From Mycolicibacterium gilvum (lineage in GTDB: Bacteria; Actinomycetota; Actinomycetes; Mycobacteriales; Mycobacteriaceae): DNA of 64,000 bases. Location of the stretch: assembly GCF_900454025.1 (NCBI RefSeq), contig NZ_UGQM01000001.1:2480001-2544000 (forward strand), given 5' to 3'. Below the pieces are notes generated by a model. The model worked only from the letters and a program-made list of their open reading frames with translations. It did no database searches and had not been told where the DNA came from. Below are positions 1 to 64,000 of this stretch, piece by piece (positions within the stretch are counted from its first letter, which is position 1; each line of letters starts with the position of its first letter). The position numbers and the translations under genes are program-made.

Positions 1-2
1 TC

Positions 3-1202
3 CACACCCACCTTGTGACAGAGTTGCGGACAACGCCACGGCTGCAACTGGATTCGACAGTTCCCGAGTCTGGCAAGACGACAGTGCTGGACCATCTATA
101 CCGGTTGTGTTGGCGGGCAATCTTGGTCGCCAGCCCGCCGTCGCCTGCCCTGATACCTCGGCTCTTGGACCAGGAAATCCGAACCGTCGAAATCGACGAG
201 GTTGACCGGGTGCTGCGCCCGGACGGCCCTGCCACGCCGGATCTGTTGTCCATCATCAATAGCGGCTATCGGCTCGGCGCCACCCGACCCGCGCTGGTAC
301 CTGTGAAAGGAGGGGGCTGGGAAGCCAAAGAGATGTCGACCTTCGGGCCCGTCGTGCTATCCGGCAACGCGCCGAATCTACCAGATGACACCCGCTCACG
401 GATCATTCGCATCTTGCTGATGCCCGACTACGGCAATGTCACCGAGGATTCGGACTGGGAGCTGATCGAGGATGAGGCTCAGCGGCTCCATGACCGTATC
501 GCCGCGTTCGCCGATGCGGTGCGGGAACTGGTAGCGGGCCTGGCAGTGGAGCTGCCCGATGGTTGCGTACGCCGCGCGAAAGAGAAGTGGCGCCCACTCA
601 AGCGTGTCGCGGTCGCTGCTGGTGGAGACTGGCCCGCCGTGGTCGACAGCCTTATCAAGCGAGGACTCGCCGAAGACCAGGCCGAGCGCGACGCGGGGCT
701 ACGCGCACTGCCGCCCGGCATGGTGCTGCTCGCTGACCTCCGCAAGGTCTGGCCGGACCGCGATGACCTCGTACCCACCGGCGAGTTGATCAATTTGCTG
801 GTGCAACACAACCCCGACTACTGGGGTCCATCGAGCCCGTACGGCAAGTCGATCACGCCGACCCGGTTGGGCAAGTTGTTGACCCAAGCAGCCAAGGTCA
901 CGTCTCAGCGCCCTGGTGGACGTGGCCCGCGTGGCTACCTGCGCAAACAGCTCACCCCGGTATGGGAGCGTCTGCGCTTGCAAAGCTCAGACACACCCCC
1001 CGGTGCACCCGGTTATCTTGGCGAACCCGGTGCGGAGATGCACCGGGATAACCGGGATAACCAACTGCACCGGGTTGAACCGGGTGCCCCACCGAAGCCA
1101 ATTCCGCCACCGATCATCACCGGCCCCGGCCGCTGCACCGAATGCGGCTTCCACATCCAAACCCAAGGGCACCGCGACGATTGCTCGGCGGGTGCGGCAT
1201 GA
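3..1202 (+). CDS. DUF3631 domain helicase/primase-associated protein (5' end outside window)
   Basis: The frame is already open at the window edge, so this is the C-terminal ~400 residues of a longer protein; the GTG at 15 is unlikely to be the real start. A P-loop-like PESGKTT segment is followed by IDEVDR (Walker B-like) and a conserved middle region ending in VVLSGNAPNLPDDTRSRIIRI, the pattern of the DUF3631 ATPase domain that accompanies primases in actinobacterial phages and plasmids. The C-terminus has a CxxC...H...H..C cluster that may bind zinc. The probable role is replication of the mobile element. It overlaps the next gene by ATGA, so it heads a coupled operon. Confidence 0.75.
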   Translation, partial: HTHLVTELRTTPRLQLDSTVPESGKTTVLDHLYRLCWRAILVASPPSPALIPRLLDQEIRTVEIDEVDRVLRPDGPATPDLLSIINSGYRLGATRPALVPVKGGGWEAKEMSTFGPVVLSGNAPNLPDDTRSRIIRILLMPDYGNVTEDSDWELIEDEAQRLHDRIAAFADAVRELVAGLAVELPDGCVRRAKEKWRPLKRVAVAAGGDWPAVVDSLIKRGLAEDQAERDAGLRALPPGMVLLADLRKVWPDRDDLVPTGELINLLVQHNPDYWGPSSPYGKSITPTRLGKLLTQAAKVTSQRPGGRGPRGYLRKQLTPVWERLRLQSSDTPPGAPGYLGEPGAEMHRDNRDNQLHRVEPGAPPKPIPPPIITGPGRCTECGFHIQTQGHRDDCSAGAA

Positions 1203-1474
1203 GCGCCGCGCATGACTGGTGGATGGGCCTGTCGCAGCAGGAGCGCGACCACCTCAACGACATCGCGCAACAGACGCCGCTCGGCCTTCTGGTCTACCCG
1301 TACTGGGACGCCAAAGCTGCCGCCGAGATCCTGGCATGGCTGCAACTGGAGAACGACATCCTGCAAGCACATGGCGACTGGCTGTCGCGCACCAAAGCCA
1401 GATTCGAGCGCAACGGCTGGCCCTGGACCACCGGAGAACTCATGCGACGAGCACACCTATGGGAGCACGAATGA
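1199..1474 (+). CDS. Small hypothetical protein of the phage-like element (91 aa)
   Basis: Begins MSAAHDWWMGLSQQ at an ATG overlapping the previous stop (ATGA) and ends overlapping the next start the same way, so it sits in a tightly coupled operon. It is acidic and Trp-rich, probably alpha-helical, with no membrane segment or catalytic motif that I recognise. An upstream in-frame ATG at 1142 would run back into the DUF3631 gene and was not used. No function is assigned. Confidence 0.7.
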   Translation: MSAAHDWWMGLSQQERDHLNDIAQQTPLGLLVYPYWDAKAAAEILAWLQLENDILQAHGDWLSRTKARFERNGWPWTTGELMRRAHLWEHE

Positions 1475-1758
1475 GCCATCACCCGACCGACCTGTTCGCC
1501 GCGCAGCGCGGCGCGCCGTCACTACCCGGTGCCCGCTGTCGGGGTAAGCCGCATCTGTTTGACGAGGCGGCGTCCGACGAATCTGAGGACGTTGTCGCCC
1601 AGCGTCATTCACAAGCGCTCGGTCTGTGCCGTCTGTGCCCGGCGCTCGCGTCCTGTGCAACGTGGTTCGACGAACTACCGAAGTCCAAGCGTCCACCCGG
1701 TGTGGTCGCCGGCAGACTCAACCCCCAAAAAGCAGGAAGGCCAAGGAAAACCGCATGA
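1471..1758 (+). CDS. WhiB-like iron-sulfur regulator (phage type)
   Basis: A 95-residue protein with four cysteines spaced as in WhiB proteins: C23, C53, C56 and C62 (one Cys, about 29 residues, CxxC, five residues, Cys). The family binds a 4Fe-4S cluster through these and contacts primary sigma factors. The later PPGVVAGRL stands where WhiB proteins carry the G(V/I)WGG turn, followed by a basic tail (RPRKTA). The start is the ATG in the ATGA overlap at 1471. Actinophages often carry WhiB homologues that interfere with host WhiB function; a role in controlling the element or host transcription is inferred. Confidence 0.75.
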   Translation: MSHHPTDLFAAQRGAPSLPGARCRGKPHLFDEAASDESEDVVAQRHSQALGLCRLCPALASCATWFDELPKSKRPPGVVAGRLNPQKAGRPRKTA

Positions 1759-1910
1759 CATCCACCCGCCGCCGCACCACACGCCTGTGCCTGCTCTGCC
1801 AGAAGTGGGCCACACGACACCCCAGCGGCCTCTGTCGCGAATGCCGACCAGTCGCCGGTGACGCAATAACCCAATTCAGCGCCACAATTGAAAGGAACAC
1901 CACGCCATGA
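1755..1910 (+). CDS. Small zinc-ribbon protein (51 aa)
   Basis: Two CxxC knuckles (CLLC and CREC) about 15 residues apart, preceded by a very basic N-terminus (TSTRRRTTR), indicate a small zinc-binding, possibly nucleic-acid-binding protein. It is joined to both neighbours by ATGA overlaps, which decides the start at 1755. Its position directly after a WhiB-like gene fits a small regulatory module, but this is inference. Confidence 0.65.
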   Translation: MTSTRRRTTRLCLLCQKWATRHPSGLCRECRPVAGDAITQFSATIERNTTP

Positions 1911-2143
1911 GCGAAGAACACGACCTGTCCGAGGGATTCCCCGAATACCAACGGCCGCCCAAAGACATCGTCGCGCACATCCCGGACCCGGACGCGCCAC
2001 CGATCCCGACCGGGCCCGGCCACACCGTCACCGTCACTGAATGGGACGAGAACGGCGTCACCCAAACCGAATCCGAAGCGTTCATCACGCGCGCTATCAC
2101 CAATCTCGATGACCTCTACCGAAGGAATGACAACGATGACTGA
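1907..2143 (+). CDS. Hypothetical protein (78 aa)
   Basis: Acidic, proline-rich small protein starting MSEEHDLSEGFPEY, coupled to the previous gene by ATGA. No recognisable domain. It lies just before the scaffold-like and capsid genes, and the following gene starts inside its last codons, so it is part of the same transcript. Confidence 0.6.
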   Translation: MSEEHDLSEGFPEYQRPPKDIVAHIPDPDAPPIPTGPGHTVTVTEWDENGVTQTESEAFITRAITNLDDLYRRNDNDD

Positions 2144-2612
2144 CAACACCGACGCCCCCGACGCCACGCCCGAAGAATCCACCACCCCGGAGGGCGCCGA
2201 CACGGACACCGCACCGGACGAGCCCGACCAGGACCACCCCGACGCCACCCCTGACGCGGTCAAGGAAGCCCGAAAGTACCGGCGCAGAGCACAAACCGCC
2301 GAATCCGAACGCGACACCCTCAAAGCCCGACTCGAGATCCTGCAACGCGGCGAAGTGGAACGCCTCGTCGCCGACCGCCTCGCCGACCCCGCCGACGTCT
2401 GGCGCGACGGAGCCACCCTCGACACCCTCCTCGACGACGACGGCAACATCGACCCCAAACGCGTCGACGACCTCACCAAAACACTTCTCGCCGCCCACGC
2501 CCACTGGGGAATCACCCGCCACAAGCCAGCAGGGTTCCAATCCGGCGCTGCTGCACAAACATTCCCGCGCCGCGACTCATTCACAGCAGCATTCGCCCCG
2601 AAGGAACGCTAA
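2136..2612 (+). CDS. Capsid scaffold-like coiled-coil protein (158 aa)
   Basis: The N-terminal third is strongly acidic and low complexity (Asp/Thr/Pro/Glu). It is followed by a helical, charged coiled-coil stretch (EARKYRRRAQTAESERDTLKARLE, cited by position about residues 45-70), then a short basic C-terminus. This composition and its position immediately upstream of the capsid gene are typical of phage scaffolding proteins, which direct procapsid assembly. GAAGGA at 2121-2126 suits the ATG at 2136; ATGs at 2109 and 2127 are less well placed. Assignment rests on context and composition, not on a clear family motif. Confidence 0.5.
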   Translation: MTDNTDAPDATPEESTTPEGADTDTAPDEPDQDHPDATPDAVKEARKYRRRAQTAESERDTLKARLEILQRGEVERLVADRLADPADVWRDGATLDTLLDDDGNIDPKRVDDLTKTLLAAHAHWGITRHKPAGFQSGAAAQTFPRRDSFTAAFAPKER

Positions 2613-2619
2613 ACTGGGA

Positions 2620-2663
2620 GGTGCGCTCGGGCATCCGGGCCGGGAGCCCACCCCGAGCGCACC
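2620..2663 (+). other. Inverted repeat between scaffold-like and capsid genes
   Basis: A perfect 12-base inverted repeat (GGTGCGCTCGGG at 2620-2631 and its complement at 2652-2663) with a 20-base loop lies in the 161-base gap between the two genes. There is no T run. It could attenuate or process the transcript so that capsid and scaffold are made in different amounts; that role is inferred. Confidence 0.5.
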
Positions 2664-2773
2664 GTCACCCCAGCGGGGGAACCAGGCGCAGCCCAGCGGG
2701 CCGCCAGGACAACCAATCCTCCACCGCAGCAATCCCTTCCGTGGACGCTGCCAACACTGGGAAGTGACACACA

Positions 2774-3622
2774 ATGGCAATGGAAACAACCACCACCAGC
2801 GCCTACGCTTGGCGCCCCGACGACACCACCTTCGCAGCCGCCGACGTCGTGCCCGAAGCGCTCATCCTCAAGACCTCCACTGTCGCAGGCAGCATCGAAG
2901 GTGACAAGCCGTCCTTGCACGTCGCCTACATCGACGACGCCGACGCCCAGTTCATCGCCGAGGCAACCGAAATACCGGAATCCGACCCGACGTTGGCAGA
3001 GGTCCTCGTACATACCGGCAAGATTTCCCAGCTTGTCCCGCTTTCCGCCGAGCAATTCAGCCAGGACGGCACCGCCTCGCAGATCGCGCAGTCAGTGTCC
3101 CGCGCCCTCGTCAAGCGCGCCGATCAGGCTTACCTCGCGCAGGTCGCGCCGACCCCGCCCGCGGTGCATCCGCCCGCCGGCCTGATCAACATCGACGGCC
3201 TGACCGAAGGCAACGACCTCGTCGGGGATCTCGACTCCCTCGTCGATCTCATCGCCGAACTCGAAGCCGAAGGCTCCACGCCTTCGCACATCATCGTCGA
3301 CCCGCTCGGCTGGGCATCGATCCGCAAATTCAAAACCGGCGCCTCCTATAACTCCAGCCTCTTGGGCGCAGGCACCACCGACGCCGTCCCCATGCTGCTC
3401 TCGCTGCCCGTCCTCGTGAACCGCTGGGCACCGGCCTTCTCCGGCATCGTCGTCGACCGCAGCGCCGTAGTCTCCGCCGTCGGACCCGTCAAGGTCGCCA
3501 CCAGTGAGCACGCCCTGTTCCGCAGTGACAGCGTCCTCGTGCGCGCCACCTGGCGGATCGGCTGGAACGTCGTGCGTCCCGAACGCTGCGGCACCTTCGG
3601 AATCGCACTGCCCGGCAGTTAA
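2774..3622 (+). CDS. HK97-type major capsid protein
   Basis: 282 residues. The sequence fits the HK97 capsid fold family: an N-terminal region rich in Thr, a long central helix-rich part (QSVSRALVKRADQAYL), a conserved region describing a single-residue turn (HIIVDPLGWASIRKF), and a C-terminal part with VLVNRWAPAFSGIVVDRS followed by VLVRATWRIGWNVVRPE, the usual closing strands. The length is near the short end for the family. No prohead protease, portal or terminase gene is visible nearby, so in this element it is a lone capsid gene with its putative scaffold. The start is the ATG at 2774; 2780 is an alternative. Confidence 0.7.
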   Translation: MAMETTTTSAYAWRPDDTTFAAADVVPEALILKTSTVAGSIEGDKPSLHVAYIDDADAQFIAEATEIPESDPTLAEVLVHTGKISQLVPLSAEQFSQDGTASQIAQSVSRALVKRADQAYLAQVAPTPPAVHPPAGLINIDGLTEGNDLVGDLDSLVDLIAELEAEGSTPSHIIVDPLGWASIRKFKTGASYNSSLLGAGTTDAVPMLLSLPVLVNRWAPAFSGIVVDRSAVVSAVGPVKVATSEHALFRSDSVLVRATWRIGWNVVRPERCGTFGIALPGS

Positions 3623-3687
3623 AAGACGTGGGTCGCGGCGCCCTCACGGTGCCTCCTTTCACCAACAGCGGCAGCCACACCCACAAC

Positions 3688-3730
3688 GCCTGCGGTCCCG
3701 GCCTTTTCATGGCGGGCCGGGACCGCAGGC
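3688..3730. terminator. Strong hairpin after capsid gene
   Basis: A perfect 16-base-pair stem (3688-3703 with 3715-3730, core GCCTGCGGTCCCGGCC) and an 11-base loop, 65 bases after the capsid stop. No following T run, as usual in high-GC actinobacteria. Likely terminates or stabilises the capsid transcript. Confidence 0.7.
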
Positions 3731-3763
3731 AACACCCCAACCCCACGAACCAAGGAACCGGGA

Positions 3764-3949
3764 ATGACCCGAGCCGCCGAACGAGCCCAACGCCGAGCCG
3801 CACGCCACCACCGCGCCGAAATCCTCGCCCGCGACGACTTCCGATGCCAGATAGGCAAACCCGGCTGCAACATCATCGGCAACCACATCCACCCCACCAA
3901 ACAGATCGCCGCCTGCGAACCCTGCCTCACCCGCAAGCCAGCGGCATGA
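3764..3949 (+). CDS. HNH endonuclease-like small protein, possibly degenerate
   Basis: 61 residues. RAEILARDDFRCQI followed by GCNIIGNHIHP and ACEPCLTRK matches the layout of HNH nucleases (R..IL.RD...C, a D/N-H-I turn, then CxxC). The catalytic first His segment usually reads DHI; here it reads NHIHP. The linker to the last CxxC is very short and the protein stops directly after it, so it may be a trimmed or inactive nuclease. HNH proteins are common beside phage terminase genes and are needed for packaging in several phages. AAGGAA at 3752-3757 supports the ATG at 3764. Confidence 0.55.
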   Translation: MTRAAERAQRRAARHHRAEILARDDFRCQIGKPGCNIIGNHIHPTKQIAACEPCLTRKPAA

Positions 3950-3991
3950 GCACCATCACCGCAGGTCAACCCCCTGGGGAGGGGGCTCGAC

Positions 3992-4067
3992 GCTCCCTCG
4001 ATCCAAGCCCGGATGGCATAGGGCTTGCCGCTCCCTCGATCCAAGCCCGGATGGCATAGGGCTTGCC
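3992..4067. repeat. Two perfect 38-base tandem repeats with internal hairpin
   Basis: Units 3992-4029 and 4030-4067 are identical, and the first five bases begin a third copy at 4068. Each unit contains AAGCCC-10 bases-GGGCTT, a six-pair hairpin. The array lies in the gap between the HNH-like gene and the next gene. It may be a terminator pair, an iteron-like site for the element's replication proteins, or a duplication by slippage. Confidence 0.8.
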
Positions 4068-4109
4068 GCTCCGTGGATGCACTTTCGGGCCTGAGATGAG
4101 GAGATGAAT

Positions 4110-4469
4110 ATGACTGCTGCGGAGCGTGTCCGCGCTGGCTTGGACGCTGCGCTGGCTGAGGCTGGTCAGCAGATCGGGGCGACCCTGGAATGGGATGCGC
4201 GCGAGCGTGAGCATGTCGAGGCTGCGGTTGCGGCTGCCGAGGTTGTCGATGTGCTCGATGAGCTGCTGGACGCCGAGCGGGCCGGAGAGCGCCGGCCTTC
4301 GATGATTGTGAAGTTGGCGGCCGAGCAGCGGTTGCAGCGGTTGGCGGTGTCAGAGCATTTGCGTCGCCTGAATCTCGACACGCTGGCGCCGGAACAAGGG
4401 TCGCGGCAGCATTCGGAGGCTGCGCGGGCTCGGTGGGGTGCGGAGCGTCCGAAGCGGAGGAACGCCTGA
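4110..4469 (+). CDS. Hypothetical helical phage protein (119 aa)
   Basis: Mostly alpha-helical and charged, starting MTAAERVRAGLDAALAEAG and ending in a basic tail (ERPKRRNA). GAGGAG at 4098-4103 touches an ATG at 4104 and is better spaced for the ATG at 4110. Size, helical content and place before packaging- or replication-like genes would fit a small terminase-like DNA-binding protein, but I see no diagnostic motif and leave it unassigned. Confidence 0.55.
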   Translation: MTAAERVRAGLDAALAEAGQQIGATLEWDAREREHVEAAVAAAEVVDVLDELLDAERAGERRPSMIVKLAAEQRLQRLAVSEHLRRLNLDTLAPEQGSRQHSEAARARWGAERPKRRNA

Positions 4470-4777
4470 TGGCGAAGATTGTGCGAGACCCGAGCGTGAG
4501 CCATGACGGCTTGTATGGGTCGGTGACTGTCGCCTATGAGCGGGACGCTGAGAGGTCACCGGGCCGGTACCAGTACCAGGCGACCCTCGACGCTTTACAC
4601 GGCTATGAGCCCGCGGTGGTGGGTTGGTGGGCGTTGCCCGAGGTGATCCGGTCGGGGCGGCCAGCGAGGGTCTCGGGGTCTCGTCAGATGGCCCGTGTCG
4701 CCCCGGATGATTCGGTGGAGTGGCTCGGTGTCGTCGAGTCGGCCGATGCCGAGTTGGCCGAGTACCGCGATCTTTGA
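4469..4777 (+). CDS. Hypothetical protein (102 aa)
   Basis: Starts at an ATG overlapping the previous stop (TGATG), MAKIVRDPSVSHDGLYG, and ends 14 bases before the primase gene. Beta-rich looking, acidic C-terminus (SADAELAEYRDL). No family recognised. Its coupling to both neighbours suggests a replication or regulation role within the element. Confidence 0.55.
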   Translation: MAKIVRDPSVSHDGLYGSVTVAYERDAERSPGRYQYQATLDALHGYEPAVVGWWALPEVIRSGRPARVSGSRQMARVAPDDSVEWLGVVESADAELAEYRDL

Positions 4778-4791
4778 AGGGACGACCCCGC

Positions 4792-5373
4792 ATGAACGAG
4801 GCCAGGCAGTTCCTTGAAACCTGCTTTGGTGATGCGGAGGGCTGGTTGTGTGGGGCCGTCGGCAGCGACCCGTTTCGGCATCCGGGCGGCATGTATGACC
4901 ACCACGAGTGGAACGAGGTGGCAGTCCGTTGGCCGCGGGATGTTGACCGGGCGGCCGACTGGTTCGCGGAGCGCGCCCCGGTTGGTGATGTGTATGTGTG
5001 CCCGTATCTGATGCGGGTGCCGTGGCGGGAGAAGGGCGGATCGGTGCGCCGGGCGTTGATTCACGCCGATGTCGATATTGATGTAGACGAGGAGAAGGTG
5101 GCCCGGTTGGGCGGGTTCATCGTGTGGTCGGGCACTGGCGGTCACGGTCACGTCTACGTGCCGCTGCCAAGTTCAGTTTCGGTGACGCGACATGAAGCGT
5201 TGTGCCGCCGGCTGGCGGTGACGCTGGACGGGGACGCCAAGTACACCGATAAGGATTTGATGCGTCTGCCGGGAACCTGGAACTACAAGAGCATTATCGA
5301 TGGTGGGGAGCCTAGCCCGGTAGTCCTACAGATGGGCCGCGACCACGCTGCGGGCTGGCCGCGCGGGCTATGA
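4792..5373 (+). CDS. Small archaeo-eukaryotic-type primase (AEP) domain protein
   Basis: 193 residues with the three AEP catalytic signatures: HADVDID (H91, D93, D95, metal-binding acids), SGTGGHGHVY (residues 113-122, the SxH nucleotide-binding motif) and DKDLMRLPGTWNYK (about 153-166, third acid plus conserved Arg). The family makes primers, sometimes longer DNA, for plasmid and phage replication. The protein stops soon after the catalytic core, so it has no fused helicase; the DUF3631 ATPase at the left edge could supply that function in trans. GAAGGGA at 4776-4782 precedes the ATG at 4792. Confidence 0.75.
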   Translation: MNEARQFLETCFGDAEGWLCGAVGSDPFRHPGGMYDHHEWNEVAVRWPRDVDRAADWFAERAPVGDVYVCPYLMRVPWREKGGSVRRALIHADVDIDVDEEKVARLGGFIVWSGTGGHGHVYVPLPSSVSVTRHEALCRRLAVTLDGDAKYTDKDLMRLPGTWNYKSIIDGGEPSPVVLQMGRDHAAGWPRGL

Positions 5374-5380
5374 CAGCAGT

Positions 5381-5415
5381 GCGCCCCGGGCACCGTATCG
5401 ACGGAGCCGGGGCGC
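5381..5415. terminator. Hairpin between convergent genes
   Basis: Nine-base inverted repeat GCGCCCCGG (5381-5389) and complement (5407-5415) with a 17-base loop, in the gap between the rightward primase gene and the leftward small-gene operon. Position suggests a bidirectional terminator. Confidence 0.55.
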
Positions 5416-5432
5416 TACTGGGCTTCGGGGGT

Positions 5433-5627
5433 TCAGACGCGCTCGGGATCTCGCATGAGCCGCAGCGGGATCGGTGGTTTCTGCTGCCGGATCTGTTTGC
5501 GCTCCAGCGGCGTCCTCACGACGGTCAGCAAGGTGATGATCTCGTCGGTGCTCATATCGGCCGGGGCGAGATCAGCCAGGGCTTCGCGCAGCTCGTTCAC
5601 TAACGCCGTGCGGTTCGCCGCGCTCAT
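5433..5627 (-). CDS. Small helical protein, repeat-family member 3 (64 aa)
   Basis: Last gene of a four-gene leftward operon in which every junction is a 4-base ATGA-type overlap. It shares a short motif with the two genes before it: here [18 protein letters not shown], compared with [18 protein letters not shown] and [18 protein letters not shown]. The shared shape is a hydrophobic-acidic turn leading into a helix. No known family recognised. Similarity between the three is by eye and weak outside this motif. Confidence 0.6.
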
Positions 5628-5866
5628 CGGTCACCCTTGCCGACGAGAGTTAAGCGTGTCGGCCGCTCACGCAGCGCTAGGACTCGGGCATGGGCAGGAG
5701 TGAGCGTTGCGATAACCGCCATCATCTCGTCGGTAGAGAGGTCGTCGGGGCTGACACGGTTCAATATCGCCTTCAGTAGCCACACCACATGTGCCCGGAC
5801 GCCGTCGTCGTCTGCGGACACCGTTGCTATTACGGGGCGGTCCGAGCCCCCGTCGCGGTCGCTCAT
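5624..5866 (-). CDS. Small helical protein, repeat-family member 2 (80 aa)
   Basis: Starts [19 protein letters not shown], then a helix ([13 protein letters not shown]) and the shared motif [18 protein letters not shown], ending with a basic tail ([10 protein letters not shown]). It overlaps both neighbours by four bases. It looks like a diverged copy of the genes either side, implying local duplication within the element. Function unknown. Confidence 0.6.
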
Positions 5867-6075
5867 CGCTTGCCATCCCTTACAACGCTGAGTGCTACCA
5901 CTGGACAGCCGACACGCGCTTGTCGGCGCTCGTTGACTGTCCGCAGGATCGCGACGAGGGCGGCGAGGTCGCCGCCGGTCAGGTCTTCGTAGCGGAGGGT
6001 TGTCAGCATGGCGTTCGCTTCGTGCGCCAGGTCGAGACGGGCAAGCGCGAACACGTCATCAGCTTGGGCGCTCAT
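5863..6075 (-). CDS. Small helical protein, repeat-family member 1 (70 aa)
   Basis: Starts [23 protein letters not shown] and carries the shared motif [18 protein letters not shown], then [12 protein letters not shown], resembling the [10 protein letters not shown] end of the next gene. The common two-helix core and end suggest the three genes arose by duplication. Translationally coupled on both sides. No function assigned. Confidence 0.6.
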
Positions 6076-6323
6076 CGCTGCGCAGTCTTGTCGGCCTGCA
6101 CAGCTGCGACGAGCAGTGCAGAGGCAAGCTCTCGCGCCTGGTCGGAGTTCAACGGCAATTCGTGGTCGATCTGATCGAGGATGATGCCTGAGTCTGCTGT
6201 GTGCACGATGGCCGGGTGGTCGGTGATCCGGTGGACCGCCGAGCAGTAGCGGGTGTGGCGGCCTATACCTCCGCAGCAGGTGCGGGTGGCGGAATCGACG
6301 GGGTAAGGGTTCGTTTGCGTCAT
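6072..6323 (-). CDS. Cys/His-containing small protein heading the leftward operon (83 aa)
   Basis: First gene of the leftward operon. GGGAGG seven bases upstream gives a very good ribosome site for the ATG at 6323. The N-terminal half has CCGGIGRHTRYC, a Cys/His cluster that could bind zinc; the C-terminal half is helical (SDQARELASALLVAAVQ). It resembles small phage proteins of unknown role. Being nearest the element's end and divergent from the structural genes, it may belong to a maintenance or regulatory set. Confidence 0.6.
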   Translation of the reverse strand: MTQTNPYPVDSATRTCCGGIGRHTRYCSAVHRITDHPAIVHTADSGIILDQIDHELPLNSDQARELASALLVAAVQADKTAQR

Positions 6324-6391
6324 TTCGTTTCCTCCCGGGGCGACGCTGTTCCCACCGGCCCTATTGCGCGTTTATTGCGCGGAAACGACGA

Positions 6392-6413
6392 AGGCCCGGT
6401 GAAAACCGGGCCT
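6392..6413. terminator. Hairpin downstream of the tRNA cluster
   Basis: Perfect nine-pair stem AGGCCCGGT (6392-6400), loop GAAA, complement (6405-6413). It lies 16 bases past the 3' end of the leftward tRNA-Val, so it most likely ends the tRNA transcript. It also marks the boundary zone between host tRNA genes and the element. Confidence 0.65.
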
Positions 6414-6428
6414 GACCTCGCCGAACAA

Positions 6429-6503
6429 TGGTGCGCGATACTGGGATTGAACCAGTGACCTCTTCCGTGTCAGGGAAGCGCTCTCCCGCTGAGCTAATCG
6501 CGC
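6429..6503 (-). tRNA. tRNA-Val (GAC)
   Basis: Reads leftward. Acceptor arms GCGCGAT and ATCGCGC pair fully, the T loop is GGTTCAATCCC, and the anticodon stem CTTCC/GGAAG encloses CTGACAC, giving anticodon GAC. CCA is encoded. Its 3' end faces the phage-like element and is the best candidate for the attachment site. Confidence 0.95.
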
Positions 6504-6515
6504 CGGGACAAACTT

Positions 6516-6589
6516 TGGAGGTGGAGACGGGAATCGAACCCGTGTGCACGGCTTTGCAGGCCGTTGCCTCACCACTCGGCCACTCCACC
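6516..6589 (-). tRNA. tRNA-Cys (GCA)
   Basis: Leftward. Acceptor GGTGGAG pairs with CTCCACC, U73 is present as expected for Cys, anticodon loop CTGCAAA gives GCA, CCA encoded. Twelve bases from tRNA-Val, so co-transcribed. Confidence 0.95.
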
Positions 6590-6616
6590 GCTGGGGTTGA
6601 TGCCACTGCATCCTCG

Positions 6617-6689
6617 AGCGGATGACGGGATTCGAACCCGCGACCCTCACCTTGGCAAGGTGATGCGCTACCAACTGCGCTACATCCGC
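6617..6689 (-). tRNA. tRNA-Gly (GCC)
   Basis: Leftward, first of the three-tRNA cluster. Acceptor GCGGATG pairs with CATCCGC, U73, anticodon loop TTGCCAA gives GCC, T loop GGTTCGAATCC. CCA is not encoded. Confidence 0.95.
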
Positions 6690-6784
6690 GTGCCACGGGC
6701 GAGATCGTCGTCCGTCGCGATGCACGACATTAGTCCACTGAGCCGGGCATATACAAATCCCTTGCCCGTGCGGCGTGCCGCGGT

Positions 6785-7198
6785 TCAAAACACCTGATAG
6801 GCCTCCCGGGCGAGGACAAATCCGTGGCCGTCGGAGTTTGAGCACCGCATGCCCGACGGCTCGCTGTTACAGCTCATACCGCCTCCGGCCTCGTACTGCC
6901 CGAACGGCAGCGCAGGCCCACTGCCCAGCGTGGTGTCGCCGGCGCAGACGAACGCCGCGGGCCCGGTGGGGCTCAACGTGATGCCCTGGCCGTAACCGGT
7001 GACGTCGGGACAGTCGGCGGGCCGAGGGGGAGGGTCCCAGCTCCGTGACGCGATGTCGCAGCGCACCATCTCGTCGGTCAGGATGCAGCCGATGTTGCCG
7101 CTCGGGGAGGTGAATCCGACGAGATCGGCCGTGGCCGTCGGGGAGGTGAGCATCGCGGCCGACGCCCCCGCAGCGGCGGCCCAGATCCAGCGCTTCAT
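6785..7198 (-). CDS. Secreted DUF6636-type protein
   Basis: 137 residues. The N-terminus MKRWIWAAAAGASAAMLTSPTATA is a clear Sec signal peptide cleaved after residue 24. The mature part (FTSPSGNIGCILTDEMVRCDI, GGGMSCNSEPSGMRCSN) has several cysteines arranged as in the mycobacterial DUF6636 secreted proteins, whose role is unknown; disulfide pairing is likely. Monocistronic, between the tRNA cluster and another tRNA-Val. Confidence 0.75.
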   Translation of the reverse strand: MKRWIWAAAAGASAAMLTSPTATADLVGFTSPSGNIGCILTDEMVRCDIASRSWDPPPRPADCPDVTGYGQGITLSPTGPAAFVCAGDTTLGSGPALPFGQYEAGGGMSCNSEPSGMRCSNSDGHGFVLAREAYQVF

Positions 7199-7320
7199 GG
7201 CCTGACACTACTGACGCAGGGCGCTGAGCAGAGGCAGACTGCCGAATCGACAGCCGGGGGATTCTCGGGGGACCGGCGCCGCGTGTTAGTCTTCTGCCTC
7301 GTTCGACTCGTCGGATGGCC

Positions 7321-7392
7321 GGTCTCGTAGCTCAGTGGGAGAGCGTCCGCCTCACACGCGGAAGGTCGCTGGTTCGAAACCAGCCGGGACCA
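7321..7392 (+). tRNA. tRNA-Val (CAC)
   Basis: Rightward. Acceptor GGTCTCG pairs with CGGGACC (one G-T pair), anticodon stem TCCGC/GCGGA around CTCACAC gives anticodon CAC, T loop GGTTCGAAACC. CCA is not encoded. Confidence 0.95.
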
Positions 7393-7601
7393 CACAATTC
7401 TTCATCTCGCCACCGTGGCCGACTCCGGTGCGCGCCTGCTGAGGTCGCCCGAGCGCCAATGTCGATCTTCGTCGTGGACGTCGTCGCCTTCATCGAATCT
7501 TCACCGGAACACGAACCCACCCTTATCCGGGCGTCGGAGGCTGGAAGCAGAGATCCTGCCTGCCTGACGGGGTCTCGGACGCCGTTGAGAAAGGATGCGC
7601 C

Positions 7602-8300
7602 ATGCAGCACAAGGGATTTCGTTTCGGCGTTGCCGCGATCGCCGCGTCGGCACTGGTGGTGAGCGCGTGTTCGAACGGGTCGACGGACTCGTCGTCGGAC
7701 TCGGCCACCACCTCCGCCGCCGCGTCGGCCACCTCCAGCGTGGCCTCCGGTGCCACCGCGCACACCGGCTCCGACGTGATGTTCGCCCAGGGGATGATCC
7801 CGCATCATCAGCAGGCGATCGAGATGAGTGACATGCTGCTGGGCAAGCAGGACATCGACCCTGAGGTGGTGTCGCTGGCCGAACAGATCAAGAGCGCCCA
7901 AGGCCCGGAGATCGAGCAGATGCAGGGCTGGCTCCAGGAATGGGGGGTGGGTTCCACCCCGCCGGAGGGCGGTGCGATGCCCGGCCACCAGATGCCCGGC
8001 CATGACATGCCTGGACACCAGATGCCGGCCGGTGGCGACATGGGTTCGATGCCCGGCATGCCCGCCGGCGGCCACGGCATGATGTCGCAGGCCGACATGG
8101 CCGCGCTCCAGAATGCGCAGGGAGCCGGAGCCGGCCGACTGTTCCTGACCCAGATGATCACGCACCACGAGGGGGCGATCATGATGGCGCAGCGCGAGAT
8201 CGAGGGCGGTCAGTACCCCGCCGCGGTGGACATGGCGCGCACCATCGTCTCGTCGCAGCAGGCCGAGATCGACCAGATGCGCGCAATGCTCGCCGGATGA
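7602..8300 (+). CDS. DUF305 lipoprotein, likely copper-binding
   Basis: 232 residues. Lipobox LVVSAC at about residues 18-23 after a short basic start marks a lipoprotein. Two DUF305 helical repeats follow, each with a His-rich core: MIPHHQQAIEMSDML and MITHHEGAIMMAQREI. Between them lies a Met/His/Gly-rich linker (GHQMPGHDMPGHQMP), a typical soft-metal binding stretch. DUF305 proteins are repeatedly found with copper resistance genes, and here it neighbours a two-component system and a CopB-type ATPase. AAGGA precedes the ATG at 7602. Confidence 0.85.
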   Translation: MQHKGFRFGVAAIAASALVVSACSNGSTDSSSDSATTSAAASATSSVASGATAHTGSDVMFAQGMIPHHQQAIEMSDMLLGKQDIDPEVVSLAEQIKSAQGPEIEQMQGWLQEWGVGSTPPEGGAMPGHQMPGHDMPGHQMPAGGDMGSMPGMPAGGHGMMSQADMAALQNAQGAGAGRLFLTQMITHHEGAIMMAQREIEGGQYPAAVDMARTIVSSQQAEIDQMRAMLAG

Positions 8301-8308
8301 TGCCCTGA

Positions 8309-9451
8309 TCAGAGAGGGGTCGTCGGCAGCTCGACGGTGAACGTCGCGCCGGTGCCGGTCCCGCGGCTGACCGCGGCGATCGATCCGCCGTGCGCGTCGA
8401 CGAGAGCTTTCGCGATGGCCAGGCCCAGCCCTGCTCCGCCGTGTTCGCGGTCGCGGGCGTCGTCGACGCGGTAGAACCGGTCGAACACGCTGGACAGGTG
8501 CTCGGTGGCGATCCTCTCACCGTTGTCGGCGACGGTGATCGTCACCCGGCCACCGTCGGCGCGGCAGTGGATTTCGACGCGACCTCCGGGTGCGGTGTGT
8601 CGGAGCGCGTTGTCGAGCAGGTTGTCGAGGACCTGCGAGAGTCGCTGTTCGTCGGCCCAGAGCGGCGGCAGTGCCTGCGCCGTCCGGAGTTGCAGCGCAA
8701 CACCTTTGGCGTCGTAGCGTTCGCGGGCGGCCGCCACGGCGTGACGGACCAGCCGTTCGGTGTCGACCTCGGCGTAGGCCATCGTGACGGAGCTCTCCTC
8801 GGCCTTCGCCAGCGCGGCGACGTCATCGGAGAAGCGCACCAGGCGCCCCGTCTGATCCCGTAACACGGCAACGGTTTCCGCGTTCAGGGTACGCACCCCG
8901 TCCTCGAGCGCCTCGACGTACGCGTCGAGCACCGCGACGGGCGTGCGGATCTCGTGGGCGAGGTCACCGAACAGCCGTCGGCGTGTGCGCTCCACCGACT
9001 GCAGCCGCGACGCCATCTGGTTGAACGCCGTGGCGAGAGCGTCGAAGTCGTCGCCGAGACGGGGCGGGGACACCCGTACGTCGTAGCGCCCCTCGGCGAC
9101 GAGCGCTGCCGCACCGGCGACCTCGGTGACGGATCGCTGGAGTCGCCGGCTCACGTAGACGCTCACGGCGAGCGCGGCCAGCGCCGACACCGCGAGCGCG
9201 CCCCCGATGGACATCACCGTGGCGTATCCGTAGGCCTCCTCGGCGTGCATCTCTTCCGGCGAGTTCGTCGGGACACCCGCGCGGTGCAGATGCTCCCGGA
9301 ACAACGGCGGACCCACCACGGCCGCCACCACCGCGGTGGTGGCGGCGCCGACGGCCAACACGATGGCCTGGGCGGCCAGCAGACGCAGACCGATTCCGGG
9401 CCGACGCCACCGGCGCGTCGGCGACGCGGCGGTCCGGCGGGTGGCACTCAC
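8309..9451 (-). CDS. Sensor histidine kinase of copper-linked two-component system
   Basis: 380 residues: membrane segments at about 24-47 and 79-100 enclosing a short extracytoplasmic loop with several His/Glu (FREHLHRAGV, EEMHAEE), then a HAMP-like region, HisKA with FGDLAHEIRT (H166 the phosphorylated residue), and an HATPase domain (NLLDNALRH, GGAGLGLAIAKALV). The small sensor loop suits a metal or envelope-stress sensor. It starts at a GTG overlapping the regulator's stop (GTGA), so the two are made together. Substrate assignment to copper rests on neighbours. Confidence 0.85.
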   Translation of the reverse strand: MSATRRTAASPTRRWRRPGIGLRLLAAQAIVLAVGAATTAVVAAVVGPPLFREHLHRAGVPTNSPEEMHAEEAYGYATVMSIGGALAVSALAALAVSVYVSRRLQRSVTEVAGAAALVAEGRYDVRVSPPRLGDDFDALATAFNQMASRLQSVERTRRRLFGDLAHEIRTPVAVLDAYVEALEDGVRTLNAETVAVLRDQTGRLVRFSDDVAALAKAEESSVTMAYAEVDTERLVRHAVAAARERYDAKGVALQLRTAQALPPLWADEQRLSQVLDNLLDNALRHTAPGGRVEIHCRADGGRVTITVADNGERIATEHLSSVFDRFYRVDDARDREHGGAGLGLAIAKALVDAHGGSIAAVSRGTGTGATFTVELPTTPL

Positions 9452-10203
9452 TCGCCCGTGCCCATCCGGTAACCGACACCGCGCACCGTGACGATGTAGC
9501 GCGGGCGTGTGGCGTCGTCACCGAGCTTGCGCCGCAGATGCCCGATGTGGACGTCGACGAGTTGGTCGTTGCCCACCCAGGGTTCGTCGCGGACGATCTC
9601 CAGAAGTTGGCGCCGGCTCAGCACGACTCCCGGTCGGCCGGACAGCGTCTGCAGAATGTCGAACTCGGTGCGCGTCAACAGAATCGGTTCGTCTGCGATC
9701 CGGACCTCCCTGGCGGCGACGTCGATGCTGAGCGCACCGAAGCGTCGCGGTGGCGCGACCTCTCGATCGGCGCCGGTCGGCGGGGACTGCAATAGCCGGG
9801 GACGTCGCAGCATGGCCCGGATGCGCGCGACGAGTTCGCGAGGGCTGAAGGGTTTCGTGACGTAGTCGTCGGCGCCGACGGTCAGGCCGAGCACCGTGTC
9901 GAGTTCGGTGTCCCTGGCGGTCAGCATGACGACGTACGCGTCGGAGAAGGTGCGCAGCGTCCGGCACACCTCCAGTCCGTCGATTCCCGGCAGACCCAGA
10001 TCCAGGACGACCACGTCCGGGTCGAAGTCGCGCGCGAGCGCGATCGCGTCGACGCCGTTGTCGGCGACGACCGCGTCGAACTGCTCACGATGCAGATAGC
10101 TGGCCACCACCTCGGCCAGTGGAACTTCGTCGTCGACGACGAGCGCGCGGTATCCCCTGGAGTGCTCGGAGGGCGAACCCTGTGGATGGTCCATAGTGCT
10201 CAT
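9448..10203 (-). CDS. OmpR-family response regulator
   Basis: About 251 residues from the ATG at 10203 (MSTMDHPQG); longer upstream frames would run through the copper operator and were rejected. The receiver domain contains VVDDE, VVLDLGLPG (phospho-acceptor Asp), MLTARD and KPFSPREL. The winged-helix domain ends with the usual VDVHIGHLRRKLG and TVRGVGYRM. It partners with the kinase encoded just downstream. It is divergent from copZ-copB with a CsoR-like operator between them. Confidence 0.88.
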   Translation of the reverse strand: MSTMDHPQGSPSEHSRGYRALVVDDEVPLAEVVASYLHREQFDAVVADNGVDAIALARDFDPDVVVLDLGLPGIDGLEVCRTLRTFSDAYVVMLTARDTELDTVLGLTVGADDYVTKPFSPRELVARIRAMLRRPRLLQSPPTGADREVAPPRRFGALSIDVAAREVRIADEPILLTRTEFDILQTLSGRPGVVLSRRQLLEIVRDEPWVGNDQLVDVHIGHLRRKLGDDATRPRYIVTVRGVGYRMGTGE

Positions 10204-10275
10204 GGTGCCTGGCGACTGCGCCGTGACGATACCGGTGGCGCGATCACGTACCCAGGGGCGATGCGCGGTCGCTTG

Positions 10276-10300
10276 CCGTATACCCCATAGGGGTATACGG
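10276..10300. promoter_or_regulatory. CsoR-type copper operator (palindrome)
   Basis: Two 11-base arms, CCGTATACCCC and its exact complement, separated by ATA. The TACCCC...GGGGTA core is the hallmark of CsoR/RcnR-family operators. It sits between the divergent regulator and copZ, 41 bases before the copZ start, so copper could derepress one or both directions. No csoR gene is in the window. Confidence 0.75.
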
Positions 10301-10341
10301 TGGGACCTGGTCGATACCCCGCGTGCCGGAAGGGAATGACA

Positions 10342-10554
10342 GTGAGTACAAGCAGATACGCCGTGTCCGGAATGACCTGCGGGCATTGCGAATCATCGGT
10401 GCGCGAGGAAGTCGGTGAGGTCGCCGGGGTGGAATCCGTCGATGTCAGCGCCGCGACCGGAACCCTGGTGGTGACCACCAGTGGCCCCGTCGACGACACG
10501 AAGATTCTCGACGCGGTGGAGGAAGCCGGGTACTCGGCCGTGCGCGTCGCTTGA
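10342..10554 (+). CDS. copZ: Copper chaperone (HMA domain)
   Basis: 70 residues: MTCGHCESSV carries the CxxC copper-binding loop, with the ferredoxin-like heavy-metal-associated domain filling the protein (VDVSAATGTLVVTTSG, AVEEAGYSAV). It delivers Cu(I) to transport ATPases. GGAAGGG at 10328-10334 is well spaced for the GTG at 10342 and too close to the ATG at 10336. The CopB-type ATPase follows by 36 bases in the same direction, under the same operator. Confidence 0.85.
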   Translation: MSTSRYAVSGMTCGHCESSVREEVGEVAGVESVDVSAATGTLVVTTSGPVDDTKILDAVEEAGYSAVRVA

Positions 10555-10590
10555 CCGCCGGAGGCAGCTCCCATGTGAGGAGAGTGCAAC

Positions 10591-12708
10591 GTGACAGGCA
10601 ATCACGACCATCATGGACATGCCGGGCACGGTGACCACGTCGCGCAGTTCCGGAAACTGTTCTGGCTCAATCTGATCCTCGCCGTTCCGGTCGTCGCGTT
10701 CTCGGGGATGTTCGCGATGCTGGTCGGCTACGACGTTCCCGACGTGCCTGGGGCCCGCTGGGTCGCTCCGCTCCTCGGGACGGTGATGTACGTCGTCGGC
10801 GGACGCCCGTTCCTCTCCGGGGCGCTGGACGAAATCCGTTCCCGCAAACCGGCAATGATGCTGCTGATTGGCCTGGCGATCACCGTCGCCTTCGTCGCGT
10901 CCTGGGGTGCGAGCCTGGGGCTGCTCCACCACGAACTGGAGTTCTGGTGGGAACTGGCACTCCTCATCGTGATCATGCTGCTCGGTCATTGGGTGGAGAT
11001 GCGCTCTCTGGCGCAGACCACCTCGGCGCTGGACTCCCTGGCCGCGCTGCTGCCCGACGAAGCCGAAAAGGTCGACGGTGACCGAACGATCACCGTGGCG
11101 CCTGCGGATCTGCGGGTCGGCGATGTGGTGGTGGTGCGACCCGGCGGCAGCCTCCCGGCCGACGGCCGCATCATCGACGGCCGCGCGGAGGTCGACGAGT
11201 CGATGATCACCGGGGAGTCGCGGCCCGTGGGTCGCGGCGTCGGCGATGCCGTGACCGCGGGCACGGTCGCGACGGACTCGGGACTGCGCGTGCAGGTCAC
11301 CGCCATTGGTGAGGACACCGCGCTGGCAGGGATCCGGCGTCTGGTCACCGAAGCGCAGAATTCGTCGTCGCGCGCCCAGCGTCTCGCGGACAGGGCGGCG
11401 GGCTGGTTGTTTTGGTTCGCCCTGGTCACCGCCCTCGTCACCGCGGCGGCATGGTCGGCGATCGGAGACGTCGACGCCGCCGTGATCCGCGCGATCACCG
11501 TCCTCGTCATCGCGTGTCCGCACGCGCTGGGTCTGGCGATCCCACTGGTCATCTCCATCGCCACCGAGCGCGCCGCCCGCGGCGGGGTGCTGATCAAGGA
11601 CCGCCTTGCGCTGGAGGGGATGCGCACCGTCGACGCGGTGCTGTTCGACAAGACGGGCACGCTGACCAGAGGCGAGCCGACGGTGACCGCCGTCGACGCG
11701 GTCGCCGGTCTCGACAGCGACACCGTGCTCGCCCTCGCCGCGGCGGCCGAGGCCGACAGCGAGCATCCCCTCGCCCGGGCGATCGTGCGCGCCGCGCAGA
11801 AGCGGCGGATCACCGTGCCGACCGCCGCCGGTTTCACGTCGTCCCCGGCGGTCGGTGTGGCCGCCACCGTGGAGGGGCACGACATCCGTGTCGGCGGACC
11901 ACGTCTGCTTCAGGAGGTGGACGCCGACGAGGTCGCCGAGGCCGATCGGTGGCGCGCCGAAGGGGCCATCATCCTGCACGTCGTGCGCGACGGCGCGGTA
12001 GTGGGCGGGCTGCGACTGGCCGACGAGATCCGTCCCGAATCACGTGACGCCGTCGACGCCCTGCACACCCTGGGTGTCGAGGTCGTCTTGATCACCGGCG
12101 ACGCCGACGCCGTCGCGATGTCCGTCGGCCGGGAACTCGGCATCGACCGGGTCTTCGCGGGCGTGCGGCCGGAGGACAAGGCGACGAAGGTCGCGGCGCT
12201 GCAGCACGAGGGCAAGAAGGTCGCGATGGTCGGCGACGGCGTCAACGACGCGCCCGCGCTGGCGCAGGCGGATGTGGGTATCGCCATCGGCGCGGGCACT
12301 GATGTCGCGATCGCGTCCGCCGGTGTCATCCTTGCCAGTTCGGACCCGCGCTCGGTGTTGTCGGTGATCGAACTGTCCCGCGCGACCTACCGGAAGATGA
12401 AGCAGAACCTCTGGTGGGGCGCCGGCTACAACCTCGTCTCGGTGCCGCTGGCCGCCGGCGTGCTCGCGCCGGTCGGCTTCATTCTGCCGATGTCGGTCGG
12501 CGCGGTCCTGATGTCGCTGTCGACGATCGTCGTCGCGCTCAACGCGCAGCTGCTGCGACGCCTGGATCTGAGCCCGGAGGCCGGTACGAGGGCGGTTCTC
12601 AGTGGTGATGGTCGTGGCCGTCGGACGGCGCCGGCGGCGCCCCGGCAACCCCGGGGGACTGAAGGGGCGGAGGCGTCGGCGCCCCGGGGCCGGAGTCGTT
12701 CATCTTGA
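10591..12708 (+). CDS. copB: CopB-type P1B copper-exporting ATPase
   Basis: 705 residues. His-rich N-terminus (NHDHHGHAGHGDH) instead of CxxC domains, paired membrane segments, actuator TGES motif (DESMITGES), transmembrane CPH at residues 309-311, DKTGT phosphorylation site (D353), SEHPLA and GDGVNDAPAL. The CPH rather than CPC motif defines the P1B-3/CopB group, associated with copper export. GAGGAGAG precedes the GTG start. The last ~37 residues (from about 12600) are Arg/Pro/Gly-rich and lie antisense to the next gene's His-rich tail; a typical CopB would end near LLRRLDLSPEA. Confidence 0.88.
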   Translation: MTGNHDHHGHAGHGDHVAQFRKLFWLNLILAVPVVAFSGMFAMLVGYDVPDVPGARWVAPLLGTVMYVVGGRPFLSGALDEIRSRKPAMMLLIGLAITVAFVASWGASLGLLHHELEFWWELALLIVIMLLGHWVEMRSLAQTTSALDSLAALLPDEAEKVDGDRTITVAPADLRVGDVVVVRPGGSLPADGRIIDGRAEVDESMITGESRPVGRGVGDAVTAGTVATDSGLRVQVTAIGEDTALAGIRRLVTEAQNSSSRAQRLADRAAGWLFWFALVTALVTAAAWSAIGDVDAAVIRAITVLVIACPHALGLAIPLVISIATERAARGGVLIKDRLALEGMRTVDAVLFDKTGTLTRGEPTVTAVDAVAGLDSDTVLALAAAAEADSEHPLARAIVRAAQKRRITVPTAAGFTSSPAVGVAATVEGHDIRVGGPRLLQEVDADEVAEADRWRAEGAIILHVVRDGAVVGGLRLADEIRPESRDAVDALHTLGVEVVLITGDADAVAMSVGRELGIDRVFAGVRPEDKATKVAALQHEGKKVAMVGDGVNDAPALAQADVGIAIGAGTDVAIASAGVILASSDPRSVLSVIELSRATYRKMKQNLWWGAGYNLVSVPLAAGVLAPVGFILPMSVGAVLMSLSTIVVALNAQLLRRLDLSPEAGTRAVLSGDGRGRRTAPAAPRQPRGTEGAEASAPRGRSRSS

Positions 12709-13276
12709 TCACGGGCATCGGCGCGGAGGGCGCGTGGTGCGAACCCGCTTCGGCGTGGCCGGCTCCCGCGTCGTGGTGCCCGTGGCGCAGACCCGACGTG
12801 ACCCCCACGGTGGACGCGAGGATCACCACGCCGGCGGCGCCGAGGGAGACCAGAGCGTTCGCGAACGCGGGGATCGACTCCCCGCGGCGTCCGCGCCGCC
12901 ATACCCAGCCTGCCCCCATCACCGCATAGATTTCGAGCAGCAGCGCACACAGGTCGGCACCCTGGATGTGTTCGACGGTTCCCGCGTGCGGGCCGAACGG
13001 CGCTCCGGCGGAACGGGACAACGCCCACAGCACGATCGCCGAGATGTTGAGCGCAATCCCGAAGAACAGCACCGGTGCCGTCGTCCGGAGCAGGATCAGA
13101 AGCGCCCACCCCGCCTGCGCCAGTGCCATCGCCGCGAAGAACACACCGGCGGGCATCCACTCGTTCCAGTGCGCCGGCACGACTGCGGCATGGATGACGC
13201 CCGCCCCGAGGGAGGCGAAGGCAGCCAGACGCGCCGCCAGTCCGCTGTCGGTATTACTCAGTGCTCTGCGCGCCAC
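12599..13276 (-). CDS. Membrane protein with His-rich cytoplasmic or periplasmic tail
   Basis: 225 residues. Several hydrophobic helices (VIHAAVVPAHW, FFAAMALAQAGWALLILL, VLFFGIALNISAIVLWAL, VVILASTVGV), then a long tail with HGHHDAGAGHAEAGSHHAP and the end SDGHDHHH, a metal-binding composition. It converges on copB and overlaps it by 110 bases. Its position suggests a role in copper handling; I know no characterised homologue. Not a shadow: the membrane helices and clean start near 13276 support it. Confidence 0.75.
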   Translation of the reverse strand: MARRALSNTDSGLAARLAAFASLGAGVIHAAVVPAHWNEWMPAGVFFAAMALAQAGWALLILLRTTAPVLFFGIALNISAIVLWALSRSAGAPFGPHAGTVEHIQGADLCALLLEIYAVMGAGWVWRRGRRGESIPAFANALVSLGAAGVVILASTVGVTSGLRHGHHDAGAGHAEAGSHHAPSAPMPVIKMNDSGPGAPTPPPLQSPGVAGAPPAPSDGHDHHH

Positions 13277-13327
13277 CGTCCGATGATGGCAGCAAGTGCG
13301 CCGAGAGTCGTTTCCTGCAACTGCATC

Positions 13328-14131
13328 TCAACCCGACCGAGATTCTTCTGTCACCCTGCGGCGAGGATCGAAGTAGATGTGAGGTCTGCCGGTGTCCGGG
13401 TGGCGCTGCACGGTTGCACTGACCTCCCAGACGTCGCCCAGCATTTCGGCGGTCAGGACGTCCGCCGGGCTTCCGGCCGCGACCTGACGTCCGTTGCGGA
13501 GCACGTGGATGACATCGCAGTACTGGGCGGCCAGATTGAGATCGTGCAGCGCGATGACGGCTGTGACGCCGAGGGTTGCCGGCAGGGCCAGCACGTCGAA
13601 CGTGTGCCGTACATCGAGGTGGTTGGTCGGTTCGTCCATGAGCAGCAGGCGTGGCTGCTGCGCGAGCGCCCTGGCAACCAGGACTCGCCGGCGCTCGCCG
13701 CCCGACAGCAGCGGGAACGGGCGGTCTTCGAGGTGTGCGACGTCGACCAGTGCCAGCGAGTCACCCACGATTCGGATGTCGGACGCGTTGTCGCCCTCGA
13801 ACATCCGCTTGTAGGGGCTGCGCCCCATCAGGACCACGTCGCGGACCCGAAGGTCGAAATCGCCCGCGGAATCCTGCAGGACCGCCGCGACGGTGCGTGC
13901 GAGCTGCCGTGCGCCGAGGGTGGCGATGTCGGTGCCGTCGATGCTCACCACGCCCGATGCCGGTCGCAGGATGCCGCCGAGCGTGCGCAGCAGGGTCGAT
14001 TTGCCGCACCCGTTGGGGCCGACGATGCCGACGACCCTGCCCGCCGGAACGTCCATCGACACGTCCTCGACGATGCGGCGGCCGCCCAGATCGACGCAGA
14101 GCCCGGCGGTGCTCAGGCGGGCAGCGGTCAC
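13328..14131 (-). CDS. btuD: ABC transporter ATPase, vitamin B12 uptake
   Basis: 267 residues from the GTG at 14131, which overlaps the permease stop (GTGA). Walker [12 protein letters not shown], signature LSGGERRRVLVARALA, Walker B LLLMDEPTNHLD and H-loop ALHDLN place it in the FecE/BtuD class for iron-siderophore or cobalamin uptake. The operon is preceded by a cobalamin riboswitch, which favours B12 or a cobinamide as substrate. A longer upstream reading would start inside the permease gene. Confidence 0.8.
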   Translation of the reverse strand: MTAARLSTAGLCVDLGGRRIVEDVSMDVPAGRVVGIVGPNGCGKSTLLRTLGGILRPASGVVSIDGTDIATLGARQLARTVAAVLQDSAGDFDLRVRDVVLMGRSPYKRMFEGDNASDIRIVGDSLALVDVAHLEDRPFPLLSGGERRRVLVARALAQQPRLLLMDEPTNHLDVRHTFDVLALPATLGVTAVIALHDLNLAAQYCDVIHVLRNGRQVAAGSPADVLTAEMLGDVWEVSATVQRHPDTGRPHIYFDPRRRVTEESRSG

Positions 14132-15189
14132 CAAGCCGCTCCGGTGTCGGCCCGCCGCGCGTCGCGTCGCAGCAGCCACAGAAAGAACGGCCCGCCGCAC
14201 AGCGCGGTCAGCACGCCGACCGGAATCTCCTGCGGCGACGCCCACGTGCGCGCCGCGATGTCTGCCAGCACCAGGAAGCCGGCCCCGGCCAGCGCCGCGG
14301 CCGGCAGCGCGCGGCGGTGATCGCTGCCGACCAACAGGCGCACGGCATGCGGCAGGATCAGGCCGACGAAACCGATCGGTCCGCTGACAGCGACCAGCAC
14401 GCCGGTCACCAGGGATGTCAGCACGAACGCGCGCACCCGGAAGCGTTGCGTGTCAACGCCCAACGTCGCGGCGGCCTCGTCACCGGCGAGCAGGACGTTG
14501 AGGGTACGGCCGTGGGCCATCAGCACCACCAGGCCCGCGCCGACGACGGCCAGGGGCAGCCAGAGGTTGTCCCACCGCGCACTACCGAGACCGCCGAGCA
14601 GCCACGTCAACACCTGCCGGGCCCGGTCGCCACCATCGGCGGTGATCAGCATCAGGCTGGTGACCGCTGACAGCACGTACGCCACGGCGACCCCGGCGAG
14701 CACCAGCCGGGTCGTGGTGACCCGTCCGCCCGCGCGAGACAGGCCGTACACGAGCGAACACGCCAGCAGTGCGCCGGCGAAGGCGGCCGCCGACGTCGAC
14801 AGTGCCCCGACGAGGCTGACCCCGGTGACGATCACCGCCACAGCGCCGACCGACGCCCCGGAGGACACCCCGAGCAGATAGGGATCGGCCAGGGGATTGC
14901 GCACCAACGCCTGCAACGTCATGCCGACGACGGCGAGGCCGGCCCCGACCACGGCGCCCAGCACCACCCGGGGTCCGCGGACCTGGGTGATGACGGTCTG
15001 GAAGTGGGCAGGCCAGGTGGGGTCGACGAGGTTCGGAACGATCTGGTGGGCGAGGATGCGGGCGACGTCGCCCGGCGGTATCGCGATCGAGCCGATCGCC
15101 AGTCCCGCGACGACGGCGGCAAGCACCGTGGCCGCGAGACCGAGCATCAGCACCGGGTAGGGGAGGGAGGCCCGCGCGGCCCGTGTCAC
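14128..15189 (-). CDS. btuC: FecCD-family permease, vitamin B12 uptake
   Basis: 353 residues with the typical eight to ten membrane helices of FecCD permeases. Family signatures include GPRVVLGAVVGAGLAVVG, QALVRNPLADPYLLGVSSGA and GPIGFVGLILPHAVRLLVG, the last containing the ATPase-contacting loop. Starts at a GTG overlapping the binding-protein stop. One permease gene serves as the homodimer. Confidence 0.85.
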   Translation of the reverse strand: MTRAARASLPYPVLMLGLAATVLAAVVAGLAIGSIAIPPGDVARILAHQIVPNLVDPTWPAHFQTVITQVRGPRVVLGAVVGAGLAVVGMTLQALVRNPLADPYLLGVSSGASVGAVAVIVTGVSLVGALSTSAAAFAGALLACSLVYGLSRAGGRVTTTRLVLAGVAVAYVLSAVTSLMLITADGGDRARQVLTWLLGGLGSARWDNLWLPLAVVGAGLVVLMAHGRTLNVLLAGDEAAATLGVDTQRFRVRAFVLTSLVTGVLVAVSGPIGFVGLILPHAVRLLVGSDHRRALPAAALAGAGFLVLADIAARTWASPQEIPVGVLTALCGGPFFLWLLRRDARRADTGAAW

Positions 15190-16166
15190 CGAAAGCGCTC
15201 CGGATGTACTTGTCGGGCAAGGGTCTCGACCGCGTAGGGCGCGCGGACTCCGAGGACCGCATCCTGGAGGGTCAGCACTGCGTAGCGGTCGTCACGGATG
15301 GCGGGTACGCCGGCGAGTTCGGGCCTGGACTGCAGGAACGCCCACTTGTCCTCCACCGACGGGGTGCCGAAGTAGTCGTAGATGACGATGACGTCCGGGT
15401 TGCGCTGTACCACCTGTTCCCACGAGACGTCGGCGAACGTGTCCTCGACATCGCCGAAAATGTTCGTCCCGCCCGCCAGTTCGATGATCTGGTTGCCGAT
15501 GCCCTGACGGCCGGCGGTGAACGCGGTGTCCTCGCCGCTGTCGTAGACGAAGATCTTCGCGGTGCGGACGCCGTCGACGGCCGCGGCTGCCGCCGCCACC
15601 CGGTCCTGCATCTCCTCGATGAGCGCGTCGGCCCGTTCCGGCACACCGAAGATCGCGGCGATCGTGCGGATCTCGGTGTGCACATCGTCCATCGTGATCG
15701 GTTCTGTCGCAAAGTATTCCGGGTTGAGATAGGTCGCGACGCCGGCATCGTGGAATGCCCGCCGGGAACGTCCGGCGGTGTCGTCGAACGCACTGGCATA
15801 CCCGCCGTAGACGAAATCGGGTGCCGCGGAGAGGACCTGCTCGAAGGACGCGTCCTTGTTCGACAACTGCGGGATCGACCGGTAGGCCTCGGCGTACCGC
15901 GGCAGCGGCGGATTGTCGGGGTAGACCGTGGCCACCACGGACTCGCCCAGTCCCAGTGCGAGCATCAACTCGACGGACTGCTGGAAGTAACCTACGGCGC
16001 GCTGTGGAGGAGCCTCGAGACGGATCTGCTCACCGCAGTTGTCGACCGACACGACCGCTGACGTGGCGCCCGACTCCGGCGGGGCGGACGCAGCGCAACC
16101 GGTCAGCGACACGAGGGCGGCCATCACCGCGGCGACAGAGGACAGGCAGCGACGTGAAGGCATCAT
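15186..16166 (-). CDS. btuF: Vitamin B12-type substrate-binding lipoprotein
   Basis: About 326 residues from the ATG at 16166 (GGAG seven bases upstream); a longer frame would use the riboswitch as coding sequence. Signal and lipobox LVSLTGC, then the helical-backbone binding protein fold: RAVGYFQQSVELMLALGLGESVVAT, APDFVYGGYAS, a Tyr/Asp-rich pocket, and a final lobe with VSWEQVVQRNPDVIVIYDY. Captures the ligand outside the membrane for BtuCD. Confidence 0.8.
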   Translation of the reverse strand: MMPSRRCLSSVAAVMAALVSLTGCAASAPPESGATSAVVSVDNCGEQIRLEAPPQRAVGYFQQSVELMLALGLGESVVATVYPDNPPLPRYAEAYRSIPQLSNKDASFEQVLSAAPDFVYGGYASAFDDTAGRSRRAFHDAGVATYLNPEYFATEPITMDDVHTEIRTIAAIFGVPERADALIEEMQDRVAAAAAAVDGVRTAKIFVYDSGEDTAFTAGRQGIGNQIIELAGGTNIFGDVEDTFADVSWEQVVQRNPDVIVIYDYFGTPSVEDKWAFLQSRPELAGVPAIRDDRYAVLTLQDAVLGVRAPYAVETLARQVHPERFR

Positions 16167-16199
16167 GCTTCGGCTCCATCCGGGATTTCCGCGTCCCAG

Positions 16200-16380
16200 C
16201 AAGAGGGCCGACGAGAGCAGTATCCTGACTCCCGGATCAGCGCTCACCCCGACCTTCCAGCCTCTCGGCCGTGGTCGACGTGGGGTTCGCTCCCCGGTCA
16301 CAGTGGCGGGACCGCGCCGGATTCACACCGGCTTCCTGCCTGTTCATCGGGGCCGGTCGGGTCGACCAGCCATACAGACC
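16200..16380 (-). promoter_or_regulatory. Cobalamin riboswitch
   Basis: On the minus strand the sequence GCCGGTGTGAATCCGGC, then CGGTCCCGCCACTGTGA, then GAGTCAGGATACTGC match in order the conserved core segments of the adenosylcobalamin riboswitch, including the B12-box-like end at 16213-16233. It lies in the leader of the btuF-btuC-btuD operon, so uptake should be repressed when cobalamin is plentiful. Confidence 0.9.
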
Positions 16381-16422
16381 TTAGCCGACCCGCCGCGCGT
16401 CACACCCGCCACCTGCGCAACG

Positions 16423-16458
16423 CAATCGGGCCCCACCGGTGACGGTGGGGCCCGATTG
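16423..16458. terminator. Very strong bidirectional hairpin
   Basis: Perfect 16-pair stem (16423-16438 with 16443-16458, containing CGGGCCCCACCG) and a GTGA loop. It lies 13 bases past the csbD-like stop and separates it from the B12 riboswitch region. Confidence 0.8.
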
Positions 16459-16471
16459 TCTGGGTGCGTGG

Positions 16472-16711
16472 CTACTTGGCGCTCTCTGCGCTCTCCTGGC
16501 GGGCCTCGGCGGCGCTGGCGGCGGCGCGGGCAGCCTCGGCCTCGGCTTCCTTCTTCGCGACGTCGCGCTCGGCTTCGGCCTTGTCCTGCTGGGCGCGGCC
16601 TTCTTCGCGCAGGCCGTCGTTGTCGGTCACGATGCCGGCAACTTCCTTGGCCTTGCCCTTGACGTCTTCGATGACACCTTCGACCGCGTTCTCAGGTCCG
16701 CTGTCGCCCAT
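16472..16711 (-). CDS. CsbD-family stress protein
   Basis: 79 residues. MGDSGPENAVEGVIEDVKGKAKEVAGIVTDND is the CsbD-like domain; the remainder is an Ala/Glu/Arg-rich helix (EAEAEAARAAASAAEAR). AAAGGAA precedes the ATG. CsbD proteins are general-stress proteins of unclear action. A SigF-like element (GTTG, 17 bases, GGGTAT; minus strand, 16750-16776) lies about 40 bases upstream, fitting stress control. Confidence 0.8.
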   Translation of the reverse strand: MGDSGPENAVEGVIEDVKGKAKEVAGIVTDNDGLREEGRAQQDKAEAERDVAKKEAEAEAARAAASAAEARQESAESAK

Positions 16712-16749
16712 GGCATTTCCTTTCGCCGTGTTTTCGAGGTGAGATCCCG

Positions 16750-16776
16750 ATACCCGTTCGCTATCCGGATACCAAC
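16750..16776 (-). promoter_or_regulatory. Possible SigF-type promoter of csbD-like gene
   Basis: Minus strand GTTG (16773-16776), 17-base spacer, GGGTAT (16750-16755). The -10 is perfect against the mycobacterial SigF consensus GTTT-N15-17-GGGTA; the -35 differs by one base. Confidence 0.45.
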
Positions 16777-16815
16777 TTCGTGTGACGGACGTCATGGCCC
16801 GGGGGCCGGGACCGG

Positions 16816-17094
16816 TTACAGGTGCGGTGCTTCCTTGATGGTGCTGTCTTGTTTGCCGACGGTCTGGCAGAACGCGGTGATCGACAGCCGGGTTCCGGTG
16901 AGCTCGGCGTTGGCGGGTTCGTTCTTGCCCTCGTCGGTGAGCATCTTGGTGATGGCTTCGTTCTGCTTCTTCTCGTCGGCGGACGCGAAGTCCGCGCACG
17001 TGGTGTCACCACCGTCATTGGTGACCTGAGAACAGCCGCTCAACACAGCCGTCGCCGCCAGTGCTGACATCAGAAAAACTTTCGCGTGCGTCAT
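16816..17094 (-). CDS. Small HdeA-like lipoprotein
   Basis: 92 residues. MSALAATAVLSGC is a signal with lipobox; the mature part TTCADFASADEKKQNEAITKML and ITAFCQTVG places two cysteines around a helical core, as in mycobacterial HdeA-like small lipoproteins. HdeA homologues in other bacteria are periplasmic acid-stress chaperones; whether this one acts so is unknown. Single gene. Confidence 0.65.
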   Translation of the reverse strand: MTHAKVFLMSALAATAVLSGCSQVTNDGGDTTCADFASADEKKQNEAITKMLTDEGKNEPANAELTGTRLSITAFCQTVGKQDSTIKEAPHL

Positions 17095-17145
17095 GGCTGT
17101 ACATGTTGCCCACGAAGCACACGGGCCAAACCACCCGCGCCGGGT

Positions 17146-17613
17146 CTAGCCCGTGCGCCAACCCGACCGCGCCGACCAGACGAACGGCGTGTGGCGCTGG
17201 GCACGCCGGTCCAGTCGTGCCAACGCCGCGGTGAGGTCGTCGGCGAGCGGCAGTTCGGATTCCGGGTCGCAGATCGACAGGAGCCGCCGCACGGGCGGAC
17301 TCGCGACGATCGCCCAGTCCACATCGCTGCGGGTGCAGTGCACGCTGATGTAGTACAACGCGGTGAAGCCCTGGCTTCCGAAGAAGTCGACGGCACGCAG
17401 ATCGAGCACGAGCTGCCGTGAAACCCGAAGGTGCCGTTCGACGTAGCGGGCGAGCTCGCGCCCGTTCACCGCGTCGACCTCGCCGACGACGGCGACCGCG
17501 ATTCGATTCGGAGAACAGGGACGTGTAGCGAAGATTGCTGCACCGCAACGGGTTTGGTCCTCATCGGACGAGATCGACGGCGCGAATATCCGCTCGGTCC
17601 TGATGGCTACCAT
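17146..17613 (-). CDS. STAS-domain anti-sigma factor antagonist
   Basis: 155 residues from the ATG at 17613; an ATG at 17679 is possible. The STAS fold is evident from VVGEVDAVNGREL, QLVLDLRAVDFFGSQG and ASPPVRRLLSI. S80 in DFFGSQG occupies the position phosphorylated in SpoIIAA/RsbV-type antagonists. Such proteins free sigma factors from anti-sigma kinases when dephosphorylated. The RsbP-like phosphatase at 41-42 kb and the SigF-family sigma genes at 23-25 kb are natural partners; the link is inferred. Confidence 0.8.
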   Translation of the reverse strand: MVAIRTERIFAPSISSDEDQTRCGAAIFATRPCSPNRIAVAVVGEVDAVNGRELARYVERHLRVSRQLVLDLRAVDFFGSQGFTALYYISVHCTRSDVDWAIVASPPVRRLLSICDPESELPLADDLTAALARLDRRAQRHTPFVWSARSGWRTG

Positions 17614-17862
17614 TCTCACTCTCACAGTTCGTGCGGAGGAGCCTCGCCGGTCGTCGCTGGCCGAGGGTGCGCTGAACAAGCGCTTCCGCGGGCTGATAGC
17701 TCAACCGTGAACCAGGATAGTACGAAATCCGAAGTTGTCGACACGCTTGCGACAAATTACCGAAATGTCGCCGTAGCCTGACGTTTTCCCACCCGGCGCG
17801 GGTAGTGATACTGACGGCTCCGTCAATCTGAGGTGTCCCCGGCGACGGAATCCGTAGGGCAC

Positions 17863-18303
17863 TCAGCGCGGAGGCAGGCGCACCACCTGGACGAAGAATT
17901 CGTCGATCTGGCGCACCGCGCTCATGAACTGGTCGAGGTCGACCGGTTTGGTCACGTACGCATTCGCGTGAAGCTTGTAGCTGCGCAGGATGTCCTCCTC
18001 CGCGGCCGAGGTCGTCAGCACCACGATCGGGATGTCGCACAGCTCGGGATCGGACTTGATCTGCTCGAGCAGTTGCCGACCGTCGTACTTCGGCAGGTTC
18101 AGGTCGAGGAGTACCAGATCAGGGCGAGGTGCCAGCTCGTGGGCTCCGCGCCGGTACAGGAAGTCCAGGCCCTCCTGCCCGTCGCGAGCGACGTGCAGCG
18201 TGTTGGCAATCTTGTTCTGCTCGAACGCTTCTCGGGTGATCAATTCGTCGCCGGCGTCATCCTCGACAAGGAGTACGTCGATCGATCGGGTGGGGGCTGT
18301 CAT
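17863..18303 (-). CDS. Single-domain response regulator (Rcp1-like)
   Basis: 146 residues from ATG 18303, preceded by GAAGGGAA. Receiver-only: VLLVEDDAGDELITREAF, LVLLDLNLPKYDG (phospho-acceptor Asp), VVLTTSA and YVTKPVDL. The GDELI and NLPKYDGRQLLEQIKSDP features are typical of the Rcp1/phytochrome-partner subgroup, which usually act in phosphorelays or on a PP2C or GAF kinase. No kinase adjoins it. Confidence 0.85.
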   Translation of the reverse strand: MTAPTRSIDVLLVEDDAGDELITREAFEQNKIANTLHVARDGQEGLDFLYRRGAHELAPRPDLVLLDLNLPKYDGRQLLEQIKSDPELCDIPIVVLTTSAAEEDILRSYKLHANAYVTKPVDLDQFMSAVRQIDEFFVQVVRLPPR

Positions 18304-18500
18304 CGGATTCCCTTCAGGGCCTTGGGGTCGCGCTGAGGTTGCGCAGAGGTCGCGCATGCGACGTTTCGCTCTGGCGTTGGCGCTGAATGCTGAACGGCAA
18401 CCCGGTCGAACACCTGCGAACTGGTGATGCTTCGGTTCAGCGGGTGCTTCATTGTCGCACAGAACCCGGGACCGATCCCGGGTTCTGCGCAGCGTGATCC

Positions 18501-19079
18501 TCAGAGCAGTCGCGAGTCGAGGAAGGTGAGCGCGCGGTCGACGACGTCGCCGGGCAGCGGGTTGTTGTGCGACGCGGCGATGAGCACGCCGACGACGGCG
18601 CCGGCGATGACCCGCCGCTCCATCGCGTCCGTCGGTTCGGGCAGACGGTGCGCGAGACCGTCGGCGATCAACCCGAGCAGCCGGACGTACTTGTTGTAGA
18701 CCAGCCCGCGCGCGTCGGGCACCGTGTACAGCAGTCGCTGACCCAGGATCGCGTTGTCCCGCTCCTCTGGAGACAGCCCGGCGAACACCTCGGCGACGGC
18801 GTGCCGGTACGCGGCGATCGGGGACATGTCAGACGGTGCGGCGACGAAGGCGTCGACGATCGGTGTGGTGTGGTCGTCGGAGAGCAGGACGGCCTCTTTG
18901 ACGGCGAAGTACCGGTAGAACGTACTCGGCGAGATCTCGGCCGCATCGGCGATCTGTTCCACCGTGGTGTTTGCGTAGCCCTGATCCTCGAACAGGCGGA
19001 AGGCCTCGCGGCGGATCGCGAGCCGGGTGGCGGCTTTCTTGCGTTCGCGCAGCCCCCGCGTCTCGCCGGATTGCGTCAC
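18501..19079 (-). CDS. TetR-family regulator
   Basis: About 192 residues from a GTG at 19079 (GTG 19085 is an alternative). The N-terminal helix-turn-helix reads REAFRLFEDQGYANTTVEQIADAAEISPSTFYRYF; the C-terminal helices form a ligand-binding domain without a recognised specificity. It is divergent from the small protein at 19166. A longer upstream frame is a shadow. Confidence 0.85.
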   Translation of the reverse strand: MTQSGETRGLRERKKAATRLAIRREAFRLFEDQGYANTTVEQIADAAEISPSTFYRYFAVKEAVLLSDDHTTPIVDAFVAAPSDMSPIAAYRHAVAEVFAGLSPEERDNAILGQRLLYTVPDARGLVYNKYVRLLGLIADGLAHRLPEPTDAMERRVIAGAVVGVLIAASHNNPLPGDVVDRALTFLDSRLL

Positions 19080-19165
19080 CGGCACAGTGTGGCAGCCGAC
19101 ACCCTGGACCGGACGCGGCATCCGGATTTGCCCGGAATGGGGGCGGTCGGCGCTAGAGTGCAGCG

Positions 19166-19393
19166 ATGGCACAAGTGCAAGGCGACGATGCCGGTCTGGC
19201 GGTCGGCCGCCGGGTCCGCACCGTCGGAGATGACGGGGCGACGGGAGAGATCGTCGAGGATTTCGGGGACCTTGCGGGGACGCCGGTGGTCGTCGATGCC
19301 GAGTCGACCGTCCGGTCGCGCCGCTGGGCTGTCGCTCTTGACGACGGTCAGCTGGTTTTTCTCGACGACGATCAGCTCGAGCTGCTGAATTAG
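19166..19393 (+). CDS. Conserved small mycobacterial protein (75 aa)
   Basis: MAQVQGDDAGLAVGRRVRTVGDDGATGEIVEDFGD, then VVVDAESTVRSRRWAVALDDGQLVFLDDDQ: a small beta-rich acidic protein reminiscent of PRC-barrel or KOW-like folds. It overlaps the end of the leftward glycosyltransferase gene by four bases. No function is known to me. Confidence 0.6.
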   Translation: MAQVQGDDAGLAVGRRVRTVGDDGATGEIVEDFGDLAGTPVVVDAESTVRSRRWAVALDDGQLVFLDDDQLELLN

Positions 19394-20241
19394 ACGAGCC
19401 CGGCCCGACCCGGCCGGGTTCCCGCCACGTGTGGCGTGCCATCGGGGTCCCGGGTGATCAGCCCGCGATCTTCGAACGTGCTCAACCAGCCCTCCATCGG
19501 CCACTCACCCCACCGGCGGTGGAACAGTCGCGCGTTGCGCACGATGTCGGCGAGATGCTGCACCGGGGGGTTGCTGACGGCGTGGTGCTGATGGAATGCG
19601 TGCGCGCCGCCGACCCATCGCATCGGGACATTCCTGGCGGCGGCGCAGCGGGCGAAGTCGGTGTCTTCGCCGCCGTACCCCTGATACTCCTCGCAGAATC
19701 CGCCGACGGTGCGCCAGGTGTCCGCAGTCACCGCGAACGACAGCGACCAGAACAGCGCGTAATCCGTGGTGCACACCACGGTGTCGCCCGGCGGTGAGGG
19801 ACGGGCGGGGTGCGGGTCGATCGCATCGTCCGGAACGGGCAGGGGGTAGCCGCGCGTACCCGGTGGCGGGAGGTAGGTGACGGGGCCGCACAGCAGCGCG
19901 TCGCGGTGGTCACCGTGATCCGCGGCCGCGCGATAGCGCGCGATCAGACGCGGTGACGGGATGCAGTCGACGTCGAGGAAGACGATCAACTCGGCCGCCG
20001 CGTCGAGGGCGGCGTCGGCTCCGAGGTTGCGGGCCATTGCCAGGGGCAGGTGCGGTCCGGCTGCGCACTCGAGGACGGTTGCCGCTGCGTTCTCCTCGCG
20101 CACCACGCCCGCGATCGCCGGGTCGGCCAGCGCAACCACGAAGTGCGTGTCGGGCTGCTCAGCGCTGAGGCGCAGGCCGCGCAGCTGCCGCCGGAGATGC
20201 CCGTGCCGCCCGTGGGCGACGGTCACGACGGCGGTCTTCAC
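19390..20241 (-). CDS. GT2-type glycosyltransferase
   Basis: 283 residues from a GTG overlapping the previous stop (GTGA). FLDVDCIPSPRL contains the DxD metal-binding motif, preceded by LPLAMARNLGADAAL (family NxG... loop); GGFCEEYQGYGGEDTDFARC supplies the ED catalytic-base motif of GT2/galactosyltransferase-like enzymes. Cytoplasmic, no membrane helix. Last gene of a four-gene transferase operon. Confidence 0.85.
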   Translation of the reverse strand: MKTAVVTVAHGRHGHLRRQLRGLRLSAEQPDTHFVVALADPAIAGVVREENAAATVLECAAGPHLPLAMARNLGADAALDAAAELIVFLDVDCIPSPRLIARYRAAADHGDHRDALLCGPVTYLPPPGTRGYPLPVPDDAIDPHPARPSPPGDTVVCTTDYALFWSLSFAVTADTWRTVGGFCEEYQGYGGEDTDFARCAAARNVPMRWVGGAHAFHQHHAVSNPPVQHLADIVRNARLFHRRWGEWPMEGWLSTFEDRGLITRDPDGTPHVAGTRPGRAGLV

Positions 20242-21254
20242 GCGACCGGCCGTCGGCAGCGGTGCGCGGTGTCTTCGATGGCCTCGGCGGCGCGTGCGGC
20301 CGCACCGTCGACACGCCAGCGTCGCCACCGACCCGGATCGGACTCTCGCGCGGTCTGCAACAGCAGCGGCCATGCGTCGTCGTCCGGCCATCCGGTGGCG
20401 GTGGCGGCCAGCCCGTGGCGCGCAAGGACGTTGGCGGTGGCCTCCTGCTCGTCGAAGGGCCGTGGCTGCGGGATGACGATGGCGCGCCGCCGCGCCGCCG
20501 CGAGGTCGGCGACGCTGTTCTGACCGGCGTGGCTCACCACGACGTCCGCGTCACAGATGGCCGCCCACGGATCGTCCACCCAGTCCCCGCCTGCACCGCC
20601 GAGCGCATTCCACCGGACCCCGTCCGGTCCCGCCGACGGTATCCGTTCGTCGAACCCACCACCGTCCCCGCCGAGCAGCAGCACGCTCAACTCCCCGGCC
20701 CTGATCCGGGCGTCCCGATCGGCGTCGTACCCGTCGACCGTGCGCCCCTCGAACCGGCTGATACCGCCGACGTAGCTCGTCTTCGCCGCGTGCGGGAGGA
20801 GCCAGCGGGGTGTGTTCAGCTCGCGCGGCCACGGGGCGAGGATGTGGTCGGCGACCTGGTAGACCAACGTGTGCGCCGGGTCGGTGCGATCGCCGGGCTG
20901 GGCCACGACGATGACGGGCACCCCGAGGAGTCGCAGGAACACGGCAACCTCCACCGACACGTCGACGACGCACGCATCGGGGCCGGTGTCGGCCACCCAC
21001 TCGGCGAGGGCCTGCATGCGCGCGCCGTAGCCGGCGTCGTGGTGGGGTGCCCAGTGCAGGGCGCCGTGCGCCGTGGGTTCGGCGACGTGCTCCGCGGTGT
21101 CGTCACGGGGGAGGGTGACGGTCGCGGTGAAGGGATGCGCCTCAGGCAAGGGTCGAGAGGTCAGCGCTGTGACAGGCCGCTGCAGGTGTGCGCTGATGCT
21201 GACGGCTCGCGCCATGTGGCCATGGCCGTGATGGTGGATGTAGTAACCGATCAT
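20238..21254 (-). CDS. MurG/GT28-like glycosyltransferase
   Basis: 338 residues. IHHHGHGHMARA at the start resembles the glycine/His loop of GT-B transferases; LSVLLLGGDGGGFDERI and CDADVVVSHAGQNSVADLAAARRRAIVIPQPRPFDEQ match the C-terminal donor-binding part of MurG-like enzymes. Overlaps the previous gene by 113 bases; the start at 21254 has GAGAAG upstream. Confidence 0.8.
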   Translation of the reverse strand: MIGYYIHHHGHGHMARAVSISAHLQRPVTALTSRPLPEAHPFTATVTLPRDDTAEHVAEPTAHGALHWAPHHDAGYGARMQALAEWVADTGPDACVVDVSVEVAVFLRLLGVPVIVVAQPGDRTDPAHTLVYQVADHILAPWPRELNTPRWLLPHAAKTSYVGGISRFEGRTVDGYDADRDARIRAGELSVLLLGGDGGGFDERIPSAGPDGVRWNALGGAGGDWVDDPWAAICDADVVVSHAGQNSVADLAAARRRAIVIPQPRPFDEQEATANVLARHGLAATATGWPDDDAWPLLLQTARESDPGRWRRWRVDGAAARAAEAIEDTAHRCRRPVA

Positions 21255-22341
21255 CGGTGTCGTCGCTTCTCGCAGAGATCATCTGCCGGTAGAGGGACAG
21301 GTAGGCATCGACCATCGCAGTGGCCGAACACCGCCGGATCGCGTGCTCGCGCACCGCCTTTCGAGAGAGTCGGGACGCGGCCGGTATCGCGGCGGCGAGG
21401 GCGTCGACGTCGTTGGGCGGGACCAGCAACCCCGCCTCGGCCGACACCAGCTCCGGGATCCCGCCGCGCTCGAAGGCGACCACCGGCGTTCCGCAGCACA
21501 TCGCCTCGGCGACCACCAGACCGTAGGGCTCGTCCCAGACCGGGGTGACGAGCGCGACGGCCGCCGAGCCCACCAGGCGCGCCAGCTCCCGGTGGACGAG
21601 GTGCCCTGCGTAGCGCACGTCAGGGCCAAGGTGCGGCTCGACGTGCTCGGCGTAGTAGAGCGGATCGGAGATCGGACCGGCGAGCGTGATGGTCCGGCCC
21701 GCGCGGCGGGCGGCGGCGATCGCCAGATGGGGCGCCTTCTCGGCGGTGAGCCTGCCGAACCACACCACCGAGTCACCACCGGGGCCCAACGGCCACGCCC
21801 GCGCGTCGATACCGTTGGGCACCACCGTGAACGGTCCTCCGCTGGACGCCCACGCCGCCGCGGTGTGCGCCGACACCGCGGCGAATCGGGTTCCGTGCCG
21901 GTGCGACGCCTGGATCGCCGACTCCAGCCAGGGTGTGGGCGGGGTGTGGACGGTGGTCAACATCGGTGTGGACAGCGTCGCGGCCATCGCCACCGGCAGG
22001 TAGTGCAGGCTGTGGTTGTGGACGACGTCGAAACTTCCGGCGTCGATGCCCGCCAGCTGCATCATCAGGGCGAGGTAGGCGTGGTGGTCGGCCATGAAGT
22101 CCGCGGCCGGCATCGAGACGTCCGACATCGCGGCGCCGGACAGCCGTAGCGGGTGCACCGACAGCGAGGCACAGTCCAGGTCGGCGTCCGAACCGTCGGC
22201 GGCGTAGAGCGCGACGGTGTGTCCCTGATCGGCGAGCGCCTTTGCGAGGTGCCAGACGTGGGCCTCCAGGCCGCCGGCAAAAGGCTGGCGGATGGGAAAC
22301 CGCGACGAGGCGATCAAGGCGATCCGCAGCGGCGTCGTCAT
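21142..22341 (-). CDS. GT4-family glycosyltransferase
   Basis: 399 residues, starting MTTPLRIALIASSRFPIRQPFAGGLEAHVWHLAKALADQGH, the usual GT4 N-terminus; FTVVPNGIDARAWP, GRLTAEKAPHLAI and PYGLVVAEAMCCGTPVVAFERGGIPELV (Glu-rich donor site) follow. The last ~40 residues are an Arg/His/Pro-rich extension lying over the start of the next gene. Coupled to the first gene by ATGA. Confidence 0.88.
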   Translation of the reverse strand: MTTPLRIALIASSRFPIRQPFAGGLEAHVWHLAKALADQGHTVALYAADGSDADLDCASLSVHPLRLSGAAMSDVSMPAADFMADHHAYLALMMQLAGIDAGSFDVVHNHSLHYLPVAMAATLSTPMLTTVHTPPTPWLESAIQASHRHGTRFAAVSAHTAAAWASSGGPFTVVPNGIDARAWPLGPGGDSVVWFGRLTAEKAPHLAIAAARRAGRTITLAGPISDPLYYAEHVEPHLGPDVRYAGHLVHRELARLVGSAAVALVTPVWDEPYGLVVAEAMCCGTPVVAFERGGIPELVSAEAGLLVPPNDVDALAAAIPAASRLSRKAVREHAIRRCSATAMVDAYLSLYRQMISARSDDTDDRLLHPPSRPWPHGASRQHQRTPAAACHSADLSTLA

Positions 22342-23402
22342 CGGAGAACCTGACGGTAGATCGCGTGGTGCGCCGAGGCCAGCATGGAGCGCTCCGTCCT
22401 GCGCTCGGTCCATGTCGCCCTCGGCGCGGGGGTCCCGCCGAGCCAGTCGCCGTAGGCGAGTTCGACAGCGCTGCTCAGGGAGTCGACGTCGAATTCCTCT
22501 TCGGTGAAGGTGTATTCGTGGCAGGGGCGTTGCTCGCTGTAGAACCCGCAGCTGGGGGCGATCACGGCGGTGCCGAGGTCGTAGCAGGCCTCCAGCCATC
22601 CGGAGTGCGTGCCGAATCGGTACGGCAGTACCGATACCTGCAGCGACGCGAGGTAATCCCACAGCTGCGCATCGGAAAAGTAGGGGTGCTCGGTGACCCG
22701 GACGTGTTCGTAGTCGCCGAAGGCGCGCACCGCCTCCCCGATATCCGGTGCGTACCAATGATTGTCGGGGATGAACACTTCGTCGTGGATGTTGATCGCC
22801 AGTTGGGCGGCGGGCAGTCGGGAGGTGATCTCGGTCAGCGCGGCGAGGACCGGAAGGGGGTCCATGTTCGCCCGGATGCTCTTGACGTGCACTCCCACCA
22901 CGAAGCGGTCGGTGGGGACGCGGGCCGCCTCGATGCGACGACGGTCGAGGACGTGGGGGTGGGGGAGTACAACGGCGTCCTTGTCCCACCGCCGCCGGAT
23001 CTCCTGCGCGGCGCCGGGGGTGAGCGTGATCAACGCGTCGGCGGCGGCGACGAGGACATCCTGCTGCACCGTGTGCTCGACCGGGTCGACATGGTGGGGG
23101 TTGCGCAGATCGTGCACCGTGTACACGAGCGGCTTGTCGCAGGCCTTGAGTTCCTGCACCACACCGGTCAACACGTCGGCGCCGACAGCGTCGAAGCCGA
23201 AATGGACGTGGAACACGTCGAAGAGATCGTGATGGGCGCCGACCCAGCCTGGTTCGAGCATCAGCGGCGGCCACCAGCCGCCGGGCACCTTCCGTCGGTC
23301 AGCGGGTACCGGGTCCTGCAGACGAACGACCCCGGGGATGTCAGGGTGGGACAGGTGCCGCACGTAGACGTGCGAGCCGGGCACCGAGGCAACGCGCAAC
23401 AA
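22338..23402 (-). CDS. Glycosyltransferase (GT4-like), first gene of operon
   Basis: 354 residues. FHVHFGFDAVGADVLTGVV and VYTVHDLRNPH form the N-terminal GT-B half; SVLPYRFGTHSGWLEACYDLGTAVIAPSCGFY is the donor-binding half. It leads a four-gene leftward operon with overlapping junctions. A SigF-like promoter is seen about 100 bases upstream (23500-23523). The glycan built is unknown; no polymerase, flippase or sugar-nucleotide gene adjoins. Confidence 0.8.
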   Translation of the reverse strand: MLRVASVPGSHVYVRHLSHPDIPGVVRLQDPVPADRRKVPGGWWPPLMLEPGWVGAHHDLFDVFHVHFGFDAVGADVLTGVVQELKACDKPLVYTVHDLRNPHHVDPVEHTVQQDVLVAAADALITLTPGAAQEIRRRWDKDAVVLPHPHVLDRRRIEAARVPTDRFVVGVHVKSIRANMDPLPVLAALTEITSRLPAAQLAINIHDEVFIPDNHWYAPDIGEAVRAFGDYEHVRVTEHPYFSDAQLWDYLASLQVSVLPYRFGTHSGWLEACYDLGTAVIAPSCGFYSEQRPCHEYTFTEEEFDVDSLSSAVELAYGDWLGGTPAPRATWTERRTERSMLASAHHAIYRQVLR

Positions 23403-23499
23403 ATCACGACTCCTATCCGGGTGAGGTGTGTCGCGAGGCGGGGACGCACGCGCCGCGAGGCCGTCGTCCCGGGTTGCCCGGCGAACGTATGACTGCGCT

Positions 23500-23523
23500 T
23501 ACCCGCCGCAAGAGGGTCAAAAC
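23500..23523 (-). promoter_or_regulatory. SigF-type promoter of glycosyltransferase operon
   Basis: Minus strand GTTT (23520-23523), 15-base spacer, GGGTA (23500-23504), followed by A. Both boxes match the mycobacterial SigF consensus. It is about 100 bases from the first transferase start and just downstream of the sigma gene. Confidence 0.65.
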
Positions 23524-23594
23524 GTGACCGGATGTGACGTGAATCCGACTGTGCTGCGACCGCTTTCGACGCTGCGCGGAGACGTGGGGAGGAG

Positions 23595-24407
23595 CTAGGC
23601 GACCCGGCCGGATCGCGACGGTACGAAGTCGGCCGCCGTTCCGTCGCTGAGCGCCTGGTCCCGCAAGGTGGCCAGCGCTTTGGCCAGCAGTCTGGACACG
23701 TGCATCTGCGAATAGCCCATGCGTTCGGCAATCTGCGTCTGGGTCATCTCGTCGAAGAAGCGCAGCTTCAGGACCGCCTGCTCGCGCGGCGGCAGCTTCT
23801 CGATCAGCGGGCGGATGGTCTCGTTGTCCACCACGGCGTCGAGCCGTGCGTCCGGCTCTCCCAGGGTTTCCCGCAGCGCGACGAAGTCGCCGTCGGGGCC
23901 GGACGTGCTGTCGGTGGACAGCGTCGCGTAGTTGCTGCTCGCGATCGTCGCCTGCACGACTTCTTCCCGGTCGATGCCCAGGTGCGCGGCGACCTCGCTC
24001 GGGGTCGGGGCACGGCCCAGCTGCTGGGTCAACTCCGCACGCGCCTTTGCCAATTGGCTGTTCAGATCCTTGAGCCGGCGCGGAACCTTCACCGCCCAGC
24101 TGCAGTCGCGGAAGTAGCGCCGCACCTCGCCCATGATCGTCGGTACGGCATAGGCGAGGAAATCCGAACCGCTGTCCGGGTCGAACCGCTTCACCGCGTT
24201 GACCAGGCCCACGCTGGCGACCTGGAAGAGGTCGTCGTGGGACTGACCGCGGCCGCGAAAACGCCGCGCGGTGTGCTGAGCCAACGGCAGTGTCATCGCG
24301 ATGATGCGCTCGTGCAGGCGGCGGTACTCCGGCGATGCCGGATCCAGCTGACGCAGTGCGCGGATCATGTTCGGCACGTCGCTGTACTCGCGGCGGGGCT
24401 CAGACAA
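23595..24407 (-). CDS. SigF-family (group 3) sigma factor, copy B
   Basis: About 270 residues. Region 2 (LAQHTARRFRGRGQSHDDLFQVASVGLVNAVKRFD), region 3 (APTPSEVAAHLGIDREEV) and region 4 (LPPREQAVLKLRFFDEMTQTQIAERMGYSQMHVSRLL) are all present, in the SigB/SigF/SpoIIAC type. AGGAG fits a TTG start at 24407; a GTG at 24422 has no ribosome site. It is a paralogue of the next gene. The promoter in the gap (GTTT-N16-GGGTA at 24467-24491) is itself SigF-type, suggesting auto- or cross-regulation. Confidence 0.9.
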   Translation of the reverse strand: MSEPRREYSDVPNMIRALRQLDPASPEYRRLHERIIAMTLPLAQHTARRFRGRGQSHDDLFQVASVGLVNAVKRFDPDSGSDFLAYAVPTIMGEVRRYFRDCSWAVKVPRRLKDLNSQLAKARAELTQQLGRAPTPSEVAAHLGIDREEVVQATIASSNYATLSTDSTSGPDGDFVALRETLGEPDARLDAVVDNETIRPLIEKLPPREQAVLKLRFFDEMTQTQIAERMGYSQMHVSRLLAKALATLRDQALSDGTAADFVPSRSGRVA

Positions 24408-24466
24408 CGGAGGACTCCTCACAAGGCGGTGAACGACGGCTCGTCGCTGAACCAGGTGGCGGTGTT

Positions 24467-24491
24467 TACCCCGCCGACCACCTGGGCAAAC
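24467..24491 (-). promoter_or_regulatory. SigF-type promoter between the two sigma genes
   Basis: Minus strand GTTT (24488-24491, preceded by G), spacer of 16, GGGTA (24467-24471). An exact match to the mycobacterial SigF consensus, 60 bases before the downstream sigma gene. Confidence 0.7.
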
Positions 24492-24522
24492 CTCGTCCCC
24501 GCCGGGCCGCGTGGACGCAGCC

Positions 24523-25377
24523 TCAGGAGTGCGTCGCCGGCTCGCCGCCGACCTGATCGCGCAGCGTCGCCAGGGCGCGGGCCAGCAGTCTCGACACGTG
24601 CATCTGGGAGACCCCGATCTGCTCGGCGATCTGGCTCTGGGTCCTGTCCTCGAAGAAGCGCAGCTTCAGCACGAGGCGGTCCCTCTCGGGCAGCGCCGCC
24701 AGCAGTGGCTGCACGGTGTTGACGTCGATGACCTTCTGGATGTTGTCGTCGGGGGCGCCGAAGGTGTCCTGCAGCGACAATCCCTCGCCGTCTCCGCTGA
24801 ACGTCGTCGGCTGTTCGGTCGACCGCGTGGAGTACGCATTGGCCGCCACCAGCCCCTCGACGACCTCTTCGCGGTCGATCCCCAGATACTTGGCGAGCTC
24901 GCTGGGAGTGGGCGCACGGTTGAGGTCCTGGGTCAGGTCGGCCCGCGCCGCGTTGAGTCGCACATTGAGTTCCTTGAGACGTCGCGGGACCTTGAGCGAC
25001 CATCCGTGGTCGCGGAAGTACCGCCGGACCTCACCCATCATGGTGGGGACCGCGAACGCCAGGAAATCGTTGGCGCTGTCGACGTCGAACCGGTTGACGG
25101 CATTGAGCAGTCCCACGCGGGCCACCTGGACGAGGTCCTCGTGGCCCTCGCCACGGCCTCGGAACCGTCGCGCGATGTGATCGGCCAGGGGGAGGCAGCG
25201 AGCGATGATGGCCTCGCGCTGCCGCCGGAACGCCGCCGAGTCGCGGTCGAGGACGGCGAGTTCGCGGAACATGTCCAGGACGTCGTCGTATCCGTCCCGC
25301 TTGCGCGGAGAGGTGGTGCGGGTGGGGGGCGAAAGAGACTGGGTGTGCACTGGAATCACGGCTTCCGTGTCGAGCAC
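24523..25377 (-). CDS. SigF-family (group 3) sigma factor, copy A
   Basis: Up to 284 residues from GTG 25377; GTGs at 25359 and 25350 are plausible. Same three regions as copy B, for example HIARRFRGRGEGHEDLVQVARVGLLNAVNRFD and LPERDRLVLKLRFFEDRTQSQIAEQIGVSQMHVSRLL, clearly a tandem duplicate with substantial divergence in the linker. The N-terminus has an extra ~25-residue Thr/Ser-rich tail. No anti-sigma gene adjoins, unlike the usual rsbW-sigF arrangement. Confidence 0.88.
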   Translation of the reverse strand: MLDTEAVIPVHTQSLSPPTRTTSPRKRDGYDDVLDMFRELAVLDRDSAAFRRQREAIIARCLPLADHIARRFRGRGEGHEDLVQVARVGLLNAVNRFDVDSANDFLAFAVPTMMGEVRRYFRDHGWSLKVPRRLKELNVRLNAARADLTQDLNRAPTPSELAKYLGIDREEVVEGLVAANAYSTRSTEQPTTFSGDGEGLSLQDTFGAPDDNIQKVIDVNTVQPLLAALPERDRLVLKLRFFEDRTQSQIAEQIGVSQMHVSRLLARALATLRDQVGGEPATHS

Positions 25378-26045
25378 GTTTCGCGGGTCGGTCCGGGGTC
25401 CGTCGGTCGAACTGGGACGTCCGGCGGCGGTGGACCGATGTGCTGTCGTTCCGGCTTTCCGGGCCGGTAAGGCGTAGCACGCACGCGAAACGCTGAGTAA
25501 CCGCTCACTTGCGTTGGCACCAGGCCAATGAGGTCACGCCGGAGTCTCGACATGCGCTTGTTACGGCAGGTTTATCGCCATGGCTTTCACAGGTGCTCAA
25601 GGTCGTCGTCACGGCGATACATGCGTTCGAACACCTGAGTACGAGAATACGTCGTCCGCCGTCGAAAGCAACCCTGCAACGCGGCCGTCACGGCCGAGCG
25701 ACACGGGTGAGCATCGCGTGCACCGGGTCTGATCAGTGAATTCGGCGTCGACGCTTCGCTTTTTGTCTCTCATTGCCGGTGTACTCCTCATGGAATCCTC
25801 AGGAAGGCGCAGTTTGAGGCGGGCTTCCTGCCGGCCCGGGGGGCGAACCGTCCTGAGTCGCGGGGCGCGCCCGGGCGCAATCGGCTTTCCTGGGCTTTCA
25901 TGCCGCGAGCAAAGTGCCCCGTGGCCCGCTGCGACTCGGGCGATACAGGACGGTGACCACGTAACAGGCTGGTGGCGTGAGGATTTCGCGTGGGCGTCTG
26001 CCGGTCCGCGACGAGGGAGCCGACGCGACACGCATACGGTCCGGT
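25378..26045. other. Long intergenic region, no gene recognised
   Basis: About 670 bases between the divergent sigma gene and the GlsB-like gene. Several open frames exist on both strands but their translations are Arg/Ser/Pro-rich without family features or ribosome sites, so I do not call them. Promoters for both directions must be here. Confidence 0.5.
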
Positions 26046-26070
26046 GTTTAAGCGACATCTGCCTGGTTAT
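26046..26070 (+). promoter_or_regulatory. Possible SigF-type promoter of GlsB-like gene
   Basis: GTTT (26046-26049), 15 bases, GGTTAT (26065-26070), one mismatch in the -10 against GGGTAT, 37 bases before the start. Confidence 0.4.
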
Positions 26071-26106
26071 CCGTCCGCTGGTCGGAGCCCAAGCGAGGAG
26101 CAGAAC

Positions 26107-26388
26107 ATGATCGGAACCATCATCGGCGCAATCGTCGTCGGTCTCATCGTCGGTGCGCTGGCACGGCTCGTGATGCCGGGCAAGCAGAACATCGGCGTGT
26201 TGATGACCATCGTGTTGGGCGCCCTCGGGTCGTTCCTGGGGACGTGGATCACCTACACCCTGGGGTATTCGAATTCCAATGGGGGATTCGAGGTCATCCC
26301 GTTCCTGGTCGGCATCATCGTCGCCATCGCGCTGATCGCCGCCTACCTCGGAATCACGGGTCGCCGCGGCACCCGCCCGCGCGTCTGA
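26107..26388 (+). CDS. GlsB/YeaQ/YmgE-family stress membrane protein
   Basis: 93 residues, three membrane helices: MIGTIIGAIVVGLIVGALARLVMPG, VLMTIVLGALGSFLGTWI and VIPFLVGIIVAIALIAAYLG. The GALARLVMPGKQ and LGALGSFLG glycine patterns are diagnostic. Members are stress-induced transglycosylase-associated proteins. GAGGAG precedes the ATG; a longer upstream frame is not used. Confidence 0.85.
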   Translation: MIGTIIGAIVVGLIVGALARLVMPGKQNIGVLMTIVLGALGSFLGTWITYTLGYSNSNGGFEVIPFLVGIIVAIALIAAYLGITGRRGTRPRV

Positions 26389-26395
26389 GTCCCCC

Positions 26396-27601
26396 GTGGG
26401 AGCACTTCGACCCGCGGCGGTAGCGGGAGCATTCGCCGCGGGACTGGCCACCGGTGTCCTCACACGGTCGCAGCGGAACACCCACGCCGGCCCGGATGAA
26501 CTGCCGGAGTCCGCTGCGTCGGCTGCCCCTGAGCCCGCCGAGGCCGAGAAGGTGGACGCCCCGCCGGCCGACGATCCGGCCAAACCCGAGTCGCCCACCG
26601 ACCTCACCCGGCCGTCGTGGCTGTTCGTGTTGCGAAAGACCGCCCGGGAGTTCACGCACGACCAGTGCACCGATCTCGCCGCGGCGTTGACGTACTACGC
26701 GGTGCTGTCGCTGTTCCCCGCGCTCGTCGTCGTCATGTCTCTGCTCGGAGTCATCGGGCAGAGCGAGCGCACGGCCGACGCCGTGCTCGGGATCGTCGAT
26801 GACGTCAGCCCGGGAGCAGCCGTCGACGTGCTGCGGGAGCCGATCCAACAGCTCGTGAACGCACCGTCGGCCGGATTGACGTTGGTGCTGGGCATCGTCG
26901 GCGCGTTGTGGTCGGCCTCGGGCTTCGTCGGGGCGTTCGGGCGGGCAATGAACCGCATCTATGAAGTGGAGGAAGGCCGACCCGGCTGGAAACTGCGCCT
27001 GCAGCAACTGTTCCTGACGTTGGTCGGGCTGATCGTCGCCGCGACGGCCGCGCTCCTGCTGGCCGTCAGCGGGCCGGTGGCAGAGGCCGTCGGCGGATAC
27101 CTCGGGGTCGGAGCCACGGGATTGACGGTCTGGAACATCGCCAGGTGGCCGTTGCTCCTCGTTCTCGTCGTGTTCGGTGTGGCGATGCTCTACTACGTGA
27201 GTCCGAATGTGCGCCAACCGAAGTTCCGGTGGATCAGTGTGGGTGCTGCGATCGCGATCGTCACCTGGGTGTGCGCCTCCCTCGGATTCGGGTTCTACGT
27301 CGCGAATTTCGGCAACTACAACAAGACCTTCGGCACGCTCGCCGGTGTCATCGTGTTCCTGCTGTGGCTGTGGCTGACCAATCTCGCGCTGCTCTTCGGT
27401 GCCGAGGTCGACGCCGAACTCGAGCGTGGTCGCCAACTGCAGGCGGGCATCAGGGCGGAGGACACCCTCAAACTGCCGCTGCGGGACACCAGCCTCATCG
27501 AGAAGAACAAGGCCAAGGAGCACGAGACCCGGCTGCGCGGCAGGGTTCTGCGGCGGTCCCGGGGGCGGCATGACGGTTTCGGTGACGATCCGCAGGGGTA
27601 A
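26396..27601 (+). CDS. YihY/BrkB-family membrane protein, copy 1
   Basis: 401 residues starting at GTG 26396, eight bases after the GlsB-like stop. A Pro/Ala/Glu-rich cytoplasmic lead of ~70 residues precedes the BrkB domain: DLAAALTYYAVLSLFPALVVVMSLLG, VLGIVGALWSASGFVGAFGRAMNRIYEVEE, YYVSPNVRQPKFRWISVGA, FGTLAGVIVFLLWLWLTNLALLFGAEVDAELER. Formerly misnamed ribonuclease BN; transported substrate unknown. The end of the gene carries a SigF-type promoter for the next gene. Confidence 0.9.
   Translation: MGALRPAAVAGAFAAGLATGVLTRSQRNTHAGPDELPESAASAAPEPAEAEKVDAPPADDPAKPESPTDLTRPSWLFVLRKTAREFTHDQCTDLAAALTYYAVLSLFPALVVVMSLLGVIGQSERTADAVLGIVDDVSPGAAVDVLREPIQQLVNAPSAGLTLVLGIVGALWSASGFVGAFGRAMNRIYEVEEGRPGWKLRLQQLFLTLVGLIVAATAALLLAVSGPVAEAVGGYLGVGATGLTVWNIARWPLLLVLVVFGVAMLYYVSPNVRQPKFRWISVGAAIAIVTWVCASLGFGFYVANFGNYNKTFGTLAGVIVFLLWLWLTNLALLFGAEVDAELERGRQLQAGIRAEDTLKLPLRDTSLIEKNKAKEHETRLRGRVLRRSRGRHDGFGDDPQG
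27576..27600 (+). promoter_or_regulatory. SigF-type promoter inside the brkB-like gene end
   Basis: GTTT (27576-27579, preceded by G), 16-base spacer, GGGTA (27596-27600), exact to the SigF consensus and 43 bases before the small membrane gene. It would drive 27643 and the following epimerase and oxidoreductase genes under stress. Confidence 0.65.
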
Positions 27602-27642
27602 GGCTCGTGCACTGTCCGTGCGTTGATTGAGGAGACGATTCC

Positions 27643-27822
27643 GTGAGTGTCATTCGTCGTTCACGTTCGCTGGCGCGACGTGGTCTGAAGGTCCAACGAC
27701 GGGTGGCCTTGGCCCAGTTGCTCTTCTGGCCGGCGCTGATCGGCACGGCCGCCGCGGCCGGACTGGCCACCGTGATCTCGTTGCGGCGCACGGGCGATGA
27801 CGGCCCCCGGCATGGCGTGTGA
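27643..27822 (+). CDS. Small single-helix membrane protein (59 aa)
   Basis: Starts GTG at 27643 with GAGGAG at 27629-27634. Basic N-terminus (SVIRRSRSLARRGLKVQRR), one hydrophobic helix (residues ~24-46, LLFWPALIGTAAAAGLATVISL) and a short polar tail. It ends four bases before the epimerase start, so they are co-transcribed. Not assignable to a family by eye. Confidence 0.6.
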   Translation: MSVIRRSRSLARRGLKVQRRVALAQLLFWPALIGTAAAAGLATVISLRRTGDDGPRHGV

Positions 27823-27825
27823 CCT

Positions 27826-28902
27826 GTGCGTATCGTCATCACGGGCGCCTCGGGCAATGTCGGCACCGCGCTGCTACGGCGTCTGATCGGGACCGGCGAC
27901 GGACACGACCTCGTCGGCATTGTGCGCAGGCCACCTCCTGCCGAGGGCGTGTATCGCGAAGTAACCTGGCACGCAATTGATCTCGCTGACGCCGATGCGC
28001 AAGACCGGCTCCGCCCGATCTTCGAGGGCGCCGATGCCGTGGTACACCTGGCGTGGGGGTTCCAGCCCACCCGCAACACCGAATACCTGACGCGAGTGGG
28101 GGTCGGGGGCACCCGCGCCGTTCTCGGCGCCGCACATGCCGCCGCCGTGGGACATCTGGTGCACATGTCCTCGGTGGGCGCTTATGCGCCGGGCAGATAC
28201 GGTGACTACGTCAACGAGGACTGGCCCACCCTCGGGATCCGGACCTCGCCCTACAGCAGGGACAAGTCCCGCGCGGAGTCGCTCCTCGACGAGTATCTGG
28301 ACGAGCAGGGCAGTGCGGCGATCCCGGTGGCCAGGCTGCGGCCGGGATTCATCGTGCAGCGCGATGCCGCCAGCGGTTTGATGCGTTACGCGCTGCCGGG
28401 CTATGTGCCGATGCCGGTTGTACCGCTGCTTCCGATCGTGCCTCTCGACCGCAGGTTGTGCATTCCGCTCGTGCACGCCGATGACGTCGCCGCGGCACTC
28501 GTGGCCATCGTGCACCGCTGCGCCGTGGGGCCGTTCAACGTCGCCGCGGAGCTCCCGGTGCGCCGCGCCGACGTCGCCGAGGTCCTGAACGCCAGACAGA
28601 TTCACGTCCCGTCGCAGATCCTGGGAACACTCGTCGATCTCACCTGGCGGGCACGGCTGCAACCGATCGACCGGGGATGGCTCGACATGGCTTTCAGCGT
28701 CCCGTTGCTCGACTGTGCGCGGGCGGAGAAGGAACTCGGCTGGCAGCCCACGTGGTCGTCGGTGGCAGCGCTCGCCGACGTCATCGACGGTGTGGCCCGC
28801 CAGGCCAGTACCGAAAGTCCGCCACTGCGCCCACGCTCGATGCTCGAACAACTGCGGCGTGACCTCACCGAGGGCCTGATGACCACCCGTCACCTTCCCT
28901 GA
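27826..28902 (+). CDS. NAD-dependent epimerase/dehydratase (extended SDR)
   Basis: 358 residues from GTG 27826. N-terminal ITGASGNVGTALLRRL is the TGxxGxxG cofactor loop. The catalytic Ser region is HMSSVGAYAPG, and YSRDKSRAE is the YxxxK pair (Tyr to Lys spaced by three). PFNVAAELPVRRADVAEVL and ELGWQPTWSSVAAL are typical of the sugar-nucleotide epimerase C-terminus. Substrate unknown; co-transcribed with a flavin oxidoreductase. Confidence 0.88.
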   Translation: MRIVITGASGNVGTALLRRLIGTGDGHDLVGIVRRPPPAEGVYREVTWHAIDLADADAQDRLRPIFEGADAVVHLAWGFQPTRNTEYLTRVGVGGTRAVLGAAHAAAVGHLVHMSSVGAYAPGRYGDYVNEDWPTLGIRTSPYSRDKSRAESLLDEYLDEQGSAAIPVARLRPGFIVQRDAASGLMRYALPGYVPMPVVPLLPIVPLDRRLCIPLVHADDVAAALVAIVHRCAVGPFNVAAELPVRRADVAEVLNARQIHVPSQILGTLVDLTWRARLQPIDRGWLDMAFSVPLLDCARAEKELGWQPTWSSVAALADVIDGVARQASTESPPLRPRSMLEQLRRDLTEGLMTTRHLP

Positions 28903-28908
28903 TCGGAA

Positions 28909-30117
28909 GTGGCGGTGACGCAGCACGATTCCGTGGCGCAGCGCGGTTCCGTCGAGCCCGGGGCCGAACAGGTGGTGGTGCTCGGAGCCGGACCGGCAGG
29001 CCTCGGCATCGCGCGCGAACTCAAGCACCGGCACGGAGTCGATCCGTTGATCGTCGACCGGTCCGACGCGCCCGCGGCGAGCTGGCGGGCGCGCTACGAC
29101 GGGTTCCGCCTGAACACATGCGGATTCTGGTCCCACCTTCCGGGGCAGAGGATCCCGCTGAGTTTCGGGCGCTGGCCGACACGCGACCAGATGGTGGAGT
29201 ATTTCGACGATTACGTCCGGCGTCAGGGACTGCGGTTGCGGCTGGGAGTGCGCGCCGAGCGGATCGACCGTGACGGTGCGGGGTGGTCGATCACCACCGA
29301 TGACGCGGACGTGCGGGCCTCGGCGGTCGTCGTTGGCCTCGGCAACCACAACACGCCCGGCCTGCCCCCCTGGCCGGGGATGGACGGATTCACCGGACAG
29401 CTTCTCCACGCGGCCGACTATCGGAGTGCGGAGCCCTTCGGTGGGCAGGAGGTGCTGGTGGTCGGGTCGGGGAATTCCGCCGTGGACATCGCACTGCAGC
29501 TCAGCAGCGCAGTCGCGGCCAAGGTGTGGATGTCGGTACGGACACCCCCGCAGCTGGTTCCGCGTTCGACGGCAGGTCTTCCCATCGACACGCTCGGGCC
29601 ACTTCTGGCGACGCTGCCGGTCTGGCTTCTCGACGGTGCCGCCACCGCGATGCGACGGGTCTGGTTCGGCGAGCTCGCAGGCGTCGGGCTCCCGCCGCCG
29701 CGCCAGGGCATCTACACCGCGCTGCGGGCGCGGGCCAAAGTGCCGACGATCGCCGACGAGCTGGTGCCGCGGGTCAAGGACGGCCGTATCGAGATCGTCT
29801 CCGCGGTGGAATCATTCGAGACGAATCGTGTCGTTCTGGCCGACGGCACCGCGTTGGCTTCCCAGGTGGTGATCGGCGCGACGGGTTACCGCCGCGGTCT
29901 CGATGCGCTTGTCGGGCACCTCGGGGTGTTGACCGACGACGGTCATCCGGTGGTCAACGGCCCGCCCGCCGCGGCCCCCGGGCTGTGGTTCGCGGGGTAC
30001 GAGGAGCCGTTGATCGGTCCGCTCCGGGCGTTCCGCCGGCAGGCACCGGACGTCGCGGCCGAGGTCGTATCCCATCTCGCCGCGTCATCGGCTGCCTCGC
30101 AGACCCTTTCGCGCTGA
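28909..30117 (+). CDS. Flavin-dependent oxidoreductase/monooxygenase
   Basis: 402 residues, GTG start. VVVLGAGPAGLGIAREL is the FAD-binding GxGxxG, DGFRLNTCGFWSHLPG and VVGLGNHNTPGLPPWPGMDGFTG belong to FMO/CzcO-like enzymes, and VLVVGSGNSAVDIALQL is the NADPH GxGxxG. The FMO fingerprint (FxGxxxHxxxY/F) is relaxed. Likely oxidises a lipid or aromatic substrate; the gene order suggests envelope or stress metabolism. Confidence 0.82.
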   Translation: MAVTQHDSVAQRGSVEPGAEQVVVLGAGPAGLGIARELKHRHGVDPLIVDRSDAPAASWRARYDGFRLNTCGFWSHLPGQRIPLSFGRWPTRDQMVEYFDDYVRRQGLRLRLGVRAERIDRDGAGWSITTDDADVRASAVVVGLGNHNTPGLPPWPGMDGFTGQLLHAADYRSAEPFGGQEVLVVGSGNSAVDIALQLSSAVAAKVWMSVRTPPQLVPRSTAGLPIDTLGPLLATLPVWLLDGAATAMRRVWFGELAGVGLPPPRQGIYTALRARAKVPTIADELVPRVKDGRIEIVSAVESFETNRVVLADGTALASQVVIGATGYRRGLDALVGHLGVLTDDGHPVVNGPPAAAPGLWFAGYEEPLIGPLRAFRRQAPDVAAEVVSHLAASSAASQTLSR

Positions 30118-30136
30118 TCCGGCCTCCGGACATGCC

Positions 30137-30162
30137 GAAAGCCCCTGCAAGCAGGGGCTTTC
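30137..30162. terminator. Bidirectional terminator
   Basis: Perfect 12-base arms GAAAGCCCCTGC and complement around AA, between convergent oxidoreductase and DUF6131 genes. The A/T ends of the stem are symmetrical, suited to both directions. Confidence 0.8.
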
Positions 30163-30186
30163 AGCGAGTGTCCGAGGGAAAAGCGG

Positions 30187-30342
30187 CTAGAACCAGACTT
30201 TTCGGCCGCCGACCGGGCGTCCGACGGCGCCGAGGATCCAGAGCACGACACCGACGACGACGAGAATGCCGCCGATCGTGTACAGGATCGAGAGGCTGGT
30301 GAAGTATCCGATCAGCAAGAGGATGATTCCGAGGATGATCAT
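30187..30342 (-). CDS. DUF6131-like small membrane protein (51 aa)
   Basis: MIILGIILLLIGYFTSL, then ILYTIGGILVVVGVVLWILGAVGRPVGGRKVWF: two membrane helices and a basic C-terminus, the mycobacterial DUF6131 pattern. The ATG at 30342 is the natural start; the upstream longer frame is a shadow. A weak SigF-like element (GTTT-N14-GGGCAA on the minus strand, 30387-30410) lies upstream. Confidence 0.75.
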   Translation of the reverse strand: MIILGIILLLIGYFTSLSILYTIGGILVVVGVVLWILGAVGRPVGGRKVWF

Positions 30343-30532
30343 GGCAAATCCAATCGGTAGGTGGGTGACGCTTGCGCCCAGAGGTATTGCCCACTTCGTC
30401 AAAACCAAACGCGTCTTGCCCAAAGGGGTCTCCTGAGCTCCCCTTCCGGCCCGAGAACCGGCGTGAATCCCCAGGTGAACGGGTACTCCAGCCGCGGCGA
30501 TCCGGGTGTGCCGGGAACTGCGGGAGGTCACG

Positions 30533-31558
30533 ATGGTCGAGTGGTTGGACCGTCTGCAGCGACGGAGCAAAGCTGCCGGCTTCGTCATCGCCGTCATCTA
30601 CAAGTATCTCGACGACCAGGGGAACTACCTCGCGGCGCTGCTTGCGTACTACGCGTTCGTCTCCTTGTTCCCGCTGTTGCTGCTGCTGACCACCACCCTC
30701 GGCGTGCTGCTGTGGAACCGGCCGCAGTGGCGGGCCGAGATCATCGATTCCGCGATCAGCCAGTTTCCCCTGATCGGTGAGCAACTCAGCCGCCCCGAAT
30801 CGCTGAGCGGCGGAACGACAGCGGTCGTCATCGGCATCGTCGGCGCCCTCTACGGCGGACTGGGTGTCGGGCAGGCGCTTCAGAACGCGATGGACACGGT
30901 GTGGGCGGTTCCCCGGTACGTGCGGCGTGACCCGATCAAGTCCCGCGTGTACAGCATCCTGTTGCTGATCGTGCTCGGGTCGTTTCTGGTGGGTACGACG
31001 CTGCTGACCGGTCTGGGACGGAACTGGGCGAATCTGGGCTTTCTGGGCACCTCGGCGGTGGTCGTCGGCTCGGTTCTGTTGAACGCCGCCGTCTGCGCCG
31101 TGGCTCTGCGGGTCACGACGGTGCGACCGTTGACGTGGACCCAGGTGCTGCCGGGGGCGGTCCTGGCCGCGGTGTTGTGGCAGGCGCTGCAGTGGTTCGG
31201 CGCCACCTATGTGGCGCATGTGGTCGCGTCCGCGAGCGTGACCAACAGTGTGTTCGCAATCGTGTTGGGGCTGTTGGCATTCCTGTATCTCGTGTCCACC
31301 GCCTTCATGATCTGCGCCGAGATCAACGTGGTGCGCGTCGATCGTCTGCATCCGCGTGCACTGCTGACAGCGTTCACCGACAACGTCGATCTCACCCATG
31401 CCGATCGCCGAGCGTATGCCGGGCAGGCGGAAGCGCAGCGCGCCAAAAGCTTTCAGCAGGTCGCTGTGTCGTTCGAGGAGGAGCTCGAGGAGGAGCTCGA
31501 GAAGGAGGCGGAACCCGGCGCCTCCGACGGCGGCACGCCGACCGCTCCCACCCCATAA
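30533..31558 (+). CDS. YihY/BrkB-family membrane protein, copy 2
   Basis: 341 residues from ATG 30533 with GGGAGG upstream. BrkB signatures YYAFVSLFPLLLLLTTTLG, GIVGALYGGLGVGQALQNAMDTVW and TNSVFAIVLGLLAFLYLVSTAFMICAEINVVRVDRL. It has a long acidic C-terminal tail (FEEELEEELEKEAEPG). A second, diverged member of the family 4 kb from copy 1. Confidence 0.88.
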   Translation: MVEWLDRLQRRSKAAGFVIAVIYKYLDDQGNYLAALLAYYAFVSLFPLLLLLTTTLGVLLWNRPQWRAEIIDSAISQFPLIGEQLSRPESLSGGTTAVVIGIVGALYGGLGVGQALQNAMDTVWAVPRYVRRDPIKSRVYSILLLIVLGSFLVGTTLLTGLGRNWANLGFLGTSAVVVGSVLLNAAVCAVALRVTTVRPLTWTQVLPGAVLAAVLWQALQWFGATYVAHVVASASVTNSVFAIVLGLLAFLYLVSTAFMICAEINVVRVDRLHPRALLTAFTDNVDLTHADRRAYAGQAEAQRAKSFQQVAVSFEEELEEELEKEAEPGASDGGTPTAPTP

Positions 31559-31853
31559 CCTCCGCTGTCGCTGTCGCTGTCGCTGCCGACGGCCGGGATC
31601 GGCCCGACCGCGCGGTCACCTCGGGAGTCAGATTCTTTACTCCGGTGTGATCCGGCAACGCCTACGGCGGGACACGAGCCGGGCCGGCCGCTGCTTCAGT
31701 CCCCGCGAGGGCGATCCGGACAATCGCCGGTGGATTTGCTGAACCACCGACCATGAGAATTGTGCGTTTTGTCGATTTCGGCCCGGTTCACCCTCTGGTC
31801 ACGCCTACAGCGGCGACACACACAGCGAAACCACTTGTCTGGGGGCAGAACAC
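31559..31853. other. Intergenic region
   Basis: 295 bases. It begins with a short CGCTGT repeat (three or four copies near 31562). Otherwise no gene, hairpin or recognisable promoter seen. Confidence 0.5.
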
Positions 31854-32588
31854 ATGCGAATCACGAAGAGGGGAGCGCGCAGCGCGGGCATGGCGTGCGG
31901 CACCGTCGCGGCATCGGCAGCGCTCGCGGTGAGCACCGCGACCTCCGGGTGGGGCGTGAGCACGGCGATCGTCATCGGCGGCATCGGGACACCGTCGATG
32001 CACGAGGTCGTGACCAACCAACTTCTCGGCGGCGCGCTGCAGGATTACGACCAGCGGGTCAGTGTGAACTGGCCGGCGGAGGCGCGACCGTACACGGGGG
32101 AGGACGACATGACCCTCGGCCAGTCGATCGAGATCGGCAGGGCCAACCTGAACGCCCAGATCGACACCGCGCTCGCCCAGCTCGAACGTGACGCGGACGG
32201 GAACCTGCTCGACGGCGAACAGGTCACCGTCGTCGGACTGTCCGCCGGCTCCCTGGTCGTCACCGAAACCCTGCGTGGCTGGCAGTCGGACGACAAGGAG
32301 GATCCGGACGCTGAGGAGATCAACTTCGTCGTCGTCGCGGACTCCAGCCGCCAGGAGATCATCGATGACACCGAGCAATACAACCCGACCTACGACTACA
32401 CCTACCGGAAGGCTCCGGAGACCGTGTACGACACGGTCGAGGTGACCGGGGAGTACGACGGAATGGCCGACTTCCCGGACCGTTTCAATCTGACCGCGAT
32501 CTCGAACGCGTTGGCCGGGTCGGTGCTGCGGCACGTGCAGACGATGTTCTCCGATCTGTCCGACGTGCCGAAGCAAACACCACCGTGA
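31854..32588 (+). CDS. PE-PPE domain serine esterase, N-terminal part
   Basis: 244 residues. A signal-like hydrophobic stretch (AASAALAVSTATS) then AIVIGGIGTPSMHEVV, the start of PE-PPE/alpha-beta hydrolase domains, GLSAGS with S130 as nucleophile, and ADFPDRFNLTAISNALAGSVLRHVQT. In other mycobacterial PE-PPE proteins the domain continues directly into a NALGGTTxxYLVP segment, found here in the next overlapping frame. So this looks like the N-terminal part of one domain, split by a frameshift or by programmed coupling. Confidence 0.75.
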   Translation: MRITKRGARSAGMACGTVAASAALAVSTATSGWGVSTAIVIGGIGTPSMHEVVTNQLLGGALQDYDQRVSVNWPAEARPYTGEDDMTLGQSIEIGRANLNAQIDTALAQLERDADGNLLDGEQVTVVGLSAGSLVVTETLRGWQSDDKEDPDAEEINFVVVADSSRQEIIDDTEQYNPTYDYTYRKAPETVYDTVEVTGEYDGMADFPDRFNLTAISNALAGSVLRHVQTMFSDLSDVPKQTPP

Positions 32589-33199
32589 CGGAGAACGCGC
32601 TGGGCGGCACCACGGTCCGCTACCTCGTACCCGCCGAAACCCTGCCACTCGTCCAGTCCAACCCGAGCCTCGCCCCGCGCGAAGCGGAGCTGAGGGCCCA
32701 GGTCGACCGCGGCTACAGTCGCAACGATCCCGCCAATGTCGCGGCCCGACTCGCCGGTCCCGACGTCCCCGAACGAATCCGGGACATCGTCACACCGGAG
32801 GCCGCTGCGCAGGACACCGAGGACGTCGACCTGGGTATCACCGCGGCGGTGCAGCAGGACGAGGAGAGCGGTGCCGGCGCGATCCCCGAGATCGACGGAC
32901 AGCGCAGTCTCGGTGAGCAACTCGAAGCAGCGCAGAACGCCGAGGATGGCGCCGATACCTCGCCCGCGCCGACGTCGCGCACGATCGGTGCGGCGGTCGA
33001 AGCGATCAGCGAAAGATCCACGACCGCAGACGATGACACGGGTGCAACCCCCCTGACCCCGGACGCCGGCGACACGGAGTCGTCCACGTCCGACGGGGCG
33101 AGCGAGTCGGCGGGTTCGGACGTCGGCGATTCGACCACGAGGACCTCGACGAAACCGAGTTCCGACGGCGCAGCGCGCTCCTCATCGTCGGCGGAGTGA
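32585..33199 (+). CDS. PE-PPE domain, C-terminal part plus Ser/Thr/Asp-rich tail
   Basis: 204 residues starting at the GTG in the GTGA overlap at 32585. The first ~45 residues (ENALGGTTVRYLVPAETLPLVQ, then DRGYSRNDPA) complete the PE-PPE hydrolase domain, including the expected late Asp region; the rest is an acidic Ser/Thr/Ala-rich tail. Either the two frames are translated coupled and assemble, or a one-base indel has split an originally single gene. I favour a split gene; it could also be a sequencing artefact. Confidence 0.6.
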   Translation: MTENALGGTTVRYLVPAETLPLVQSNPSLAPREAELRAQVDRGYSRNDPANVAARLAGPDVPERIRDIVTPEAAAQDTEDVDLGITAAVQQDEESGAGAIPEIDGQRSLGEQLEAAQNAEDGADTSPAPTSRTIGAAVEAISERSTTADDDTGATPLTPDAGDTESSTSDGASESAGSDVGDSTTRTSTKPSSDGAARSSSSAE

Positions 33200-33222
33200 C
33201 CCGCGCATCTCTCGGCCGGCCC

Positions 33223-33250
33223 CGAAGCCCCGGTTGCCGCCGGGGCTTCG
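33223..33250. terminator. Terminator hairpin
   Basis: Perfect 11-base arms CGAAGCCCCGG and complement with loop TTGCCG, 23 bases after the esterase stop. Confidence 0.7.
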
Positions 33251-33285
33251 CGGCGTGCAGGGGCACGGGCGCGACGGAGTGCGAG

Positions 33286-33330
33286 CAGGTTCATTTACAT
33301 TGAACCTGTCCCATCACGCTTACCGTGATG
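33286..33330. promoter_or_regulatory. Two adjacent inverted repeats upstream of acetoacetyl-CoA synthetase
   Basis: First palindrome: arms CAGGTTCA and TGAACCTG with a TTTACAT centre (33286-33308). Second: CATCACG and CGTGATG around CTTAC (33312-33330). Both lie 28-72 bases before the start, where a TetR/GntR-type regulator would act. No matching regulator in the window. Confidence 0.5.
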
Positions 33331-33357
33331 CTTTCCGGCTGCGAAGGAGAACGCCCC

Positions 33358-35367
33358 ATGGATCCGTCCGGTGTCGCAGGAGCCGAGCCGTCGATCCTCT
33401 GGCGCCCTGACCCCTCGACGGTCCGCGACACGGCCATCGTCCGGTTCGCCCGTTGGGCGGCGACGTGCCGGGACACCCGCATCACCGATGAACTCGACTA
33501 CCGTGCCCTGCACGCGTGGTCGGTGCGTGACCCGGAGGGGTTCTGGTCGGCGGCGGCCGAGTTTCTCGGCGTGATGTTCCGGGATCCGCCGCAACGGACG
33601 CTGGGGAGCGCGCAGATGCCGGGCACGCAGTGGTTCCCGGGCTCGACGCTGAACTACGCCGAGCACGCGCTCACCGCCGCTCCGGGCAGAGATGATGCCG
33701 ACACCGCCGTCGAGTTCGTGCGCGAGGACGGCGTGGAACGCACGGTCAGTTATGCCGAGCTGCGGGATCTGGTCGGTCGGGCGCGAACCGGGCTGATCGC
33801 TGCGGGTGTCGGCCGCGGAGATCGTGTCGTCGCGTTGGCCCCCAACTGCGTCGAGACGCTGGTGATGTTCCTGGCCTCCGCGTCTCTGGGGGCGGTGTGG
33901 TCCTCGTGCTCGCCGGATTTCGGTACCCGCGCGGTGATCGACCGGTTCGCGCAGATCGAGCCCACCGTGCTTCTCGCCGTCGACGGATACTGCTACGGCG
34001 GCAGGCGATTCGACATCCGGGACCGTCTCGAGACGTTGCGCGGGAACCTCCCCACCGTCACCACCACCGTGCTTGTTCCGTACCTGGATCCCGCGGCCGA
34101 ATTGAGCGGGTCGATCGGCTGGGCGGATTTCATCGCCGCCGACGGCACGCTCGACTTCGATCCGGTGCCGTTCGACCATCCGCTGTGGGTGCTCTACTCG
34201 TCGGGCACCACGGGCCTGCCGAAGGGCATCGTGCAGGGGCACGGCGGGATCGTGCTCGAACACCTCAAAGCGCTGCGACTGCAGAGCGACCTCGGTCCGG
34301 GCGACCGGTTCTTCTGGTTCACCACCACCGGCTGGATGATGTGGAACTACCTTGTCGGCGGACTGCTGGTCGGCGCGACGATCGTGTTGTTCGACGGCAG
34401 CCCCGGTCACCCCGACCTGAACGTGCTCTGGGAGTTGGCCGCCCGACACAGGGTCCGGTTGTTCGGGGTGTCGGCCCCCTTCGTGCATTCCTGCATGGAC
34501 GCCGGGATCAGCCCGCGTGAACACCATGACCTGTCCTCGATGCGTGTTCTGGGATCGACCGGATCTCCGTTGTCGGTCAAGGGTTTCCGGTGGATCGGCG
34601 AACACGTCGGGGAGCACGTGCAGATCTGCTCCGTCTCGGGCGGCACCGACGTGTGCACGGCGTTCCTGGGCGCGGCGCCGACCGTTCCGGTGTGGCTCGG
34701 CGAGTTGTCCTGCGCCGCACTGGGGGCCGACGTGCACTCGTTCGACGAGGACGGTGCCGATCTGCGGGGCGAGGTGGGTGAGCTCGTCCTCACCCAACCG
34801 ATGCCGTCGATGCCGGTGATGTTCTGGAACGATCCGGACGGGACCCGGCTGCGGGCCGCCTACTTCGAGGACTACCCCGGCTGCTGGCGCCACGGCGACT
34901 GGGTGGTGGCGACCGAGCGCGGCTCGTTCGTCATCCAGGGCCGGTCCGACTCGACTCTCAACCGCGGCGGGGTACGGATGGGCACCGCCGACTTCTACGC
35001 GGTCGTCGAAGGGTTCGCCGAGGTCCTCGACTCGCTGGTGATCGACACCACCGAACTCGGCGACGACGCCGAAGGAGAGCTGCTCTGCTTCGTGGTCCTC
35101 GCGCCCTCGGCCTCCCTGGCGGATGTCGAGGCGGCGCTGCGGACCGCGCTGCGCCGCGAGCTCTCCCCGCGACACGTACCCGACCGCTTCATCGCCATCG
35201 ATGCGGTACCGAAGACGTTGAGCGGCAAGAAGTGTGAGGTTCCGGTGAAGAAGATCCTCGCCGGAGCCGACCCGGAGAAGGCGGTCAGCCGCGAGGCGCT
35301 GCAGGATCCCGACGCCATCGCGCCGTTCCTGGCGATGGTGACGAAGGGGACCGTCGACGGGCGCTGA
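33358..35367 (+). CDS. Acetoacetyl-CoA synthetase
   Basis: 669 residues from ATG 33358 with AAGGAGA upstream. The ANL family core is clear: YSSGTTGLPKGIVQGHGGIVLEH (P-loop), FFWFTTTGWMMWN, SGGTDVCTAFLG, GSFVIQGRSDSTLNRGGVRMGTADFYAVVE (hinge) and PKTLSGKKCEVPVKKIL with the acylating Lys. The long N-terminal domain (PEGFWSAAAEFLGV, STLNYAEHAL) and GGTDVC distinguish acetoacetate-CoA ligase from acetyl-CoA synthetase. Salvages acetoacetate for lipid or sterol-derived carbon. Confidence 0.9.
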   Translation: MDPSGVAGAEPSILWRPDPSTVRDTAIVRFARWAATCRDTRITDELDYRALHAWSVRDPEGFWSAAAEFLGVMFRDPPQRTLGSAQMPGTQWFPGSTLNYAEHALTAAPGRDDADTAVEFVREDGVERTVSYAELRDLVGRARTGLIAAGVGRGDRVVALAPNCVETLVMFLASASLGAVWSSCSPDFGTRAVIDRFAQIEPTVLLAVDGYCYGGRRFDIRDRLETLRGNLPTVTTTVLVPYLDPAAELSGSIGWADFIAADGTLDFDPVPFDHPLWVLYSSGTTGLPKGIVQGHGGIVLEHLKALRLQSDLGPGDRFFWFTTTGWMMWNYLVGGLLVGATIVLFDGSPGHPDLNVLWELAARHRVRLFGVSAPFVHSCMDAGISPREHHDLSSMRVLGSTGSPLSVKGFRWIGEHVGEHVQICSVSGGTDVCTAFLGAAPTVPVWLGELSCAALGADVHSFDEDGADLRGEVGELVLTQPMPSMPVMFWNDPDGTRLRAAYFEDYPGCWRHGDWVVATERGSFVIQGRSDSTLNRGGVRMGTADFYAVVEGFAEVLDSLVIDTTELGDDAEGELLCFVVLAPSASLADVEAALRTALRRELSPRHVPDRFIAIDAVPKTLSGKKCEVPVKKILAGADPEKAVSREALQDPDAIAPFLAMVTKGTVDGR

Positions 35368-35373
35368 CGCTCG

Positions 35374-37467
35374 TCACCACCATCCGGTCGCCGCCGCGAT
35401 CTGGCGGCCGAGTTCTGCTGTCATCGTGCGCATGTAGGTCGCGGACACGTGGTGTGAATCGTGGTAGACGAGGATGTTTCCCTCCGTGACCCGGCAGTCG
35501 GTCTCGTCGCACACCGCGTCTGACATGTCCAGCGGGTGCAGCAGCGGGTAGTAGGACGCCAGGTCCAGCGTCGGATTGGTCTCCGAGAGCGCCCACGAGC
35601 GCTTCACCCCGCAACTCACCGAGTCCCCGCCCCGGGACAGACAGTCCGCCGGGTCCGCCAGCCGTCCGTCGCGGATCAGCCATGGCGTGTCCCGCATCCC
35701 GAGGATGCTGATCCCGTTGGCCGACAACGTGTCCCAGATACCGAGATAGGCCTCGGGTACCAGATCGCCCGGTTCGTCCGCGTTCGGCCTCGTCGTCGTC
35801 GTGAACACGAAATCGGGGCGGTCGGTGAGCAGCTTGTCCATCGCCCGCTGATTCCACTCGTGGCACTGCGGATACTCCTCGCTGGAGATCGCGATCGTGG
35901 GCACCATCTCGGTGGTCAGCGGACACCCCATCTTCAGATAGGTCACCACCCGGAACCCGTGGCGCGTCCCGAGGGTGTCGAGCGCGGTGATCCAGTGTTC
36001 GGCGTGCGAACCGCCGGCCAGCGCGATGGTGCGGACCGCGTCCGGGTCGCCGTAGATGCAGTTGATCAGCTCGACGGTCACGAAGTCGCTGATGCACCCG
36101 TCCAAGGTCGTCGCCGGGATGTCATCGCGTGCCTCCAGGACCGTCGGCCGCATCGGTAACTGGGGCACGCGGATCCGGTTCGTCAGAGCGAGTGCGCCCG
36201 GGTAGTCGCGCTCGGGGAGCTGCGCGAGCTCGTGCCCCTTCGCGCGCTGCATCACGACATGCTCGCGCCAGGCGAACGACGTCACCGCCAGCGAAACGGC
36301 GAGAAGCACCACCGCCGACCCGAGCGCGAACCGCGGGCGTCGTACCCAGACCCACACCCGGGCCGCGCGGTCGGCGTCACCGGCCGAATCCGGGTGGCGC
36401 AACGGGTTCTCGATCAGGCGGGTCGTCAGGTAGGCCAGCACCAGGGACACCGCCAGCACACCCAGGCCGTCGAGGATGCCGACTCGGGGCGCTCCGGTGT
36501 GCACGAGCCAGAAGATCAGCACCGGCCAGTGCCACAGGTACAGCGAATAGGCCATCGCTCCCAGCGCTACGGCGGGGCGCCCCGCCAGCAGTCGAAGGGG
36601 GGCGGGTTCGCGCCGCGGCTGCCCGGCGCCCGCGGCGATCACCAGCACGGTCGCCCCGACGGGGACCAGTGCCCAGGGCCCGGGAAAGAGTTGCGCCCCG
36701 TCGATCAGCGCTCCGCACGACAGGATCGCGACGACGCCCACGGCCGCCGCGGCGGTGCGTGCCCACATCGGCATGCTCACCCGGGTGAGCAACAGCGCGG
36801 CCAGCACCCCGGCCAGCAGTTCCCACGCGCGCGCGAAGCTGTCGTAGTACGCGCCGGCCTGATGTTCGCCGTGGGCGACGATCGCATACCAGAACGACGC
36901 GGCGGCCAGTACCGCGAACACCCCGACGAAGACGGTTTTGAGACGGCTGCCGACGAAGCGGCGCAGCACCGCGGCCAGACCCAGTGTCACGGCCAGCATC
37001 GCGAGATAGAACTGTCCCTGCACCGACATCGACCACAGGTGTTGCAGCGGGCTGATGGCCTCCCCTGCGCGGGCGTAGTCCGACGCCGCAGCCGACAGGT
37101 ACCAGTTCTGGTAGTAGCCCAGACTCGCCAGGCTCTGGTCGGCGAACGACTCCCACCGTGTCTGCGGCTGCAGCGTGAAGGTGAGCACGGCGGCACCGCC
37201 GAGGACGACGATCAGGGCCGGCAGCAGGCGGCGGGCCAGTCGCTGCAGCATCGGCAGCGGCGACAGGGAAACGCCCGGAGTGAGGGCACGGCCCAGCACC
37301 ATCGCGCCGAAGAAGTAGCCGGACAGGACGAGGAAGACGTCGACGCCGCCCGAGACCCGCCCGAACCAGATGTGGAACACCGCGACCAGCGCGATCGCGA
37401 CGCCCCGCAGCCCGTCGAGATCCCCTCGGCGGCGGCCCGGGGACGCTGATACCGACACGCCCGACAC
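35374..37467 (-). CDS. OafA-type membrane acyltransferase with SGNH domain
   Basis: 697 residues. N-terminal acyltransferase-3 domain begins DLDGLRGVAIALVAVFHIWFG, with about ten membrane helices and the conserved DVFLVLSGYFFG. The C-terminal extracytoplasmic SGNH hydrolase-like domain has LAGGSHAEHWITAL (block I with GSH in place of GDS) and YHDSHHVSATYMR (block V, with the catalytic His). Such fusions O-acetylate or acylate surface glycans. Convergent with the ligase gene. Confidence 0.9.
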   Translation of the reverse strand: MSGVSVSASPGRRRGDLDGLRGVAIALVAVFHIWFGRVSGGVDVFLVLSGYFFGAMVLGRALTPGVSLSPLPMLQRLARRLLPALIVVLGGAAVLTFTLQPQTRWESFADQSLASLGYYQNWYLSAAASDYARAGEAISPLQHLWSMSVQGQFYLAMLAVTLGLAAVLRRFVGSRLKTVFVGVFAVLAAASFWYAIVAHGEHQAGAYYDSFARAWELLAGVLAALLLTRVSMPMWARTAAAAVGVVAILSCGALIDGAQLFPGPWALVPVGATVLVIAAGAGQPRREPAPLRLLAGRPAVALGAMAYSLYLWHWPVLIFWLVHTGAPRVGILDGLGVLAVSLVLAYLTTRLIENPLRHPDSAGDADRAARVWVWVRRPRFALGSAVVLLAVSLAVTSFAWREHVVMQRAKGHELAQLPERDYPGALALTNRIRVPQLPMRPTVLEARDDIPATTLDGCISDFVTVELINCIYGDPDAVRTIALAGGSHAEHWITALDTLGTRHGFRVVTYLKMGCPLTTEMVPTIAISSEEYPQCHEWNQRAMDKLLTDRPDFVFTTTTRPNADEPGDLVPEAYLGIWDTLSANGISILGMRDTPWLIRDGRLADPADCLSRGGDSVSCGVKRSWALSETNPTLDLASYYPLLHPLDMSDAVCDETDCRVTEGNILVYHDSHHVSATYMRTMTAELGRQIAAATGWW

Positions 37468-37593
37468 TTCACCGCCTCACTGACACCACCGGATGTACGC
37501 GGCCGGGTGAACGACACCGGCCGTCGTTGGCCGACAATTTACCGATGCCGTCGCGAAGTGCCTATTCGGACGCGTAGCGCCCAGGCGGGTCGG

Positions 37594-37764
37594 TCAGTCG
37601 ACGACGGCGTCGTGCGGGGCCACCACAAAGCCGAATCCGCCGCCGTCACCGGCGTCGTCGCTGGGATCCACCTTCGTCTCGCGTCCGCACACCGGGCAGG
37701 TCGCTGCCCTCGCCGGCGGCGGATCACCGGGCAGTTCGCGGCCGCTTCCCGCGCACTCGTGCAT
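37594..37764 (-). CDS. Small zinc-ribbon-like protein (56 aa)
   Basis: MHECAGSGRELP, then ATCPVCGRETKV: one Cys near the start and a CxxC, followed by a Gly/Asp-rich segment. A very good site (GGAGG five bases before) marks the ATG at 37764. Two longer frames nearby share these codons only partly. Function unknown; similar tiny CxxCG proteins are common in actinobacteria. Confidence 0.6.
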   Translation of the reverse strand: MHECAGSGRELPGDPPPARAATCPVCGRETKVDPSDDAGDGGGFGFVVAPHDAVVD

Positions 37765-37847
37765 TGCACCTCCAGGCTCTCGGTTCGGTCGGTCCGAGAC
37801 CCCATACCCGCGTCGCACCGCGTCGAAGCGGCGCCCACGCCACGGCG

Positions 37848-38924
37848 TCACCCCGGCACGGGATGCAGATCGACCTCCTGGGCCTTGACCGCGAAGTACA
37901 CCGTCTGGCCGGGAGTGAGGTCGAGGTCGGCCGCCGCGGCGGCGGTGATGTCGGCGGCCAGCCCCGTGCCGCCGTCGGGCTGGTCCGTGCCCCGTACCCG
38001 CACCGCTGCGCCGTGGACGTCGACCTCGGCGAGGGTCACCGCCATCACGTTGCGGGGGCTGCCGCGCGGGGGTGCGAGATGAACGGCGACGGCGGCCGGT
38101 CGGAACAGCGCGACCGCCGCGGTGCCCGGGACCGCGTCGCCGGTTCCACAGATCTCCGCGCCCCAGGCCGCGCGGAGCACGCCGGGGGCGCTCACCGTTC
38201 CGGGAACGAGGTTCACCCCGGCGATGCGGGCGGCGAACCTGCTGCGCGGCGCCGTGAGCACCGTGCGGGTGGGACCCGCCTCGGCAACCCGGCCGTCCTC
38301 GATGACGACCGCCCGGTCGGCGACGGCCATCGCATCGAGCACGTCGTGGGTGACGATGAGCGCCGTCCGGCGCTGCTCCCGCAGAATCTCGCGAAGCAGC
38401 CGTCGCAGCGGAGGCGCGGCCGTGACGTCGAGCGCGGCCATCGGCTCGTCCAGCAGCAGGACGCGTGGCTCGGCGGCCAGCGCGCGGGCCAGGGCGACGC
38501 GCTGCGCCTGCCCGCCGGACAGCTGCGCGGGTCTGCGGTCGGCGAGCTCGACGGCGCCGACCGCCTCCAGCCAGCGGCGTGCGCTCGCGCGTGCCCTGGA
38601 CCGGGACTGCCCCCGGCAGCGGGGTGCGTAGGTCACGTTGGCGGCCACCGACATGTGCGGGAACAGCATCGCCTGCTGGCTGAGCATCGCGACCCCGCGG
38701 GCGTGCACCGGCACGAACGTTCCCGACGCGGTGTCGGTGACGACCGTGTCGCCGACCTCGACCCGGCCGTCGTCAGGGCGCAGCAGACCGGCGACCAGCT
38801 GAAGCAGGGTGGACTTGCCGGCCCCGTTGGGTCCGAGCACCGCCAGCACCTGGCCGTCGGTGACCGACACGTCGAGGTCGATGTCGCGCTCGCCGAGTCG
38901 GGCGCGCACCCGGACGCCGCTCAC
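37848..38924 (-). CDS. modC: Molybdate ABC transporter ATPase
   Basis: 358 residues from a GTG overlapping the permease stop. Walker [13 protein letters not shown]-loop [39 protein letters not shown] and H-loop [11 protein letters not shown]. The C-terminal TOBE-type extension with [22 protein letters not shown] and [23 protein letters not shown] binds molybdate or tungstate in ModC. Genes A-B-C lie in order with the regulator ahead. Confidence 0.9.
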
Positions 38925-39730
38925 AGCGGCCCCGCGAGGCGCTGGCTCGCCGAGCCGATCACGATCAGGGCGGCGACCACGATCAACACCAGGGACAGGG
39001 CGACTGCGGCGTCGGCGTCGGTCTCGCGCTGCAGGTAGATCTCCAGCGGCAACGTCCGAGTGACGCCCTGCAGCGAGCCGGCGAAGGTCAGCGTCGCGCC
39101 GAACTCGCCGAGCGATCGCGCGAACGCCAACACCGCACCCGAGATCAGGCCCGGCACCACCAGCGGCAGCGTCACCGTGCGCAGCACCGTCGTCGGCGCG
39201 GCGCCCAGGGTGGCGGCAATGCGCTCGTACCCGGCGCCGGCCGAGCGCAGCGCTCCCTCCAGGCTGACCACCAGGAACGGCAGCGACACGAAGGACTGGG
39301 CCAGCACGACGGCGGTGGTGGAGAACGCGATCCGGACGCCGAGCACCTCGAGGTGCTGCCCGAGGAGGCCCTGTCTGCCGAAGGTGTAGAGCAGCGCGAT
39401 GCCGCCGACCACCGGGGGCAGGACGAGGGGCAGCAGTACCAGGGCCCGCAGCACCTTCTGTCCCGGGATGTCCCCGCGCGCCAGTACCAGGGCCATCGGG
39501 ACACCGAGCAGCACACACACCGCGGTGCTCGCCGCGGCCGTCTTCAGGCTCAGCGCCAGTGCGGCCCGCGAGGATTCCGAGGTGATCAGCGGGACGAAGT
39601 CGGGCCAGTCGATCCGCAGCAGGATCGCCGCCAGCGGCGTGAGGACGAACAACGCGCCGACGGCGGCAGGCAGGTAGATCCACGCGGGGAGACCGACCTC
39701 GATCGGTCCGGCGCGACGGCGCACCGGCAT
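38921..39730 (-). CDS. modB: Molybdate ABC transporter permease
   Basis: 269 residues from ATG 39730 (TGATG overlap with modA). Six or so helices; the EAA loop region is [44 protein letters not shown], and [16 protein letters not shown] precedes it, as in ModB/CysT permeases. A longer upstream frame runs through modA and is rejected. Confidence 0.9.
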
Positions 39731-40518
39731 CAGGGCCTCCCGAAACCCGCTGCGGCCAGCACGTCGCGGCCCTGCGGGCCGGTGACGAACTCGATGAACG
39801 CCGACGCCGCCGCCGGATTGGTGGAGTCGGCGAGCGCCGCGATCGGATAGCTGTTCACCGCATCCGCGGCTTCGGGGAACGCGACCGCGGTGACCGCGTC
39901 GCCGGCCGCGGCGGCATCGGTGACGTAGACCAGGCCGGCGTCGGCCTGGCCTGAGGTGACCTTGCCCAGCACGTCGGTGACGGCGGACTCCTCGCTCACC
40001 GGTGTCAGGGTGACACCTGTTGCGGCCTCGACCTTTTCGGTCGCCGATCCGCACGGCACCTGGGGTGCGCAGACCACCAACTGGACGCCCGGCCCGGCGA
40101 GATCGGCGAAAGACGCGATGGCCCTGGGGTTTCCGGGTGCCGTGACGATCGTCAACGTATTGGTCGCGAAGACGACCGGATCACCGGCGACGGTCCCGCC
40201 GTCGACGGCCCGGTCCATGGTGGACGTGTCCGCGGAGGCGAAGACGTCCGCCGGAGCGCCCTGGGAGATCTGCGCGGCCAGATCTGTCGAACCCGCGAAG
40301 TTGAACACGACCTGCGTGCCGGGATGGTCTGTCTCGAAGCGGGATCCGAGTTCGGTGAAGGTCGACTTCAGCGACGCCGCGGCGAACACCGTCAGGTCAC
40401 CGGTGACCGCGTCCGAGGTCGGCAGTGTCGCCGCGGGTCGGTCCTCGCCGGCGGTCGAGCATCCCGACATGAGCGTGGCGACGGTCAGCGCGACTGCGGC
40501 CGCTGAACGTCGAATCAC
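39730..40518 (-). CDS. modA: Molybdate-binding lipoprotein
   Basis: 262 residues from GTG 40518. Signal and lipobox [26 protein letters not shown] and [26 protein letters not shown] are the canonical ModA oxyanion-binding segments (Ser/Thr around the ligand), with YVTDAAAAG and [14 protein letters not shown] at the end. Binds molybdate outside the membrane. Confidence 0.92.
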
Positions 40519-40919
40519 GAGGGCCGACCCGGGGTTTCGATGATCACGGTGGTCGCCTTGACCACCGCCACCGCCACGACCCCGGGCTCGAGCCCCAGCC
40601 GGCGAACGGACTCGGAGCTCATCAGGGACACCACGGTGAACGGCCCGCACTGCATCTGCACCTCACTCATCACGGTGTCGGCGGTCACGGCGGTCACCAG
40701 GCCGACGAGGCGGTTGCGCGCCGAACTCCCGACGCCGAGCACATCCGGTGGCGGCGAGGCGTGCTCCCGGGCGAAGTTCGCGAGCACCCTGCCGTCGATC
40801 ACCTTGCGCCCGGCCCCGTCCTTGGCGGACTCCAGCGTGCCGCTGTCGATCCAGCGCCGGACGGTGTCGTCGCTGACGCCGAGCAGCGCCGCGGCGTCCC
40901 TGATCCGAATCATGGTCAC
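40515..40919 (-). CDS. HTH + Mop (molybdate-binding) regulator
   Basis: 134 residues from GTG 40919 with GAGGG upstream; ATG 40913 is also possible. The N-terminus MIRIRDAAALLGVSDDTVRRWIDSGTLES is a MerR/excisionase-type helix-turn-helix, and SARNRLVGLVTAVTADTVMSEVQMQCGPFTVVSLMSSESVRRLGLEPG is a Mop/TOBE domain that binds molybdate oxyanions. Likely the ModE equivalent sensing molybdate for the modABC genes it heads. Confidence 0.85.
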   Translation of the reverse strand: MTMIRIRDAAALLGVSDDTVRRWIDSGTLESAKDGAGRKVIDGRVLANFAREHASPPPDVLGVGSSARNRLVGLVTAVTADTVMSEVQMQCGPFTVVSLMSSESVRRLGLEPGVVAVAVVKATTVIIETPGRPS

Positions 40920-40990
40920 GCGACACCCTCGACTTCCATCCGCATCTGCGGACACGACGCCGAGATTACTCCGAATCTACGGAAGGAGGT

Positions 40991-42157
40991 TCAGCGGGGC
41001 ACGCTGAGCGCGATCACCGCGGCATCGTCTTCGAGTCCGTCGCCGAAGCTGGCGAGCAGCACGCGAACGGCCTCGACGAAAGCACCGGCGTCGGTCGGCG
41101 TGTGGCGCCCGGCGAACTCGAGCAGGGCGTCGTCGTCGTCGAAGCGCCTCGTGCGTCCCGTCTTCGCCTCGGTCAGACCGTCGGTGTACATCACCAGCGT
41201 GTCCCCGGGGCCCAGATGCACGCTGGTCGAGACGAATCTCGGGTTCCTGATCAGCCCCACGGCCTGACCCCCGGGGGTGGCGACGTAGCGTGCGGGGCCG
41301 TCCACCGGCAGCAGCAGCGCGGGGGGATGACCGCCGGTGGCGAGCTGCACGTCGAAGCCGTCGGGTGCCGCGGTGATCACCCCGAAGATCACCGTGCAGA
41401 ACCGGGGGTCGTCGCCGTGGAACTCGTGGCTGAGGACCGCGTCGAGGGTGTGCAACACCGCGACCGGGTCGCGGTCGTTGACCGCGGCGGCGCGCAGGGT
41501 GTAGCGCGTCAGCGAGGTCACGGCGGCCGCACCGGCGCCCTTACCCGACACGTCGCCGAGGAACATGCCCCATCTGTCCTCGGCCATCGGGAAGAGATCG
41601 TAGAAATCTCCACCGACGTCGTCGCGGGAGGCGTTGTGGTAGTGGGCCGCCGCGGTCAACCCGCGCGGCGGCGACAACGTCGGCGGGATGAGGGACCGCT
41701 GCAGGGTCGCGGCGAGCACCTGCGCACGCTCCCGTTCACGGTCGGCGCGGCGCCGGGTCTCGAGGAGTTCGCGTTCATACGAACGGCGTTCGCTGGCATC
41801 CTGGATCGCGATCCGCAGCGCCACCACCGCCCCCGCGGCATCGCGCTCGACGTTCGCGGTGACGAATCCCGCCAGCCTCGTTCCGTCCGCGGTCAGCAGA
41901 TCGGCCGCGACGCCGTCGAGCGAGCCGTTCATGTGGAGCATCGACACGAAGTGGGTCTCGTAGTGGATCCTGCTGCCGGCGGCGAGCAGATCGGGGAACT
42001 GCCGGCCGGTGAGGTGCTCGGACCGGTATCCGACCCATCGGCTGAACGTCTCGTTGGCGCGGATGATCCGACCGTCGGGTGAGGTCAGCAACAGCCCGCA
42101 GGGCGCACTGTCGAAGAATTCGTCGAGCCCCCCGATCGGACGCGGATCGTCTGTCAC
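40991..42157 (-). CDS. RsbP-like PAS-PP2C phosphatase
   Basis: 388 residues from a GTG overlapping the RsbQ-like stop. N-terminal PAS domain (LDEFFDSAPCGLLLTSPDGRIIRANETFSRWVGY), a coiled linker (ERRSYERELLETRRRADRERERAQ), and a SpoIIE/PP2C domain with DDVGGDFYDLFPM, FLGDVSGKGAGAAAVTSL, GGHPPALL and DDAAVIALS (metal-binding Asp). In Bacillus RsbP dephosphorylates the anti-anti-sigma factor on energy stress and needs RsbQ. Here it is encoded directly after an RsbQ-like gene. Confidence 0.85.
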   Translation of the reverse strand: MTDDPRPIGGLDEFFDSAPCGLLLTSPDGRIIRANETFSRWVGYRSEHLTGRQFPDLLAAGSRIHYETHFVSMLHMNGSLDGVAADLLTADGTRLAGFVTANVERDAAGAVVALRIAIQDASERRSYERELLETRRRADRERERAQVLAATLQRSLIPPTLSPPRGLTAAAHYHNASRDDVGGDFYDLFPMAEDRWGMFLGDVSGKGAGAAAVTSLTRYTLRAAAVNDRDPVAVLHTLDAVLSHEFHGDDPRFCTVIFGVITAAPDGFDVQLATGGHPPALLLPVDGPARYVATPGGQAVGLIRNPRFVSTSVHLGPGDTLVMYTDGLTEAKTGRTRRFDDDDALLEFAGRHTPTDAGAFVEAVRVLLASFGDGLEDDAAVIALSVPR

Positions 42158-42954
42158 AACCGCAGGGCGAAGTCGGCGATCGCGGCCGCGGTGTCCTCCG
42201 GGGCGCTCAGATGCGGGCAGTGCCCGCTGGCGTCGAGGGTGACCAGCGTGCTCCCTGCGATCTGCTCGTGGCAGTAGGCGCCCACCTCCCGCGGTGCGAG
42301 TGTGTCCCTGGCGCACTCGACCACCACCGTCGGCACCGTGACCCGCGCGAGATCGGCCCGGTTGTCGGACAGGAATGTGGCCCTCGCGAACGCCAGCGCC
42401 CGTTGCGGGTCGGTGCGGCAGAACGCGTCGGCCAGTTCGCCTTCGAGGTCGGGACGCTCCGGGGTTCCCATGATCACCGGCGCCATCGCACGGGACCATC
42501 CCAGATAGTTGCTCTCGATGGAGTCGAGCAACTCGTCGATGTCCAAGCGGGTGAAGCCGCCGCGGTAATCGCCATCGTCGAGATAGCGCGGGGACGGGGT
42601 CAGCAGAACGAGCCCCGCGAACGCGCCCGGGTTCTTCGCGGTGGCGAGCACACCCATCATCGCCGCGACCGAATGGCCGACGTACACGACCTCCCGCAGC
42701 CGCATGCCGTCGACGATCTCGAGGATGTCATCGGCGTACTGCTGCAGGTCGGCGTACCGCTTCGCGGTCCACGCTCCGGCATCGGAGGAACCCGACCCGA
42801 CGTGATCGAACAACACGATGCGGAATCTGTCGGAGAGCAGCGGAACGACGAGTCGCCACAGGTTCTGGTCGCAGCCGAAGCCGTGCGCGAGCATGAGGGG
42901 GCGTCCGTCCGGCCGCCCGACGACGCGGACGCTGTTCCTGATGCGGACGTCCAT
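42154..42954 (-). CDS. RsbQ-like alpha/beta hydrolase
   Basis: 266 residues from ATG 42954, close to Bacillus RsbQ. NSVRVVGRPDGRPLMLAHGFGCDQNLWRLVVP and VYVGHSVAAMMG (nucleophile S95) plus GHCPHLSAP (catalytic His near 245) and the family's RYLDDGDYRGGF are characteristic. RsbQ activates the phosphatase RsbP; the adjacent overlapping gene strengthens the assignment. A longer upstream reading overlaps the DUF4032 gene and is rejected. Confidence 0.88.
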   Translation of the reverse strand: MDVRIRNSVRVVGRPDGRPLMLAHGFGCDQNLWRLVVPLLSDRFRIVLFDHVGSGSSDAGAWTAKRYADLQQYADDILEIVDGMRLREVVYVGHSVAAMMGVLATAKNPGAFAGLVLLTPSPRYLDDGDYRGGFTRLDIDELLDSIESNYLGWSRAMAPVIMGTPERPDLEGELADAFCRTDPQRALAFARATFLSDNRADLARVTVPTVVVECARDTLAPREVGAYCHEQIAGSTLVTLDASGHCPHLSAPEDTAAAIADFALRL

Positions 42955-42980
42955 GTAGCGATGATCGCATCTTCGCCGCG

Positions 42981-44240
42981 TTACTCGTCGTCGAGCACCG
43001 AGAAGGGCTCGGTCGGAACCTCCACCACGGCGAGCTGCGCGGCCGACTCCGACGGTACGACGTTGCGCGCCAACGCCTGCAGCGCACGTTCGGTACCGAC
43101 GTCCTGGCCGGCGCGCTCGGACAACAGCCACCGCACCTCCAGCAGATCGCAGTAGGCCTGGATCGGGGTCCCCGCGCCGCCGACCGCTCGGTGCGCACGG
43201 TGCATGGTGGGTGTGGCCACCTCCATCACCCACAACTGCGCGGCGGTCCGCTCATCGACGTCGTGGCCGGCTTCCCGGCACAGCTGCCCCTGATAGGCGT
43301 GCAGATCCCCGAGCAGGATCCGTGCCTGCCCCTCGCCGACGTCGAGCCCGGTGAGCCGCCGCAGCTGGGTCGCATGGAAGTTGCGGTCGCCCACCGCGAC
43401 GTGTAACCGCAGATCCTCGGCGCCGGAACTCACCGGCTGCAGCGACACCTCGTCGACGGCGAAGCCGAGTTCGTTGAGCTTGCGGATCGTGCTCTCGACC
43501 CGGTAGCGATCGGCGAAACCGAACGTCGGCTTCGCATCCAGCAGGTTCCACAACTGTTCGTAGCGATCTCTGATACCGACCGCTTCGGCGATGAAACCCG
43601 GCTGCAGATCCGGTCTTTCGAGCTTGGCGGCCATGTCCAGCAGCCCGGCCCCGACGTTCTCCACCGTGATGTCGATGTCGTGTGCGCGCTGCCCGTCGGA
43701 CAGTCCCGGATGCACCTCGCTGGTCTCGGCGTCGACGAGGAACGCCTGCAGCACCTGCCCGTCGCGCGAGAACAAGGTGTTGGCCAGCGAGCAGTCGCCC
43801 CAGAAGACACCGTGACGGTGCAGCTCGACGAGCAGCGTGGCCATCGCATCGAACAGCCGGGCCCGGTGTTTGGGCGCATCGGGCGGCAGTCGCATGAAGA
43901 GCCGCCGGTACTGCCACGAACCGACCAGATACCGCGTCAGCAGGATCGCGGTGTCGAAATCCGGCTGGAAGACCACACCCGCCGCACGTACGGAGTTGAT
44001 CCCCATCTCTTCGAGCCGGCTCAGCACGCCGTACTCGCGGCCGGCGATCCGGGGCGGCAACTCCTTGAGCGCCCACAGTTCGCCGTCGGATTCGACGAAC
44101 CTGACCAGGTGCCTGCTCGGCCCCACCGCGATGTCGCGCAACGCGACATCGGGTGCGGCCCAGTCGGCGAGCGGCCGGTCCCACGGCAGCGCGATCAGCC
44201 CCGGGCGCGGGGCCCGTAGCCGCAATTCGGGAGCGGCCAT
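42981..44240 (-). CDS. DUF4032 protein with kinase-like fold
   Basis: 419 residues. ELWALKELPPRIAGREYGVLSRLEEMGINSVRAAGV resembles the ATP-binding lobe of lipopolysaccharide/aminoglycoside kinases (K in WALKE), and LHRHGVFWGDCSLANTLFSRDG the catalytic D...N loop, with VDAETSE as the metal site. The C-terminal ~170 residues are the DUF4032-specific part. Actinobacterial and widely conserved; substrate unknown. Confidence 0.78.
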   Translation of the reverse strand: MAAPELRLRAPRPGLIALPWDRPLADWAAPDVALRDIAVGPSRHLVRFVESDGELWALKELPPRIAGREYGVLSRLEEMGINSVRAAGVVFQPDFDTAILLTRYLVGSWQYRRLFMRLPPDAPKHRARLFDAMATLLVELHRHGVFWGDCSLANTLFSRDGQVLQAFLVDAETSEVHPGLSDGQRAHDIDITVENVGAGLLDMAAKLERPDLQPGFIAEAVGIRDRYEQLWNLLDAKPTFGFADRYRVESTIRKLNELGFAVDEVSLQPVSSGAEDLRLHVAVGDRNFHATQLRRLTGLDVGEGQARILLGDLHAYQGQLCREAGHDVDERTAAQLWVMEVATPTMHRAHRAVGGAGTPIQAYCDLLEVRWLLSERAGQDVGTERALQALARNVVPSESAAQLAVVEVPTEPFSVLDDE

Positions 44241-44260
44241 CGGTGAGAGCGGCGGTCGGC

Positions 44261-45490
44261 TCAGCCCGCGGTCGCCGCGTGCCGGCCCCGGGATTCGGGT
44301 GGATTCTGCTCGCGCGGGCGCTCGTGGGAGACCCGGGTCAGGTTGTCACCCGAGTGCGGGTCGAACAGGTGCAGCCGCTCCGAGTCCAGCCACAGGGTGG
44401 CCTTGTCTCCGGAACGCACCCGGCTCAGCGGGTCGAGCTCCACACAGATCTGCGTGCGGAGCTGCTCACTGTCGAGTTCATTTGCCAGCTCGGCCAACTG
44501 GCCCGAGATCTCCGTCGTCGCCTCGAACGGCACGAAGGCGTACTGCTCGTTGCCCAGCCATTCGGTGACATCGATCTCGACGTCGAAAGTGACCCCACGC
44601 GAAGCCTTGTCCCGGTCGACGAACTCGGCGTCCTCGAAGGCACCCGGCCGGATCCCGGCGATATAGACCTTCCCTTCCTCCACCGAGCCGCGCCACTCGT
44701 CACGCAGCGGGACGGTCGCGAACGGCAACTCGATCTCGTTGCCCGTCACCCGCGCCGGGACGAAGTTCATCGGCGGCGAGCCGATGAAGCCGGCGACGAA
44801 CAGGTTGACGGGCTGGTCGTAGAGTTCGCGCGGGCTGGCGACCTGCTGCAGCACACCCTTTTTGAGCACCGCGACGCGATCGCCCAGCGTCATCGCCTCG
44901 GTCTGGTCGTGCGTCACGTACACGGTCGTGACACCCAGTTTGCGTTGCAGGCGCAGGATCTCGGTGCGCATCTGGCCGCGCAGCTTGGCATCGAGGTTGC
45001 TCAGCGGTTCGTCGAACAGGAACGCGTCGGCCTCGCGCACGATCGCGCGACCCATCGCGACCCGCTGACGCTGACCGCCCGACAGGTTGGCCGGCTTGCG
45101 GTCGAGATGCTCGCCGAGCTCGAGCGTCGTGGCCGCGTCGTTGACCCGCTGCCGGATCTCGTCGTCGGACAGCTTGCCCGCCAACCGAAGTGGGAACGCG
45201 ATGTTCTCGAACACCGTCAGGTGCGGGTAGAGCGCGTAGTTCTGGAACACCATGGCCAGGTTGCGGTCGCGCGGAGCCATGTCGTTGACCCGCTTGTCGC
45301 CGATCATCATGTCCCCGGACGTGATGTCCTCGAGCCCCACGATCATCCGCAGCAGGGTCGACTTGCCGCAGCCCGACGGACCGACGAGGATCACGAACTC
45401 ACCGTCGGCGATGTCGAGGCTCACATCGTTGACGGCCGGATAGCCGTCACCGTATTTCTTGACGATATTGCGCATCGTGATTGCTGCCAT
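44261..45490 (-). CDS. Sugar ABC transporter ATPase (UgpC/MsiK/SugC type)
   Basis: 409 residues. [61 protein letters not shown] and [13 protein letters not shown] are the CUT1-class ATPase motifs; the C-terminus carries the TOBE/OB regulatory domain ([29 protein letters not shown]). It energises the two permeases at 45.5-47.3 kb. Gene order permease-permease-ATPase is typical of alpha-glucoside systems. Confidence 0.9.
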
Positions 45491-45494
45491 GGGG

Positions 45495-46322
45495 CTATCC
45501 CTTCACTGCTCCGGAAGTAAGACCGGCGACGATGCGCCGTTGGAAGACGAGAACCAGGATGACGACGGGGATCGTCACGATCACCGAGGCCGCCATGATG
45601 TAGGGGACGGGGGATTCGAAGTACGACGCGCCCTGGAAGAACGCCAGCGCGGCGGGCACCGTGCGTGCGCTGTCCGTGGACGTCAGCGAGATCGCGAACA
45701 GGAAGTCGTTCCAGCAGAAGAAGAACGTCAGGATCGCGGTCGTGAACACGCCCGGCGCGGCCAACGGCACGATCACCTTGCGGAACGCCTGCCACTGGGT
45801 GGCGCCGTCGACCTGTGCGGCATGCTCCATCTCCCACGGGATCTGCCGGAAGAAGGCCGACATCGTCCAGATCGACAGGGGCAGTGCGAAGGTCAGGTAC
45901 GGGATGATCAGACCCAGCCAGGTGTCGTAGATGCCCAGCCCGCGCCACATGTCGAACAGCGGACCGACGAGTGCGGCCTGCGGGAACATGGCGATGCCCA
46001 GCGCCAGCGACAGCAGCACCTTCTTGCCCGGGAACTCCAGACGCGCAATGGCATACGCGGCGAACATCGCGATGATCACCGAGATGACGGTGGCGACCAG
46101 CGCGATGCCGATCGAGTTGATCAGCGCCCTGGTGAACAGCGGATTGCTGAAGATCTGGGCGAAGTTGTCGAACGTGACGGTGCTCGGCAGGAACGACGGT
46201 TCGCCCGACACGATGTCCGACGGCGGCTTGAACGCCAGGCTGATCATCCACAGCATCGGCACGAAGCTGTAGATCACGATCACGATGCCCGCGATCGTCC
46301 ACCACTTGGTGTTCTTGGTCAC
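45495..46322 (-). CDS. Sugar ABC transporter permease (SugB/MalG type)
   Basis: 275 residues, six membrane helices; the EAA-type loop is [47 protein letters not shown], and [26 protein letters not shown] is the MalG-like segment. Starts at a point overlapping the SugA-like stop by four bases. Second permease of a heterodimer. Confidence 0.9.
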
Positions 46323-47251
46323 TGGTCACCCCTGACTTGCGAGAGGTCGGTCTTGAAGACCTTGATGAATATCCACGCGATCGCGACGACCGACAGGAAC
46401 AGCAGTACCGAGACCGCCGATCCCATACCGAGATTGACCAGTGTCACGTTCTGCCGGTAGGCCAGGAACGAGATGGTCTCGGTGTTGTTGGCGCCGGCCG
46501 TCATCACGTACGGATTGTCGAAGATGCGCCACGCGTCCAGCGTGCGGAACAGCAGAGCGACCATGATCGCCGCCTTCATGTTCGGCAGCGTGATCTTCCA
46601 CAACCGCTGCCACGCCGTGGCGCCGTCGACCTTCGCGGCCTCCTGCATGTCCTCGGGGACCTGGACCAGGCCTGCGAGCAGCAGCAGCGAGATGAAGGGG
46701 GTGGTCTTCCAGATCTCGGACAGGCAGATCACGAAGATGGCCGACCAGCGGTCTCCGAACCAGTCGAAGTCGGTCAGGTTGAGCCACTGGTTGACGAAGC
46801 CGGAGTCGATGGCGAACGCGTAGCGCCAGATGAACGCCGAGACCACCGTGACGATGCCGTACGGGATCAGGATCGCCGTGCGCAACGGGCCCCGGCCCCG
46901 CACGATGCGCAGCATCACGAACGCGAACCAGAACCCGAGTACCAGTTCGATGGCCACCGTCACCACGGTGATCGCCAACGTGGTGACGAAGTCGTTCCAC
47001 CAGATCGGGTCGGTCAGGATGACGAGGTAGTTGCCCAGGCCGACGAAACTGCGGCCCTCGGGGTCGGTGAGCCGGAAGTTGTACAGCGACAACACCAGCG
47101 CGTAGCCGAGCGGGTAGGCGGTGACGAGCAGCATCACCACATACGAGGGCAGGGTCAGGTAGAGCCCGAGCCGGCGTTCGCCTTTGGCGCGCTCGCTGAC
47201 CGAGGGTTTACCCGGGTCCTTCTGGATGGGGGCGTCTGCCGGTGCGGTCAC
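46319..47251 (-). CDS. Sugar ABC transporter permease (SugA/MalF type)
   Basis: 310 residues from GTG 47251, which overlaps the former binding-protein stop. Helices from LYLTLPSYVVMLLVTAYPLGYALVLSLY onward; EAA loop PEDMQEAAKVDGATAWQRLWKITLPNMKAAIMVALLFRTLDAWRIF. The gene is intact, but the IS110 insertion now separates it from the binding-protein gene and its promoter, so expression may be reduced or rely on the element. Confidence 0.9.
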   Translation of the reverse strand: MTAPADAPIQKDPGKPSVSERAKGERRLGLYLTLPSYVVMLLVTAYPLGYALVLSLYNFRLTDPEGRSFVGLGNYLVILTDPIWWNDFVTTLAITVVTVAIELVLGFWFAFVMLRIVRGRGPLRTAILIPYGIVTVVSAFIWRYAFAIDSGFVNQWLNLTDFDWFGDRWSAIFVICLSEIWKTTPFISLLLLAGLVQVPEDMQEAAKVDGATAWQRLWKITLPNMKAAIMVALLFRTLDAWRIFDNPYVMTAGANNTETISFLAYRQNVTLVNLGMGSAVSVLLFLSVVAIAWIFIKVFKTDLSQVRGDQ

Positions 47252-47299
47252 AGCAGTCGCCTCCCCGCCAGCACGTCAGCCATGAATTGGTCTGTCCTT
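47248..47299 (-). pseudogene. Orphan 3' end of the binding-protein gene
   Basis: Reading leftward from the element's left junction, AGGACAGACCAATTC leads into FMADVLAGRRLL and TGA at 47248, the expected C-terminal end of sugar-binding lipoproteins of this type. The stop overlaps the permease start (GTGA), as in an intact operon. These 14 or so residues belong to the gene at 48724-50019, from which they were cut by the IS110 element. Confidence 0.85.
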
Positions 47300-47344
47300 A
47301 AGTTCGTAGTTGCAGTTACTTCGTGTTGTTACGTTGGGCTGTGA

Positions 47345-47500
47345 CCCGGGTGGGTCGGGTGAGGCTGCATGGTCGTAGCCGGCCCTGGTGGTGCGGCTTG
47401 AAAGGACTGGCCGCCCGGCCTGCCTGGACTCCTCTGGCCGCTGATTGAGATCTGCGATGTGATCGCTTGTTTAAGGAAATGCTGGCGGGGTTGTCCATGG
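47345..47500 (+). ncRNA. Candidate bridge (guide) RNA of the IS110 element
   Basis: In IS110 elements the 5' non-coding region encodes an RNA with a target-binding loop followed by a donor-binding loop. In this region GAAAGG (47400-47405, extending to AC at 47407) is complementary to the target's CCTTTC with GT upstream. ATTGAGA (47444-47450) equals the element's right end at 48748-48754, and TTAAGG (47471-47476) complements CCTTAA across the left junction. TGGTC (47370-47374) weakly matches the left target. Order and spacing fit LTG, RTG, LDG, RDG. Boundaries are approximate; structure not folded. Confidence 0.6.
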
Positions 47501-47534
47501 GGATCATGTTGGTAGACAGGCGAAAAGAGGGGTG

Positions 47535-48740
47535 ATGACGACGGGCCAGGTGTGGGCTGGAGTGGATGTTGGTAAAGAGCATCACTGGGTTTGTGCGGTC
47601 GACGACAGCGGGAAGGTGGTGTTGTCGCGCCGGCTGGTCAACGACGAGCAACCGATCCGGGAGCTCGTCGCTGAAATCGACGAGCTGGCCGAGCGAGTGT
47701 CGTGGACGGTGGACCTGACCACGGTGTATGCCGCACTGGTGTTGACGGTGCTGGCCGACGCCGGCAAAACGGTCCGGTATCTGGCCGGCCGGGCGGTGTG
47801 GCAGGCCTCGGCGACCTACCGCGGTGGGGAGGCCAAAACCGATGCCAAAGACGCTCGGGTGATCGCCGACCAGGCGCGCATGCGCGGCCAGGACTTGCCC
47901 GTTCTGCATCCCGATGATGACTTGATCAGCGAGTTGCGGATGCTCACCGGCCATCGCGCCGACCTGGTGGCCGACCGCACCCGCACGATCAACCGGCTGC
48001 GCCAGCAACTCGTCGCGGTCTGCCCGGCCCTGGAACGAGCCGCCCAACCGAGCCAAGACCGTGGCTGGGTGATACTGCTGGCGCGCTACCAGCGTCCCAA
48101 AGCGATTCGACAAAGCGGTGTTTCGCGGCTGACCAAAGTCTTGACCGATGCCGGTGTGCGCAACGCCGCCTCGATCGCGGCGGCTGCGGTGGCTGCAGTG
48201 AAAACCCAGACGATGCGCCTGCCCGGCGAAGAGGTGGCCGCCGGGTTGATCGCTGATCTGGCGCGGGAGGTGATCGCCCTCGATGACCGCATCAAGACCA
48301 CCGACGCCGACATCGAGGGCCGATTTCGCCGCCATCCACTCGCCGAGGTGATCACCAGCATGCCCGGCATAGGATTTCGGCTGGGCGCCGAATTCCTCGC
48401 CGCCGTTGGTGATCCCGCGCTGATCGGATCGGCTGACCAACTCGCGGCCTGGGCCGGCCTGGCGCCAGTGTCTCGAGACTCCGGAAAGCGCACCGGACGA
48501 CTGCACACCCCCAAGCGTTACAGTCGCCGACTGCGCCGAGTCATGTACATGTCGGCGTTGACCGCGATCCGCTGCGACCCAGATTCCAAGGCCTATTACC
48601 AGCGCAAACGAGACGAAGGAAAGCGGCCGATCCCCGCCACCATCTGCCTGGCGCGACGGCGCACCAACGTTCTCTACGCCCTCATCCGTGACAACCGGAC
48701 CTGGCAACCTGATTCACCCCCGGTCACCGCCGCGGCTTGA
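47535..48740 (+). CDS. IS110-family transposase/recombinase
   Basis: 401 residues from ATG 47535 (AGAGG upstream). N-terminal RuvC-like DEDD domain: AGVDVGKEHHW (first Asp), AEIDELAERVSWTVDL, GGEAKTDAKDARVIAD (last two acids). The C-terminal Tnp domain has ITSMPGIGFRLGAEFLAAVGD and LAAWAGLAPVSRDSGKRTG, with the catalytic-type Ser. Intact. Acts with a bridge RNA in the family. Confidence 0.93.
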   Translation: MTTGQVWAGVDVGKEHHWVCAVDDSGKVVLSRRLVNDEQPIRELVAEIDELAERVSWTVDLTTVYAALVLTVLADAGKTVRYLAGRAVWQASATYRGGEAKTDAKDARVIADQARMRGQDLPVLHPDDDLISELRMLTGHRADLVADRTRTINRLRQQLVAVCPALERAAQPSQDRGWVILLARYQRPKAIRQSGVSRLTKVLTDAGVRNAASIAAAAVAAVKTQTMRLPGEEVAAGLIADLAREVIALDDRIKTTDADIEGRFRRHPLAEVITSMPGIGFRLGAEFLAAVGDPALIGSADQLAAWAGLAPVSRDSGKRTGRLHTPKRYSRRLRRVMYMSALTAIRCDPDSKAYYQRKRDEGKRPIPATICLARRRTNVLYALIRDNRTWQPDSPPVTAAA

Positions 48741-50019
48741 CTTCTTCATTGAGAGTCCTTTCCGGAGTTTCGGAAGTCACCGACGCGGGCGGATGCCACG
48801 TCTGCTGGATCGCGCCCGAGATGTCGGTGTAGAACGGCGTGGGTGGACGGGGGCCGCCGTCGCCGATCGACTCCCGGATCAGGTCGGCGTTCTCGTAGGT
48901 CTCCCGGATCTCGGGGTTGTCGTAGGACGCCGCATACGGTGACGGCTCACTCTCGTCGAGCATGTACTGAGTGGCCTTCGGTTCGGCGTTGATGCACTCG
49001 ACCAGCGCGACGGCCTCCTCCGGATACTCCGTGTACGCGCCGATGCCGAGGTTCGCACCGCCCAGCGGCGGCGCGCTCGGCATATCCGGGGACACCCTGG
49101 GGTAGCGGGCCCAACCGATGTCGTCGACGACCTCCTGCGGCAGCGTGCCCTCCTCGGCGGCGCTGCGCGCGGCGGCCAGCACGTACGGCCAGTTGACCAT
49201 GAACATGCCCTGATCGGACTGGAAGTTGGCGCGCGCCTGCTCTTCCGACGCGTTCGACATGTCGGTGGGCGCGGCGGGAGAGCGACCGAGGGTGCCGACG
49301 ATCTCGGCGGCCTTGAGCCCGGGCGGAGTGTTCAGCGACGGTTTGGCGTCGCGTCCGGCTTCCACGTCTTCGAGGAGCGCACCGCCGCCCGAGAGCACCA
49401 GGGCGTTGATCAACACGGTGTAGCCCTCGTACCGCTGGGCCTGGACCGCGATCTTCTTCTGCTGCCCCACAGCGGCTTTGAGCATCTCGTCCCAGGTGAA
49501 GGTCGGAGAGGCGGGGTCGACGCCGGCCGCGGCCGCCGCGGACTTGCGGTACCAGAGCAGCTGCGCGTTCGACTTGTACGGCGCGCCGTAGAGGGTGTCC
49601 TCCCACATCCCGGTCTCGATCGGGGCGGGCAGCATCCCGGCGGTCAACCGGCTGGTCTCCTCTGCGGTGTACGGGCGCAGGAACCCGGCGTTGGCGAACT
49701 CCGCGGTGAAGACCACGTCCATGCTGACGAGGTCGATCGACGAATCACCGGCGGCCAGACGGCGAACCATCTGTTCGCGCTGGGCGGTCGCGGTGCTCGG
49801 CAGCGACTCGATACGCACCTGGTAGGCGCCGTTGGACGCCTCGGCGCACTGCTCGGCACGCGCGACCGAGCCGCCGTTGTCGGGAAGGATGTACCACGTC
49901 AAGGTCGGGGGACCGCTCTGGGCGCCGCACCCGGACAACAACGACGCGGCCACCAGAGGCGCACTGGCCAGCGCGACTGCGCGACGCCGTCGCCCGCGGG
50001 CGAACTGATTTCGTTTCAT
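48724..50019 (-). CDS. Sugar ABC transporter binding lipoprotein, 3' end altered by IS110
   Basis: 431 residues from ATG 50019; lipobox LVAASLLSGC. Mature protein fits the CUT1 binding-protein fold: WYILPDNGGSVARAEQCAEASNGAYQV, SIDLVSMDVVFTAEFANAGFLRPY, LYGAPYKSNAQLLWYRKS, FMVNWPYVLAAARSA and FYTDISGAIQQTWHPPASV. The natural end TPER-TDQFMADVLAGRRLL is replaced after TPERT by LNEEVKPRR, encoded by the element. The lost residues are terminal and surface-like, so function may survive, but the operon is cut. Alpha-glucoside or trehalose-type substrate is suggested by the alpha-glucosidase next door. Confidence 0.88.
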   Translation of the reverse strand: MKRNQFARGRRRRAVALASAPLVAASLLSGCGAQSGPPTLTWYILPDNGGSVARAEQCAEASNGAYQVRIESLPSTATAQREQMVRRLAAGDSSIDLVSMDVVFTAEFANAGFLRPYTAEETSRLTAGMLPAPIETGMWEDTLYGAPYKSNAQLLWYRKSAAAAAGVDPASPTFTWDEMLKAAVGQQKKIAVQAQRYEGYTVLINALVLSGGGALLEDVEAGRDAKPSLNTPPGLKAAEIVGTLGRSPAAPTDMSNASEEQARANFQSDQGMFMVNWPYVLAAARSAAEEGTLPQEVVDDIGWARYPRVSPDMPSAPPLGGANLGIGAYTEYPEEAVALVECINAEPKATQYMLDESEPSPYAASYDNPEIRETYENADLIRESIGDGGPRPPTPFYTDISGAIQQTWHPPASVTSETPERTLNEEVKPRR

Positions 50020-50431
50020 CACGTCCTCGTCTATGAAGTTTGCCCTCGTGTCGGAAGTTGTGGTCTCCGATAGGGCCACGTGCAGCACATTCACCTACGG
50101 GAAGAGTGTGTCACACCTCACAAGGCTGGTGGGGGAGCGGTCCGCGTGCGGCGGGGCGGTGCCGCCGCTGACCGCCGGTCCGGTGGGCAGGGTGGTCGCC
50201 GGAGATGACGTCGGCTGCTGCGCCCCGGGACGGCGATGCGATCATCGCCACCGTATCGACGTTGCGGCGCAAGTGAAGTGCCCCGCCAAGCGGTGCCGGC
50301 CCCGACGGTGACGATGGTCGAGCGAGAACACCGGCGCGACGATTCCCGAGGTTTGACACATCAGGCCGACACACCGACGCTGAACACGCAAACTTTCACG
50401 CAATCCCGATGTCTTCGCCGAGGAGTTCCCC
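50020..50431. other. Divergent intergenic region
   Basis: 412 bases between the binding-lipoprotein and alpha-glucosidase genes. A TTGACA hexamer at 50353-50358 could be a -35 box for the rightward gene. No other site or gene recognised; promoters for both directions are presumably here. Confidence 0.5.
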
Positions 50432-52075
50432 GTGGCACCCCAGCACCCGTGGTGGCAGACCGCCGTCGTCTACCAGGTCTACATCCGCAGCTTCGCCGAC
50501 GGCAACGGAGACGGCATCGGCGACATCCGGGGTCTGCGGGCGCGGGTGGGTTACCTGGGCGCCCTGGGCGTCGACGCGATCTGGATCAACCCCTGGTATC
50601 CCTCTCCGATGGCCGACGCCGGCTACGACGTCGCCGACTACCGCGACATCGAACCGGCCTACGGGACGTTGACCGAGGCGCAGGACCTGATCGACGCCGC
50701 CCACGCGGTCGGCATCCGGGTGATCCTCGACATCGTGCCGAACCACACCTCGGACCGGCACGCGTGGTTCGAGGCCGCGCTCGCCGGTGACCCGGCGGCG
50801 CGCGACCGGTATCACGTCCGGCCCGGGCGCGGCGCGAACGGTGAACTGCCACCCAACGATTGGCAGAGCGTGTTCGGCGGACCGGCATGGACACGCATCA
50901 CCGACGGGCCGCTGCAGGGCCAGTGGTATCTGCATCTGTTCGCGCCCGGTCAGCCCGATCTGAACTGGGAGAACCCGGAGGTCCGAGCCGAGTTCGAGGA
51001 CATCCTGGCGTTCTGGTTCGACCGCGGCGTCGACGGGTTCCGCATCGACGTCGCCCACGGTCTGGTCAAGGCCGAGGGGCTGCCCGACGGCGCGCAGGCG
51101 GACGCGCCGCAGGCGATGCTGCAGGTCGAGGCGCAGCATCCGGCCTGGGATCAGGACGGCGTGCACGACATCTACCGCGGCTGGCGGTCGGTGGCGCAGC
51201 GCTACACCCCCGAGCGGATCTTCATCGCCGAGGCGTGGGTGTCCAGCAACGAACGACTGGCCCGGTATCTGCGTCCCGACGAACTGCACACCGCGTTCCA
51301 GTTCGACTTCCTGCGCTCGCCGTGGCGCGCGGCGAACCTGCGCGGGGTCATCGACGACGCGATCACCTCGGCCGCCTCGGTCGGTGCGCCTCCGACCTGG
51401 GTGCTGTCGAATCACGATGTGACGCGCACAGTCACGCGTTTCTCGCGGTCGCAGCCCGACCATCTCGTCGAGACGGATTGGGAACGGGGACGCTGGTCCG
51501 GCGAGGAACCCGATCACGAGCTCGGGCGACGGCGTGCCCGCGCCGCGGCCCTGGTCCAGCTGGCGCTGCCCGGCACGGCCTACGTCTACCAGGGTGAGGA
51601 ACTGGGTCTCGAGGAGATCGAAGACCTGCCCGACGACGTCCGCCAGGATCCGACCTGGGCGCAGTCCGGCTTCACCGACGTGGGCCGTGACGGATGTCGG
51701 ATTCCGTTGCCGTGGAACGAATCCGAGCCGACCTACGGGTTCGCCGACGGTCCGGACGCGGTGACGTGGCTGCCTCAGCCCGGGCACTGGGCCGAGCACA
51801 GCGTCGAGGCGCAGGAGCGTGATCCGGACTCGATGCTGCACCTCTACCGTGCGGCGCTGAAACTGCGGCCGTCGCTGTGGCGGGACGCCGGAGAGGTGAC
51901 CTGGCTCGACGTCGCGGCCGAGGTGGCCGCGTTCGACCGCGGCGGCGCGCAGTGCTGGGTCAACACCGGGACCGCTGATGTCACGCTTCCCGCCGGTGCC
52001 TCGGTGGTGCTCGCGTCCTCGCCCGGGGTCGACGGGGTGCTGCCCGGCGACACCGCGGTGTGGCTGCAGACCTGA
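50432..52075 (+). CDS. aglA: GH13 alpha-glucosidase
   Basis: 547 residues from GTG 50432 (GAGGAG upstream). GH13 regions: DIVPNHTSDRHAWF, GFRIDVAHG with nucleophile D206, FIAEAWV with acid/base E267, and VLSNHD with D329. Length matches the AglA-type mycobacterial alpha-glucosidase (about 546 residues). Hydrolyses terminal alpha-glucose from oligosaccharides or isomaltose-like sugars; the adjacent ABC transporter probably supplies them. Confidence 0.9.
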   Translation: MAPQHPWWQTAVVYQVYIRSFADGNGDGIGDIRGLRARVGYLGALGVDAIWINPWYPSPMADAGYDVADYRDIEPAYGTLTEAQDLIDAAHAVGIRVILDIVPNHTSDRHAWFEAALAGDPAARDRYHVRPGRGANGELPPNDWQSVFGGPAWTRITDGPLQGQWYLHLFAPGQPDLNWENPEVRAEFEDILAFWFDRGVDGFRIDVAHGLVKAEGLPDGAQADAPQAMLQVEAQHPAWDQDGVHDIYRGWRSVAQRYTPERIFIAEAWVSSNERLARYLRPDELHTAFQFDFLRSPWRAANLRGVIDDAITSAASVGAPPTWVLSNHDVTRTVTRFSRSQPDHLVETDWERGRWSGEEPDHELGRRRARAAALVQLALPGTAYVYQGEELGLEEIEDLPDDVRQDPTWAQSGFTDVGRDGCRIPLPWNESEPTYGFADGPDAVTWLPQPGHWAEHSVEAQERDPDSMLHLYRAALKLRPSLWRDAGEVTWLDVAAEVAAFDRGGAQCWVNTGTADVTLPAGASVVLASSPGVDGVLPGDTAVWLQT

Positions 52076-52080
52076 GGAAA

Positions 52081-52107
52081 GGACTTTTGCTCTGATCACA
52101 GAAGTCC
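52081..52107 (+). promoter_or_regulatory. DosR-like half sites
   Basis: GGACTT (52081-52086) and AAGTCC (52102-52107, followed by C) form an inverted pair 15 bases apart, each a half of the DosR box (GGGACT..AGTCCC type). They lie about 50-75 bases before the Acg-type gene, which is normally in the DosR regulon. Confidence 0.4.
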
Positions 52108-52157
52108 CTGTAGCGCACTCTGGATGGAGAACACGACTCCTGAAGGGGTGGCAAAGC

Positions 52158-53147
52158 ATGAATGCGCACTTTCCAGACGCCGAGACGCTGCGCTCAGCGC
52201 TGTCCCTGGCCAATCGTGCACCGTCGGTGCACAACTCGCAACCATGGCAGTGGCGGGTCGGGCACGAGAGTGTGCATCTGTACGCCAACCCCGATCTGCT
52301 GCTGCCGCACACCGATCCCGATGCCCGGGACCTGATGCTCAGCTGCGGTGCGGCGCTGCATCACTGTGTGGTGGCCTTGGCTGCGCTGGGTTGGCAGGCC
52401 AAGATCCACCGGTTCCCCAATCCGGCGGAACCGGACCACCTCGCCGCGCTGGAACTCCGCAGATATCCGGCGGCCGATCTGGACGTGACGCTGGCCGCTG
52501 CGATCCCGCGGCGCCGCACGGATCGTCGGTACTACAGCTCCTGGCCGGTGCCCCAGGGTGACGTCGCGCTGATGGGCGCCCGGGCTGCCCGCGCGGGCGT
52601 GGCGTTGCGCCGCGTCGATGATCTGGCGGGGCTCAAACGGCTCGTGAGCGCCGCGGCTTTCCAACACCGGACGGATGCCGGATATCTCACGGAGCTGGCT
52701 GCCTGGAGCGGCCGGTACGCCGCAACGGCGGGTGTCCCGGCCCGCAGCGTCCCGGCCGAGACCGCGGGGGCGGTGTCGGCGCGGGCCTTCGCGGGCGGGG
52801 TGCTGCCGCAGACACCCGACACCGCCGCCGATCAGGACAATGCGGTGGTGCTGGCGCTGGGGACGGCCGGCGACGACCGGCTGTCCTGGCTGCGCGCGGG
52901 GGAGGCGACGAGCGTCGTGTTGCTCACCGCGACCGCGCTGGGCCTGGCGAGTTGCCCGATCACCGAGCCTCTGGAGATCGCCGAGACGCGTGAGGCGGTG
53001 CGCCGCGACGTGTTCGGCACCGACGGATACCCGCAGATGCTGCTGCGGGTGGGTTGGGCGCCGGTCAACGCCGACCCGTTGCCTTCCACTCCTCGCCGCG
53101 ACCTCTCCGAAGTCGTTGTGAAGCTGGATGATTCACCGGTGGAGTGA
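52158..53147 (+). CDS. Acg-family FMN-binding nitroreductase-like protein, copy 1
   Basis: 329 residues from ATG 52158 with GAAGGGG upstream; the longer frame from 51978 is rejected. ANRAPSVHNSQPWQWRV is the nitroreductase N-terminal signature, then TDPDARDLMLSCGAALHH, RRRTDRRYYSSWPVP, and LRAGEATSVVLLTATALGLASC. Acg proteins are FMN-binding relatives of nitroreductases lacking normal activity and are DosR-regulated in mycobacteria (for example Rv2032). Convergent with devR. Confidence 0.9.
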   Translation: MNAHFPDAETLRSALSLANRAPSVHNSQPWQWRVGHESVHLYANPDLLLPHTDPDARDLMLSCGAALHHCVVALAALGWQAKIHRFPNPAEPDHLAALELRRYPAADLDVTLAAAIPRRRTDRRYYSSWPVPQGDVALMGARAARAGVALRRVDDLAGLKRLVSAAAFQHRTDAGYLTELAAWSGRYAATAGVPARSVPAETAGAVSARAFAGGVLPQTPDTAADQDNAVVLALGTAGDDRLSWLRAGEATSVVLLTATALGLASCPITEPLEIAETREAVRRDVFGTDGYPQMLLRVGWAPVNADPLPSTPRRDLSEVVVKLDDSPVE

Positions 53148-53164
53148 GGATCGGCGGGCGGTGC

Positions 53165-53815
53165 TCAGGCGCCGCCCGCGCCGTGTCCGCGGTCGAGTTT
53201 GGAGATGAACACCGCGGCCTGGGTTCGCCGCTCCATGCCGAGCTTGGCGAGCAGTCGCGAGACGTAGTTCTTGACGGTCTTCTCGGCGAGGAACATCCGC
53301 GCGGCGATCTGTTTGTTCGTCAGGCCCTCACCGAGAAGGTCGAGCAGCACCCGCTCCTGGTCGGTCAGACCGGACAGCGGATCGGTCCTCTCGCCCTCGC
53401 CCCGCAGCTTCGCCATCAGCGCGGCCGCGGCGCGGTTGTCGAGCAGCGACCGGCCCGAGCCGACCTCCTTGATGGCCCGTGCGAGCTCCATGCCCTTGAT
53501 GTCCTTGACCACGTAGCCGCTGGCGCCGGCCAGGATCGCGTCGAGCATCGCCTCGTCGGAGGTGAACGACGTCAGCATCAGGCACCGGAGGTCGGGCATC
53601 AGTGACAGCAACTCACGGCACAACTCGATGCCGTTGCCGTCGGGCAGACGCACGTCGAGTACGGCCACATCGGGCTGTGCGGTCGGGACACGGGTCAGCG
53701 CCTCGGACACCGAACCCGCCTCGCCGACGACGTCGAGCTCGGGATCGCTTCCGAGCAGGTCGATCAGACCACGCCGGACGACTTCGTGGTCATCTACCAG
53801 AAAGACCTTCACCAT
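53165..53815 (-). CDS. devR: DevR/DosR dormancy response regulator
   Basis: 216 residues from ATG 53815. [36 protein letters not shown] (phospho-acceptor D54), [23 protein letters not shown] (K104), and the LuxR-type [57 protein letters not shown] are almost word-for-word those of mycobacterial DevR. It induces the hypoxia/NO regulon. Transcribed leftward after acg and usp. Confidence 0.96.
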
Positions 53816-53846
53816 TGCGAGGCTTACCCCTGTGGTCGGCACCGTT

Positions 53847-54664
53847 TCACAGTGCGTTGGGCGGTTCGCACACCAGTATCGAACAGTCGGTGTCGCGCAG
53901 GGCGGCGTTACCGGGTGTTCCGACCAGAGGGGCGACTCCACCGGGCCGGTTTCGGCCGGTGACCAGCAGCTGTAGTCCGTCCCCGTGGGCCGCCAGGTAG
54001 TCGAAGAGTCCGTCGCGGGCGCGGACCGCGGAGATGTCGAGGTCCGGATAGCGGTGGCGCCATTCGGCGAGCCGGCGTTCCCAGCGGGCGGTGACGTCGA
54101 GTTGCGGCCGCGCCGAGGTCAGCACGCGGACCGGTGCGCCGCGGCGGCGTGCCTCGTCGAGCCCCCGTTCCAGCACTGCGCCCCCGTCGACGTTGTCGGT
54201 GATCTCGATGACGACGGCGCGGTCGGGGCGCCGGTGCGGACGGTGCGCCCGTACCACCGCGACAGGACAGTGGGCGGTCGCCGAGACCGCGGCGGCCGTC
54301 GAGCCGATCCTGCCCTGGGTCGAGTGCTTGAGCCCGCGGGCGCCGAGGCAGATCAGCACCGCCGAGCGCGCCGCCTCCAGCAGGGTCTGCACCGGCCTGC
54401 CCCGCAGAATCTCCACTTCGATCTTGACCGGTTGTTCCGTCGACTCCAGCGCCGTCAGGGCATAGCGCACCGCCATCTCCGCGGTGGCCAGTTGTCGCGC
54501 CTGGTCGTGGGGATCCACGGCGCCCTCCTCGTCGGCGTCGATCACGTACACCAGACGCAGCGGGATGTCGCGGTCCACCGCCTGATCGACCGCCCACAGC
54601 GCCGCGTCGATCGCGGCGGGCGAACCGTCGATCCCGACGACGATGCACGGTGTGGATGTGGCGT

Positions 54665-54671
<7 letters not shown>
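53847..54671 (-). CDS. Universal stress protein (two Usp domains)
   Basis: 274 residues: [40 protein letters not shown] (domain 1), [23 protein letters not shown] (GxRG...GS ATP loop), then a second domain that is more diverged ([51 protein letters not shown]). Counterpart of Rv3134c, which precedes devR in M. tuberculosis. Thirty-one bases separate it from devR; overlaps the Acg stop by seven. Confidence 0.9.
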
Positions 54672-57491
<2,820 letters not shown>

Positions 57492-57727
57492 GCCCCGACG
57501 CGGCGGCGCGCCGGACTCGCGTCGTCTGATCCTGTTTTCCCAGCGTGCTGCGATGAATGCCCAGGTCGGTGTGCGCGGAGGGGTGGTGACGGCTGTGCTT
57601 CTCCTTGGCAACGGTTGCATAACACCCCCTCTGTCGCGTCGGTGATTCCGCCAATTGTCGGTTCAGTAAGCCCGGTAACTACGCGGATGTAATTCGCACG
57701 GCGCGGACGCAGAAGGACTGGGAGCAC

Positions 57728-60700
57728 ATGTCTCGGACGAAAAAGAGCATCGTCGTTGTCATGATGGGCAGCGCAGGATTGTTCTTGAGTGCCCCGCTGC
57801 TGGGTCCGGCGGCAAATGCGACTCCCACCCGGGGCGGTGTGCCGTGCGTTGGAATCCTTCAGCAGATCGTGACCCGTCCCGGCGAGATCCCCCAGGCGCT
57901 GACCGACACGGCCCGCTCGTTCACCGAGCCGCCGAATCCGGCCCCGCCGGTCGTCAGGCCACCCGCGAGCTCGTCGTCCTCGGCGGGCACTCCGCCCGTG
58001 CCCGGCAGGCCGCCGGCCTCGGTCGTCACCCCGTCGTCGGGGGCGACACCACCCGTCCCGCCGTCTCCCGGAACTCCCGCATCCACGTCGACCCGTGGCG
58101 GCACGCCACCGGTGCCGCCGGCCCCTCCTGCTCCCGCCGGCACGCCGGCGTCGGGCGCGACGCCGCCCGCCCCGCCCGTCCCCGGGGTTCCGGCCGTGAC
58201 GTCCACCGGCGGTGGAACGCCGCCGGTTCCTCCCGTGCCCGGCGCCCCCGTCGGCGCCCCGGTGGCCAACCCGGGACTGCCGACGCCGCCCGTTCCCGGT
58301 GCGCCGGTGTTCGGCGACGGCGGTGCCGTCCTGCCGCCGCTTCCGCCCGCACCCGCCGGCCCCGCGGGTGGTCCCGCTGGTCTCGTCGCTCCGCCTGCGC
58401 CCCCGGTTCCGGGCGGCCCGGCCGCAGTCCCGGCCGGAGTGGCGCTGCCCCCGGCCCCACCGGGGGCGCCGGGCGCACCGGTGTTCGGTGAGGCCGGCGC
58501 GGCTCCGTCCGGCGCTGCTGCACCTGTCGCGCCTGCGGCCGGCTCCGGTGGAGCCGGTGGAGTAGGCGGTGGCTCGGGCATCGGTGGCCCGGGCGGCGGC
58601 GGTGCCCCCGTCGAGGGCGCCGGAGGCGCAGTGCCGGCAGGCGCACCTCTGGCCGCAGCAGGGGGCGAGGTTCCCCCTCCGGCTCCGCCGATCCCGGGCG
58701 CGCCGGTGATCGGCGAGGCCGGTGTCGTCCCGCCGCCCGCACCGCCCGCGCCCGCACCGCCGGCCGGCGGGCTGGGTGGCGCGGTGCCGCCGCCCGCCCC
58801 AGGTGCTCCGGGTGTTCCGGCCGGTGGTGAGGGGGGTGTGGTGACTCCGCCTGCACCGGGTGGACCGGGTGTTCCGACCGGTGGTGAGGGGGGTGTGGTG
58901 ACTCCGCCCGCTCCAGGTGCTCCGGGCGTGCCGGTGGTGGATGAAGCCGGTGTGGTGACCCCGCCCGCTCCGGGTGGACCGGGTGTTCCGACCGGCGGTG
59001 AGGGCGGTGTGGTGACTCCGCCCGCCCCGGGCGCTCCCGGCGCCCCGGTGGTGGACGAGGCCGGTGTGGTGACCCCGCCTGCGCCGGGCGGACCGGGTGT
59101 TCCGGCCGTCGGCGACACCGCGGTGGTGACCCCGCCCGCCCCGGGCGCCCCCGGCACCCCTGCGGTGAACTCGGTCGAGACGTTCTCACCGCCCGCACCG
59201 CCGGCTGCGACGCCGCCGTCGTCGGGATCGGTCGAGACGTTCTCGCCGCCCGCACCGCCCGCGCCCGGCACAGGGACGAACTCGACCGTCGAGATCTTGA
59301 CCCCGCCGCCGCCCGGGACACCGGGCCTTCCGTCGGAGGGGTCGACGACCTACACGACACCGCCGACCCCGGAGATCACCTTGAATCCGGCGAACTCCGG
59401 AATCGACATCGCCACGCCGCCGGCGCCGGGCCTGCCCGGTGCTCCGCTCGAGGCCACGGCGAACTTCACCACCCCGGGCACCCCCGGTGTGCCGGGCGCT
59501 CCGGTGAACTCGTCGATCGACGTGGCGACGCCCGGCGAGGTCGGCGTTCCCGCAGCCCCGATCGAGCGCTCCATGACGGTGACGACACCCGACATCCCGG
59601 GTGCTCCCGGCGCGCCGGCGAACGCCGCGGTCGATGTGGCCACTCCGCCTGCTCCCGGTGTTCCGGGTGCTCCGGTGGTGGGTGAGGCGGGCGTGACGAC
59701 GCCGGGTGCCCCGGGTGCTCCCGGCGCGCCGGCGAACGCCGCGGTCGATGTGGCGACTCCGCCTGCTCCCGGTGTTCCGGGTGCTCCGGTGGTGGGTGAG
59801 GCGGGCGTGACGACGCCGGGTGCCCCGGGTGCTCCCGGCGGGCCGGCGAACGCCGCGGTCGATGTGGCGACTCCGCCTGCTCCCGGTGTTCCGGGTGCTC
59901 CGGTGGTGGGTGAGGCGGGCGTGACGACGCCGGGTGCCCCGGGTGTTCCGGGTGTGCCTGCCGGTGGGGATGCGGGTGTGGTGACGCCGCCTGCTCCCGG
60001 TGTTCCCGGCGCTCCCGCGGCCACCGAGGCCGGGCTGGCGACCCCTCCGGGTCCCGGTGCACCGGGTGCCCCGGTGGTCGGGGACGCCGGTGTGGCGACC
60101 CTTCCCGGTCCCGGTGTTCCAGGCGCCCCCATCGTTGACGAAGCCGGACTCGCGACTCCGCCTGCTCCAGTGGCCCCGGTCGAGGGTGCCGGTGGCGCAC
60201 TACCTCCGGCGGGCCCGCCGGCAGCCCCGGTCTTCGGGGACGCCGGCGCCCCCGTCGAAGCCGCAGCCGGTGTCACCGGCGGTGGTTCCGGCGCAGGCGC
60301 AGGCGCCGGTGGTGGCGCAGGCGGTGCTGCGGGTGGTGCCGGTGTCGAGGGTGCCTCGGGTGCTGTCGGCGCAGCCGGTGGTCCCGGTGCAGGCGCCGCT
60401 CCCGCAGCGGCCGGCGGTGCCGCGCCGGGTGGCGCGCCCGGTGGACCTGTCGCCGGCGGCGGCCCGGTCGGTGGCCCGGGTGCTCTGCCCGCACCAGGTG
60501 CACCGATCGTCGGTGAGGCCGGTGTGGTGACCCCGCCTGCGCCGGGTGTTCCCGGTGGGGCGGCGGCGGTGCCGGCCGGTGCGGTGACCCCGCCCGCGCC
60601 GGGTGTCCCGGGTGCGCCGGTCTTCGGTGAGGCCGGTGTGGTGACCCCGCCCGCGCCGGGTGTCCCCGGTGGGGCGGCGGCGGTGCCGGCCGGTGTGGTC

Positions 60701-61480
60701 ACGCCGCCTGCGCCGGGTGTCCCCGGTGGAGCGGCCGCGGTGCCGACCGGTGCGGTGACCCCGCCCGCGCCGGGTGTCCCCGGTGCGCCGGTCTTCGGTG
60801 ACGCCGGTGTGGCGACACCCCCCGTGCCGGGCGTGCCCGGCGGCGGGACGACGGTGCCCGCCGCGTCGGTGACGCCGCCGGCGCCGGGTGTGCCCGGTGG
60901 CGCGACGACGGTGCCCGGCAATGCCGGCACGCCGTCGACCCCGGGATTGCCGCCCGGGTCGACCGACACCTACATCAACTACCCGGCTCCTCCGGTGCCG
61001 CCGACCCCGCCGAACTCGACGGGCGTCTCGGCCGGTACTCCGGGATCGCCCACCCCCGGCACCCCCGGAAGCACCCTGACCCTGACGGATCTGCTCACCC
61101 CTCCCGGCATCGCCAGGACCCTGCAGAACACCGCGTCCTCGGTCATGGGTGCGACGCCTCCCGGCACGCCGCCGGTGCCCGGCGGCTCCGGCTCGGTCAG
61201 TCTCGCCGTGCCGGGCACGCCGAGCCCGATCGCGCCGCTGGCCGCGACGGGTCTGTCGAACCTGGTGTCGCCGCCGTCGCTGACCATCCCGTCGATCCCG
61301 GGTCTGCCGGTGCCTTTGCCCAACACGGTGCCGGTGCCGTCCGATCTGCTCTGTGTCGGCACGGACTGGTCTGCCTCGCAAGGGGATTCGGCAGCCACGC
61401 CGCCGGCCGCCGAGGTCCCGCGGGTAGTGACCGGCGCCGCACCGACCGGTGACCGTCGGGACCGCTGGGGCAACCGGTAG
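57728..61480 (+). CDS. Giant Pro/Gly/Ala/Val-rich repeat secreted protein
   Basis: 1250 residues. Signal peptide about 1-31 (VVVMMGSAGLFLSAPLLGPAANA). The body, ~1,100 residues, is built from degenerate units such as TPPAPGVPGAP-VVGEAGV, with Pro, Gly, Ala and Val dominating, few charged residues and, by eye, no lysine after the signal peptide. Only two cysteines seen, C40 near the N-terminus and C1209 near the C-terminus, each flanked by a CVG motif. The C-terminal ~130 residues are less repetitive (LLTPPGIARTLQNTASSVMG). It resembles elastin/collagen-like low-complexity proteins. Function unknown; an elastic or surface-exposed envelope role is a guess. GGGAG precedes the ATG. Confidence 0.8.
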   Translation: MSRTKKSIVVVMMGSAGLFLSAPLLGPAANATPTRGGVPCVGILQQIVTRPGEIPQALTDTARSFTEPPNPAPPVVRPPASSSSSAGTPPVPGRPPASVVTPSSGATPPVPPSPGTPASTSTRGGTPPVPPAPPAPAGTPASGATPPAPPVPGVPAVTSTGGGTPPVPPVPGAPVGAPVANPGLPTPPVPGAPVFGDGGAVLPPLPPAPAGPAGGPAGLVAPPAPPVPGGPAAVPAGVALPPAPPGAPGAPVFGEAGAAPSGAAAPVAPAAGSGGAGGVGGGSGIGGPGGGGAPVEGAGGAVPAGAPLAAAGGEVPPPAPPIPGAPVIGEAGVVPPPAPPAPAPPAGGLGGAVPPPAPGAPGVPAGGEGGVVTPPAPGGPGVPTGGEGGVVTPPAPGAPGVPVVDEAGVVTPPAPGGPGVPTGGEGGVVTPPAPGAPGAPVVDEAGVVTPPAPGGPGVPAVGDTAVVTPPAPGAPGTPAVNSVETFSPPAPPAATPPSSGSVETFSPPAPPAPGTGTNSTVEILTPPPPGTPGLPSEGSTTYTTPPTPEITLNPANSGIDIATPPAPGLPGAPLEATANFTTPGTPGVPGAPVNSSIDVATPGEVGVPAAPIERSMTVTTPDIPGAPGAPANAAVDVATPPAPGVPGAPVVGEAGVTTPGAPGAPGAPANAAVDVATPPAPGVPGAPVVGEAGVTTPGAPGAPGGPANAAVDVATPPAPGVPGAPVVGEAGVTTPGAPGVPGVPAGGDAGVVTPPAPGVPGAPAATEAGLATPPGPGAPGAPVVGDAGVATLPGPGVPGAPIVDEAGLATPPAPVAPVEGAGGALPPAGPPAAPVFGDAGAPVEAAAGVTGGGSGAGAGAGGGAGGAAGGAGVEGASGAVGAAGGPGAGAAPAAAGGAAPGGAPGGPVAGGGPVGGPGALPAPGAPIVGEAGVVTPPAPGVPGGAAAVPAGAVTPPAPGVPGAPVFGEAGVVTPPAPGVPGGAAAVPAGVVTPPAPGVPGGAAAVPTGAVTPPAPGVPGAPVFGDAGVATPPVPGVPGGGTTVPAASVTPPAPGVPGGATTVPGNAGTPSTPGLPPGSTDTYINYPAPPVPPTPPNSTGVSAGTPGSPTPGTPGSTLTLTDLLTPPGIARTLQNTASSVMGATPPGTPPVPGGSGSVSLAVPGTPSPIAPLAATGLSNLVSPPSLTIPSIPGLPVPLPNTVPVPSDLLCVGTDWSASQGDSAATPPAAEVPRVVTGAAPTGDRRDRWGNR
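59601..59942 (+). repeat. Three near-identical 114-base repeats in the giant gene
   Basis: Units begin at 59601, 59715 and 59829. Each encodes 38 residues, GAPGAPANAAVDVATPPAPG then VPGAPVVGEAGVTTPGAP, with only a few differing bases. Such exact copies within a degenerate array suggest recent slippage or recombination. Confidence 0.85.
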
Positions 61481-61504
61481 AAAGCCGGCCCACGAGCCAC
61501 CCGG

Positions 61505-61541
61505 CGGCGTCTGAGGAGACAGCGACCTCCCTCAGACGCCG
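61505..61541. terminator. Bidirectional terminator hairpin
   Basis: Twelve-base stem (61505-61516 with 61530-61541, containing CGGCGTCTGAGG) and 13-base loop between the convergent giant gene and ANTAR gene. Confidence 0.7.
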
Positions 61542-61553
61542 TCGGGTCAGGGT

Positions 61554-62276
61554 CTAGCCGGTCTGACCGTTCGAGGTCTGCGCCTGGGCGACCAGGTCCG
61601 CGGCCACCTTGCTCAGCGGGACGTTCGAATCCTGGGACAGTTTGCGCAACAGTTCGAATGCCCGGACAGCGTCGACGCGGTACCGCTCCATGATCATGCC
61701 CTTGGCCTGACCGATGACGTCGCGGCTCTCAAGGGCACGCTTGAACTGCGCCTCACGGCGCGCCGAGTTCCACGCCACCGACGAGTGCGCGGCGAAGATC
61801 AGGCCGAGTGTCCGCGCCTCGCTGCCGAACACATCGGGTTTCTCGGAGTACACGTTCAGCGCGCCGAGAGACTCGTCGGCGATGAACAGCTGGAAGGCCA
61901 TGATCGACCGGATCGGCGTCTCGGCCAGCGCGTCCCGCCGATAGTTGGGAAACCGCTCCTCGGTCTGTAGGTCCCGGACGTGGACAGTCTGCTCTTCCCA
62001 CGCCGCGGTCAGGCACGGCCCTTCGAGGTAGCGCTGCTGGATCTTGTCCAGCAGCAGCGGCCAGTGATGGGTCGCGGCCGGGGTCTCGACGTGTTTGGCG
62101 TTGCGCGTCAACGTGATTCCGGCGTACTGCGCGCCCGGGATCTCGGCGGCGGCATGCTCGGCGAGCTCGGCCACCACCGTGTCCGAATCCGCATCGGGCC
62201 TGTTGTGCAGACCCTGCACCAACTCCGCCACACGAAGGTGTGCGGCTTCCACGTCGGCTGAATCGTTCACCGTCAC
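61554..62276 (-). CDS. GAF-ANTAR regulator
   Basis: About 240 residues from GTG 62276 (GTG 62270 possible). The GAF domain covers AELAEHAAAEIPGAQYAGITL to SIMAFQLFIADESLGALNVYSEKPDVF; the C-terminal ANTAR region reads LESRDVIGQAKGMIMERYRVDAVRAFELLRKLSQDSNVPLSKVAADLV, an RNA-binding antiterminator motif. ANTAR proteins act on paired hairpins in target leaders. Its targets are not in the window as far as I see. Confidence 0.88.
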   Translation of the reverse strand: MTVNDSADVEAAHLRVAELVQGLHNRPDADSDTVVAELAEHAAAEIPGAQYAGITLTRNAKHVETPAATHHWPLLLDKIQQRYLEGPCLTAAWEEQTVHVRDLQTEERFPNYRRDALAETPIRSIMAFQLFIADESLGALNVYSEKPDVFGSEARTLGLIFAAHSSVAWNSARREAQFKRALESRDVIGQAKGMIMERYRVDAVRAFELLRKLSQDSNVPLSKVAADLVAQAQTSNGQTG

Positions 62277-62468
62277 CGTCCGAGTATTTCGCGTCAATAA
62301 GACGTCCAGATTACCGCTGCCCCGCGCCCGGGGAGCGCGCATGGGCAATGTCGCTTCTGTGACGACGCCCGCACCGCAGACCGCGGTCGGTGGTGCACCC
62401 GGGCACGCAGCACACGGCCACCGGTCCGGCCACGCAGCCACAGCGAACGCCGCAATCGCACCCTCTGG

Positions 62469-62966
62469 TCAGAGGGCTCGCAGGTAGCGGTCGGTGACCG
62501 CGCGCTGAATGGCCGACGTCAGCGGAGCGCCCAGCCGGCTCCACCACGTCGCGTGCCGGGAGAACGCCCTCACCTCGGCGTGGACGAGGTCGGTGGAGGG
62601 GTCGTAGCGCACCAGGAACAGTTCCTCACCCGCCTCCGCGTGCCCCGGCAGCGTGCCGTAGGCGAAACCGCGTCGGTCCTGCTCGTCGACGACATAGACG
62701 ACCCGGCACGGAGCGACGACAGGCCCGAGATGAACCAGCACCTCGGCGCCGACCTCGGCGACCGCCGTCGTCGTCTCCACGCGCAGGCCCGCGCCGCGCA
62801 GCATTCCCCACCGCATGCCGTCGTTGCCGGCCCGCTCGAACCGCTCGCGGCCGCGCCCGATCACCGCCGACTTGCTCACGTGGTGATACCCCGCGGGCAG
62901 CGCCCCCGCGGTGGCGCCGACCTCGGTGTACGTCAGCGATTTGCCGGCCAGGTCGGTCAGTTTCAC
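62469..62966 (-). CDS. DUF1990 family protein
   Basis: 165 residues. MKLTDLAGKSLTYTEVGATAG, VSKSAVIGRGRERFERAGNDGMRWGMLRGAGLRVETTTAV, FAYGTLPGHAEAGEELFLVRYD and FSRHATWWSRLGAPLTSAIQRAVTDRYLRAL are the DUF1990 pattern (START-like fold). Function unknown. Confidence 0.85.
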   Translation of the reverse strand: MKLTDLAGKSLTYTEVGATAGALPAGYHHVSKSAVIGRGRERFERAGNDGMRWGMLRGAGLRVETTTAVAEVGAEVLVHLGPVVAPCRVVYVVDEQDRRGFAYGTLPGHAEAGEELFLVRYDPSTDLVHAEVRAFSRHATWWSRLGAPLTSAIQRAVTDRYLRAL

Positions 62967-63023
62967 CCGCCCAGCTTGTCACCGCGGGCGGGAGAACGGC
63001 GCGGCACCCAATACGGTGAGCGG

Positions 63024-63698
63024 GTGAGCACCAACGATGCGGCCGAAGCGCACACCGGTACCGGATTCGACGCCCACGTCGGCACCGGATTCGACGCCCA
63101 CGTCGGCGGGGGCTTCAATCCGCCCCGGCCCACCGACCGCGGCGGGCCGGACTACGGCCGCTTCGTCGAGGCGGTCCGCACTCTGCAGGACCACACCCGC
63201 GCCGCCGACGCCCCGGACGACGTGATCACCGCGGCCGCCGATCTGATCGAGAAGGCCTCGGCGCTGCTGGCCCCCTACGACGCCGACGAATGGTCCTCGC
63301 CGTCGGGCCGACGCATGGACCTGCCCAACCGCGGCAACATCCTGAGCCCGCCGATCGATCTGCGGGTGACCGACGGCCGCGTCGTCGGCACCGCGTGCTT
63401 CCGCCGCTACCACCTCGGACGCAACGGCGCTGCGCACGGCGGTGCCGTGGCCCACCTGTTCGACTCGCTGCTGGGCTTCACCGCGTTCAAGCTCAGCGGG
63501 AGCAAGGCTCAGCGCACCGCGTTCCTCCACGTGGACTACCGCAGGATCGCGCTGATCGGCGCCCAACTGCAGGTCGAAGCCGCCATCGACGATATCGTCG
63601 ACCGCAAGATCTACGTCTCGGGACGGCTGCTCGACGGCGAGCACGTCCTGGCCGACGCACATTCGCTGTTCGTGAAGCTGAAACCGGGTCAACCATGA
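63024..63698 (+). CDS. Hotdog-fold (PaaI-type) thioesterase
   Basis: 224 residues from GTG 63024. The N-terminus has a short imperfect duplication (GTGFDAHV twice, then GGGFNPP). The hotdog domain runs from about residue 85: GTACFRRYHLGRNGAAHGGAVAHLFDSLLGF, with the GxxHGG region of 4HBT enzymes, then HVDYRRIALIGAQLQVEA and ADAHSLFVKLKPG. Hydrolyses acyl-CoA-like thioesters. ATGA overlap with the next gene. Confidence 0.85.
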   Translation: MSTNDAAEAHTGTGFDAHVGTGFDAHVGGGFNPPRPTDRGGPDYGRFVEAVRTLQDHTRAADAPDDVITAAADLIEKASALLAPYDADEWSSPSGRRMDLPNRGNILSPPIDLRVTDGRVVGTACFRRYHLGRNGAAHGGAVAHLFDSLLGFTAFKLSGSKAQRTAFLHVDYRRIALIGAQLQVEAAIDDIVDRKIYVSGRLLDGEHVLADAHSLFVKLKPGQP

Positions 63699-64000
63699 CC
63701 GACACCGACAAGCCGGGATTCACCCGGCGGTGGGCGCGCCGCCGCGACCGGCTGCGCGAGCGACCCGTCGTCGACCTCACCTACCGCATCTCCGTGGGCG
63801 TCGTCGGGCTCGTCGTGCTGGGCCTCGGCATCCTGGCGATCCCGTATCCCGGCCCCGGCTGGGCCATCGTGTTCCTCGGGCTGGCGATCCTGGCCACCGA
63901 GTTCGACTGGGCCAAGAGGCTACTGGGCTACGCGCGCCGGCGCTACGACGCGGTGATGGACTGGTTCAAACAGCAGGGCCTGTGGGTGCAGGCGCTCGGC
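63695..64000 (+). CDS. PGPGW-motif membrane protein (cut by window end)
   Basis: 102 residues visible. Basic N-terminus (FTRRWARRRDRLRERP), helix VGLVVLGLGILAIPYPGPGW with the PGPGW motif, second helix AIVFLGLAILATEFDWAKRLLG. Matches the actinobacterial TIGR02611-type family; function unknown. Starts in the ATGA overlap with the thioesterase gene, C-terminus missing. Confidence 0.85.
   Translation, partial: MTDTDKPGFTRRWARRRDRLRERPVVDLTYRISVGVVGLVVLGLGILAIPYPGPGWAIVFLGLAILATEFDWAKRLLGYARRRYDAVMDWFKQQGLWVQALG

Follow-up and report, generated by a model that had tools for sequence, protein, structure and literature searches.

An IS110-group insertion element in Mycolicibacterium gilvum with a predicted bridge RNA whose target guides point mostly to gene starts

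IS621 is a described IS110 element that carries a bridge RNA. In the parts of the IS621 paper drawn on here (Durrant et al. 2024, PMC11208160), the bridge RNA is encoded in the left end (LE), starts with a 5' stem-loop and places the target loop before the donor loop, all of which is common to IS621 and the element reported below. Left guides pair with the bottom strand and right guides with the top strand, as in the present type, and the IS621 protein has the domains PF01548 and PF02371, like the present transposase. REP elements are named in the same text as one example of what IS110 elements target. IS621 differs in its guides and targets, and the hosts of the element reported here are mycobacteria and relatives. 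In IS1111/IS110 elements, the target is chosen by the seekRNA, the element's own non-coding RNA, according to the portion of PMC11187229 used here, as is proposed for the present element; the terms 'Mycobacter', 'Shine' and 'IS900' are all absent from the main text of that paper. IS900 of Mycobacterium avium subsp. paratuberculosis belongs to the IS110 family and has the target motif CATGNNNNNNTCTCCTT (PMC8141618, as far as its text was available). This motif consists of a start codon and a Shine-Dalgarno sequence, the same site class as that of the present type, and a bottom-strand frame (hed) runs over IS900 and resembles frames of the copies described here. The main text of PMC8141618 contains neither 'bridge' nor 'guide'. 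Within the open-licence literature, which leaves out subscription papers and most preprints, no paper was found that joins bridge RNA with IS900 or with Shine-Dalgarno targets. Doran et al., cited in PMC8141618, reportedly described in 1997 that IS900 targets translation initiation signals.

The DNA analyzed here, called the window, is a 64,000-nucleotide stretch of the M. gilvum genome. It contains an IS110-group insertion element of 1461 bp on the plus strand (47297..48757), whose ends were set from the empty sites C10 and L165 and from the flanks of other copies; their exact position within the shared GTCCTT is a matter of choice. The element encodes an IS110 transposase/recombinase of 402 amino acids (47532..48740, plus strand), which matches PF01548 at 2e-49 and PF02371 at 1e-24 and scores 251.7 bits against NCBIfam NF033542 ('IS110 family RNA-guided transposase'; cutoff 140). 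The solved structures that match this protein at E <= 0.001 represent two distinct sequences, the ISCro4 and IS621 transposases. In a single pairwise alignment with ISCro4, a D lies opposite an E of ISCro4, and a KTDA..DAR stretch as well as an SG can be aligned; these may represent the conserved catalytic acidic residues and serine. The transposase at 47532-48740 and all strings quoted by an earlier sequence-only reading of this DNA were found in place. The non-coding ends measure about 235 bases on the left and 17 bases on the right. The element interrupts a solute-binding protein gene (SBP_bac_1; 48724..50094, minus strand), the final codons of which are replaced by element sequence, and comparison of the occupied and empty sites gives no target duplication beyond the short core. 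The host genome has four copies of the element; three are full and practically identical, and the fourth (C6) is cut by a contig end. Elsewhere, the window holds a cobalamin riboswitch (16218-16338, minus strand, 84.4 bits) and four tRNA genes (6432-7392).

Contig C10 of the same assembly (17,177 bases) is collinear with window positions 40852-59510 at 99.8% identity, with 2 mismatches and otherwise gaps, and the element is absent from it. Its empty site reads ...GGTCTGTCCTTTCCGG..., and the pre-insertion target GGTCTGTCCTTTCC, previously only reconstructed from the occupied locus, can be read there directly. Eight relatives lack the insertion, and the 14-base target is exact in three of them, has one change in one and more changes in four. 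Since C10 is collinear and lacks the element, the sequenced material appears to be polymorphic for the window insertion. Contig C7 likewise has the flank of the C6 copy uninterrupted, reading GGTCATGGTGGGTCCTTTCAGTGGG. Occupied and empty versions coexist in one assembly at two of the four element sites (C10 versus C1, C6 versus C7). These two pairs suggest that the element has recently inserted, or been precisely excised, in the culture that was sequenced; the coexisting contigs could also come from an assembly that is mixed or faulty.

The left end contains the structured core of a predicted bridge RNA (47328..47496, plus strand), composed of a 5' stem-loop, a target-binding loop and a donor-binding loop and delimited by folding, pair counts in 23 sequences and a covariance model. 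Twenty-five left ends were chosen for the alignment; two were missed by the script's pattern, and 23 were used. In these 23 sequences, 98.2% of cells are paired in the proposed structure; sliding the partners by 1-3 columns lowers this to 29-53%. The 5' stem-loop (47328..47345, plus strand) is paired in 92.8% of cells. Four pairs in the alignment have changes on both sides; the apical hairpin between the target guides (47378..47397, plus strand) has two pairs changed in this way, and the pairs in the apical hairpin of the donor-binding loop (47454..47466, plus strand) never vary. Covariation proper is modest, the score of the structure being reached by 33 of 500 shuffles, and there is little variation in the pairs of the donor loop as a whole. 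The structure rests on the alignment because the fold energy of the window sequence is not significantly better than that of shuffles (z -1.16, its value being reached by 23 of 200). The RNAalifold consensus gave a different fold for the donor half, and the donor loop was therefore taken from per-sequence folds. The two-loop fold anticipated by the sequence-only reading, with the target loop before the donor loop, is conserved in this alignment.

A covariance model (R1) was trained on relatives together with the window type itself and run on 57 sources. It gives a single match in the window, at 47328-47512 (the window type being in the training set), and no match in the empty contig. Outside the training set, it finds the RNA in 25 of 26 mid-distance and IS900-like sources at E values from 9e-25 to 9e-9, with L055 missed. 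In 29 Streptomyces-type sources, there are five weak matches at E<0.01 (E 0.0008-0.007) and three further hits above 0.1. A covariance model had been proposed as a check on the fold, and this self-built one both fits the window and reaches more distant relatives.

The left target guide is the loop TGCATGGTCGTA (47366..47377, plus strand), which carries CATGG and covaries with the left flank of each copy. Between the outer target stem and the apical hairpin, the sequence is hypervariable among relatives, and the rest of the left end is conserved. A weak five-base match, TGGTC at 47370-47374, had been pointed out here; it is present and is indeed weak when taken alone, although the guide proper is longer and extends over 47366-47377. 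In 2000 dinucleotide shuffles of the left end, a left-target 5-mer arose in 1906, a left-donor 7-mer in 124, a right-target 8-mer in 57 and a right-donor 7-mer in 34. All of these matches are thus weak when taken singly, and that of the left target has no value by itself; support for the guides comes from comparison between copies.

For this comparison, 55 deduplicated rows were available among the matches listed. Of these, 41 had both a left flank and a left end of sufficient length, and the right side is known for 38 of the 41. Deduplication was by flank, and similar sites remain (L154/L176; L141/L009), so the sites are not fully independent; some further element places in plasmid records lie outside the sample. 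At fixed register, the left guides match their own flanks at 5.60 of 11 positions exactly, versus 3.70 after permutation (sd 0.27, z 7.1, 0 of 20,000 permutations; 41 sites, 25 distinct guides), with a copy's own guide being best or tied among the 25 at just 18 of the 41 sites. A scan over RNA offset, flank offset and strand (2430 combinations) put the nine top scores (z 5.0-7.3) on a single diagonal, that of the fixed register. This diagonal is of the same-strand type, i.e., the left guide pairs with the bottom strand. The guide of the window element recurs unchanged at 7 of the 41 sites, six of which have CATGG. The seventh is the window site itself, ATTGGTCTG, which is among the poorer left-guide matches and is not a gene start.

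The right target guide is GAAAGGAC (47400..47407, plus strand), the complement of GTCCTTTC, which reads as a Shine-Dalgarno sequence. Its assignment as a target guide, first made on this locus alone, is supported by covariation of right guides with right targets. TCCTTTC is the right target at 30 of the 38 main-clade sites, and GAAAGGAC or GAAAGGAT stands opposite TCCTTTC at 29 of the 38. GAGAGGAC occurs with TCCTCTC in all three cases and GAAATGAC with TCATTTC in both. The association between GAGA in the guide and CTC in the target gives a Fisher p of 1.2e-4, with kinship of the copies not corrected for. Four of the 38 right sides do not fit the right guide: two TCCCTTC, one TCCTTTT and one with the guide GAAAGGGA. 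The right guide of L043 was missed by the search pattern and was entered as GAAAGGAC from its left-end sequence. L139, L118 and L051 have TCAT at the left junction and an extra G in the right guide (GAAAGGGAC), and they lie outside the simple rule. The flanks of other copies, earlier suggested as the place to look, follow the guides in the permutation test, the offset scan, the right-guide variants and the IS900-like group treated below.

The donor guides were recognized from the element ends. The left donor guide ATTGAGA (47444..47450, plus strand) is equal to the right end at 48748-48754, and the right donor guide TTAAGGA (47471..47477, plus strand) is the complement of the junction TCCTTAA. 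Both had been named in the sequence-only reading, and both match the element ends in distant relatives as well; in some of these, the left donor guide changes together with the right end. The donor guides of the main clade are too constant for a covariation test, and in L156 and L008 a donor base is changed and the guide has no compensating change.

The core of IS621 is CT. For the window element, CT had also been proposed, whereas TC is more likely, its left copy lying at 47295..47296 and its right copy at 48756..48757 (both plus strand), the left one within GTCCTT, which is common to target and donor. The core is placed at TC because IS900-like junctions of the TCTCCT type (...TC|CTTACC, ...GAATC|TCCT...) share only TC. 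Main-clade junctions parse likewise to TC, including L141/L009; L139 and L138 do not parse simply. A -35-like box, TTGACT (48737..48742, plus strand), meets a -10-like box, TAAGTT (47299..47304, plus strand), at a 17-nt spacer only in the circle that joins the right end to the left end. This TTGACT-17-TAAGTT arrangement is a candidate promoter predicted from sequence and would resemble the circle-junction promoter of IS621, as given in the part of PMC11208160 drawn on here.

On the bottom strand, GAAAGGA, AAGGAGA and GGAGGA are Shine-Dalgarno sequences. A site was counted as a gene start when an open frame of at least 80 codons begins 4-14 nt behind AGGA, and this holds for 28 of the 41 sites; when positions were drawn at random from these flanks, 294 of 1950 qualified. 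Of the other occurrences of TCCTTTC in the flanks, 4 of 8 pass, but this control is too small to be informative. The guides could work and the preference for gene starts could still be a by-product, in which coding insertions are purged and leader insertions survive. Insertions that disrupt genes may plausibly be selected against, 13 of the 41 sites fail the gene-start test, and 7 of the 14 sites of guides without CAT/CAC nonetheless have a CAT/CAC start (the other 7 do not). This explanation is unlikely, however, in view of two observations. The right guides contain the complement of a Shine-Dalgarno variant, and the guides that contain CAT/CAC (15 of 25) are found at gene starts at 23 of their 27 sites, versus 5 of 14 for the 10 guides that do not (Fisher p 0.003). 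On the strength of these Shine-Dalgarno complements and the CAT/CAC contrast, the site class appears to be at least partly written in the RNA, and purging may add to it.

Another reading is that the left-guide segment does not choose the site but is a copy of the flank, made during or after insertion. L155, L042 and L010 have near-perfect guide matches to their present sites, as copying would give. The guide also differs more than fourfold-degenerate sites in the more distant pairs: 0.457 for the 9-nt guide against 0.195 for transposase genes of 88-93% identity (9 pairs), and 0.567 against 0.315 at 84-88% identity (19 pairs). For these values, guides were right-justified without gaps, and guide divergence may be inflated. 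Over longer distances, change in the guide thus seems to outpace that at nearly neutral sites. In contrast, the closest non-identical pairs (93-99%, 6 pairs) have unchanged guides (0.000, with 0.057 at fourfold-degenerate sites), and the same guide stays unchanged at several sites, both in the window type and in the L120 type (4 sites). The guide is therefore not rewritten at each insertion, and copying from the flank is very improbable. It is scarcely credible that the transposase itself reads a Shine-Dalgarno/start-codon motif and that the guide-like strings are relics or chance: single guide matches are near chance level and most main-clade sites share TCCTTTC, but in elements that are 75-100% identical, the left flank of each copy tracks its hypervariable RNA segment, and right-guide variants track target variants.

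Guides that choose the site are also indicated in more distant relatives. In nine relatives with 44-52% protein identity, the same loops lie opposite different targets, for example in L046 (AAAGGCTG), L048 (TCACACTTC), L052 (TTCGTGCCTTC) and L053 (TGGCAGCT). The mid-distance set comprised 10 loci read by eye, of which L055 has no readable left end and was left unscored. The junction of L047 and the donor matches of L049 and L056 were misplaced by the script and were kept in the counts. The longest match of the cognate left guide in the nine averages 6.8 versus 3.8 (0 of 20,000 permutations), and a relative's own left guide is strictly best in only four of nine. For the right guide, seven of these relatives give 7.0 versus 4.8 (6 of 5000), with some of these matches extending into the element's own end. 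The distant Streptomyces groups (about 40% identity) were left unscored; their junctions are not placeable because of C-rich ends. In L058 (2228-6055) of Streptomyces filamentosus, there are two head-to-tail IS110 copies, perhaps a tandem insertion.

The IS900-like group was taken from 30 loci (L012, L186-L214), and 18 sites were kept after filtering for left ends and duplicates. L012 and the window element share about 51% protein identity. The left guides of this group match their flanks at 5.71 versus 3.95 when permuted (0 of 20,000; 18 sites, 14 guides). The right guides of the group are Shine-Dalgarno variants, each paired with a target of its own. The right side is missing for 4 of the 18 sites. 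Where it is known, GAGGAGGAT occurs with TCCTCC in 7 of 7 cases and GAAGGAGAT with TCTCCT in 5 of 5; in two further sites, CGAATCGAT lies beside TCGAATG (a partial match) and CGGATCGAT beside TCGATCC. A similar gene-start test is passed by 13 of the 18 sites. A 24-nt stretch of IS900, as printed in the available text of PMC8141618, is exact in no examined locus, including L001 with the window element, and is found with one mismatch in six loci (five elements). The left end of L200 apparently lacks part of the 5' side of the donor loop, and this IS900-like copy is perhaps inactive.

Insertion also brings a host signal in front of an element codon. A bottom-strand ATG (48747..48749, minus strand) lies 6 nt behind the GAAAGGA of the target after insertion, and 38 of 38 complete copies have an ATG in this position relative to the Shine-Dalgarno sequence of the target. 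The frame from this ATG has 473-486 codons in 13 copies, 133 in 2 and 11-23 in 23, including the window copy, where it opens 11 codons. The window also has a 463-codon frame antisense to the transposase (47316-48707, minus strand), which has no Pfam match. The hed-like antisense frame was not accepted as proof of a gene, because codon usage alone leaves this phase open in 0.26-0.34 of simulations (8 elements) and openness is thus expected at about 0.3.

Together, these data make it highly probable that the element is of the IS110 group and has a bridge RNA whose target-loop guides direct insertion mostly to gene starts. Sequence comparisons support the fold, the covariation of guides with targets, the target class and the empty site, and we infer transcription, transposase binding, circle formation and catalysis by homology to IS621. 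The left end would be transcribed into bridge RNA, probably from a promoter that is formed only in the excised circle, and the transposase would bind this RNA. The donor loop would pair with the joined ends of the element and the target loop with the landing site. Of the two target guides, the right one would be complementary to a Shine-Dalgarno sequence (GAAAGGA), and the left one would, in the window type, be complementary to the side that bears the start codon (CATGG...); landing would therefore be mostly between the ribosome-binding site and the start codon. The earlier view of this locus as a naturally programmed RNA-guided insertion with a known target is well supported at the sequence level, with the qualification that the site of this copy fits its left guide poorly.

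The window-type element belongs to a known class, the IS110 bridge-RNA elements, and the new part is the gene-start address in the guides together with the link to IS900. A tentative extension, to which we give somewhat less than even weight, is that the IS110 branch comprising the window and IS900 types evolved bridge RNAs that seek translation starts. The right guide would imitate a Shine-Dalgarno sequence, which is an anchor of wide distribution, and the left guide, with its divergence above that of fourfold-degenerate sites, would retarget the element among genes. Insertion would then put the ribosome-binding site of the host before the bottom-strand ATG of the element and give the host gene a substitute AAGGA from the left end. 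The natural series of guides and targets (41 + 18 + 9 sites) makes pairing rules readable, namely register, core and tolerated mismatches. In the strain that was sequenced, movement of the window element seems to be recent. Gene-start guides would explain, at the RNA level, why IS900 prefers translation initiation signals, as has been published.
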